This document shows, piece after piece, positions 1 to 40,593 of a stretch of DNA of 40,593 nucleotides. The notes beneath the pieces are model-generated. The model saw only the letters and a program-made list of their open reading frames with translations, was not told the DNA's origin and did not search any database. Positions within the stretch are counted from its first letter, which is position 1, and every line of letters starts with the position of its first letter. The position numbers and the translations under genes were made by a program. This stretch comes from Thermoplasmatales archaeon (GTDB lineage Archaea; Thermoplasmatota; E2; DHVEG-1), in contig CP070836.1 in the NCBI GenBank assembly GCA_020341795.1, positions 59,683-100,275 on the forward strand, read 5' to 3'.

Positions 1-13
1 CATGTCTCCTCCT
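1..13 (-). promoter_or_regulatory. RBS and start codon of a gene running off the window
   Basis: On the minus strand AGGAGGAGAC is followed directly by ATG at positions 3-1. The GGAGG core occupies 12-8, four bases before the ATG. This is the strongest Shine-Dalgarno match in this gene group and shows that a further gene starts 16 bases after the stop of the GT81 synthase. It is probably co-transcribed with the synthase and the HAD phosphatase. Its product cannot be seen. Confidence 0.7.
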
Positions 14-19
14 GCTTTT

Positions 20-1219
20 TTAATCATTATCAGAAACTACTATATCAAATAATTGCTCTCTTATTTTTCTTCTAGCTGAAATAGTTCTTAACCAGTCAGG
101 TATACGTGTTCCAACTGGTTTTCTCATATAACTAATTCCAGAGTTCATTATTTGTCTACTAAATTTTTCAACCATCGTCTCTTCAGAATGTCTATCATAT
201 TTTAAATTATTAAAATGAGCATCTGCATGATATTTCCTGATGCAATCTTGAGCATGACGTTGATATAAAACTCTTAATGATATTAACGATTCTTTTGAAA
301 TCTGGATATGATCTTCTTCAATTAAAACACGAAGTAATGTTTTTAAAATATCACCACTCATTTTAATTAGACCTGAGTCATCAGTTCCAATTTTTTGGTG
401 TTTATGATCATAAAAACCTAAATCAGTTTGACATATTCTTTTTGATTGAACATTTCTATACATCTCTGCCATAATACCTATTTCAATACCCCAATCACCA
501 GGTATATCCACATCACGAGCAAGATCACTTGTAAGTGCAAACTCACCAGATATTGGATATCTGAAAGATCGTAAAAATCTTACAAAATCTGGTTCTTCAC
601 CTAATAAATCTATAAATGATCTAAGTAATGGATGTAAAAATAATCTGAATACTCTTCCATAAATAACCTTTTTTTCAAGGTTGACTCTTGCATAATAACC
701 TTTATTAAATTTAAAATCAAGCTCTGGTTCAACAATAGGATATAATAGTTTTGTTGGTATCATCTCTTTATATCCAATTACATCTGCATCATGAAGAGCT
801 ATTGCATATGAATCAATACTCGCAATTCCCATAGCAAGCCATACGTCTCTTCCTTTACCTCTATATTTTAAAAGATTTATACCTTCACTTTTTAAACCAT
901 TTAATAATTTTACAACTTTTGGTCCATTGCACCACATTATAAGCTTTGGAATTTTAAGATCAGAAAAAAAACGTTTAACTTGTTTAAACTCATTTTCATT
1001 TATTGCAGCAAGTGGAATTACAACTTTATGGAGATATTCACATTTGTTTAAACCAATAATTATATTTTTTAGAGCATTACTTTTTATCTCTTTATAAAGC
1101 ATTGGCATTATTACAGAAACAGGTCTTGCATCTGCTGCATCAGAAACGGTTTTTATCAACTTTTTTTTATCATAACAAAGCTCATGAAGAGTAGTAATTT
1201 CATCTTGCTTAATATCCAA
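20..1219 (-). CDS. gpgS: Glucosyl-3-phosphoglycerate synthase-like glycosyltransferase (GT81)
   Basis: This is a 399-aa GT-A fold glycosyltransferase resembling glucosyl-3-phosphoglycerate synthase, which joins NDP-glucose to 3-phosphoglycerate in the cytoplasm as the first step to the compatible solute glucosylglycerate. Visible family features are the GKGRDVW segment near residues 121-127 (GpgS has GKGxxxW), the metal-binding DAD at 144-146, a PISGEFA segment (PLAGEYA in GpgS) and GDWGIEIG, matching the family's GYGVEIG. The start is TTG, preceded by GAGGTGAT, which overlaps the TGA stop of the upstream HAD gene, so the two are probably translationally coupled. Pairing with a HAD phosphatase matches the known GpgS/GpgP route. 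The sugar donor could be GDP- or UDP-linked, and a mannosyl-transferring relative cannot be excluded. Confidence 0.82.
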   Translation of the reverse strand: MDIKQDEITTLHELCYDKKKLIKTVSDAADARPVSVIMPMLYKEIKSNALKNIIIGLNKCEYLHKVVIPLAAINENEFKQVKRFFSDLKIPKLIMWCNGPKVVKLLNGLKSEGINLLKYRGKGRDVWLAMGIASIDSYAIALHDADVIGYKEMIPTKLLYPIVEPELDFKFNKGYYARVNLEKKVIYGRVFRLFLHPLLRSFIDLLGEEPDFVRFLRSFRYPISGEFALTSDLARDVDIPGDWGIEIGIMAEMYRNVQSKRICQTDLGFYDHKHQKIGTDDSGLIKMSGDILKTLLRVLIEEDHIQISKESLISLRVLYQRHAQDCIRKYHADAHFNNLKYDRHSEETMVEKFSRQIMNSGISYMRKPVGTRIPDWLRTISARRKIREQLFDIVVSDND

Positions 1220-1228
1220 ATTATCACC

Positions 1229-1876
1229 TCAAATATGTTTTAATATTTCTTTGAACTCATCTATTATTAAATCAGCATGATTTTGTACTTTCTTAGAGGC
1301 CTTAAAAGCGATACCAAGGCCTGCTTTTTTAATCATACCAATATCAATAATACCGTCCCCAACAGCTATAGACTTCTCTAATGGTACATCATATTTCTGA
1401 CAGAGTAGCTCAAGAACATGCCCTTTACAAATTGAATATATATTATTTCCATCAAAGTCTTTTTCAAGACTTACGTTGTTTATCTCAAGTTTACCAGTAA
1501 TAATCCCTTTTTCAATTATAAGATTATTGGCAAATGCATAATCAATATCAAGTCTATTTTTAAGATCATCTGCTAAAAACTGGTAACTATCAGTAGCAAT
1601 TGAAGTAATAATATCTCTTTTTTTAAGTTCATAAATGACCTTTTTTACATTATTTTGAAGAGGGACATTGTTAAAAATTTTTAGAAAATCAGAGCTTTTC
1701 ATACCCTTTAAAATTTTACCAATTTCAATGCTTCTTTCATAATATTGCAAACTTGGTTCTCTAATTAATCTAACTAAATCATCATGAAATCCTAATTTTT
1801 TTGCTATGACAAAAATACCTCTATCCTTTAGTAATGTTCCATCCATGTCAAATATAATAACTTTATAATGGCTCAT
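1229..1876 (-). CDS. HAD-family phosphatase, probable glucosyl-3-phosphoglycerate phosphatase
   Basis: A 215-aa haloacid dehalogenase-superfamily hydrolase of the phosphoserine-phosphatase type. Motif I is DMDGTL, with the nucleophile Asp10 and acid/base Asp12. Motif II is the Thr/Ser near residues 91-97, and motif IV is GDGIID with metal-binding Asp174 and Asp178. Its 3' end provides part of the Shine-Dalgarno of the GT81 synthase nine bases downstream, so the most likely substrate is glucosyl-3-phosphoglycerate, giving glucosylglycerate. The substrate is inferred from context; on sequence alone it could be a phosphoserine phosphatase. The ATG is preceded by AGGGAA. Confidence 0.75.
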   Translation of the reverse strand: MSHYKVIIFDMDGTLLKDRGIFVIAKKLGFHDDLVRLIREPSLQYYERSIEIGKILKGMKSSDFLKIFNNVPLQNNVKKVIYELKKRDIITSIATDSYQFLADDLKNRLDIDYAFANNLIIEKGIITGKLEINNVSLEKDFDGNNIYSICKGHVLELLCQKYDVPLEKSIAVGDGIIDIGMIKKAGLGIAFKASKKVQNHADLIIDEFKEILKHI

Positions 1877-1938
1877 TGTTTTCCCTATAAACTCTTTTGG
1901 GTAAATATTAATTTATTAATAACTTTTTTACCAAAATC

Positions 1939-1949
1939 AAATATATAAA
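1939..1949 (+). promoter_or_regulatory. TATA box of pheT, leaderless transcript
   Basis: The sequence AAATATATAAAG is centred about 25 bases before the pheT ATG at 1970. In archaea that is the distance from TATA box to transcription start, so the mRNA probably begins at or next to the start codon. No Shine-Dalgarno is present. Confidence 0.6.
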
Positions 1950-1969
1950 GAATCTATTTCCCCTTCAAT

Positions 1970-3607
1970 ATGCCAGTAGTAGAATTTGACTATAATGATT
2001 TCATAAATCTTCTAGGATATAAAATTAGTAAAAAAAATTTAATAGAACGATTACCAATGATAGGTGCTGATTTTGATAAAGCAGAAGGGGATCAAATAAG
2101 TATAGAATTTTTTCCTGATCGTCCAGATTTAGCATCAGTTGAAGGAATTGCTCGTGCATCTAGATCATTTTTTAATTTTGAACCAGGACTTAAGAAATAT
2201 TCAATTAAAAAATCAGATATCGTGATAAATGTAGATTCCTCAGTAAAAAAAGTTAGACCTTACGTTATAACAGCTCTTGTTAAAAATGTAAAAATGACGG
2301 ATGAATTGATAGCATCACTTATGGAACTTCAAGAAAAACTACATGTAGGACTAGGTAGAAATAGGAAAAAAGTAGCAATTGGAGTTCATAATTTTGAACC
2401 AGTCGAGTCTCCTTTTATTTATAAAGCAGTAGATCCTGATTCTATTCAATTTGTTCCTTTAAATAAAGTTGAATCAATGACAATGACCGAAATTCTGGAA
2501 AAACATGAAAAAGGTGTTGACTATGCACATCTTCTAAAAGATTATGATAAACACCCATTAATTTTAGATAAAAATAACAATGTACTATCATATCCTCCAA
2601 TTATTAACGGAACCCTTACTGAGGTTACACCATTTACAACTGATTTATTTATTGATGTAACCGGACTTGATAAAAAAGCAATTAATTATGCATTGAACAT
2701 TGTCACAACTTCTCTAGCCGAGCGTGGTGGACAAATTTTTAGTACAGTTGTGAAAGAGGGTAGAAAAACATATGTTTCTCCTAATTTAACTCCAGTTAAA
2801 CGTAAATTATCTTTAAATTATGTAAACAAAATTCTAGGTACGAATATGAATATGAATAAAGTAATAGATTGCCTAGAGAAAATGGGATATGGGACATCGG
2901 AGTCTGGAAAAGATATAATAAATGTTGAAATTCCAGCATGGCGAGCAGATATCTTACATGAAATTGATTTGATAGAGGATGTTTCTATTGGTTATGGATA
3001 TGATAATTTTGAGTCAGAATATCCAAAAGCTCTAACCTTTGGAAAAAGAATTTCTTCCTATGATTTTTATGAAGCACTTCGAACTATTATGATTGGCCTA
3101 GGATTTAACGAGGTTAATACTTTTACAATTTCAAATGAGGCAGACGAGTTTGAGAAACTTGGATTAAAGAAAGCAGAAAGAGTTGAAATTGAAAATCCCA
3201 TTGGGGAAGATTTTTCATGTTTGCGAGTTGGACTTATTCCTAGTCTTTTAAAAATACTTAGTGAAAACCGTCATCATCCATTACCTCAGCAGATTTTTGA
3301 GGTAGGTATAATTGTTGATAGCAAATATAAAAATAGATTCAAACTAGGTTTTGCAAAAATAGATGCAAAAGCTAGTTTTACAGAATGTAAATCCTTATGT
3401 GAATCGATTATGAGAGATGCTGGTATTAAAACTATGATAAATGACTTCGAACATCCTGGTTTTGTTAAAGGAAGATGCGCATCAATTTTTTATAAAAATG
3501 AAGAAATAGGTTTTTTTGGTGAACTTCATCCAAAAACAATTTCAAATTTCGAGCTAGAACACCCAGTTATTGCATTTGAAATCTATTCTGATTTAATCTA
3601 TCAATAA
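1970..3607 (+). CDS. pheT: Phenylalanyl-tRNA synthetase beta subunit
   Basis: A 545-aa archaeal/eukaryotic-type PheRS beta chain, which forms the alpha2-beta2 enzyme charging tRNA-Phe. The N-terminus lacks the EMAP/tRNA-binding domain of bacterial PheT. It has the beta-chain opening with IEFFPDRPDLASVEGIARA near 45-64, the B3/B4 domain around 100-260, the B5 domain near 275-345 (ending AWRADILHEIDLIEDV), and the inactive class II core fold at the C-terminus (GFNEVNTFTISN, ENPIGEDFSCLRVGLIPSLL). Length is normal. The alpha-subunit gene pheS is not next to it. A TATA box 25 bases upstream indicates leaderless translation from the ATG. Confidence 0.96.
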   Translation: MPVVEFDYNDFINLLGYKISKKNLIERLPMIGADFDKAEGDQISIEFFPDRPDLASVEGIARASRSFFNFEPGLKKYSIKKSDIVINVDSSVKKVRPYVITALVKNVKMTDELIASLMELQEKLHVGLGRNRKKVAIGVHNFEPVESPFIYKAVDPDSIQFVPLNKVESMTMTEILEKHEKGVDYAHLLKDYDKHPLILDKNNNVLSYPPIINGTLTEVTPFTTDLFIDVTGLDKKAINYALNIVTTSLAERGGQIFSTVVKEGRKTYVSPNLTPVKRKLSLNYVNKILGTNMNMNKVIDCLEKMGYGTSESGKDIINVEIPAWRADILHEIDLIEDVSIGYGYDNFESEYPKALTFGKRISSYDFYEALRTIMIGLGFNEVNTFTISNEADEFEKLGLKKAERVEIENPIGEDFSCLRVGLIPSLLKILSENRHHPLPQQIFEVGIIVDSKYKNRFKLGFAKIDAKASFTECKSLCESIMRDAGIKTMINDFEHPGFVKGRCASIFYKNEEIGFFGELHPKTISNFELEHPVIAFEIYSDLIYQ

Positions 3608-3640
3608 GTATTTTATCTATTATTTATTCCCATTTTTAAA

Positions 3641-4555
3641 ATGTCAACAGTTTGTAGCAAGTGCAAATCTCCTGCGGTTACATATATTAGATATAATGGT
3701 ACACATCTATGTAACGATCATTTTATTGAATATTTTGAAAGACGTGTTAAAAAAGATATAAAAAAACAGGGTAAAACTGAGGGTAATAAAAAAATCGCAA
3801 TAGCCGTCTCAGGTGGTAAAGATAGCATTGTAGCACTCCATATTATAAAAGATATTTTTTCTAAAAGACCAAATATTGAATTAGCAGTAATTACAGTTGA
3901 TGAAGGTATAAAGGGATATAGGGATAAAAGCATTGATTATGCAAAAGAAAATTGTAGACTTCTTGGGATTAAACATTTCATAATATCATTTAAGGAAACC
4001 ATTGGAAAAACAATGGATGAAATTGCTAAGAAAAAAAACAAGATCGGAGACTGTAGTTTTTGTGGTGTATTTAGGCGTGTATGTTTGAATCAAAAATCAA
4101 AAAAACTTGGTGTAGACAAACTTGTAACAGGTCATAACTTGGATGATATGGCTCAATCAATTTTAATGAATTTTACAAATGGAGATCTAAAAAAGCTAGC
4201 TCGTTTAGGCCCACACAAAAAAGTACAACCAGGTCTGGTACCCAGAATTCTTCCTTTAAGAAGTATTCCTGAGAAAGAAATCGCGCTATATGCAATCTTA
4301 AAAGAAATCAAATTTTATGATGCAGAATGCCCATATTCAACAAATGCACTTCGCGGGAATTTTCGAGATATTATTGACACACTTGAATATCAAAATCCTG
4401 GAACTCGTCATAGTATTTTAAACAGTTATGAAAGTATTAAGGATGATCTTTTAGAAAAATATCCCCCTGCTAATCTAAAAAACTGTCAGTTTTGTGGTGA
4501 ACCTTCTTCTCAAGTCTTATGTAAATCTTGTATTTTAAGGAAAAAAATTGTTTAA
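3641..4555 (+). CDS. ncsA: tRNA 2-thiouridine synthase, NcsA/TtuA (CTU1-ATPBD3) family
   Basis: A 304-aa PP-loop ATPase that adenylates and thiolates tRNA uridine (position 34 in Ncs6/CTU1-type enzymes, position 54 in TtuA). The N-terminal zinc finger has CxxC (Cys5, Cys8) and a further Cys and His near 24-27. The PP-loop SGGKDS is at 57-62. CSFC around 138-141 and a later Cys in AECPYS fit the three iron-sulfur ligands of TtuA. A C-terminal zinc ribbon has CxxC twice (CQFC and CKSC). All catalytic elements are intact. The gene follows pheT by 33 bases, consistent with a tRNA-related transcription unit. Which uridine is modified cannot be told from sequence alone. Confidence 0.9.
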   Translation: MSTVCSKCKSPAVTYIRYNGTHLCNDHFIEYFERRVKKDIKKQGKTEGNKKIAIAVSGGKDSIVALHIIKDIFSKRPNIELAVITVDEGIKGYRDKSIDYAKENCRLLGIKHFIISFKETIGKTMDEIAKKKNKIGDCSFCGVFRRVCLNQKSKKLGVDKLVTGHNLDDMAQSILMNFTNGDLKKLARLGPHKKVQPGLVPRILPLRSIPEKEIALYAILKEIKFYDAECPYSTNALRGNFRDIIDTLEYQNPGTRHSILNSYESIKDDLLEKYPPANLKNCQFCGEPSSQVLCKSCILRKKIV

Positions 4556-4605
4556 GATTATTTTAAAAAGGTTTTTATTTGAAGTATTACTGACTGTTAA
4601 TATAA

Positions 4606-5262
4606 ATGAAGCGTTTAAAGATTAAATGCAAACCTCTTGATGATTTATTAGGAGGAGGAATTGAAATTGGTGCTATTACAAAAGTATATGGTGAAGCAGG
4701 TAGTGGAAAGACTAATTTTTGTCTTCAACTAACTAGGGAATGTTCAACACATCTTGGAAAAGTAGCTTTTATAGATAGTGAAGGAGTCTCACTTGAGAGA
4801 CTTAGTCAAATGTGTGAAAAAGGATATGATTTTAAAAAAATCCTTGAAAAAATTTTATTTTTTAATCCCCACTCTTTTGAACAGCAAGAAAAACATATTA
4901 AGGATGCAATAAACAATAAAGATGTCAAACTTATCGTAATTGACACATTAAATCTTTTTTATAGGATAGGTCTTGAGGAAGAAAAAGAAGCATCGATGAG
5001 GTCTTATCTTCGGCAAATGGCAAGTTTGCAGATGGCTGCAAGACAAAAAGAAATTTTTGTAATTGTATCAGAACAAGTGTATACAGATAAAAACGGTGAT
5101 ATTAAACCTTTTACACATCGTGATACAGAACATATGGTTAAAACAGTTATTAAATTTGAAAAAACCAGTATTGGAAAACGTAAAGCAATTATAATGAAAC
5201 ATCGATCTCAACCTGAAGATAAATCAACCATTTTTTCAATTATTAATACTGGTCTGGAATAA
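4606..5262 (+). CDS. radB: DNA repair and recombination protein RadB
   Basis: A 218-aa archaeal RecA/RadA paralog. Walker A is GEAGSGKT at 29-36, and the Walker B-type strand LIVIDTLNLFY is near 112-122. The N-terminal helix-hairpin-helix domain of RadA is absent, as is normal for RadB, and there is no intein. RadB is thought to assist homologous recombination by modulating RadA or Holliday-junction processing. A TATA-like GTTTTTATTTG lies about 30 bases before the ATG. It is followed after three bases by a radical SAM gene, so the two are probably one transcript. Confidence 0.93.
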   Translation: MKRLKIKCKPLDDLLGGGIEIGAITKVYGEAGSGKTNFCLQLTRECSTHLGKVAFIDSEGVSLERLSQMCEKGYDFKKILEKILFFNPHSFEQQEKHIKDAINNKDVKLIVIDTLNLFYRIGLEEEKEASMRSYLRQMASLQMAARQKEIFVIVSEQVYTDKNGDIKPFTHRDTEHMVKTVIKFEKTSIGKRKAIIMKHRSQPEDKSTIFSIINTGLE

Positions 5263-5265
5263 ATA

Positions 5266-6375
5266 ATGAAACAAATAAAAACATGGCTTAATGAAAGCAC
5301 TTATACTTCACCTTTGTCACCTGGATGTAAGATGTGTTCTGATGGTTCTAAACTAGTTATTTTAATTACTGGTTTATGTCCTTCAAATTGTTATTATTGT
5401 CCTCTAAGTAAAGAAAAACTTGGTAAAGATCGTATTTTTGCAGATGAATGGGAATTAACAGATGAATCGGATACAGAAAAAATAATAATGGAAGCTGAAT
5501 ATATTGATGCAACAGGTGCAGGAATTACTGGGGGAGATCCTCTAATTGTTTGGCAGCGTACTAAAAAATATATTACACTATTAAAGGAAAGATTTGGTCC
5601 AAATTTTCATATTCATCTTTATACTAGTGGATTAAAAAACAATAATTATATTGAGAACCTAGTTTCATCTGGTCTTGATGAGATTCGATTTCATCCAATG
5701 CCAAATCAATGGAATAAAATGGATTCTAGCCCAATTCTAAATTCAGTAAATAATGCTATTGATACAGGAGTCGATGTTGCAATTGAGATCCCATCTATTC
5801 CAAAAATGGAAAAACAAATCATTTCATTAGTAAAATGGGGGGATAAAAAAGCTATTAAATGGATTAATTTAAATGAGTTGGAATTCTCAGAAACAAATGC
5901 TGAGGCTATAAATAAAAAAGATTTCACAGTTAAAGATGATATTTCAGCAGCAATAAAAGGAAGTCAGGATACTGCATATAATGTGATAAATCTTGCATCA
6001 AATGTAGATCTTAATATCGGTGTTCATTATTGCTCATCTTCTTTTAAAGACGGGATACAGCTTAAAAGAAGAATTATTAGACGTGCAAAAAATATTGCAA
6101 AAAAACCTGATATTATAACAAAAGATGGAACACTTATCAAAGGAGTTATTTATACAAATAAAAAAACCATTACTTATTTAGCAAATTTGTTACTCAAAGA
6201 TTACAAAATCAAAAACTATGAAATCTATATTAATAAAGAAAAAAACAGAATTGAAATAAATCCTGAACTTCTTGAAAAAATTGCACAAAATTTAAAAAAA
6301 ATTGGATTAAAATGTTATATAATTGAAGAATACCCAACAGCAGATAGATTAGAAGTTGAAAGAACTCCAATTTAA
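5266..6375 (+). CDS. Radical SAM protein, COG2108 archaeal family
   Basis: A 369-aa radical SAM enzyme with the cluster-binding motif CPSNCYYC (CX3CX2C; Cys38, Cys42, Cys45) and an additional upstream CxxC (Cys21, Cys24), typical of the archaeal COG2108 family annotated as pyruvate formate-lyase-activating-enzyme-like. GAGITGGDPL near 83-92 is the SAM-binding GGE-like segment. The C-terminal 100 residues form a separate basic region. The substrate is unknown. The ATG lies three bases after the radB stop, implying co-transcription, but that does not prove a link to recombination. Confidence 0.85.
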   Translation: MKQIKTWLNESTYTSPLSPGCKMCSDGSKLVILITGLCPSNCYYCPLSKEKLGKDRIFADEWELTDESDTEKIIMEAEYIDATGAGITGGDPLIVWQRTKKYITLLKERFGPNFHIHLYTSGLKNNNYIENLVSSGLDEIRFHPMPNQWNKMDSSPILNSVNNAIDTGVDVAIEIPSIPKMEKQIISLVKWGDKKAIKWINLNELEFSETNAEAINKKDFTVKDDISAAIKGSQDTAYNVINLASNVDLNIGVHYCSSSFKDGIQLKRRIIRRAKNIAKKPDIITKDGTLIKGVIYTNKKTITYLANLLLKDYKIKNYEIYINKEKNRIEINPELLEKIAQNLKKIGLKCYIIEEYPTADRLEVERTPI

Positions 6376-6396
6376 AATAATTTAATCTGAAAAAGA

Positions 6397-6408
6397 TTTT
6401 TATATAAG
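6397..6408 (+). promoter_or_regulatory. TATA box of the ribosomal operon
   Basis: TTTTTATATAAG is a near-consensus archaeal TATA box. The transcription start would fall near 6430, giving a leader of about 50 bases that carries a strong Shine-Dalgarno, GGAGG at 6467-6471, ten bases before the L7Ae ATG. Confidence 0.65.
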
Positions 6409-6481
6409 ACCTACATTCAAGGCTTTACATTCTTAATAGAAGTAAATATCTATGAAAGCTTCAAAAGGAGGCTAAAAAAAT

Positions 6482-6853
6482 ATGGCTATGTATGTAAAAT
6501 TTCAAACACCAAAAGATATACAGGATTTAGCCTATGATCTTGTAGAAAAAGCTAGAGATAATGGTAAAATAAGTAAAGGTGCAAACGAAGTAACAAAACA
6601 AGTAGAACGAGGTCAAGCAAAACTAGTGGTAATGGCAGAGGATATATCACCCGAGGAAATCCTTGCACATATGCCATTGCTTTGTGAAGAAAAAAATATA
6701 CCTTATGCTTATGTCCCAAGCAAAGACGAATTAGGAAGCGCTGCAGGATTAACAGTAAGTACAGCAGCTGTTGCAATATTAAATCCTGGAAAAGATAAAG
6801 CAGGAATAGAGGGAATAGTCAAAAAAATAGAACCACTAAAGAAACAGGGATAG
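6482..6853 (+). CDS. rpl7ae: 50S ribosomal protein L7Ae
   Basis: A 123-aa kink-turn RNA-binding protein of the large ribosomal subunit, also the core protein of archaeal box C/D and H/ACA RNPs and RNase P. The hallmark [18 protein letters not shown] segment (residues 37-54) contacts the K-turn. [27 protein letters not shown] and KDELGSAAG follow as in all archaeal L7Ae. Length is typical. It leads a three-gene operon with S28e and L24e and has a strong SD. Confidence 0.98.
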
Positions 6854-6857
6854 AAAA

Positions 6858-7067
6858 ATGGTAGAAGGAACACCTTGTGAAGTAGTAGAAATCATAGATC
6901 GAACAGGTATGGCTGGTGAAGCATCTCAGGTAAAGGTAAGAGTACTTGATGGCATTGACAAAGGAAAAATTATTACAAGAAATGTAATCGGTCCGATTCA
7001 GCTTGGAGATATTCTGATGCTTAGTGAAACACAGCGTGAAGCAAAACGCCTAGGCGGTCCACGATAG
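6858..7067 (+). CDS. rps28e: 30S ribosomal protein S28e
   Basis: A 69-aa small-subunit protein with the S28e pattern: [23 protein letters not shown] and the conserved ending [15 protein letters not shown]. It begins four bases after the L7Ae stop and its own stop overlaps the GGGAG Shine-Dalgarno of L24e, so the three are co-translated as in the classic archaeal L7Ae-S28e-L24e operon. Confidence 0.97.
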
Positions 7068-7083
7068 GGAGATGTTTTATTTT

Positions 7084-7266
7084 ATGGTAGAGAGAAGGAA
7101 ATGTTCGTTTTGTGGAAACGAAATTGAACCTGGAACCGGTAAAATCTATGGTAAAAAGGATGGAACAGTTCTTTATTTTTGTAAAAACAAATGCCAAAAA
7201 AACATGCTAAACCTTAAACGTATACCTCGTAGAATCAGATGGAGTAAACACTACGCAAAAAAATAA
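7084..7266 (+). CDS. rpl24e: 50S ribosomal protein L24e
   Basis: A 60-aa zinc-ribbon ribosomal protein: CSFCGNEIEPGTGKIYGKKDG, then a second Cys pair in YFCKNKC, with RIRWSKHYAKK at the end. The ATG at 7084 is preferred over the in-frame ATG at 7072 because GGGAG at 7067-7071 directly abuts the latter but is 12 bases from the former, and family members start at MVERRKC. The nucleoside diphosphate kinase gene that often follows in archaea is absent. Confidence 0.95.
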   Translation: MVERRKCSFCGNEIEPGTGKIYGKKDGTVLYFCKNKCQKNMLNLKRIPRRIRWSKHYAKK

Positions 7267-7280
7267 TTTTATTAACAATT

Positions 7281-7311
7281 GCATATGTAGATGCATATGC
7301 ATATTTATATA
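7281..7311 (+). promoter_or_regulatory. Palindrome and TATA-like region upstream of adenosine-specific kinase
   Basis: GCATATG occurs twice (7281-7287 and 7293-7299). ATGCATATGCAT at 7291-7302 is a perfect 12-bp palindrome, immediately followed by ATTTATATAG. This could be an operator on a TATA box, or simply a low-complexity sequence. It is about 135 bases before the kinase ATG, so a second, closer promoter may also exist. Confidence 0.3.
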
Positions 7312-7438
7312 GATAATAAAATAAAAAAGATTTATTTTTTGATATATGAGAAGTTATAAAATTGTATAATTTATTATCGTATTAATTTACCAAATTAATA
7401 ATATATGGATTTTATGCAGATAGGAGAATAAGAAAAAT

Positions 7439-7930
7439 ATGAGTAATTTTGAAATAAAAATAATTAAAATCCAAAAACCTGATGATATGAATTTTATTTT
7501 AGGTCAGACTCATTTTATTAAATCAGTTGAGGATTTATATGAAGCAATAGTAAATTGTGTTCCTGGTTCTAAATTTGGAATAGCATTTTGTGAGGCAAGT
7601 GGTGCATGCAAGATCAGAAGTGAAGGAAATAATCCAGATTTAAAGACTCTTGCTGAAAAAAATGCAATGAATATAGGAGCAGGACATTCGTTTATAATAT
7701 TTATGAAGGAATGTTTTCCTATCAATGTTTTAAACAGCATTAAAAACATTCCTGAAGTCTGTGGTATTTATTGTGCAACTGCAAATCCTACTGAGATTGT
7801 TATAGCTAAATCAACAAATGGAAATGGAATTCTTGGTGTAATAGATGGATCCTCTCCTAAAGGTATTGAAAACGATGAGGAAAAATCTTGGAGAAAGGAT
7901 TTTTTAAGAAAAATCAATTATAAACTATGA
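7439..7930 (+). CDS. Adenosine-specific kinase (PF04008 family)
   Basis: A 163-aa protein of the small adenosine-specific kinase family first described from Pyrobaculum (PAE2307 type). The whole sequence follows the family: KPDDMNFILGQTHFIKSVEDLYEA, PGSKFGIAFCEASGACKI, NIGAGHSFIIFMKECFPINVLN, CGIYCATANPTEI and GILGVIDGSSPKGIE. The proposed role is phosphorylation of adenosine in nucleoside salvage, though the physiological role is poorly known. AGGAG lies 11 bases before the ATG. Its 3' end overlaps the convergent methyltransferase gene by 13 bases. Confidence 0.92.
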   Translation: MSNFEIKIIKIQKPDDMNFILGQTHFIKSVEDLYEAIVNCVPGSKFGIAFCEASGACKIRSEGNNPDLKTLAEKNAMNIGAGHSFIIFMKECFPINVLNSIKNIPEVCGIYCATANPTEIVIAKSTNGNGILGVIDGSSPKGIENDEEKSWRKDFLRKINYKL

Positions 7931-8568
7931 TAACCGTGTTTACCAATTAACGGTACAAAAGCACATCCTCCACAATTATAAGTCTTGGTTTTATTATCTT
8001 TTTTCTCAAGGAGGATAAGAGTACATATCGTACCTCCAACTGGTATCAAAAGTTTTCCTGGATCTTTAAGCTGTTCAATTAAAGGTGGTGGTATATCTGG
8101 TGCACCGCATGTTACATATATTCTATCATATGGTGCATATTTAGAAAGCCCCTCTGAACCATCACCTAACTCTACAGTAACATTTTTTATTTCTGCTCTT
8201 TCTAGGTTTTGCTTTGCATTTTCTGCAAGAACCGAAAATCGCTCTATTGTGTAAACATGACCATTCTCTCCTGTTATATTTGCAACTACTGCAGCATGAT
8301 ATCCTGATCCCGCACCTATTTCTAGGATTTTTTGTCCTTCTTTAATGTCTAGTTCTTCGCACATAATTGCAACCATATGTGGAGCTGATATTGTTTGTCC
8401 TTTACCTATTTGTAATGGGGTATCAGCATATGCATATTTTTTTAAAGAATCAGGTAAGAATAATTCCCTTGGAGTATTAAGAAAAGCGTTTTTAACTTTT
8501 TCAGATATAATTCTTTTTTCAAAGAGTAGATTTTTAACTAATGCTTCTCTATTTTCTTCAAAAGACAT
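7918..8568 (-). CDS. pcm: Protein-L-isoaspartate O-methyltransferase
   Basis: A 216-aa class I SAM-dependent methyltransferase that methylates L-isoaspartyl residues to start repair of aged proteins. Hallmarks are GQTISAPHMVAIMCEELD, the SAM-binding ILEIGAGSGYHAAVVA, VYTIERF and VTCGAPDIPPPLIEQLKDPGKLLIPVG. An ATG at 8607 is in frame, but a TATA box (about 8612-8626) lies only about ten bases upstream of it, so transcription would start inside the longer reading. The ATG at 8568 is therefore chosen. It is divergent from carbamate kinase. Confidence 0.93.
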   Translation of the reverse strand: MSFEENREALVKNLLFEKRIISEKVKNAFLNTPRELFLPDSLKKYAYADTPLQIGKGQTISAPHMVAIMCEELDIKEGQKILEIGAGSGYHAAVVANITGENGHVYTIERFSVLAENAKQNLERAEIKNVTVELGDGSEGLSKYAPYDRIYVTCGAPDIPPPLIEQLKDPGKLLIPVGGTICTLILLEKKDNKTKTYNCGGCAFVPLIGKHGYHSL

Positions 8569-8611
8569 TAATTTAATGAAGTTTTTTTGGTATAAAAATT
8601 TCACCATCAGG

Positions 8612-8628
8612 TTTTTTATATAATATTA
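8612..8628. promoter_or_regulatory. Bidirectional TATA region between pcm and arcC
   Basis: TTTTTTATATAATATTA can be read as a TATA box on both strands. It is about 27 bases before the arcC ATG (8649) and about 45 bases before the pcm ATG (8568). No other promoter is needed in this 80-base gap. Confidence 0.5.
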
Positions 8629-8648
8629 TATTCCCCACAAATGTTAAT

Positions 8649-9581
8649 ATGTGTAAAAGAGCAGTTGTTGCACTCGGTGGTAACGCATTAATAAAACCAG
8701 ATCAAGAAGGTACAATCTATGAGCAGTTTGCAAATACTCGAATTGTAATAAAATCAATAGTTGAAATGATTAAAAAAGATTGGAATGTTGTAATAACTCA
8801 CGGTAATGGTCCACAAGTTGGTTCAATTTTATTGCAGAATGATTTAGCAAGAGATGTTACACCACCTATGCCTCTAGGAATCTGTGTTGCTGAAAGCGAA
8901 GGTTTTATTGGATATATGATTCAGCAATGCCTCTCAAATGCACTGAAGAGAGCAAATATTGATAAACAGGTTGTAACTTTAATAACACAGGTACTCGTCG
9001 ATGAGGATGATCCTTCTTTTAAAAATCCTACAAAACCAATTGGTCCTTATTATGATGATAAATATTTAAATGAGTTGAAAGAGGAAGGATATCAAGTTAA
9101 AAAATTTAAAGATGGATGGAGAATAGTTGTCCCCTCTCCTGATCCAAAATCTATAATTGAAGGAGAAATAATAAACAAAATTCTAGAAGATGATGTTATT
9201 GTAATCGCTTCAGGTGGAGGCGGTATGCCAGTGATAGAAAAAGAATGGGGTCTTGATGGTCTTGAAGCAGTAATTGATAAAGATCTTGCATCTGAACGTC
9301 TTGCAGAGCAAGTTAATGCTGAACTATTGTTTATTCTTACAAACGTTGAAAAAGCATATTTAAACTATGGAACACCTAATCAGAAAACAATTGATGAAGT
9401 TAATTTAGAAGAAATCGAAAAATATTATCAAGAAGGTCAATTTCCACCAGGTAGTATGGGACCTAAGATTCTTGCAGCGATACGTTTCCTCAATTCAGGA
9501 GGTAAAAAAGTAATTATTTCACATGTTGATAAAGGGATTGATGCTTTTAAAGGAAAAACTGGAACCCATATAACTAAATAA
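8649..9581 (+). CDS. arcC: Carbamate kinase
   Basis: A 310-aa amino-acid-kinase-family enzyme interconverting carbamoyl phosphate plus ADP with carbamate plus ATP. Motifs are ALGGNALI near 8-15, THGNGPQVGSILLQND near 50-65, IASGGGGMPV near 187-196, AVIDKDLASERLAEQVNAELLFILTNVEKAYLNYG, and GPKILAAIRFLNSGGKKVIISHV. It is full-length. No arginine deiminase or ornithine carbamoyltransferase is adjacent, so it may serve ATP generation from amino-acid or purine breakdown, or carbamoyl phosphate supply. The transcript is probably leaderless or very short-leadered. Confidence 0.95.
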   Translation: MCKRAVVALGGNALIKPDQEGTIYEQFANTRIVIKSIVEMIKKDWNVVITHGNGPQVGSILLQNDLARDVTPPMPLGICVAESEGFIGYMIQQCLSNALKRANIDKQVVTLITQVLVDEDDPSFKNPTKPIGPYYDDKYLNELKEEGYQVKKFKDGWRIVVPSPDPKSIIEGEIINKILEDDVIVIASGGGGMPVIEKEWGLDGLEAVIDKDLASERLAEQVNAELLFILTNVEKAYLNYGTPNQKTIDEVNLEEIEKYYQEGQFPPGSMGPKILAAIRFLNSGGKKVIISHVDKGIDAFKGKTGTHITK

Positions 9582-9620
9582 AATTTTTTAAACAATTATG
9601 CATAACTGGAACCAAGTATT

Positions 9621-10733
9621 ATGGATACAACAGATATTGAAAAACAAATCAAAGATATAGAAGATGAAATCTTCAATACTCAAAAAAATAAGGCAACAGA
9701 ACATCATATTGGAAAATTAAAAGCAAAACTTGCACGCCTTCGTCAAGAAGTGGAAAAAAGAAAAAGTGCTGGTATTAAAGGTATAGGTTTTGCTATAAAA
9801 AAAACAGGTGATGCTACTGTTGGGCTTGTAGGTTTTCCAAGTATTGGTAAAAGTACTCTTTTAAATCAACTAACTGATGCTGATAGCCGTGTTGGTGCGT
9901 ATGAGTTTACAACACTAAATACTATTCCAGGTATGTTAAAATATAATGGTGCAAGAATTCAAATTTTTGATCTTCCAGGACTAATATCTGGTGCTTCTGA
10001 AGGAAAAGGTCGTGGTCATGAGGTAATATCTGCACTTAGAAATGTCGATCTTATATTGTTTATGATAGAAGCACAACATAAATTCCATCTTGATCTTATG
10101 ACAGAAGAACTTTTTAAAGCAGGTCTTCGCCTTAATCAAAAAAAACCAGATGTGGTAGTAAAAAAAACAGGTCAAGGTGGAATTAATGTTACTTCAACTG
10201 TTAAACTTACTCATCTGTCTCATGATCTAGTTAAAATAATTTCCTCTGAGTATGTAACAAATGCTGATATTATAGTTAGAGAGAATATTACAGAAGATCA
10301 ATTAATTGATGTTTTTATTGAAAATCGTGTTTATATACCTGCTATTGTTATAATTAACAAAATTGATATGATTTCTGAAAAAAAATTACAGAATCTAATA
10401 AATAAAATTAAGCAGGCCGATTGGAAAGTAATAGGTATATCTGCTGAATATGGAACTGGTTTAAATAGGTTGAAAGAAATTATTTTTGAGGAGTTAAAAC
10501 TTATTAGAGTTTATATGAAACCTGTAGGTAAAAAACCTGATTTTGATGAACCATTGATACTTAAACATGGTGATACTATAGAAGATGCCTGTCGAAGACT
10601 TCATCGTGATTTTAAAGATAAATTCCGGTATGCAAATGTATCTGGTCCCTCAGCCAAACATGATGTTCAAAAGGTCGGTCTTGACCATTTATTACATGAT
10701 GGTGACTTGCTTACAATTGTAATATCCAAATAA
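9621..10733 (+). CDS. DRG/Rbg-family GTPase with TGS domain
   Basis: A 370-aa developmentally-regulated-GTP-binding (DRG) family protein. It has a basic coiled-coil N-terminus (residues 1-50), a P-loop GFPSIGKS at 71-78, DLPGLISGASEGKGRGHEVISALRNVDLI (G3 and the Obg-like insert), NKID (G4) near 245, and a C-terminal TGS domain from about 300 (ILKHGDTIEDACRRLHRDFKDKF). The archaeal and eukaryotic relatives associate with translating ribosomes. It stands alone on its strand after arcC. Confidence 0.95.
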   Translation: MDTTDIEKQIKDIEDEIFNTQKNKATEHHIGKLKAKLARLRQEVEKRKSAGIKGIGFAIKKTGDATVGLVGFPSIGKSTLLNQLTDADSRVGAYEFTTLNTIPGMLKYNGARIQIFDLPGLISGASEGKGRGHEVISALRNVDLILFMIEAQHKFHLDLMTEELFKAGLRLNQKKPDVVVKKTGQGGINVTSTVKLTHLSHDLVKIISSEYVTNADIIVRENITEDQLIDVFIENRVYIPAIVIINKIDMISEKKLQNLINKIKQADWKVIGISAEYGTGLNRLKEIIFEELKLIRVYMKPVGKKPDFDEPLILKHGDTIEDACRRLHRDFKDKFRYANVSGPSAKHDVQKVGLDHLLHDGDLLTIVISK

Positions 10734-10793
10734 AATAGTAATTATTAATAGCGATATTTGAAACATAATTCAGAAGAAAAATCTTTTATTATT

Positions 10794-11744
10794 TTATTTC
10801 TTAAGTAAATTTTGGGCTTTTTTTACCATATATTTTTCGTTTAATTCATATTTTTTCAATAGATCTGCAGGAGATCCGCTTTCACAAAATATATCTTTTA
10901 TACCCATCCTAAAAAATTTTATACAAATATTATTATCCATTAATGTTTCTGCAACTGCTGCACCTAGTCCTCCAATTATTGAATGTTCTTCAGCTGTGAT
11001 TATTGCATTTGTATCCTTTGCAGATTTTAAAATAAGTTGAACATCAAGTGGTTTAATTGTATGCATATCAATAACTTTAGCACTAATACCTTGATTTTTT
11101 AAATTTTTATGTGCTTCAAGAGCTGGTTCAACCATTGTACCAGTTGTTATAAATGTAATATCTGATCCATCTTCAACTATCAATCCTTTACCTATTTTCA
11201 GGTCCTCAACATCTTTATTGCTATATATTAATGGTGCATTTGCACGACCTACACGTGCATACATAGGTCCGTATTCTTCTGCCATAAGATGTACAATTTT
11301 TTTTGTCTGAGTAGCATCACTAGGGGCCATAACTGTCATATTTGGAAGAACTCTCATTAGTGCAAAATCTTCAAGCATTTGATGACTAACTCCATCTTTT
11401 CCTACACTAATCCCACCATGTGTTGCAAAAATTTTAACATTAGCATTTGAATAAGCAATATCCATACGTACCTGATCATAGACACGTCCTGTTGCAAATA
11501 CTGCAAATGTACTCGCAAATGGTATTTTTCCACATGAAGCAAAACCTGCGGCACAACTCATCATATTTGCCTCAGCTATTCCCATTTCAAAAAAACGTTC
11601 TGGGTATTTTTTTGCAAACATAATAGTCTTAGTTGATTTAGAAAGATCAGCATCTAAAACAACTAAGTTTTTGTATTTCCTACCAAGTTCAATCAGCGCT
11701 TCACCATAGGCTTTTCGTGGATTTAACATTTCTTTTTTACTCAT
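10794..11744 (-). CDS. Transketolase C-terminal subunit
   Basis: A 316-aa half of the split archaeal transketolase, comprising the pyrimidine-binding and C-terminal domains. It shows RKAYGEALIELG, the pyrimidine-domain segment FFEMGIAEANMMSCAAGFASCGKIPF with the catalytic Glu, ATHGGISVGKDGVSHQMLEDFALMRVLPNM, and TAEEHSIIGGLGAAVAE. It works with the N-terminal subunit, whose gene overlaps it by four bases (ATGA), so the two subunits are made in step. Together they exchange two-carbon units among sugar phosphates, probably to make pentoses. Confidence 0.94.
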   Translation of the reverse strand: MSKKEMLNPRKAYGEALIELGRKYKNLVVLDADLSKSTKTIMFAKKYPERFFEMGIAEANMMSCAAGFASCGKIPFASTFAVFATGRVYDQVRMDIAYSNANVKIFATHGGISVGKDGVSHQMLEDFALMRVLPNMTVMAPSDATQTKKIVHLMAEEYGPMYARVGRANAPLIYSNKDVEDLKIGKGLIVEDGSDITFITTGTMVEPALEAHKNLKNQGISAKVIDMHTIKPLDVQLILKSAKDTNAIITAEEHSIIGGLGAAVAETLMDNNICIKFFRMGIKDIFCESGSPADLLKKYELNEKYMVKKAQNLLKK

Positions 11745-12598
11745 TGTGCTGTCTCCAGCTTTTTCTCAGCTAGATTTAATTCTTTTATTGCAATGTTTCT
11801 TTCCATTTCATTTGGTGGAACTCCATGGAAATCAACGTTATTCTCCATAAAGGACACGCCTTTTCCTTTTGTTGTATATAAAATTATTACAGTAGGTTGT
11901 CTTTTATGTGCTTTTGCTTCATCTAATGCTTTAAGAATTTTTTTTATGTCGTGACCGTCGATTTCTATTACATTCCATCCAAAGGAACTCCATCTATCTC
12001 TAACAGATTCTAGTTTTAGTACTTCTTCAGTATTTCCATCTATTTGTAAGTAATTTCTATCAATTAAAGCAGTTATATTGTCAAGTTTGTAATGGTTTGC
12101 TACAGCAACCGCTTCCCAAACCTGTCCTTCATCGGTTTCCCCATCCCCTAACATGACATAAACCTGATAGTTTTTTTTATCAAGCTTACCTGCAAGAGCT
12201 ACTCCATTTGCAAAAGAAAGTCCATGGCCTAATGAACCTGTTGATGCTTCAACACCTGGCACCTCTGTGCATGCTGGATGTCCCTGTAGCATGCATCCTT
12301 CTTCTCTAAGGCTTTCAAGTTCGTTTAAATTAAAATATCTACTTTCTGCAAGGACAGCATAGAGTGCAGGTGCTGCATGACCCTTTGAAAGTATGAAACG
12401 ATCACGATCTGGGTCATCTGGTTTTTTAGGATTATGTTTCATATGTACAAAATAAAGTGCGACAAGTGCATCAACTGCTGACAGTGATCCACCAGGATGC
12501 CCTGATTTTGCCCTGTATAACATTTCAATTATATGTTTTCTTATTTGAACTGCTTTGAGCTCTAGTTTAAGTATCTCCTTGTCATCATAGTCCTTCAT
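11741..12598 (-). CDS. Transketolase N-terminal subunit
   Basis: A 285-aa thiamine-diphosphate-binding half of the split transketolase. It shows GHPGGSLSAVDALVALYF, SKGHAAPALYAVLAE, EASTGSLGHGLSFANGVALAGK, and the Mg/TPP motif GDGETDEGQVWEA...NHYKLDN. The stop overlaps the start of the C-terminal subunit gene. It lies 90 bases downstream of the nitrilase-family gene on the same strand, so a common transcript is possible. Confidence 0.95.
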   Translation of the reverse strand: MKDYDDKEILKLELKAVQIRKHIIEMLYRAKSGHPGGSLSAVDALVALYFVHMKHNPKKPDDPDRDRFILSKGHAAPALYAVLAESRYFNLNELESLREEGCMLQGHPACTEVPGVEASTGSLGHGLSFANGVALAGKLDKKNYQVYVMLGDGETDEGQVWEAVAVANHYKLDNITALIDRNYLQIDGNTEEVLKLESVRDRWSSFGWNVIEIDGHDIKKILKALDEAKAHKRQPTVIILYTTKGKGVSFMENNVDFHGVPPNEMERNIAIKELNLAEKKLETAQ

Positions 12599-12688
12599 TT
12601 TTTCTCCCCGGAAATAAAAAAATAAAGCAATTTCAACCGAATAGTTTTTCCTTGTATATACTTTTTGTAAAAATTAAATTTATAATTA

Positions 12689-13516
12689 TTATTCTTTAGG
12701 CATAAAATGTTTCCTTGAAATATGATATAGATCTTGATATATTTCTGGGCGTATATTTCTAATAACTGGTCTATGTGCACGTGCATAATTAATTTTATTC
12801 AAATCAATATCACATGTTACTATACTTTCTTTGAAGTATGGTGCTTTGACAAGTTGCTTTGCTAAAGGATCATATACTTGTGATCCACCCCAGAATATTA
12901 AATCCTCTTGGGTTCCTACAATGTTACTATATATAAAAAATATGGTGTTTTCAACTGCTCTTGCTGGCATTAAAAGTTCAAATAATGTTTTGGAAATTGT
13001 TGGTGATGCAGATATACATATTACCATATCTGCCCCCATCTGACTATATGCTTTGCATAACTCTGGGAAGAAGATATCATAGCATATTATTAATCCGATT
13101 TTTCCAAATTTTGTGTTAGATAAAGTAAACTCTTCTCCTTCGTCGAAGAAAAATTTTTCTTCAAATGGTCCAAAGTTTACTAGGAACCATTTGTGGTAGA
13201 TATCTGTTTGACCACTGGGATGAACTAATACTGCTGAATTATGAATTATCCCTTTAATATGTTCATCATAAATTGGCATTCCAAATACTATATAGCAATT
13301 ATGTTTTTTTGCAAGTTGTTTAAAATATTTAATTGAAGGACCATCTATTTTTTCAGCATAATCTCTATACTCATCTTTTAATATATAACCTGTGAGTGTC
13401 ATTTCCCCAAAAATGTACATGTCTGCTATGTTTTCTATGATGTATTTTTCCATTTTTTTAATGTTTGCTTTTACATCTGCAATTTTAGGTCTCATTGATA
13501 TTAGAGCAAGTTTCAT
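12689..13516 (-). CDS. Nitrilase-superfamily carbon-nitrogen hydrolase
   Basis: A 275-aa carbon-nitrogen hydrolase with the complete catalytic triad: Glu38 in GEMTLTGY, Lys110 in YHKWFL and Cys146 in IICYDIFFPE. The fold and length fit aliphatic amidases and N-carbamoyl-amine or omega-amidase branches; the substrate is not clear. The ATG at 13516 (MKLALISM) is preferred to the upstream in-frame TTG at 13528 because family members start at this strand. No good Shine-Dalgarno is seen. It is 64 bases after an M28 peptidase gene on the same strand. Confidence 0.88.
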   Translation of the reverse strand: MKLALISMRPKIADVKANIKKMEKYIIENIADMYIFGEMTLTGYILKDEYRDYAEKIDGPSIKYFKQLAKKHNCYIVFGMPIYDEHIKGIIHNSAVLVHPSGQTDIYHKWFLVNFGPFEEKFFFDEGEEFTLSNTKFGKIGLIICYDIFFPELCKAYSQMGADMVICISASPTISKTLFELLMPARAVENTIFFIYSNIVGTQEDLIFWGGSQVYDPLAKQLVKAPYFKESIVTCDIDLNKINYARAHRPVIRNIRPEIYQDLYHISRKHFMPKE

Positions 13517-13580
13517 GTTTACTACCAAATCTGGTTATCTAAAACGTGCTCTTAACTTTGTTGATGATACAAGACGGTTT

Positions 13581-14888
13581 TTAATTATCGTTTTTATTAA
13601 TATAAAAAATTTTGATTTCATCAGTTGATTTTTGACCCGACTCGTCATAGGCTATTACTTTTAATTTATGAAACCATAAGCTGGTTTTATCAAGCCACCA
13701 TTGATAAGGAAGATCTGAATCAGTATATTCGAGATTATCATCATAATAAAATTCCACTCGTTCAATTGGAGAATTACCAGGTTTTATTTCAGCAGTTACC
13801 AATGATTTTCCAAGAAAAATCGTTCTGTTATACTTGAATTGTAATAGTGTTCTATCGTTTTTATAAAGTCTTCCGAGTTTAGGATTTGCAATTTTTGCTT
13901 GTGGAATAGGAATAGGTAAATCACCTAATATTGCCATTGTTCCTACTATGAATCGTGTCATGTTTGTAAGATATGAAAAGTTGATTTTATCAATAGTATC
14001 TGTTGGTTTATGCATGTTAGGATCCCATTCTCCTGGCCAGTATGCTATTGATTCATAACCATATTGTAAAAACTCGAAATAATCACTTCCGCCTCTACCT
14101 TCTCTTGTTCTAGTATATCGCTCAATTGTAAAATCAAGATTATATTCATCGTTTATTGTATCAGTTATCTCTGCTATCCATTGAGTATCTTCTGACATTG
14201 AAAGTCTAAGTTTATGCCCTGATTCATATGTTGTTGCGTATCCTATCATATCAGCATTGAATTCAACAACTAGATGTATATCTTTATCATATAGTTCTTT
14301 TGCGTATGCTCTACTACCTCGGAGACCTATTTCTTCTCCTGAAAATGTTACAAATTTAAATGTTCTATTAAATTCGTATTGGCTTAATACATAAGCTGCA
14401 GCTAGCACTGATGCTGTTCCTGAACCATCATCATTAGCACCTACTGTTCTTCTTATTGTATCATAATGTGCATTGAATACAATTACTTCATCCCAATCCT
14501 TATTCGTTCCATACTGTGTTGCTTCAACATTTTTACTTTTATAATATTGATTATGCCCCTTACTTCCCCAGGATTTCCATGGTTGATATCTAGTATGTAA
14601 TCCAGTTGATTTGAATTGTTCATATATGTATTCAGCTGCTTTTTCACATCCATATGTACCCGTACTTCTGGGTCCAATATTTACAATATCTTGTAGATAA
14701 TTTCTTAACATTGTTTCATTTATTTTATCGAGTATTTCTATTACTTTTGGATTTAATGTTATTTCATTATTAATCTGTCTTAATATTGTGCTTCCTTTTA
14801 TTTTTAATGATGTTGAAGAAATTATTGGAGTCGTAAATAAAAATGCTAATAAAAAGATTGCAATGATTATATTCATTTTACTTTTCAT
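13581..14888 (-). CDS. Secreted M28 zinc aminopeptidase with Ig-like domain (copy A)
   Basis: A 435-aa predicted extracellular metallopeptidase. Residues 5-25 are a signal peptide or anchor. The M28 catalytic domain spans about 60-325, with zinc ligands and catalytic residues His141 (NAHYD), the NDD at 152-154, the SGEE pair at 185-186 (general base and ligand), Asp213 (NADMIG) and His293 (DPNMH). The C-terminal 100 residues form an Ig-like beta domain (VEFYYDDNLEYTD ... HKLKVIAYDESGQKSTDEI). GGGGAC is eight bases before the ATG. It is a close paralog of copy B immediately upstream, suggesting tandem duplication. Likely role: release of amino acids from peptides outside the cell. Confidence 0.93.
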   Translation of the reverse strand: MKSKMNIIIAIFLLAFLFTTPIISSTSLKIKGSTILRQINNEITLNPKVIEILDKINETMLRNYLQDIVNIGPRSTGTYGCEKAAEYIYEQFKSTGLHTRYQPWKSWGSKGHNQYYKSKNVEATQYGTNKDWDEVIVFNAHYDTIRRTVGANDDGSGTASVLAAAYVLSQYEFNRTFKFVTFSGEEIGLRGSRAYAKELYDKDIHLVVEFNADMIGYATTYESGHKLRLSMSEDTQWIAEITDTINDEYNLDFTIERYTRTREGRGGSDYFEFLQYGYESIAYWPGEWDPNMHKPTDTIDKINFSYLTNMTRFIVGTMAILGDLPIPIPQAKIANPKLGRLYKNDRTLLQFKYNRTIFLGKSLVTAEIKPGNSPIERVEFYYDDNLEYTDSDLPYQWWLDKTSLWFHKLKVIAYDESGQKSTDEIKIFYINKNDN

Positions 14889-14999
14889 GTTTTAAGTCCC
14901 CTATATATACTTTATTATCTTCATTTTTATAAATCTATCTATAAATAAAGTAATGTTAATCTCTTTTAAGGAAAATATTATGAACCTTATTTAAAGAAT

Positions 15000-16328
15000 T
15001 TATTTCTTAGATTTATTAAAGATATAGAGATAAAAAAATTTGACTTGATCTGTAGAGGTTTTTCCTTCTTGGTCATATGCGATTACTTTAACTTTGTGAA
15101 CTCCTAATGATGTTTTATTAAGACACCATTCATATGGTAAATCTTTATCTGTATATTCTAAATTATCATCATAGTAAAACTCTACTTTTTCAATTTTTTC
15201 ATTTCCAGGTTTAACCTCTGCAATAATATGAACATCTTTTAATACAACTGTTCTTTCATACAAAAAATCTAAAAGAATTCTATCTTTATAATATAGTCTT
15301 CCTTTTTTTGGATTTACAATTTTAATTTGCGGATATGGATTTTCAAAATCTGCGAGATATGCTAAAGCTCCAACAATATGCCTTGTTGTATTTACTAAAT
15401 AACTAAAATTAATATTGTCATAATTATCATTTTCTGTGTGATAATTAGGATCTCCATCAGAACTTCCCCAACATGTTATTGATTCATATCCATACTGTAG
15501 AAAAGCCCAGTAATCACTCCATCCTCTATCAGCATCACGGTCTATTTGATATCTGCGTAATTTAAAATTCATCCCATATTCCTTACTAATATTTTCAATT
15601 AAATCAAGAATCCATAGGGAATCTTCAGTACCTCCAATACCCATGTTTCTTCCACCTTCAGCTGTGACTGCACGTCCAATCGTATCTGCATTTATATCTA
15701 AAAAAATATTTTCATTATTAGTATAAATCTTCTTTACATAATCTCTACTTCCAATAAGACCTACTTCTTCACCTGAGAAAGTTACAAATTTAATAGTCCG
15801 ATTAAACTCAAATTGACTTAGTACATAAGCAGCTGCAAGAACAGCTACAGTTCCTGATCCATCATCATTTGCTCCAGGTGATGTTCTGAGAGTATCATAG
15901 TGTGCGTTAACCATTAATATTTCATCATTTGAGTTATCGATTCCATAAAGAGTTGCTTCTATATTTTGACTTTTATAAAATCCTTGATGATAATAATCAC
16001 CAAATCCTTCCCAATAATGATATTTTGGATTTAGATTTAGTTTTTCAAAATGTTCATATATATATTTTGCTGCTTTGTCACAGCTATATGTACCTGTCAT
16101 TCTTCGTCCTATATCCATTAAGTCTCTTAGGAATTTTTGAATTAAAGTAACATTGATTTTATCTAATATTTTAGTGATTTTATTAGTTAAAAAAGTATTT
16201 GAATTTTTTGTTTGTTGAAATTTATCCTTTACTTGAATTATTAAAGCTGTTGATGACGATAATAAAGAATTAAAAATTATTATTAATATAATTATAATAA
16301 TTACACTTTTAGTGATAGTATTTCTAAT
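15000..16328 (-). CDS. Secreted M28 zinc aminopeptidase with Ig-like domain (copy B), probable ATT start
   Basis: A tandem paralog of copy A with all zinc ligands (NAHYD with His143, NDD, SGEE, NADTIG, NYH) and the same C-terminal Ig-like domain. The first ATG (16118) would give only 372 aa and begin inside the region conserved with copy A. The frame stays open upstream to a stop at 16362 and there encodes a signal peptide rich in Ile and Leu, followed by KITKILDKINVTLIQKFLRD, which aligns with KVIEILDKINETMLRNYLQD of copy A. No ATG, GTG or TTG occurs there. An ATT at 16328 lies six bases after AAGGGGGC and would give 442 aa, close to the 435 aa of copy A. It is either a true ATT start or an ATG lost by mutation or sequencing error. 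Confidence 0.82.
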   Translation of the reverse strand: MRNTITKSVIIIIILIIIFNSLLSSSTALIIQVKDKFQQTKNSNTFLTNKITKILDKINVTLIQKFLRDLMDIGRRMTGTYSCDKAAKYIYEHFEKLNLNPKYHYWEGFGDYYHQGFYKSQNIEATLYGIDNSNDEILMVNAHYDTLRTSPGANDDGSGTVAVLAAAYVLSQFEFNRTIKFVTFSGEEVGLIGSRDYVKKIYTNNENIFLDINADTIGRAVTAEGGRNMGIGGTEDSLWILDLIENISKEYGMNFKLRRYQIDRDADRGWSDYWAFLQYGYESITCWGSSDGDPNYHTENDNYDNINFSYLVNTTRHIVGALAYLADFENPYPQIKIVNPKKGRLYYKDRILLDFLYERTVVLKDVHIIAEVKPGNEKIEKVEFYYDDNLEYTDKDLPYEWCLNKTSLGVHKVKVIAYDQEGKTSTDQVKFFYLYIFNKSKK

Positions 16329-17095
16329 AAATAAGCCCCCTTCAAGTAGTAAGTATAGATATTAATCAACTATTTATATTTGTCGTTTTATAATATATAC
16401 ATTATTCTATATTACAATTATTTTCATTTTAATTATTATGCATAAAAATACATAAATTTGTAAAGTTTAGAAAAAATAAATGTTATGTTTAAACTTAAAT
16501 TAATATTTGTTTTATAATATTAATTAAAATATTAATATTGGGATTATCAAAAAAGTTGCAAGTACAAAAAAATTAAGAATAGAATTTGTTTTTAAGATCA
16601 AATATTACAATCAATTCAAGAATATCTATCATAACATATGATGTAAAAAGCATTACAATTACTAATAATACTATTATACCAAAGACATAAAAAAGATCTG
16701 TATTGTTAATAAATTCTTGAAAAAAACCATATGATACAAAAAACGTAAAAAAACAAATTGTTATTTGTGCTTTAGATCCTTCCTAAATTTAAAATTATTA
16801 GTTATAAAATGTTTATAAAACTTTTTAAATTGGGTTAACCCTAGTTATATTAGGAAGGATTTCATTTTTTTTGTAGGGATAGATATTAATCCTATAGATG
16901 AGTTTATAAAAAAAAGAATACAAAAACCATAGGAAATCTTATCTAAAAAATACTTGAAGTTTCAATGATTGATTTATTATTAAGCTTGAAAAATGAGTAA
17001 AAAATTGAAAAAAATTTGAGAATAAAATAATTCCAAATGATAAACTATAGACTGAATTTGAAGAAAAAACAAGCGTAGATACAGTCTTTAATAAA
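16329..17095. other. Intergenic region with inverted repeat and possible decayed genes
   Basis: These 767 bases lack a conventional gene. An open frame on the minus strand (16573-16782) could encode two membrane segments. A perfect 10-bp inverted repeat, ATCCTTCCTA at 16776-16785 and TAGGAAGGAT at 16851-16860, flanks a GGGTTAACCC palindrome (16832-16841) and a TTTATAAAA box, giving GGAAGG Shine-Dalgarno-like sequences facing outward on both strands. On the plus side a short frame from 16863 (ATT) runs to a stop after 22 codons. This looks like a divergent promoter serving one or two small or decayed genes. The rest is AT-rich sequence with no visible signal. Confidence 0.4.
16573..16764 (-). 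pseudogene. Possible small two-TM membrane protein without a normal start
   Basis: The open frame gives about 63 residues with two hydrophobic stretches (ICFFTFFVSYGFF and FGIIVLLVIVMLFTSYVM) and a polar tail ending in DLKNKFYS. AGGAAGGAT at 16777-16785 is a good Shine-Dalgarno and a TATA-like TTTATAAA lies further upstream. The only codons in a suitable place are ATA (16764) and ATT (16758), so the gene either uses a rare start or has lost it. No family is recognised. Confidence 0.3.
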
Positions 17096-18232
17096 TTATT
17101 TAAACTTCATAAACTCAAACATTTGTAGGCTATCAACAAAATGTTCAACATCATCATCCTTAGAAATAAAACCAGTTACATTAACAAAATATCTACAGTA
17201 AAAAAATCTTGGAGAGCCAACAAAATGAATAGAAGTTGCATTCATAAGAACATCAACTTTTACAGAAAAATTACTTATAATTATTCTAAACTGGGAAGGA
17301 ATAATTGCACCATTTTTAGATATATTATTTAAAAAAAAGAGTTTAATATCTTTAGGGTTAATTTCAATATAATCTCCATAATCCTTATTTAAAACTACTA
17401 GATTATCAAAATCAAAAGGGGATTTTAAAAACCAAGCAGATATTAAACTATACATATTTCCAGTTAATCTAACCCAATACCATCCCCATTCTCTAGCTTT
17501 CGTTTTAATAGTATAATTCCAATTATGATCATGATAACCTCTACCTGTTACATTAATAATTTTTCCATCAATTGTAATAGTGCCAAATACATCAGCCTTT
17601 GGTAATGCCACTGCCCATCCTTCTCGATCCATAATCATGTATTTCCATCCTTTTGTAATACCAACAAAAGTTAAGTTAATTGCATGATTCTTCATATTAA
17701 TTGATATATTATATTTCCATTTACCAGTATTGTAATATTCATTAATATCAAACTCAATAATTGATTTACCAGCCACCTTAACAGAGGGATAAATCAATGA
17801 TGCAGAGAGGTCCTTAAGAGGATAAGGTTTCAATATCTTTACTATCAACTCTCTTCCCTTATAAATTTCAAAAATTGGCCATACAACACCAATACTTTTA
17901 ATTGAAAAAACTTTGAAACCAGCATGTAAATCATAATCATCATTTAAAATAGCATCAAAATACCACCACTCAATAGAAAAATAATCATTATATCCATGAA
18001 ATGCATCATCCTTTAACTCAATATCTTGAACAATATTAGTATCAAATCTTCCAATTTCTTTATGATTAACAAATGATTTTGATAAGGTGGAAGAATCATT
18101 AGATACACCTTGAATCTCTTCTGTTTTACTTGCATTAACATCATTAAATAGATTTGTTGTATTAAAATTGAAAAAAAGGAATAGTCCTGTTACAATTATA
18201 ATCATAATATTTTTTTTAAGAGGATGATGCAT
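17096..18232 (-). CDS. Secreted CrtC/AttH-like lipocalin-fold protein
   Basis: A 378-aa protein with an N-terminal signal peptide (residues 9-25). The mature part has the EWWYFDA motif near 88-94, GRGYHDHNWNYTI near 230-242 and WGWYWVRL shortly after. These are the signature motifs of the double-lipocalin CrtC/AttH/tocopherol-cyclase-like group, which includes carotenoid 1,2-hydratase. Known members bind long isoprenoid or lipid substrates, so a secreted lipid- or terpenoid-binding or hydrating protein is plausible, but no reaction can be assigned. No Shine-Dalgarno is present before the ATG, so the mRNA is probably leaderless. The 3' end borders an AT-rich region. Confidence 0.7.
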   Translation of the reverse strand: MHHPLKKNIMIIIVTGLFLFFNFNTTNLFNDVNASKTEEIQGVSNDSSTLSKSFVNHKEIGRFDTNIVQDIELKDDAFHGYNDYFSIEWWYFDAILNDDYDLHAGFKVFSIKSIGVVWPIFEIYKGRELIVKILKPYPLKDLSASLIYPSVKVAGKSIIEFDINEYYNTGKWKYNISINMKNHAINLTFVGITKGWKYMIMDREGWAVALPKADVFGTITIDGKIINVTGRGYHDHNWNYTIKTKAREWGWYWVRLTGNMYSLISAWFLKSPFDFDNLVVLNKDYGDYIEINPKDIKLFFLNNISKNGAIIPSQFRIIISNFSVKVDVLMNATSIHFVGSPRFFYCRYFVNVTGFISKDDDVEHFVDSLQMFEFMKFK

Positions 18233-18603
18233 AGTTAAATTAGTATCAAATTATTTTAATTTATAAATTTTTCTATGGAAAAACACAAAAATAAAATAAT
18301 AAAGCTTTATTAAATTAAAACAATCACATAGAAAAAACCGTTTTTTAAACCTCTTTTCCTAATATAAAAAATAATTTCATATTTCATTATCATTTTTTTA
18401 ATATGTCTTCTATTGTTTCTTCATTTTCTGCAGAACCTAAAAAGTAGTCTGTAATTTTTATTTCCATAATAAATATAAATCTCTGAACTATATATTATCT
18501 GTTACTGAATTAAACCACCTAACACTGGGTTAATCATATATATAAAAATTTTTAAACATATTAAAAAACTGATATATGATTCAACAAATTGAGGATAAAT
18601 ATT
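18233..18603. other. Intergenic region with promoter of the HemK-type methyltransferase
   Basis: It contains a TATA box, TATATATAAAAA at about 18536-18547, and the GAGG Shine-Dalgarno at 18591-18594 of the following gene. A 25-codon minus-strand frame (18390-18467) is present but unsupported. Nothing else is seen. Confidence 0.45.
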
Positions 18604-19236
18604 TTGAATAAAAATAAGTTAGAAAAAACATTTAAATATAAAAGATTAACAATAAGTATTCATAAGGAGGTTTATGATCCTGCAGAAGATACATTCCTTC
18701 TTCTTGATTCCCTGATCATAAAACCGGGTGATAGAGTTTTTGAAATAGGAACTGGTTGTGGAATAATTGGTCTTTATTGTGCAACCATTGGGGCAGATGT
18801 TTTGTGTTGTGATATTAATCCATTCGCTGTTGAGCTTGTTAAGAAAAATTATCAACAAAATTTAAAGTTATTAAAAGGTAATTTTGAGGTTAGAATTGGT
18901 GATATATTTTCAGTATTAAACAAAGAGGATTTATTTGATATCATAGTTTTTAATCCACCATATCTACCAACAAGTTTTCAGGATTTGGTCGGTGGATCAG
19001 GTTGGTTTGATAAATCAGTTGATGGAGGAACTGATGGATTAAATACTACTAAAAGATTCATAGAATCGGTTAGTAATTATTTGAAAAAAGATGGTTGTGC
19101 ATATTTTATATTTAGTAGTCTTTCTGATAGAAAAAAACTTAATAAAATCATTAATCAAACTTATTTGAATAAAACTATTATTTCAAGTAAAAAATTCAAT
19201 GATGAACAACTAGATGTTTATTGTTTGAAAAAATAA
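18604..19236 (+). CDS. HemK/PrmC-type protein-glutamine N5-methyltransferase
   Basis: A 210-aa SAM-dependent methyltransferase of the archaeal/eukaryotic HemK2 (Mtq2) type that methylates the glutamine of the GGQ loop of release factor aRF1. It shows VYDPAEDTFLLLDSL, the SAM-binding motif VFEIGTGCGIIGLYCA, and the catalytic NPPYLP. GGTDGLNTTKRFIESVSNYLKKDG is also typical. The start chosen is the TTG at 18604, nine bases after GAGG; a TTG at 18589 is in frame but precedes the SD. The C-terminal strand order is complete. Confidence 0.88.
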   Translation: MNKNKLEKTFKYKRLTISIHKEVYDPAEDTFLLLDSLIIKPGDRVFEIGTGCGIIGLYCATIGADVLCCDINPFAVELVKKNYQQNLKLLKGNFEVRIGDIFSVLNKEDLFDIIVFNPPYLPTSFQDLVGGSGWFDKSVDGGTDGLNTTKRFIESVSNYLKKDGCAYFIFSSLSDRKKLNKIINQTYLNKTIISSKKFNDEQLDVYCLKK

Positions 19237-19251
19237 AGAAAAATAGGGAGT

Positions 19252-21408
19252 TTATTTATTGAATATTTTTTGAAATATCTGATATATCAATGGAAAATTT
19301 TCCCGTAGTCTTGAAAAAATTGGAAGGTTGATTGTTTTTGGCATTGCAATTCCCAATGGTTCGCTCCAATCACTCTGTACTCCATGTTCATCTTTAGCTT
19401 TTACTTTAATCTGATAATTACCTTGTTCAGTCCATGTATGGCTTGCACTTGCGGTTTGACCTGAGTTATATGGTCCTATCCAACCGGAAAATGTTTCGTC
19501 TCCCCAGTCAAATAGGTAATATATCTTGTCTCCATCAAAATCGGTTGTGGATGTTGTATATGTATAATCGTTGTTTATTCCACCATTTGTTTTACCATCT
19601 GGTCTATCTGGTTTTTCTGGTGGTGTAGATTCAGCAGCGATAGATAGTGTTGGATCACCAAATAGTGTCCATTCAACAACTGTTTTATATTCTCCTCCAT
19701 TGTTGATTCTGTGAGTGTTCATATAACTGTTTAATGCTCGTTCCCACATTTCTCCGACGGTTATCGAGCCATCCTTATAGGCTCTAAATGTTCCTATAGC
19801 CATACCCTCAACAAGCCCAGCTACTACAGATGTGCCAATATAAGCATAACCAAGGCCTGTTGCACCAAATGAGGCAATGCCACCTCCACCTTCATTTGCA
19901 AGCCATGCCCATGAAAATGTGTTTTCATCTTTTGAAAATTTGCTGACGCTACATGCACCAGTAATTACAATAGGTAATTCATCACCATTATTAAGTGATT
20001 TTATATCAGATGAAAAATATCCACCATTTGGACCAGGAAGCCATTTGTTATCATTTTTATGTGGATGTGTTGCCCAGACATTTGTATTTCCATGTCCTGA
20101 GAAATCAACAAATCCACAACCACTCTTAAGAACGTTGTTTAAATCCCCTTTGCTATTAAGTCTTCCAAGTGATGCCCATATTTTCTCAGGGATAAAACCA
20201 TCCATATAGTTTATCACTCTTTGATTTACATATTCTCCTTCAAGAACTCCATCTGAGTCGTATTGTTCATCTATAAATGAATCTCCTCCAACAACTACCA
20301 TGTCTGTAAACCAATCCTGAGTATATGCTTCGTTGTTTTCATATGTTATAATTTTATCAATAACAGTGTTAACTTCAGTACCGCTGTTTGCTGGGAGTCT
20401 TCCTAGTTTTACATCAGGTGATAGATCCATGAAATCATAATTGTTATTCCAGTCATATTCTGCAAATACATCATTGTCATTTGAGTCCCAGGTTACAAAC
20501 TCGTTCTGCTGAGTTTCCTCGTTATAATAATAAATATCTGCAAAATATAGGTCACTAACAAATATTTCACCGTCATTTCCAACTTGTATATGAGTATCAC
20601 GGGTTGGGAATTTATCTCTGTTACCAACAAGTAATACACTTTCAATGTTGTTTTCATCAATTGCGTCTTTTATGAATTTTTTAACTTTTTCTGCATCATC
20701 TCTACCAGATGCCATGCTTTTTATTTGACTGAGTGTAAAAATTTCAGTTACTATTCCCCGGTTGTTTTTATGTGATTTTAATGTCTGAAGTTCATCTGAA
20801 AACTCATCAGCTGTAAGTATAATGAAATCATATCCAACATTTGTTGTTTTTGGTTGATTGTTTAATTCATAATTTATACTGATTTCTACATTTTCTGACC
20901 ATGAAAATTTTTGTTCTTGCTGGTTGTAAGATGACATGTATGCTACGACGTTTACTATTATCTGTATTTCTCCATCTATTTGTCCTACTTTTATTGTATA
21001 ATCAAATTGTTGTTCTGGATATGTCCCTGCATAATTATACTGTTTTTCAACTGTTTTAGATAAAATCCCAACTGTTGCTTTCACAGGTGATGGTATTATA
21101 TCTTTTGAAAGCTGCATACTCTGTATATTATTAAAAGTGCAAGTAACACTTTTTATTTCTGTTCCAAGTGGATAAGCAAAAGTATGAATATACATAGGTA
21201 ATAATGGTTTACCCTCATTGATCATTAAGGAGTTCGTCTCTTCAAACGATACTTCAACATAGTCTTTATTTTCTTTCAAAACTGGTCGTGAAAATGCAAC
21301 ATTTATTGTTTCGGATTCAAAAACGTCTTTGCCAGGTGTAGCAACAGCTCCTAGTCCGCTTAGGACTAAACATCCTATTATAAAAAATATTAACACTTCT
21401 CTCAACAA
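19252..21408 (-). CDS. Secreted gingipain-like cysteine protease (C25) with PKD domain
   Basis: A 718-aa predicted extracellular protease. It has a signal peptide (1-22), a propeptide-like beta region (25-190), and a C25 catalytic domain of about 190-590 with the His of FSGHGN (His439) and Cys of TGACS (Cys486). FGDPTL ends the catalytic unit. A PKD domain follows at 596-690 (FDWGDETFSGW, HTWTEQGNYQIKVKAKDEHG). The final 30 residues are a basic, aromatic tail with FP. The start is TTG; a second TTG at 21405 lies seven bases after GGGGG and may be the true one. Gingipain and clostripain-type proteases are a known feature of MBG-D archaea. Likely role: breakdown of external proteins. Confidence 0.93.
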   Translation of the reverse strand: MLREVLIFFIIGCLVLSGLGAVATPGKDVFESETINVAFSRPVLKENKDYVEVSFEETNSLMINEGKPLLPMYIHTFAYPLGTEIKSVTCTFNNIQSMQLSKDIIPSPVKATVGILSKTVEKQYNYAGTYPEQQFDYTIKVGQIDGEIQIIVNVVAYMSSYNQQEQKFSWSENVEISINYELNNQPKTTNVGYDFIILTADEFSDELQTLKSHKNNRGIVTEIFTLSQIKSMASGRDDAEKVKKFIKDAIDENNIESVLLVGNRDKFPTRDTHIQVGNDGEIFVSDLYFADIYYYNEETQQNEFVTWDSNDNDVFAEYDWNNNYDFMDLSPDVKLGRLPANSGTEVNTVIDKIITYENNEAYTQDWFTDMVVVGGDSFIDEQYDSDGVLEGEYVNQRVINYMDGFIPEKIWASLGRLNSKGDLNNVLKSGCGFVDFSGHGNTNVWATHPHKNDNKWLPGPNGGYFSSDIKSLNNGDELPIVITGACSVSKFSKDENTFSWAWLANEGGGGIASFGATGLGYAYIGTSVVAGLVEGMAIGTFRAYKDGSITVGEMWERALNSYMNTHRINNGGEYKTVVEWTLFGDPTLSIAAESTPPEKPDRPDGKTNGGINNDYTYTTSTTDFDGDKIYYLFDWGDETFSGWIGPYNSGQTASASHTWTEQGNYQIKVKAKDEHGVQSDWSEPLGIAMPKTINLPIFSRLRENFPLIYQIFQKIFNK

Positions 21409-21500
21409 TTAACCCCCTAGAGTTAACATATGTTAATCTTAATATATAGCTTGTATTATTTATACTTTTCTAATAATCAATTTAATTATCAATTAAATAC

Positions 21501-21962
21501 TTAAAAAACATAGCTTCCATCAAAGACAATTCTTTTAATAAACTTCCAGACAGTTTCAATATCTGAATCAAGGAAAACAGCACCAATAAGTGCTTCAAGA
21601 GCATTTGCTAGATTAGTAAGATTTGTATCACCATCCTGCATTGTCTCACCTCTTCCAAGATATAAGTATTTACCTAGTCCAAGGTCTTTTGCTCTCTGTG
21701 CAAGATAGCTATTGTTTACTAATTGTGCACGCCTACGTGTAAGTTCACCCTCGGAAAAATATTTGTTACTTTTGTAAAGCTCTCGAGCAACAAGAAAACT
21801 CATAATACTATCACCTAGAAACTCAAGACGCTCATTAAATTCAATTGGTGTTTTTGCTTCAAAAGCATAAGTCTTATGTGTAAGGGCAGTTTTTAAAAGA
21901 TCCCTGTTTTTAAAAGTATATTTTATCTTTTTTTCTAGATTACGTAGCTCACTTTTCAGCAT
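21501..21962 (-). CDS. rnc: Minimal ribonuclease III (no dsRNA-binding domain)
   Basis: A 153-aa RNase III endonuclease domain: NRDLLKTALTHKTYAF, the signature ERLEFLGDSIMSFLVA with the catalytic Glu and Asp, and NALEALIGAVFLDSD carrying the second metal-binding Glu. The protein ends just after the catalytic domain, so the usual C-terminal dsRBD is missing, as in Mini-III enzymes. Starting at the ATG at 21962 removes 18 unrelated residues that would overlap the upstream papain-like gene, whose stop is only two bases away. RNase III is uncommon in archaea. Possible roles are rRNA maturation or double-stranded RNA cleavage. Confidence 0.88.
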   Translation of the reverse strand: MLKSELRNLEKKIKYTFKNRDLLKTALTHKTYAFEAKTPIEFNERLEFLGDSIMSFLVARELYKSNKYFSEGELTRRRAQLVNNSYLAQRAKDLGLGKYLYLGRGETMQDGDTNLTNLANALEALIGAVFLDSDIETVWKFIKRIVFDGSYVF

Positions 21963-21964
21963 AT

Positions 21965-22999
21965 TTACATACCTATTTTTATTATAGATAATAATAACTG
22001 GAAAACAGGAAACCATTGAATAAGATTTTGATTATTTAAAAACTGATTGTTTTTCAATCTTTTATTATAACCAGTAATATATGCACAAGATCCAGGTGAG
22101 CCAATACCACATTCACCATATTTAATCTTAAACCAGCCGTTCTCACCCCAATTAGTACCCCAACTATTTTTACATATCCAATAATCCTGATCATCGTTAT
22201 ATCCCACAATAGCGACAACATGTCCACCAGAGTAAATGTTTGAATTTCTTTCATAAACCCCTCCATCATACTCATAGAAATCATAATAAATATCAAACGC
22301 TGCAATGACTGGTCCATAGGTAACTATTGCATTTTTTATCGATTGATGGTTTGATAGACTATGATAATTATCTACTTTAATGATGTAGGATTCCCAGTCT
22401 TCACATTTTTCATTACATTCTACAGGGTCATTGCTAGGAATTCGCAAACCCTTACAGTCACCAGCATCTCTACCATTGGCATCTATTGCTTTGTAAGAAA
22501 AACATGCCTCAGTTATTGTACCAACATTTCTTACGAAATTTAAAGCATTGGGAAAAAAACCTCCACAGCAGTCCCCAACACTATAGCCATAATAAGAAGG
22601 ACAAGATACAATAAACTGCTCTGAAAGATCAATATCAATATTCGGATTATTATTTTGAATGTTATAAACTGTTTCAAGTGCTGCTACCAATCCAAAAGCC
22701 CAACAGCTTCCACATTGAGCTTGATCTCTAATTCGAGTTGTCCAATCGCCATATTTACCATTAAATGATGCTTTTCGCCAATCCCAATTATCAGGCGCAA
22801 AACCTGATAAAGAAATAGGATTTGGAATTAAATGACCATTCTCATCATATTTTTTTATAAGACCTGTTGCATATTCCCTGCTCTCCTGTTGATTGTTTAA
22901 TGTTACATCTTTGGAAATAAATTCAGATTCCACTGATCCAATAAATCCGATAAATATCAATAAAAACATCAATACTATTGAAATTAATTTTTTACTCAT
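21965..22999 (-). CDS. Secreted papain-like cysteine protease (C1A)
   Basis: A 344-aa predicted secreted peptidase. It has a signal peptide (1-22), a short pro-region without a full I29 inhibitor domain, and a papain domain from about 66 with the oxyanion Gln93, nucleophile Cys99 in CGSCWAF, His260 in GGHVVAIVGY and Asn278 in CKNSWGTNWGENGW. Several further Cys suggest disulfides, which fits an exported protein. ATG at 22999 is chosen because GAGGGG lies eight bases before it. The C-terminal 25 residues, beginning FLNNQN and containing WFP and a hydrophobic run, resemble the tail of the C25 protease. The stop is two bases from the RNase III start. Confidence 0.92.
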   Translation of the reverse strand: MSKKLISIVLMFLLIFIGFIGSVESEFISKDVTLNNQQESREYATGLIKKYDENGHLIPNPISLSGFAPDNWDWRKASFNGKYGDWTTRIRDQAQCGSCWAFGLVAALETVYNIQNNNPNIDIDLSEQFIVSCPSYYGYSVGDCCGGFFPNALNFVRNVGTITEACFSYKAIDANGRDAGDCKGLRIPSNDPVECNEKCEDWESYIIKVDNYHSLSNHQSIKNAIVTYGPVIAAFDIYYDFYEYDGGVYERNSNIYSGGHVVAIVGYNDDQDYWICKNSWGTNWGENGWFKIKYGECGIGSPGSCAYITGYNKRLKNNQFLNNQNLIQWFPVFQLLLSIIKIGM

Positions 23000-23045
23000 T
23001 ATTACTACCCCTCTAATATATGGGATATATGTATCATTAATAAAA

Positions 23046-24764
23046 TTATTCATTAATTGTAATAAATTTTAATGCTTTTTTACCTGCATCCTGTTCGTCA
23101 AACGATCCTAACAAATGTTTTTTATTTTTAAAAGGCCTACCAGCTAGAAGTCTAATTGCTCTTTTTTTACCAATACCTGGTACAGCCTCAAGAGTTTCCC
23201 GACTCGCTTCATTTACATATAAAGGATGTGGAATGGCTGTTATTGAGCGAAACCCATAATCAACAATTTTCACATCAATAAATTTATTAAGATCACTAAT
23301 CCCAGGAATTCCTATTAATAGAGGATAGCTTCCAAGTTGCCTACCAAAAATAGTTTTTCCATCTGCTTTTTCACAATAAACATCTTTTAAGATTGTTCCA
23401 ATAGGAAGAAGATTTTTAAGCATTGGACGTACTATATCTTCACTAACACGTTTTTTGAATCTTTTAAAATCAGCTTTATGTTTATTAACAAGTTTAATCC
23501 CAGTATCATACATTTTTGTACCAGGGATCGGGATAACCTGTCTAAGATTTATACGACGAAGAAGTAAACCTTTGTCTAGTATATCTTTTAAAAATTTATA
23601 ATTTAAATCAAAAGTTTTTTTAGATTCACCAATTAAACCAAACACAAAATTTAAACCTGGTAATAATTCAGACATTCCATTACTACCTCTCTTTGCACCT
23701 ACTTTGTTTATTAATCTGATTGCATCAAATATTTCTCCAGGACTTGCTTTTAAATTATTTTTATCGATAACATCAGGATCAGCACTTTCAACACCTAAAG
23801 CAGCAACATCACCAGGGGTATGATACTTAACTATTGTTTTAGCTATTTTTTCAGATTCTTTAGGATATTCTGCAATAACTCCTGGATTTGCATTATCGAT
23901 ATGAAGTATTTTGAGGTTTGGAGCTACTTGTCTAATACCTTTAAATAACTTTTCGATTGCATCTGGATTTGGCCTTGGTCGTTCTTTCTTACCTGCATCA
24001 ATGCTCATATATGAGAAAATACATGGTTGATTTCCAATTCTAAAGTGTTTAATTCCATTCTGATATAATGCTTTTACTTCCGAAATAATATCATCTATAT
24101 GTCTGAATTCCGGAAACCCTTTGCTTGGTTCAGAGCAAAATGAGCACCCACCAACAAGTGTTCGAGCGCAACCTCTATATGTTTCAATCTCTGTTATTAA
24201 ATAACTTGGGAAATATGGGTGTTGAGTTACGATTTTTGCACCAAGTATTGCATAATCTGATATTGAATGTGCATTTTCTCTATATAGGTCTGTTTTGATT
24301 TTATCATATGATAATTTATTTTTTAAAAACTCATAGATGATTATTTCCCCGTCACCTTTTGCTATTATATCAAATGAATCATTTAAAGAGGATATTTCTT
24401 TTGTTTTATGACCACCAGATATACCAAATCCATATCGCGCTGCAGGTCCAGATAGCATCTTAAAAGGATTGGGACAATTGTTTATTATCGAAAGGATTTC
24501 GTTTGGACTTGCTGGATATCCTGATAAATACTTACCAGGTACAGCCATACCAGCAATTACAATCAGTAAATCTGATTTATTTAAATCATAGATCAACTCT
24601 TTTTTATTTCGGATTTGATCAATTGTATAATAACAGACATTTGCTTTTTTATCAAAGCTATATACAGCACCTGCTAAATAGCGTGGATAAGGACTAATAT
24701 AGGGTGGGACACCTAGACATGTTGGTTCATCAATGTATCCATCTAGAATACTTACTTTTAACAT
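23046..24764 (-). CDS. Radical SAM protein with C-terminal helix-hairpin-helix (COG1031)
   Basis: A 572-aa archaeal radical SAM enzyme. It opens LDGYIDEPTCLGVPPYISPYPRY; residues 60-180 form a B12-binding-like region. The cluster motif is CARTLVGGCSFC, i.e. CX7CX2C, the wider spacing of the COG1031 family. The C-terminus (about 520-572) is a helix-hairpin-helix DNA/RNA-binding motif (LEAVPGIGKKRAIRLL). The substrate is unknown; the HhH suggests a nucleic acid. The start is an ATG. The upstream 120 bases hold divergent promoters shared with the KaiC-like gene. Confidence 0.88.
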   Translation of the reverse strand: MLKVSILDGYIDEPTCLGVPPYISPYPRYLAGAVYSFDKKANVCYYTIDQIRNKKELIYDLNKSDLLIVIAGMAVPGKYLSGYPASPNEILSIINNCPNPFKMLSGPAARYGFGISGGHKTKEISSLNDSFDIIAKGDGEIIIYEFLKNKLSYDKIKTDLYRENAHSISDYAILGAKIVTQHPYFPSYLITEIETYRGCARTLVGGCSFCSEPSKGFPEFRHIDDIISEVKALYQNGIKHFRIGNQPCIFSYMSIDAGKKERPRPNPDAIEKLFKGIRQVAPNLKILHIDNANPGVIAEYPKESEKIAKTIVKYHTPGDVAALGVESADPDVIDKNNLKASPGEIFDAIRLINKVGAKRGSNGMSELLPGLNFVFGLIGESKKTFDLNYKFLKDILDKGLLLRRINLRQVIPIPGTKMYDTGIKLVNKHKADFKRFKKRVSEDIVRPMLKNLLPIGTILKDVYCEKADGKTIFGRQLGSYPLLIGIPGISDLNKFIDVKIVDYGFRSITAIPHPLYVNEASRETLEAVPGIGKKRAIRLLAGRPFKNKKHLLGSFDEQDAGKKALKFITINE

Positions 24765-24818
24765 AATAATTGTTCATAATTATAATATTGGGAGTATTTG
24801 TATTTTTTTAATTAAGAA

Positions 24819-24871
24819 ACATATTTAAGTTGTTAAATGATAACAATATATTTGGTGATGATAAAGGAGGG
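24819..24871 (+). promoter_or_regulatory. Promoter and RBS of the KaiC-like/roadblock-like operon
   Basis: ATATTTAAG at about 24821-24829 is a TATA box. AAAGGAGGG at 24863-24871 is a strong Shine-Dalgarno, 12 bases before the ATG at 24884, implying a leader of about 35 bases. Confidence 0.5.
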
Positions 24872-24883
24872 ATATATTAAATT

Positions 24884-25648
24884 ATGATAGAAATTAATGA
24901 AGAAGTTAATTTTACTAAAATTACTAATTCTAATAGAATCAACACAGGTCTTGCAAGACTTGATGAGCTAATCTCCGGAGGTCTTCCAAAAAATAGTATT
25001 ACACTTATTTCTGGAACACCTGGTTCTGGTAAAACAATTCTGTGTTATCATTATCTTATGGAGGGTTTGAAAAATGGTGAAAACTGCTTATACCTTACTA
25101 GTGATGAACGTATTAATAATATCATAAAACAAGCAAATAACATTGGTTTTGATTTCCAACAATGGTTAAATAATAGTAAACTAAAACTTATGTATCTAGA
25201 CCTTGATAAAAGCACTATTCACAAAGAAATGGAGCAAGAAATAAAAACTGGAAACTATACACGAGTAGTCATTGACTCTCTAACGCCTATCACAGAAGTA
25301 CCTGTTTGGGTTAGTGGTATAAATGAAATAATGCCCTCTTCAGATTCGACAGAGACAAAGAAATATCCTGTAGGTTCGCTTTCCACAACACGTATGCATA
25401 TAAGAAGAATAATGAGTCTTTTAAACCATAAAAACTGCACAACCCTTATTACCTCAGAAATACCCGAAGGTGCAAAAAGCCTATCTCGTGATACAATTTC
25501 CGAATTTCTTGTCGATGGTATAATACTTATGGATATAGATGTTACAATGGATAGGCGAAAACTAACAGTTCGAAAGATGAGAGCGACAAAACATACATTG
25601 AAGCCTCAGAATATAACAATAACAGAAGGCGGAATAAAGTTTTTATAA
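24884..25648 (+). CDS. KaiC-like RecA-superfamily ATPase
   Basis: A 254-aa single-domain KaiC-type ATPase. It has the typical opening TGLARLDELISGGLPKNSITLISG, Walker A GTPGSGKT at 44-51, a Walker B-type strand VVIDSLTP near 128-135, and a C-terminal DGIILMDIDVTMDRRKLTVRKMRATKHTLKP segment typical of archaeal KaiC homologs. Such proteins act in signalling and regulation (for example near archaeal motility or gas-vesicle genes), not as clock proteins. The following gene encodes a roadblock-like partner 21 bases downstream, suggesting an ATPase-adaptor pair. Confidence 0.87.
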   Translation: MIEINEEVNFTKITNSNRINTGLARLDELISGGLPKNSITLISGTPGSGKTILCYHYLMEGLKNGENCLYLTSDERINNIIKQANNIGFDFQQWLNNSKLKLMYLDLDKSTIHKEMEQEIKTGNYTRVVIDSLTPITEVPVWVSGINEIMPSSDSTETKKYPVGSLSTTRMHIRRIMSLLNHKNCTTLITSEIPEGAKSLSRDTISEFLVDGIILMDIDVTMDRRKLTVRKMRATKHTLKPQNITITEGGIKFL

Positions 25649-25669
25649 ATAAAATCGGAGTGAAACAAG

Positions 25670-26056
25670 TTGCAAGATGATCCAATTCTTGAGATATTAA
25701 ATAATCTCCTAAAACATGAGGAGATTCTAGCATGTATGGTAGCAAGACAAAATATGATAAGTGTAATGCCAGAACAGGATCGTTTTGATCCTGCAGTCAT
25801 GGAAATATGGGATGTAATAAAACGAGCTATGGATGATGTATTCGGTGTAATACGTGAATATTCACAAGCTGGCTTAGGTGAAATTGAGTTCAGATTACAA
25901 GATTATGCAGCATTGTTTTATATATTTCCTGATACAGAAAATGCATTGGTTACAATTGTACCTGCTTTATCAAATAAAGGATTAATTGAAGTCGAGCTAG
26001 AGAATGCAAGATTGGAAATTTTAAATTTAATGGAACAAAAGGAAATTAACCAATAA
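25670..26056 (+). CDS. Roadblock/LC7-like small protein
   Basis: A 128-aa protein whose core (about 20-120) resembles the Roadblock/LC7 (MglB-like) fold: an N-terminal helix, a strand ILACMVARQN, and later strands ALFYIFPD and ENALVTIVPALSNKGLIEVELENARLEI. The family call is tentative. The start is TTG, supported by GGAGTGA at 25657-25663, seven bases upstream. It is probably co-translated with the KaiC-like ATPase. Roadblock proteins act as dimeric regulators of GTPases or ATPases, so it may modulate its neighbour. Confidence 0.6.
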   Translation: MQDDPILEILNNLLKHEEILACMVARQNMISVMPEQDRFDPAVMEIWDVIKRAMDDVFGVIREYSQAGLGEIEFRLQDYAALFYIFPDTENALVTIVPALSNKGLIEVELENARLEILNLMEQKEINQ

Positions 26057-26168
26057 CTACAAAATAATTTATTCATTATCATATAAAAATTTTTTAAAAA
26101 CAATAAATAAATTAGTAAAAAGTAAATTAGAAAAGTTTTTTAATTCTTAATTATTATTATTTTATGGG

Positions 26169-27476
26169 ATGCAATCTATAACAAAAAATTTAATTAATAA
26201 TTCTAATCTAGAAGCATCAATTGGCCATTCACGTAAATGGAATGCTAGAGATGCAGGAATAGAAGTTGCTAAAACAGCAATTAAAGGTTTAAATCAACCA
26301 CCAAGTTTTTTTATTGTCTTTTCAACGATTCATTATAAAAAAAATGGAGGATTTAAAAATTTTTTAGACGGTATTTGGGAGATATTACCAAAAGGTACTC
26401 CGCTAATTGGAGGAACAGTTGCTGGTTTTATAAATAATTATGGGAGTTATTCTAGAGGAGCTAGTGCATTGGCAGTTTCTTATCCAAATATTGATGTTGC
26501 AGTAGGTATTGGAAAACAAACAAAATTAAATCCAAAAAAGGCTGTAAAAACTTGTTCATATATGATTAAAAAAAGTCTCGAAAAATCCAAATTTAAAAAT
26601 CATTTCTTAATAAATGTAATATCAGGTCCAACTATTCCTTTTAGTAAATTTAATGTTATAAAATCAAAAATTGTTGGTAAATTAGCAGCTCATCTTGGAT
26701 ACAAATTGTTTTCTCTCTTTGGTGTAGGAGTTGGAAAGGAAGATGATATGATTGATTGGATGGTTAATTTATTGCCTGACTATTTTATTATTGGTGGCTC
26801 CACAATGGATTCTGGCCAAATGTTTCATAATTATCAATTTATTGATAATCAAGTCCATACAAATTCTATTGTTGCTTTAGGTTGTAGTACTGACCTTGAT
26901 ATATTTATAAAAAGTAGTCTAGGAGTGCACGATACTAATAAAACATTTGATATAACAAATATGGTCTCTAATGATAGGATTATAACAAAGATAAATAACA
27001 AACCTGCAAAAGAGGAATTTCTTAGTAAAATTGGGATAGTAGAAAAACAATTTGTTGAATTAGGGCCTTTTTATTATAAAACATCAAATTATTTTCCAAT
27101 TACTTTTGAAGAGAATAATAAATATACATCTGGTGTAGCAGGTTTTTTAGGAGATTATGTAGCTCTTGGATATAAAGCTCGAGGAAATAAAGTAAAATTA
27201 CTATCGATTACAGGTGAAGGAATTATTGATTTAATTGATGACATGTTTGAGGAGTATAATATAAATAAATATCCATTTATTTTCATTCCTTGCTCATTTA
27301 TTTTAGTAAATACACTTGGTTCTAGGACGAATCTAATTAGAAAGAAACTTGAGGAAAATATTGATAATATACCTTATTTAATGGTTTTAACAGTAAATGA
27401 AAATGCGGGTACACCTGAAGAACCAGCTTTAGCGAGAGTATACTCATTTAATATACTGTCAGTTGTTAATAAATAA
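26169..27476 (+). CDS. FIST-domain sensory protein
   Basis: A 435-aa FIST_N plus FIST_C protein without a fused output domain. FIST_N features are ASIGHSRKWNARDAGIEVAKTAIKG (about 17-41), LIGGTVAGFINNYG and ALAVSYPNIDVAVGIG; FIST_C covers the second half. FIST domains are proposed to bind small ligands, perhaps amino acids, and are usually attached to signalling modules. The terpene-synthase-like gene starts eight bases after its stop, so the two are one transcript. The start region reads ATGGGATGCA, a motif repeated at other starts nearby. Function in this locus is inferred to be sensing. Confidence 0.8.
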   Translation: MQSITKNLINNSNLEASIGHSRKWNARDAGIEVAKTAIKGLNQPPSFFIVFSTIHYKKNGGFKNFLDGIWEILPKGTPLIGGTVAGFINNYGSYSRGASALAVSYPNIDVAVGIGKQTKLNPKKAVKTCSYMIKKSLEKSKFKNHFLINVISGPTIPFSKFNVIKSKIVGKLAAHLGYKLFSLFGVGVGKEDDMIDWMVNLLPDYFIIGGSTMDSGQMFHNYQFIDNQVHTNSIVALGCSTDLDIFIKSSLGVHDTNKTFDITNMVSNDRIITKINNKPAKEEFLSKIGIVEKQFVELGPFYYKTSNYFPITFEENNKYTSGVAGFLGDYVALGYKARGNKVKLLSITGEGIIDLIDDMFEEYNINKYPFIFIPCSFILVNTLGSRTNLIRKKLEENIDNIPYLMVLTVNENAGTPEEPALARVYSFNILSVVNK

Positions 27477-27484
27477 AAAATGGG

Positions 27485-28456
27485 ATGCATATGCCAAAAT
27501 ATAGCCTAGAAGATTCAATTCTTCTTTACAAATCAGTTGCTCCAAGAAATGCAGATTATCTTTTTCCATGGTTATATAGTGTTTATGATAATACATATCT
27601 TCCTTCAATAGATATTAATTTTAAGCATGTATTAAGCCTGGATAAGACTAAACTTACAATTTTTGATGTACTAGTTGACGATCTTGCAGATAATGCAAAA
27701 CTACGAGATAGGCGTCTATTAGAGGAGGCTATTAGGATTCCTTGGAATGGAAATAAAAAATCAAATGATCCTTATATAATTGTAACAAAAAAAATTTGGA
27801 TAGATTGTATAGAATCTATCAGAAATTATCCTCGTTTTGATGAGTTTAAAGATATTTTTTATTTTGACTTAGATCAGGTAATGAATTCAATGAGATATAG
27901 TTATTTAGTAAATACTTCTGATTTTTCTAGTATGATCGAGGATGAATTGTATCTAAACCATGGTGTTATGGTTATATTACACTGTGATATGGATTTAATG
28001 TGTTCCCCTAATTTTAATTTTGAAGAACTTAAAAAATTAAGGCCGATTCTACATTGGGTTCAAGATGTTGCCCATATTGGAAATCTTTTAAATACCTATC
28101 CAAAGGAAATTCAAGAAGCTGATTTTTCAAGTCCAATAATTTCATTAGGAGTGAGGGAAGGTTTAATTGATAAAAGTACAATTATAAACGATCCTGAATA
28201 TGCAAAAGCGAATCTTTTACCACTCGTTTCACGTTTTGAGCAAAAAATGATAGACAATCTTGAAAAAATTAAAAATAATGCTGTATCTATTAAAAGTATA
28301 AACCTAATAGATTTTTATAATAGATTAAAAGAAGTATGGGAAGCATTTTTAAATCGAGAACAGTATTGGGATTCAATTGATAAATATAAAGAGAAAGAAG
28401 AACTTTTTATATCTAAAAAAATTAATAATAATAAACTTAAATGGATTAGGATGTAA
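27485..28456 (+). CDS. Class I terpene synthase-like protein, paralog 1
   Basis: A 323-aa, probably all-helical protein. Asp-rich motif: FDVLVDDLADN with Asp65, Asp66, Asp69 (DDxxD). NSE-type motif: NLLNTYPKE with Asn200, Thr204, Glu208, matching the N-x3-S/T-x3-E metal-binding triad and the following Lys-Glu pair of terpene cyclases. The 135-residue gap, the overall length and REQY at 291-294, where cyclases carry the C-terminal Arg-Tyr pair, all fit the class I fold. The pyrophosphate-sensor Arg about 40-46 residues before the NSE is not present; YLNHG stands there. Expected substrates would be isoprenyl diphosphates, but activity is uncertain. It is cotranscribed with the FIST gene and roughly 60% identical by eye to the second paralog. 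ATG 27491 is an alternative start. Confidence 0.72.
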   Translation: MHMPKYSLEDSILLYKSVAPRNADYLFPWLYSVYDNTYLPSIDINFKHVLSLDKTKLTIFDVLVDDLADNAKLRDRRLLEEAIRIPWNGNKKSNDPYIIVTKKIWIDCIESIRNYPRFDEFKDIFYFDLDQVMNSMRYSYLVNTSDFSSMIEDELYLNHGVMVILHCDMDLMCSPNFNFEELKKLRPILHWVQDVAHIGNLLNTYPKEIQEADFSSPIISLGVREGLIDKSTIINDPEYAKANLLPLVSRFEQKMIDNLEKIKNNAVSIKSINLIDFYNRLKEVWEAFLNREQYWDSIDKYKEKEELFISKKINNNKLKWIRM

Positions 28457-28458
28457 AT

Positions 28459-29226
28459 TTAATATCGAGAACTTTTAATATTCTTGTCTATCTCTGTTTT
28501 TACTACCTCATAATAATCTTTATTTTTTAAAGGAGAATATATCCATATTCCATAACATATTATTATAATTCCAAATGTTAAAGCAGGTACTATAAGCTCT
28601 GGAAATCTTATATTTAAAATTGGAAATAACCATTCGGTATTTAGACCTATTATAATTGGGATACAAATACCAAAAATAATTATTCTTGTTTGTTTTTTCT
28701 TATTTATATTGTGCAATTTTGATAAGTAATCGAGTATTATATAAAAACAAAAAAGCGCAGTAAATGCAGCCCAAGTTGAAGGAATACTATGCATTATTGG
28801 GTTTGTAGGAATACCAAATGTCCATCCCCAGGATACAAGTACTGGTTTAGTTAATAAAAGATTTGTAGATATGTCAATAAAGAAAAATATTATTGCTGGT
28901 CCGTATATGATTAAATATGTTATTTTCTTCTTCAATAAATGATGATTTTCTGTATATAATAATGAAAAATGTAATAAAAAAGACATAACAAAATACCAAG
29001 CTACGTTTAGTTTTAGCCAGTAATAAGCTGTTGTAAAATCATTTGCACTACGATATCCAAACTCAATTAACGCCCAAAATAATGCTAAAGATATGCATAG
29101 TAATACAAAAATTTTACTTAGGTCATTATTAAAAATATATTTAACTTTTTTAAAATATATTGTTATACTTAATAAAATACATAAAATAAAAGAAATCATT
29201 GAGACTAGAGCAAATCCACTTATCAT
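28459..29226 (-). CDS. Orphan 7TM membrane protein resembling histidine-kinase sensor regions
   Basis: A 255-aa protein with seven to eight predicted transmembrane helices (for example residues 7-26, 38-56, 74-92, 105-125, 155-172, 182-200, 210-232). The pattern, with NVAWYFVMSFLLHFSLLYTE and ending in a cytoplasmic IYSPL segment, resembles the 7TM extracellular-ligand-sensing N-terminal module of archaeal and bacterial histidine kinases (HisKA_7TM type). No kinase or PAS domain follows; the protein stops 22 residues after the last helix. It may be a truncated receptor or a stand-alone membrane sensor. It converges with terpene-synthase-like gene 1, two bases apart. Confidence 0.6.
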   Translation of the reverse strand: MISGFALVSMISFILCILLSITIYFKKVKYIFNNDLSKIFVLLCISLALFWALIEFGYRSANDFTTAYYWLKLNVAWYFVMSFLLHFSLLYTENHHLLKKKITYLIIYGPAIIFFFIDISTNLLLTKPVLVSWGWTFGIPTNPIMHSIPSTWAAFTALFCFYIILDYLSKLHNINKKKQTRIIIFGICIPIIIGLNTEWLFPILNIRFPELIVPALTFGIIIICYGIWIYSPLKNKDYYEVVKTEIDKNIKSSRY

Positions 29227-29340
29227 TCTAGATGCATCCCATTATCATAAAACAAAAATCAGTTTTAATATTTTTTGTTTATGTAATAGATATCTATCTC
29301 CTATAAAATTATTTTTTCAAAATGTAATTCTGACACGATA

Positions 29341-29350
29341 ACTTTAAATA
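29341..29350 (+). promoter_or_regulatory. TATA box of the candidate small-peptide gene
   Basis: ACTTTAAATA is centred 26 bases before the ATG at 29372, the spacing expected for a leaderless archaeal transcript. A purine-rich ACGATA stretch just upstream could act as the TFB-recognition element. Confidence 0.5.
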
Positions 29351-29371
29351 CCAATCGAGACAGAATATAAC

Positions 29372-29500
29372 ATGTCAATATATGACAATATAAAGGATGG
29401 TGAGAAAAAAATGGAGAAAATAAAAATTGGGGCAACTGCTTTAGCAGTTTCAATTATTAGTATAGGAATAAATGGTATAAATCCTTTTCAATTTGTTTAA
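29372..29500 (+). CDS. Candidate 42-aa peptide with hydrophobic C-terminal half
   Basis: A 42-codon frame with a charged first half (DNIKDGEKKMEKIK) and a hydrophobic second half (ATALAVSIISIGI...) ending PFQFV. The first ATG sits 26 bases after a TATA box. A second ATG at 29411 follows GGTGAG by six bases and would give 29 aa. There is no Cys. It could be a single-helix membrane peptide, a peptide substrate for the RiPP-type radical SAM enzyme 1.1 kb downstream, or chance. No family is recognised. Confidence 0.4.
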   Translation: MSIYDNIKDGEKKMEKIKIGATALAVSIISIGINGINPFQFV

Positions 29501-29551
29501 ATTTTTAATCTTTTTTAAATATCCACTAATACCTCTATAATTTAATTTTTA

Positions 29552-30535
29552 TTATTCTTTAATATTTAATTCTGGAAGCCATCTTTCTCTATAATTTTCT
29601 TCTGTTATCCAAAAATTAAGTTTTTTAACTACATTTGGAAATTTTTTGTCTATATCAGAAAAAATTTTGTCTAATTCATTAACATTTTTTACAACAAATT
29701 CTGGTTCAAGATCACACCAACCAACTGAGACATTTAAATATTCAAAATAAGGCTTTTCTTTCAGAAAATTCCATATAGCCTTTCTTTTTTTATGTTCCTT
29801 GAGATATATATCAACTTTAAAATGTTGTAAATCGATTTTCGAGAGATCTATATTTACACGAAATGCTTGTATTACTTGCTCTTTTTGAAGGTTCTTAATC
29901 CTATAATTGACTGTTTGAGATGAACAATTAAGTTTTTCTGCAAGATCTATAAGAGGAATTCTTGCGTTTACAGCTATTTCATTTAAAAGACTATAATCGA
30001 TTTCATCAATTTCTAATGATTTTAAACCGCAGGTTAATCTATACATTTCTCTTTCTGATGTGTCAAGTTTATCTTTTAGTAAATATGATTTCTTATAGCA
30101 AAAAGCTTGAATGTAAACTGATACTATTGCTTTTGCAAAATAATCCTCGTATTTATCTAGAGTTTCTTCCCAAAATTGATAGAATTCTAAATTATTTTTT
30201 GTCCAGACTATCACAGTTAGATCAATTTCTCCCTTATGTGATTTAACTGTCCAAGTATTTTGATAATTCATAAAATGATTAATTATTTCATTCTTGGTAT
30301 CTTGACTTACATATTGAAATGTGATATATATCCTAAAAACATCATATCCTAATCTAAATGTGTTAATAGCTGTCCAAAAATTTTTTATGATTCCTTCATG
30401 CAGCATATTATTAATTCTGTAAGCAACAACATCTCTTCCTAGACCTACTTTTTTACCAATTTGACTGTTAGATTGTCTACAGTTTAAATCAAGTTCGTAT
30501 AGTATTTTCTTATCTTTTGAATCAATTTTGGACAT
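29552..30535 (-). CDS. Tandem Lrp/AsnC-family transcriptional regulator
   Basis: A 327-aa protein made of two Lrp/AsnC-like units. Each has a winged HTH: residues 1-60 (IDSKDKKILYELDLNCRQSNSQIGKKVGLGRDVVAYRINNM) and about 176-232 (IDEIDYSLLNEIAVNARIPLIDLAEKLNCSSQTVNYRIKNL). Each is followed by a ligand-domain-like beta-alpha region. Double-length members are known in archaea. It is divergently transcribed from the radical SAM gene, with 126 bases between the two starts, so it likely controls that gene and itself. No Shine-Dalgarno is seen; the transcript is probably leaderless. Confidence 0.83.
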   Translation of the reverse strand: MSKIDSKDKKILYELDLNCRQSNSQIGKKVGLGRDVVAYRINNMLHEGIIKNFWTAINTFRLGYDVFRIYITFQYVSQDTKNEIINHFMNYQNTWTVKSHKGEIDLTVIVWTKNNLEFYQFWEETLDKYEDYFAKAIVSVYIQAFCYKKSYLLKDKLDTSEREMYRLTCGLKSLEIDEIDYSLLNEIAVNARIPLIDLAEKLNCSSQTVNYRIKNLQKEQVIQAFRVNIDLSKIDLQHFKVDIYLKEHKKRKAIWNFLKEKPYFEYLNVSVGWCDLEPEFVVKNVNELDKIFSDIDKKFPNVVKKLNFWITEENYRERWLPELNIKE

Positions 30536-30561
30536 ATTATGAATTCCAACATATTATCTTT

Positions 30562-30575
30562 TTATTAATTAATAA
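30562..30575. promoter_or_regulatory. 14-bp AT palindrome in the divergent lrp-type/radical SAM promoter
   Basis: TTATTAATTAATAA is a perfect palindrome between the two divergent genes, 27 bases from the regulator's ATG. Lrp-type proteins often bind AT-rich palindromes, so it may be an operator. In DNA this AT-rich it could occur by chance. Confidence 0.25.
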
Positions 30576-30616
30576 TTTTTTTATTTTAATAATTAAACAT
30601 TAACTTACTATTATAA

Positions 30617-30629
30617 TAAATTATATAAG
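30617..30629 (+). promoter_or_regulatory. TATA box of the cobalamin radical SAM gene
   Basis: AAATTATATAAGC would place transcription start near 30650, upstream of the ATG at 30662 but downstream of the in-frame TTG at 30641, which decides the start codon. Confidence 0.55.
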
Positions 30630-30661
30630 CTAATTTCTTATTGAATAAATTGGATTTGAGG

Positions 30662-32563
30662 ATGCGTACTGATAGTAAAAACGTATTATTAATATCAATG
30701 CCATTTGCTGGAGTACATATTCCATCTATTCAACTTGAATTATTAGAACCTTATCTTTTAGAGCGTGAAATTAAAATTGAGACAAGGCATCTTTATCTTA
30801 GTGCTGCAGATATATATAAAAATAAAAATTATTTTTTTATGATTGAACCTCCAAATGATTCTTATACTGCACAGATAATTTATTCAAAATATGTTTATCC
30901 TGAACATTATAACCAATATAGAGATAAAATTAAAGAAAATCTTTATCAAAAAAGTGAAAATAGTAAAAAATTCAACTTTAATGAGTATGAAAAAAAAACA
31001 GATGTTTTTTATTCATGGATATTTAAAAATATAAATTTTTTAGATTTTGATTTAATTGGTTTTTCACTTAATTATGGACAATTACTACCATCCTTAGCTG
31101 TAGCGAAAAAAATCAAGGAACAATACCCTAAAAAGAAAATAATCTTTGGAGGTAGTAGAACTGTTGGTGAACTAGGAATAATAGCTCTTAAAACTCATCC
31201 TTATATAGATTATATTGTATCAGGTGATGGAGAAGAGCCATTATATCAACTAGCCTTAGAAAGTAAACTTGATACAATACCTGGTTTAATATATAGAAAA
31301 GAAAATAAAATATGCTTCAATCCAAGTCAATATATTGATATGAATACTTTACCTATACCGAATTACAATAGTTTCTATAGAGATCTGCTAAGAGCATCAT
31401 CTGATATACAACAATTTTTTTCTTATCAAGGACGAATACCAATTGAAATTTCTCGTGGATGTTGGTGGAATAAATGTACGTTCTGTAATCTAAATTTACA
31501 ACACAAAAAATATCGTGAAAAAAGTGTTGAAAAAATAATCGATGAATTGAATATTCTATCAGAGGAATATAGGAATTTATCATTCCAAATAATCGGTAAT
31601 ACTTTGCCAATAAGATCATATAGAAATCTTTGTAAAAGTATTATTAATCTTAAAAAAGATTTTAATTTCTTTGTTGAAACAAGAGCCGATCAACTTCGAA
31701 GTGAGGATTATTATCTGTTAAAACAAGCAGGATTTATAGATATTCAAACAGGAATAGAGTCTTTTAGTAAAAGCTATCTTAAAAAAATGAACAAGGGAGC
31801 TAGAGTAATTGACAATATTGCAGCACTCAAGTATTGTAAAGAAAACCAAATAAAAAATCATTATAATCTTATAATTAATTACCCAAATGAAGATAAAAAA
31901 GATTTTGAAGAATCCAAAAAAACAATACTAGCACTACAATCTTATCTTGACCCCCCCCAAATATGTCAATTAAGAGTAATGTATGGAAGCATTATTCATT
32001 GCAATCCAAATAATTATAATATTGAAAAACTTGAACCTACAACTATTGATACATTAATGTTTCCAAAAGAAATATTATCTAAAGGTTTTGTCTTTGTATT
32101 TGGATTTAAAAGAAAGCAAATTGAAAATAATGAAAACAACTGGGAAGAACTAATAAATAATTGGCAAAAACAAAAAGAAAAACAAGAATTAAAAAGAATT
32201 AAAGATCCAAGTATATTAAAAAAATTTGTTTTTTATTTTGAAGATGGAAAAAATTTTATAAAAATTTTTGATAATAGAAATTCTGAAAATATTAATATAT
32301 TTTTACTCAATGAAATAGAACGTAAAATTTTTCTTTCTTGTATAGATATTGCTTCTTATAACGAGTTAAAAATTCAATTCCCCAATTTATTTGAAGAAAA
32401 ACTTAAAAATATTTTACAGTCATTTGTTGAAAACGGAATTCTATTTGAGGAGGATGACTATTATTTAGCCTTACCAATTAGAACTAATGTTAATAAATAT
32501 TATAAAGAGGAATTTGAAAAAATATATGATAACAAGTTAGTTGAATGTTCACAATTTAAATAA
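30662..32563 (+). CDS. Cobalamin-type radical SAM enzyme, RiPP-maturation (rSAM_ocin_1-like) family
   Basis: A 633-aa enzyme with a B12-binding-type N-terminal domain (GFSLNYGQLLPSLAVAKKIK, IIFGGSR, DYIVSGDGEEPL), then a radical SAM core with RGCWWNKCTFCNLN (Cys267, Cys272, Cys275; CX4CX2C). The GCWW-CTFC-LN arrangement, the later LDPPQ...PNNYNI segment and a C-terminal winged-helix-like domain ending LFEEDDYYLALPI are features of RiPP maturation radical SAM protein 1 (TIGR03975-like) C-methyltransferases, though the Cys spacing is shorter than their usual CX7CX2C. It probably methylates unreactive carbons. Its substrate could be a peptide or a terpenoid made by the flanking gene products. 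A C8 tract lies at 31951-31958. Confidence 0.78.
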   Translation: MRTDSKNVLLISMPFAGVHIPSIQLELLEPYLLEREIKIETRHLYLSAADIYKNKNYFFMIEPPNDSYTAQIIYSKYVYPEHYNQYRDKIKENLYQKSENSKKFNFNEYEKKTDVFYSWIFKNINFLDFDLIGFSLNYGQLLPSLAVAKKIKEQYPKKKIIFGGSRTVGELGIIALKTHPYIDYIVSGDGEEPLYQLALESKLDTIPGLIYRKENKICFNPSQYIDMNTLPIPNYNSFYRDLLRASSDIQQFFSYQGRIPIEISRGCWWNKCTFCNLNLQHKKYREKSVEKIIDELNILSEEYRNLSFQIIGNTLPIRSYRNLCKSIINLKKDFNFFVETRADQLRSEDYYLLKQAGFIDIQTGIESFSKSYLKKMNKGARVIDNIAALKYCKENQIKNHYNLIINYPNEDKKDFEESKKTILALQSYLDPPQICQLRVMYGSIIHCNPNNYNIEKLEPTTIDTLMFPKEILSKGFVFVFGFKRKQIENNENNWEELINNWQKQKEKQELKRIKDPSILKKFVFYFEDGKNFIKIFDNRNSENINIFLLNEIERKIFLSCIDIASYNELKIQFPNLFEEKLKNILQSFVENGILFEEDDYYLALPIRTNVNKYYKEEFEKIYDNKLVECSQFK

Positions 32564-32591
32564 TTATTATTTTACTAATTATTTTTTAATT

Positions 32592-32645
32592 TCCTACAAA
32601 AATAAACATAACTATCCGATTTTGGAATATTGTAGGATTTTTCTC
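32592..32645 (+). terminator. Inverted repeat and T-run between radical SAM gene and terpene-synthase-like gene 2
   Basis: TCCTACAA (32592-32599) and TTGTAGGA (32630-32637) can pair into an 8-bp stem with a 30-base loop, followed by TTTTTCTC. It may end the radical SAM transcript or act as an operator for the next gene. Archaeal termination depends mainly on T-runs, so the stem may be incidental. Confidence 0.3.
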
Positions 32646-32695
32646 TATTAGGGCTTTAAGTTAGTTTTTAAAATATTAGAATTGGGGAAAATAAA

Positions 32696-33655
32696 ATGGA
32701 AGAAGAAAAAACCCTTAGTTTGAAGGAAGCAATCGAACTCTATAAGAAAGTAGGCCCAAGAAATGCTGACTTCTTATTCAAATGGCTTTACAAAGTATAT
32801 GAGAAAACATATCTTCCTTCCATTGATAATAATTACATAGAACAACTTGCATTAATCAAAACAAAACTCTGTATTTTTGATGTCCTAGTAGATGATTTAG
32901 CAGATAATGCCAAACTTCGAAATAAAAGACTTCTTGATCAGGCAATTCGAATCCCAAATAATGGAGCAAAACCTTATAAAAACTTATACCTAGAAGTTAC
33001 ACGATTAATTTGGCAAGATTGTTTAAACTCAATAAAAAACCTTCCAAGATATGAGGAATTTGAAGATATCTTCTTCTTTGACATAGAACAAGTATTGAAC
33101 TCAATGAAATACAGTTACCTAATAAACACATATGATTTTTCAAATTTTAAAGAGGATGAAATGTATCTAAACCATGGTGTAATGGTTATGCTACACTGTG
33201 ATCTTGACCTAATGTGTTCACCAGATTTTAACTATGAGGAATTAGGTAAACTTCGACCAATACTACATAGTGTTCAAGATGTAGCACATCTTGGGAATAT
33301 GATGAATACATACCCAAAAGAAATATCAGAAGCTGATTTCTCAAGCCCAATAATATCGATGGGTATAAGAGAAGGACTAATAGACAAACAATCAGTAATA
33401 AGAGATCCAGAAAATGCTATATCAAATTTAAAACCGCTTCTAGCTAGATTTGAAGAAAGAATGAAGAATAACCTTGAAAAAATACAGGCTAGCGCTCATT
33501 ACATTGAAAGTATTGATATCTATGAATTTTACTTAAAACTAAGAAATGTATGGGAACAGTTCCTACAAAGGGAGCAATACTGGGATTCAAATAAAGAAAC
33601 AATCCAGGATTCACCTTTCCAAATAATTTCAGAAAGAACTATTAAACTAGGTTAA
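32696..33655 (+). CDS. Class I terpene synthase-like protein, paralog 2
   Basis: A 319-aa paralog of the gene at 27485. Asp66, Asp67, Asp70 form DDLAD; Asn201, Thr205, Glu209 form the NSE-type motif (NMMNTYPKE); REQY is at 292-295. The same YLNHG segment replaces the pyrophosphate-sensor region. Conservation between the two paralogs is concentrated around the metal motifs, in YLNHGVMV, and in LHCD-DLMCSP-F, which suggests these segments are functional. GGGG lies about eight bases before the ATG. It has its own upstream region of 130 bases, so it may be transcribed separately from the radical SAM gene. Substrate and product are unknown. Confidence 0.72.
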   Translation: MEEEKTLSLKEAIELYKKVGPRNADFLFKWLYKVYEKTYLPSIDNNYIEQLALIKTKLCIFDVLVDDLADNAKLRNKRLLDQAIRIPNNGAKPYKNLYLEVTRLIWQDCLNSIKNLPRYEEFEDIFFFDIEQVLNSMKYSYLINTYDFSNFKEDEMYLNHGVMVMLHCDLDLMCSPDFNYEELGKLRPILHSVQDVAHLGNMMNTYPKEISEADFSSPIISMGIREGLIDKQSVIRDPENAISNLKPLLARFEERMKNNLEKIQASAHYIESIDIYEFYLKLRNVWEQFLQREQYWDSNKETIQDSPFQIISERTIKLG

Positions 33656-33667
33656 ATGAATTTTTCT

Positions 33668-34636
33668 TTACTTAGTAATAATTTCAACAACTGGTGATAA
33701 AAATCGTTCTTTTAGATATTCCATATAACGTTTGATATCTTGGATTACAAAGATTTTTTCGTCATCACTGAAAAATGAAAATGATGATAAAGGGTACATC
33801 CGCTCATTTACAATATCTTTTCCTTGCATCTCCTGTAAAAATCCAATAACTCTTTGTTCACTGAGTCCAAGAGAAGATATTAGTGTTCTGGGATCTGATC
33901 TATTAGATGAGTACCAATATTCTGGGGGATATGTGTTATCACCAAAGAACATTGATCGATATTGTTCTCCTTCTCCTCTAAAGTTTATTAGGCTTTTTTG
34001 ATCTTGTGCATATACGTAGTAAAAATAGTAATACTTAAGTGAGTCTTCCTCTGACCAGGAAAGATCTATTATGTTTTTATATTGCTCCTTTAAAAAGTTT
34101 TCAACTATTGGTGAACACCAACGTTGTCCTTCAATGTTTTTTATAAATCCTAGTTTTTCAAGTGATGTATAAAATTCTTCTAGCATATCTTTTATTCTTT
34201 CATCTTTTAGAAGAACTCGTTCATACCATAGGGTATCATCAAGTGTGTATGGTTTTGTTACAGGATCAATAAATCCGTTTTCCTTTGTTATTTCATCTTT
34301 CCACATTACACGGTTGACAAGGCATGCAGTCAGTCGTTCAGGTAGTTTTTTTACTTGTTTATTAAACTGGTCTTTTTTATCGACAAGTCTGCTATGCATA
34401 ATTGATCCACAGATGTTAAATCCTTCTTCTGTAAGTATTAGTATATTTCTTTTGTTTTCAACCTTTGAGCTTATAAGGTTTTTTTCTAAAAGGTTCTTTA
34501 TAAATTCATCAGATATTAAGATCTCATCAATTGAGTTAAGAATACCATCCTGGTTGTAATAAAGACTTAAAAGAATTTCAATCTCGTTATTATCAAGATC
34601 TTCAATAAACCTTGAAATATTTCTCTCCATACCCAT
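33668..34636 (-). CDS. Uncharacterised protein with winged-helix-like N-terminus
   Basis: A 322-aa cytoplasmic protein, not recognised. Residues 10-75 look like a winged helix (NEIEILLSLYY ... ISDEFIKNLLEKNLISSKVENKRNILILTEEGFNI). A second wHTH-like part may lie around 245-300 (LISSLGLSEQRVIGFLQEMQGKDIV). The middle is acidic and aromatic-rich. No catalytic motif or membrane segment is visible. The start could be ATG 34636 or ATG 34630; GGTGG fits the second better. It converges with terpene-synthase-like gene 2 (12 bases apart), so a role in that locus is possible but unproven. Confidence 0.55.
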   Translation of the reverse strand: MGMERNISRFIEDLDNNEIEILLSLYYNQDGILNSIDEILISDEFIKNLLEKNLISSKVENKRNILILTEEGFNICGSIMHSRLVDKKDQFNKQVKKLPERLTACLVNRVMWKDEITKENGFIDPVTKPYTLDDTLWYERVLLKDERIKDMLEEFYTSLEKLGFIKNIEGQRWCSPIVENFLKEQYKNIIDLSWSEEDSLKYYYFYYVYAQDQKSLINFRGEGEQYRSMFFGDNTYPPEYWYSSNRSDPRTLISSLGLSEQRVIGFLQEMQGKDIVNERMYPLSSFSFFSDDEKIFVIQDIKRYMEYLKERFLSPVVEIITK

Positions 34637-34724
34637 CCACCATCATTTTTATATATTTTAGATTGATTTAAATGTTTTCATTCAATAAAAAAAAGAAGGA
34701 TATTAGTTTTTTAAAATTCTTATT

Positions 34725-36419
34725 TTATATAAGTTGTTTTTTTGGTCTGAAGTCAAAATTTATCCAGTTTATATCAAAGTTTGTAATAGTTCCTTTAATA
34801 GGTCTTGGAAATATTTTATTCCAGTCATCCCATGTGTTTCTATTCCAGTTTGTCATATAAGATTCTTTAAATGTTGCTTGCACTCTATTATCAATGAAAA
34901 TATTATCATTTATCTTATTTTTATTCGAGTGATCAAGTTTGATTCCAATATTATTATCTTCGATAAGATTATTTTTAATGATGCTTTCTCTTGAGGATGC
35001 ATGAAAATGAAGGCCAATTCCACTATTGTCAAATATAATGTTGTCTTTGCATGTTCCATACATGCTTGCTTCAAAGTTTATTCCATCCTCTGAATTTTTA
35101 AAAATTGTGTTGTTTTCTATTAAATAATTATTTGACCATAAAAGATACATGCCTTCACGGTTATTTTTAATAATATTGTCTTTTACAATGTTAAAAGAAT
35201 CTTCATATGCATAATTTAGAAGAATTCCAATGTCACAGTTTTGTATAATATTGTTTTGAATTGTTATCTCAGAGTTTAGTGATAGCGTGCTGATTCCTGA
35301 GTCAAAAAGATCAGGTCCACTGTTTTGAATGGTAAAGCCACTAACACGTACTCCTGGGGCTTTGACATATATCACATTACCTGTACTTGTCCCATTTATT
35401 ATAGTTGTTGTTTTATCTTCCCCATCTATGTTTATTGTTTTATTTATTACTATGTCTCCATGATATGTTCCGTTTTTTACGTATACTGTCCATCCCTCAT
35501 ATGCAGCGTTCATTCCTTCATTTATAGTTTTATAGGGGTGCTCTTTTGAGCCATCCCATGGTCCTTCAATATTTTTATTATCAACATATACAATTGGGAA
35601 ATTTCCATAAACTCCTCCAAAATAGACTGGCATTTCTTCAATACTACATTCTCCATATGCTATTCTGAACCATCCGTTTTCACCCCATTTCTTACCCCAG
35701 CTATTTTTAATTATCCAATAACCGCCAGAGAATATAGATGGATCATCAACATATCCCATAATACATACTAGATGTATTGCAAATGCTTTACCCCAAATAT
35801 GTCGATAGATTCCTTTTTTGTATTCTCTAAAATCTTCATAAATTTGGAAATAAACTGGTACTGGTCCATTGTTAACTAATGCGTGTTTAATTGCATTAAT
35901 GTCACCAGCAGGTAAATAACTCCAATTTGTAACCTTCACGGTACGGTCCATCCAACAATCACAAGTTGTATTTTTAGGCCATAATTTATATTCTTTTGGA
36001 TAAGGCCAGCAGGCTTCATCTGGTATACCATATTCTACCAAATAGTTAGTATCGTTTTCTGGAAAAGATCCCCAGTCAAGATTTCCACCAGACCAGAAAT
36101 AAAGATGAGCTTCAGATAGGTCACAACCGAAGGGATATCCTACTTCTTTCTGAACCATGACTTCTACTGCTGCTGTGAATGCAAAAGTCTCACAGCTGTG
36201 AAAAGGTGATTGACTTCTTACAGGTGTTACAAAATTCACTCCATCGATATCTGTCCAACTGAATGAATCTGGAAGGGAGTTTACATCATAATCTATATAA
36301 ATTATATTTGATGATTTTTGATTGATTTTTTCGTTTTCTATATTATTACCAATTGTAATATGTAAATTTGAAACAATTAAAATCAATAGTGTGCAAATTA
36401 TGATAAATTTATTAATCAT
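34725..36419 (-). CDS. Secreted papain-like protease fused to a parallel beta-helix domain
   Basis: A 564-aa predicted extracellular protein. It has a signal peptide (1-22) and a C1 papain-type domain of about 50-270 with Gln70, Cys76, His216 (AIHLVCIMGY) and Asn239 (IIKNSWGKKWGENGWFRI). The Cys context is HSCETFAF instead of CGSCWAF, but the Gln-to-Cys spacing is normal, so activity is plausible. Residues 285-560 form NosD-like beta-helix repeats (many IxNNxI units), often sugar- or surface-binding. The ATG at 36419 has AAGGGG eight bases before it; a longer frame to 36455 lacks support. It is likely a surface protease binding polysaccharide or cell debris. Confidence 0.86.
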   Translation of the reverse strand: MINKFIIICTLLILIVSNLHITIGNNIENEKINQKSSNIIYIDYDVNSLPDSFSWTDIDGVNFVTPVRSQSPFHSCETFAFTAAVEVMVQKEVGYPFGCDLSEAHLYFWSGGNLDWGSFPENDTNYLVEYGIPDEACWPYPKEYKLWPKNTTCDCWMDRTVKVTNWSYLPAGDINAIKHALVNNGPVPVYFQIYEDFREYKKGIYRHIWGKAFAIHLVCIMGYVDDPSIFSGGYWIIKNSWGKKWGENGWFRIAYGECSIEEMPVYFGGVYGNFPIVYVDNKNIEGPWDGSKEHPYKTINEGMNAAYEGWTVYVKNGTYHGDIVINKTINIDGEDKTTTIINGTSTGNVIYVKAPGVRVSGFTIQNSGPDLFDSGISTLSLNSEITIQNNIIQNCDIGILLNYAYEDSFNIVKDNIIKNNREGMYLLWSNNYLIENNTIFKNSEDGINFEASMYGTCKDNIIFDNSGIGLHFHASSRESIIKNNLIEDNNIGIKLDHSNKNKINDNIFIDNRVQATFKESYMTNWNRNTWDDWNKIFPRPIKGTITNFDINWINFDFRPKKQLI

Positions 36420-36493
36420 CTTTATTCCCCTTAAATAATTATTATTAACCAACAAATAGTATTTAAATATTTTTGATTAAATAAAATAAATTA

Positions 36494-37000
36494 TTATTTT
36501 TTTAGATCATCGAGAATGATTTCAGCGGTCCATCGAGCAACATTACCTGATACACTTGGGCATTTATCAACATGTGCTCCAGCTTCTTCAAACTCTTTAT
36601 ACTCTTTTGGATCAAGAAGTTTAAAAGTTCTGCCAAAGAGTTTTTGATGAATATCTTTACATATTAATGAGCCATATTCTTCTATAAATTTATCATATAG
36701 TTTTTTCGAATATTGAAAAACACGTCTTCTTCGTTCTCCTTTAGAAAAATCTTCATAAGTACGACCTACAATGATACTAATTGCCATGAGTCCTCCAACA
36801 AGTGCACCACATGTACCCTCTGTTGATAAAGCTGTACCCCCGGCAAGACCGTCAGCGGCTTGAATTATTTTTTCATCACCAATATCTAGTGTTTCAAGAA
36901 TTGCTGCAGTTACACATTGTGGACAGCTTCCTCGTTCTGCTTCATATTTATATGCAAGATTATATGCTTTATCAAGAAGCTCTTTCCGGTTTTGTTTCAA
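36494..37000 (-). CDS. C_GCAxxG_C_C family protein
   Basis: A 168-aa protein of the C_GCAxxG_C_C family (PF09719), named for its cysteine pattern. Visible Cys are in RGSCPQC (residues 22-25 region), GTCGALVGG, LICKDI and DKCPSVSG, with GLAGGTALSTEG before the central CGA. Members are thought to be redox or metal-binding; no reaction is established. The start is TTG at 37000, with GGTGAG five bases upstream. That Shine-Dalgarno lies across the stop of the PAC2 gene six bases away, so translation is probably coupled. Confidence 0.83.
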   Translation of the reverse strand: MKQNRKELLDKAYNLAYKYEAERGSCPQCVTAAILETLDIGDEKIIQAADGLAGGTALSTEGTCGALVGGLMAISIIVGRTYEDFSKGERRRRVFQYSKKLYDKFIEEYGSLICKDIHQKLFGRTFKLLDPKEYKEFEEAGAHVDKCPSVSGNVARWTAEIILDDLKK

Positions 37001-37006
37001 ATATGC

Positions 37007-37771
37007 TCACCCATACATCTGAGTAGGAATTGGTGGAAGTTGCGGTGCGGTTGGTTTTGATTGTTCCATGAACGCACGTATTTTCTTTTCTATTTCTTCT
37101 GCCTCTTTATATAATGGTTTTGGATCTATTTTAATATCAGGTAACATTACATCAAGTTTTTTTAAAAGGTTACCTGCTGCTCTTGAATCTGGATAACTAG
37201 AATGTGCTTCAGATAATAGACATATTACATCTTTTTGCATAAGAACTCCTTCATAAAGAAGGACTCCATTTACACCTGTAATCATGCCTTCTTGAGTCTC
37301 CTGGATTTTATATTTCTTGAGAATACTTTTCATCTCTGTGTTGCTAGCTACACCGTAGACTTTCATATCTTTATCTTTGTCACCAACTGCATGTGTACCC
37401 TCAAGTGATACTATTGCTTTTACACCTTTATTGGCTGCCCAGTTTATTATTTTTTCAGCCAGAGGTTTAATTATTTGATATGGTGGCATAAATTCAGAGA
37501 TTATTACTGCGATTTGTTCACATTTTCCATCAGGTCCACAGGTTTTTTCACCTGCATAAATTCTAACAGGTGGTGATGGCCTTGAGTTATGAATAATTGT
37601 TGCAGGCATAAACTCACGTGAAACTATTGTTCCTACTTCATTAAGTTTTAATGTATCAATTATAAAATGTCCTGCAATACTACTTATAAGTCCAACTGTT
37701 GGAAATGCTACAACAAGTAAACTGTTTGATAAATCTACTTCATTATACTCTATTAATTCGATATCTTCCAT
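37007..37771 (-). CDS. PAC2-family proteasome assembly chaperone
   Basis: A 254-aa PAC2-family (PF09754) protein related to archaeal PbaA/PbaB. It shows LLVVAFPTVGLISSIAGHFIIDTL near 18-41, SPPVRIYAG, AVIISEFMPP, KAIVSLEGTHAVG and LLSEAHSSYPDSRAAGNLLKKLD. A Pro-rich tail ends in Met-Tyr-Gly, a hydrophobic-Tyr-any (HbYX) motif of the kind that docks into pockets of the proteasome alpha ring. It probably helps assemble, or gates, the 20S proteasome. Its stop codon is part of the Shine-Dalgarno of the next gene. Confidence 0.85.
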   Translation of the reverse strand: MEDIELIEYNEVDLSNSLLVVAFPTVGLISSIAGHFIIDTLKLNEVGTIVSREFMPATIIHNSRPSPPVRIYAGEKTCGPDGKCEQIAVIISEFMPPYQIIKPLAEKIINWAANKGVKAIVSLEGTHAVGDKDKDMKVYGVASNTEMKSILKKYKIQETQEGMITGVNGVLLYEGVLMQKDVICLLSEAHSSYPDSRAAGNLLKKLDVMLPDIKIDPKPLYKEAEEIEKKIRAFMEQSKPTAPQLPPIPTQMYG

Positions 37772-37929
37772 AATTACCCTAATTTGAGGTATATAGTTTT
37801 TCTACTTAAACATTATTTATAAATTTTTTTGAAAAAATGATATATGAATCCTTTAGAATTTAAGTTTAAATATCAATAAATCACGACATTTTAATACAAA
37901 AAAATTGATAACGTTTTTTGTTGGTATAT

Positions 37930-38325
37930 ATGAGGGAGATAAAAGTTAAATCTAACAATAGAAACGAGATGATAGATATCACAGGAGAGGTTCAGGAAGT
38001 TGTAAATCTTGAAAAACTGGTAAATGGTTTAGTTGTGGTTTATGTTCCTCATACTACCGCAGGTTTAACTATTAATGAGGGTGCTGATCCTAGTGTGCAA
38101 AGAGATATTATTACATCCTTTAGAAAACTTGTCCCAGAATCCGGTGATTATCATCATATGGAGAGTAATAGTGATGCTCATATAAAAGCAAGTCTTTTGG
38201 GTTCTTCAGTTTCTATTATTGTTAAAAACAGTAATTTATTGCTTGGTACATGGCAACATATATTTTTTTATGAAGGTGATGGTCCAAGAAATAGACGAGT
38301 TTTTGTTGAAATCATTTCAAAATAA
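37930..38325 (+). CDS. YjbQ/UPF0047 family protein
   Basis: A 131-aa protein of the YjbQ (UPF0047, COG0432) family: VVYVPHTTAGLTINEGADPSVQRDI, DAHIKASLLGSSVSI and LGTWQHIFFYEGDGPRNRRVFVEI. Conserved His and Glu residues form the putative active site; weak thiamine-phosphate-synthase activity has been reported for relatives, but the real role is unknown. The ATG at 37930 is chosen because family members start at MREI; the in-frame TTG at 37918 has no SD. Confidence 0.9.
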   Translation: MREIKVKSNNRNEMIDITGEVQEVVNLEKLVNGLVVVYVPHTTAGLTINEGADPSVQRDIITSFRKLVPESGDYHHMESNSDAHIKASLLGSSVSIIVKNSNLLLGTWQHIFFYEGDGPRNRRVFVEIISK

Positions 38326-38334
38326 AAAAAGTGA

Positions 38335-38928
38335 TTATCTCCATATTATTTTATCACAAAATCCTACTGTTACAAATTTAGCAGGGATAAAAAATTTTGG
38401 AGGAACCCATCTAAAAAGCTTTCCTTGTTGTAATTGAAAAACTCCAGTAAAATTTTTAAAGGTTACAATATGTCTTCTATTTCTTGTGAAAGATGAATAA
38501 TTATTAATGTCTTTAATAACTTTAACAAGGTATTGTATATAGTCTGGATCTGATATTTTATCGATATTAACTTCTGTTGTATTAAATGTAAAAAATGAAA
38601 ACCTTGAAAATATTGCAACTGGTAGTCTGTAAGTTATTTTAAAAGTTAATCCAGTTGCAAATACTGGTTGAATTTTTTCTGATAGTACACTTCTAGTAAA
38701 ATATCTGTTTAACTCAGTTATTTTTAATGGATTACCATCTATAAACTCAATTTTCATAAAAATTCTCATCCAAGCAGGTCCAGATGTTACTACTAAATGA
38801 TATGTATTATCTGATTCTGTTGTATTTACCTTTGTTTTTTCATTATCTTCGGCTATTGCATTTGTTGAAAAAATAATATTTACTAAAATTATGAATCCAA
38901 TAAATAAAGTGATTTTTTGTTTTTTCAT
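38335..38928 (-). CDS. Secreted protein of unknown function
   Basis: A 197-aa protein with a signal peptide (about 5-26, ending NAIAED). The mature part is predicted to be mostly beta: YHLVVTSGPAWMRIFMKIEF, FATGLTFKITYRLPVAIF, RRHIVTFKNFTGVFQLQQGK. It is basic toward the C-terminus. No family is recognised. It converges with yjbQ (nine bases apart) and is divergent from the esterase-like gene. Confidence 0.6.
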   Translation of the reverse strand: MKKQKITLFIGFIILVNIIFSTNAIAEDNEKTKVNTTESDNTYHLVVTSGPAWMRIFMKIEFIDGNPLKITELNRYFTRSVLSEKIQPVFATGLTFKITYRLPVAIFSRFSFFTFNTTEVNIDKISDPDYIQYLVKVIKDINNYSSFTRNRRHIVTFKNFTGVFQLQQGKLFRWVPPKFFIPAKFVTVGFCDKIIWR

Positions 38929-39034
38929 AATTAAACACTAGATAGTAATATTCAATATTTGTTACTCTAATTATATAAACTTATTGTTACAAAAGACACC
39001 TATTTTATAAACCCTTTATACAATAAAGTCTGTT

Positions 39035-39583
39035 ATGTACTACTATATCCATGGGTACTTATCTGAACCAAATAGTACAAAAGGAATGCTTTTAAAAGAA
39101 AAATTAGAAGTAAAACCAATCAAATATCGGGATTGTCAACCAGAAGAACTAGTTATAGCTGATTGCGTTAAACAGATAATCAATAATATTAAAAACGATC
39201 CTAAAGTTGTATTAATCGGTTCCTCACTTGGTGGTCTACTAGCTGCAAAAACTGCAAATATATCAAAAAATGTTAAAACACTTATTTTACTTAATCCTGC
39301 AATAATTCCTCCTAATATTGACATCTCAAAGATACAAGGTATTCCTCAGTCAATTCTTAAAGATATGCAAGATGAACGTCTTTTTAATGAAAAAATAATT
39401 TCAGATATATATGTTTTGGTTGGTAGATATGATTATATTGTGCCAAACAATTGGGCTGAAGAGTTCGCAAAAGCACAAGATGCAATAATAAAATTTTATG
39501 ATGATGATCATAGTTTTACACAAAATATTAATAATTTACCATCTATCATATCAAACATTTTAAACGAAAAGGATTATGAATAG
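39035..39583 (+). CDS. YqiA-like alpha/beta-hydrolase (UPF0227)
   Basis: A 182-aa small alpha/beta hydrolase. It opens YYYIHGYLSEPNSTKG; the nucleophile elbow is GSSLGG near residues 68-73; the acid is probably Asp in GRYDYIVP; and the His is in DDDHSF near 165-170. Length and pattern match YqiA-type esterases of short-chain acyl esters. It precedes rfcS by 25 bases on the same strand, so the two are probably cotranscribed. Confidence 0.82.
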   Translation: MYYYIHGYLSEPNSTKGMLLKEKLEVKPIKYRDCQPEELVIADCVKQIINNIKNDPKVVLIGSSLGGLLAAKTANISKNVKTLILLNPAIIPPNIDISKIQGIPQSILKDMQDERLFNEKIISDIYVLVGRYDYIVPNNWAEEFAKAQDAIIKFYDDDHSFTQNINNLPSIISNILNEKDYE

Positions 39584-39608
39584 AAACCTATTACCCAGTG
39601 AGAGGTAA

Positions 39609-40568
39609 ATGGAAGACATCTGGATCGAAAAATATAGACCCAAGATTCTTGAAGATGTTGTAGGTCAGGATGAAATCGTTGAAAGATTTAAAGCATATGT
39701 TAAAACAAAAAACGTACCTCACCTATTGTTCGCAGGACCTGCAGGTACTGGTAAAACAACTTGTGCACTGGCTCTTACAAAAGAACTTTATGGTAGCACT
39801 TGGAGACAGAATTTTAATGAACTTAATGCAAGTGATGAACGTGGAATTGGTATTATCCGTGGTAAAATTAAAGATTTCGCTCGTACAGCACCTATTGGTA
39901 AAGCAGATTTTAAAATAATCTTTCTTGATGAAGCAGATAGTCTTACCAATGATGCTCAATCAGCATTAAGACGAACTATTGAGAAATATTCTCATATATG
40001 TCGATTTATACTATCAGTTAATTATTCATCAAAAATAATTGAACCAATACAGTCAAGGTGTACAGTTTTTAGGTTTCACCCTATAAAATCAGCTGATATA
40101 AAAAAATACATGCAAAAAATAGCAAAAATTGAAAAACTTGAAATTACATCTGATGGACTTGAAACCTTGATCTTTATTTCTCAAGGTGATATGCGAAAAG
40201 CAATAAATGTTTTACAGGTTGGAGCATCAGTTAAAAAGAAAATAACTGCTGAACTACTTTATGAAACCACCTCAACTGCAAAACCTGAAGATGTTAAAAA
40301 TTTAATAAATACAGCACTTGGTGGAAATTTTATGGCCGCAAGAAATCAACTATATGATTTGTTGATTAAATATGGACTAAGTGGTGAGGATATTATTAAA
40401 CAAATTCATAAAGGAATTTTTGACTTAACAATTCCTGAAGAAAGTAAAATAAGGCTTATTGAAAAAACAGGTGAGACAGAATTTCGACTCATTGAAGGTT
40501 CAAATGCTCATATACAAATTGAAGCACTCCTTGCACACTTTGTTCATGAAGGTGGAAAACTACAATAA
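39609..40568 (+). CDS. rfcS: Replication factor C small subunit
   Basis: A 319-aa AAA+ clamp-loader subunit. The RFC box is WIEKYRPKILEDVVGQ; Walker A GPAGTGKT is at 43-50; Walker B is IIFLDEADSLT; the arginine finger is in the SRC motif IQSRCTVFRF. ASDERGIGIIRGKIKDFA is typical. The C-terminal collar domain is complete (LEALLAHFVHEGGKLQ). It contains no intein. It loads the PCNA ring at primer-template junctions together with RfcL, whose gene is not seen. GAGAGG lies just before the ATG. Confidence 0.97.
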   Translation: MEDIWIEKYRPKILEDVVGQDEIVERFKAYVKTKNVPHLLFAGPAGTGKTTCALALTKELYGSTWRQNFNELNASDERGIGIIRGKIKDFARTAPIGKADFKIIFLDEADSLTNDAQSALRRTIEKYSHICRFILSVNYSSKIIEPIQSRCTVFRFHPIKSADIKKYMQKIAKIEKLEITSDGLETLIFISQGDMRKAINVLQVGASVKKKITAELLYETTSTAKPEDVKNLINTALGGNFMAARNQLYDLLIKYGLSGEDIIKQIHKGIFDLTIPEESKIRLIEKTGETEFRLIEGSNAHIQIEALLAHFVHEGGKLQ

Positions 40569-40593
40569 AAAAAATTTATTTTTTAATAAAATT

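Follow-up and report, generated by a model that had tools for sequence, protein, structure and literature searches.

Terpenes serve plants and soil bacteria as fragrance and resin molecules, and the synthases that make them have been described in plants, fungi and bacteria. To our knowledge terpene chemistry is hardly described in archaea, and the open-access full-text literature holds no description of an archaeal terpene synthase, which is weak evidence confined to that open-access scope. What, then, is encoded by two neighbouring paralogous genes of a Thermoplasmatales archaeon from sediment that carry the metal-binding motifs of class I terpene synthases? Both genes, here called TS-A and TS-B, lie in the window, the whole 40,593-nt stretch of DNA that was analysed, within a single-contig genome of 1.79 Mb. 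Their open reading frames confirm the positions, sizes and motif places given in an earlier note on this DNA (Table 1), with 135 residues between DDLAD and the N of NxxxTxxxE in both proteins and REQY starting at residue 291 in TS-A and 292 in TS-B. Among the 35 window frames of at least 150 aa, only these two combine DDxx[DE] with an N...[ST]...E motif 100-170 residues further on, a pairing that arises in about 0.5% of shuffles of each protein. The paralogues share 67% identity over 291 residues without gaps, and their dN of 0.27 against a dS of about 2.9, close to saturation, fits purifying selection on both copies. In the tree they are sisters (97/96) within a single archaeal clade (100/100).

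Table 1. Coordinates, strand and characteristics of the two terpene-synthase-like (TS) genes and their neighbours in the window
Feature	Position	Strand	Remarks
KaiC-type ATPase	24884..25648	+	PF06745, E 1.6e-47; homologues precede TS by two genes (families f45 and f53)
Roadblock/LC7-like small protein	25670..26056	+	Judged by eye, no Pfam match; 70% identity in G021 and G024
FIST-domain sensor-like protein	26169..27476	+	PF08495, E 1.1e-17; ends 8 bp before TS-A
TS-A	27485..28456	+	Class I terpene-synthase-like, 323 aa; DDLAD at 65, NLLNTYPKE at 200
Membrane protein, 255 aa	28459..29226	-	Homologous to HisKA_7TM domain of the 7TM-DUF835 proteins preceding TS in f45/f53
Double Lrp/AsnC-type regulator	29552..30535	-	Accompanies radical SAM gene in TS-less relatives
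B12-binding radical SAM enzyme	30641..32563	+	TIGR03975, 347.7 bits (cut-off 281.85)
TS-B	32696..33655	+	Class I terpene-synthase-like, 319 aa; DDLAD at 66, NMMNTYPKE at 201
Conserved protein, 322 aa	33668..34636	-	Convergent with TS-B; N-terminus winged-helix-like by eye

The immediate surroundings of TS-A are shared with relatives from the same taxonomic family. In genomes G021 and G024 the TS gene again directly follows FIST, with a 2-bp gap or a small overlap, and is itself interrupted by contig ends or N-runs. An apparent in-frame fusion of TS to a thiolase-like protein in G021 was discarded as a scaffolding gap, an N-run having joined unrelated frames; the N-runs of this single-contig assembly lie at about 3400-3600 and 8200-8350 of locus L009 and at about 13700-13800 of L010. 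The conserved protein downstream of TS-B is 48-50% identical to its counterparts at L010 and L012, and a 320-aa homologue flanks the other end of the G024 TS fragment. The membrane protein encoded after TS-A matches 7TM-DUF835 proteins in BLAST searches (E 1e-12 and 2e-9), and the HisKA_7TM domain is recognized in the L030 protein at E 8.8e-21. Two polyprenyl synthases are encoded in the genome, one of them about 0.6 kb before the start of the window. Promoter scans, being of the bacterial type, are uninformative for an archaeon. The window also holds a peptidase cluster (13581-23053 and 34725-36455) with two M28-like, one gingipain (C25)-like and two papain-like members, assigned by eye, which would fit the protein-degrading MBG-D/Thermoprofundales lineage (cf. 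PMC6461988, PMC6752024).

Used as direct queries, TS-A and TS-B match nothing in Pfam, NCBIfam or PDB, nor anything in viral contigs or in a first scan of genome contigs, and the PF19086 profile finds no match in their own genome. Over the phylum the same profile yields weak matches only, all of them to one archaeal TS family, which whole-genome searches locate in 9 of 390 Thermoplasmatota genomes, this one counted, and a further search in 10/10 genomes of two other families, as a single copy each. Members annotated "hypothetical protein" are also found on six haloarchaeal plasmids, so that one clade covers Thermoplasmatota (all ten genomes of the two families, scattered elsewhere) and haloarchaeal plasmids alike. 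With PF03936 and PF19086, the profiles proposed for a check in the earlier note, TS-A and TS-B themselves give no match; four relatives narrowly pass the PF19086 (Terpene_syn_C_2) cut-off of 23.7 bits (L030 24.8, L043 25.1, L044 24.4, L057 24.5), and some also match PF03936. An earlier alignment of eight sequences was too divergent for pattern scans. In the alignment of 15 archaeal sequences, the metal-binding residues D66, D67, N201, T205 and E209 are invariant, as are L40, K55, P117, D129, D171, F178, Q194 and E212; since the homologues, paralogue TS-A excepted, are only 20-43% identical to TS-B, such invariance argues against motifs arisen by chance. Compared with 12 canonical terpene synthases taken from plasmids, the family aligns in hhalign across 220 columns (E 2.7e-4, probability only 42%), with DD placed on DD and N-T-E on N-S-E; the E-values of the controls are 0.35 for polyprenyl synthases and 0.92 for an unrelated neighbour family. 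(The pentalenene synthase query was checked against PDB 1ps1.) The tree sets the archaeal family as one clade opposite the canonical synthases (100/100), its long branches giving limited information on the depth of the split. The clade is far from canonical bacterial synthases, deeply split and previously unnamed.

Structure prediction points the same way. Two AlphaFold models, one per protein and both built from a 3-sequence alignment, are of medium confidence (pLDDT 69.6 and 70.3, pTM 0.71 and 0.63). Both are all-helical; the Asp-rich motif sits where helix 45-70 ends, and the N-T-E motif where helix 180-205 ends and immediately beyond, a placement on the helices like that of class I enzymes. 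Per model, the 50 Foldseek matches listed belong to terpene synthases or trans-prenyltransferases (probability 0.98-1.00), and the probability is 1.00 for the ent-kaurene synthase BjKS, a Streptomyces diterpene synthase and others, at TM-scores near 0.5 and modest best E-values of 7e-4 and 1.4e-3. The all-helical class I fold anticipated in the earlier note is therefore borne out at the level of models, which match isoprenoid-synthase structures.

The likeness stops short of the residues that handle the diphosphate. In the 12 canonical synthases the pyrophosphate-sensor R173, which precedes the NSE triad by about 46 residues, is invariant, and the R309-Y310 pair is nearly so. In the 15-sequence archaeal alignment Arg is not conserved at the corresponding sensor position, where hhalign puts Glu155, with conserved E153 and Y157 nearby, the latter nearly invariant in the family; the C-terminal RY pair is likewise absent from this alignment. 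REQY, previously read as the Arg-Tyr pair, had to be given up as its equivalent, because the canonical pair is an adjacent RY and the motif here is an R-x-x-Y confined to the closest relatives (TS-A, TS-B, RDSYW in L027 and RPKYW in the G024 fragment) rather than family-wide.

Loci of the same order in which no TS gene stands beside FIST show what else can occupy that place. All 13 conserve the roadblock-FIST pair, with KaiC in some, and 11 of the 13 carry a geranylgeranyl-reductase-family gene in a mostly convergent cassette after FIST (L081 reaches 169 bits, the TIGR02032 cut-off being 158.8; some of the other assignments were made by BLAST only or score below the cut-off). Acyl-ACP-reductase-like genes occur as an alternative, and most loci then continue with a radical SAM gene and an Lrp regulator. 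The presence of geranylgeranyl-reductase or other lipid-modifying genes at these TS-less loci suggests that TS fills a slot for an isoprenoid- or lipid-modifying enzyme. Two cassette types can be described. At L081, L106, L084, L112, L110 and L085, KaiC, roadblock and FIST adjoin a geranylgeranyl reductase, a TIGR03975 radical SAM gene and a 200-aa membrane protein with the motif GAGxKYIDDAFD; at L107, L108, L109, L111 and L113, a geranylgeranyl-reductase-like FAD enzyme accompanies an acyl-ACP-reductase/PigE-like protein (TIGR04058, 69.5 bits at L108) and one or two mutually paralogous proteins of about 415 aa that match neither Pfam nor NCBIfam.

Retention of two TS copies had been taken as a sign of a dedicated pathway, and this suggestion is not upheld by the intervening radical SAM gene, which 29/52 genomes of the order possess, most of them TS-less, and which searches did not find in any of the other four TS genomes. 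Being common without TS and not found with it elsewhere, the gene is not a marker of a terpene pathway, and a scheme combining terpene formation with C-methylation by the B12 radical SAM enzyme was rejected for the same reason. The enzyme of the window exceeds the cut-off of TIGR03975, a family of RiPP C-methyltransferases, and a search of the short ORFs beside its gene gave no convincing RiPP precursor.

These data support, with a probability of roughly 0.66, a reading where TS-A and TS-B, paralogues within an archaeal clade of the class I terpene-synthase fold, act as divergent Mg2+-dependent isoprenyl-diphosphate lyases or cyclases, probably using GGPP. It builds on the all-helical fold, the two metal-binding motifs, the single clade, purifying selection and linkage to sensor and isoprenoid-slot genes. 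Metal binding is a well-supported prediction, catalysis is probable as judged from sequence, and cyclisation is putative, though plausible. The earlier claim of divergent archaeal terpene-cyclase-fold enzymes accordingly holds for the class I-type fold and for both metal motifs, whereas cyclisation and activity are what we infer. Mechanistically, the Asp-rich and N-x3-T-x3-E motifs would hold three Mg2+ ions and engage the diphosphate group of an isoprenyl substrate. This is most likely C20 GGPP, which archaea produce for their lipids; the genome encodes two polyprenyl synthases. The diphosphate would then be ionised and a cyclic or linear terpene or alcohol released; since neither the sensor Arg nor the RY pair is present, other residues have to provide the closure over the diphosphate, and invariant K55, conserved E153 and nearly invariant Y157 are candidates. 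Product formation would probably be controlled by the adjacent sensory genes, FIST, roadblock and KaiC here and 7TM-DUF835, Bat/HalOD1 or PAS kinases in other lineages.

The same fold and metal chemistry could, however, serve something other than a cyclase, namely a linear isoprenyl alcohol or hydrocarbon synthase, a diphosphatase, or a prenyltransferase with a lipid, a protein or a small molecule as acceptor of the isoprenyl group. The lost sensor Arg and RY pair hint that the diphosphate is controlled differently, TS shares its slot with geranylgeranyl-reductase-family genes, and the best Foldseek matches of the TS-A model are mostly prenyltransferases; yet the second motif is the NxxxTxxxE typical of cyclases rather than a second DDxxD, and profile comparison favours terpene over polyprenyl synthases, so that we regard this alternative as unlikely, if worth serious attention.

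Beyond the taxonomic family of the window, archaeal TS genes repeatedly adjoin sensor or regulator genes. In f45 and f53 every contig that extends far enough has the order KaiC, 7TM-DUF835 sensor, TS, and neighbours on 5/6 haloarchaeal plasmids are FilR1-type HTH plus HalOD1 proteins, Bat-type regulators or PAS kinases; a PAS kinase adjoins TS in G027. Haloarchaea are rich in HalOD1-, Bat- and PAS-type regulators, and the haloarchaeal part of the association may be background. Within f53, four tandem Ras-like GTPase genes lie by the KaiC-7TM/DUF835-TS genes (L030:4107-6938, L043:13169-15740, L044:3458-6164, L045:4022-6478). An ancient archaea-specific TS branch embedded in sensory systems, where it would make or read an isoprenoid signal that serves KaiC/7TM-DUF835, FIST and Bat/PAS modules, is a doubtful extension of these observations. 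Recurrence of such neighbours in several lineages (KaiC, 7TM-DUF835, FIST/roadblock, HTH/HalOD1, Bat, PAS kinases) could even indicate that a terpene synthase has evolved into a sensor or switch, which would bind or slowly hydrolyse an isoprenyl diphosphate and report isoprenoid status to them; we consider this improbable, as the metal ligands are all invariant, as an enzyme should have them, no fusion of TS to a signalling domain was seen, and part of the association may reflect the regulator-rich haloarchaeal background. That TS-A and TS-B, which lack a direct family match, are unrelated all-helical proteins with chance motifs is very hard to reconcile with the invariance of the motif residues, with relatives that pass the Pfam cut-off, and with the in-register profile alignment and the fold matches.

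If the enzymatic reading of TS-A and TS-B is true, a clade of Thermoplasmatota and haloarchaea would extend terpene chemistry into archaea and give genome miners a profile that is now missing; its retention of metal ligands and loss of diphosphate-closing residues would put to the test which residues are indispensable in a class I synthase. A role in sensory modules, if true, would newly link terpene-synthase chemistry to archaeal signal transduction. As the haloarchaeal members, among them WP_158059334.1 and WP_103992445.1, belong to cultured organisms, function is directly testable.

Among known systems, trans-prenyltransferases (PF00348, polyprenyl_synt) resemble the archaeal family in overall helical fold, as seen with Foldseek, and in the first Asp-rich motif, but they have a second DDxxD where the archaeal proteins have N-x3-T-x3-E, and the profile E-value is 0.35. 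Bacterial class I synthases (PF19086; pentalenene and selinadiene synthases, BjKS) are closer, sharing a size of about 320 aa, the all-helical isoprenoid-synthase fold, an Asp-rich motif near 65-80 followed by N-x3-S/T-x3-E about 135-140 residues later, and marginal but significant profile similarity. The archaeal family differs from them as a separate clade on a long stem, without sensor Arg or RY pair, and its genes neighbour sensors, regulators and isoprenoid-reductase slots rather than P450s, no tailoring enzyme such as a P450 having been seen. Canonical-type synthases do occur on haloarchaeal plasmids, of Actinarchaeum halophilum and Halocatena marina (L064:5494-6885 and L065:5467-6906, annotated as hypothetical or SRPBCC proteins and each adjoining polyprenyl synthetase genes). 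These share archaeal hosts, fold and motifs with the family described here; they differ in keeping the RY pair and in grouping with bacterial synthases in the tree and, unlike the archaeal family, were probably transferred from bacteria.
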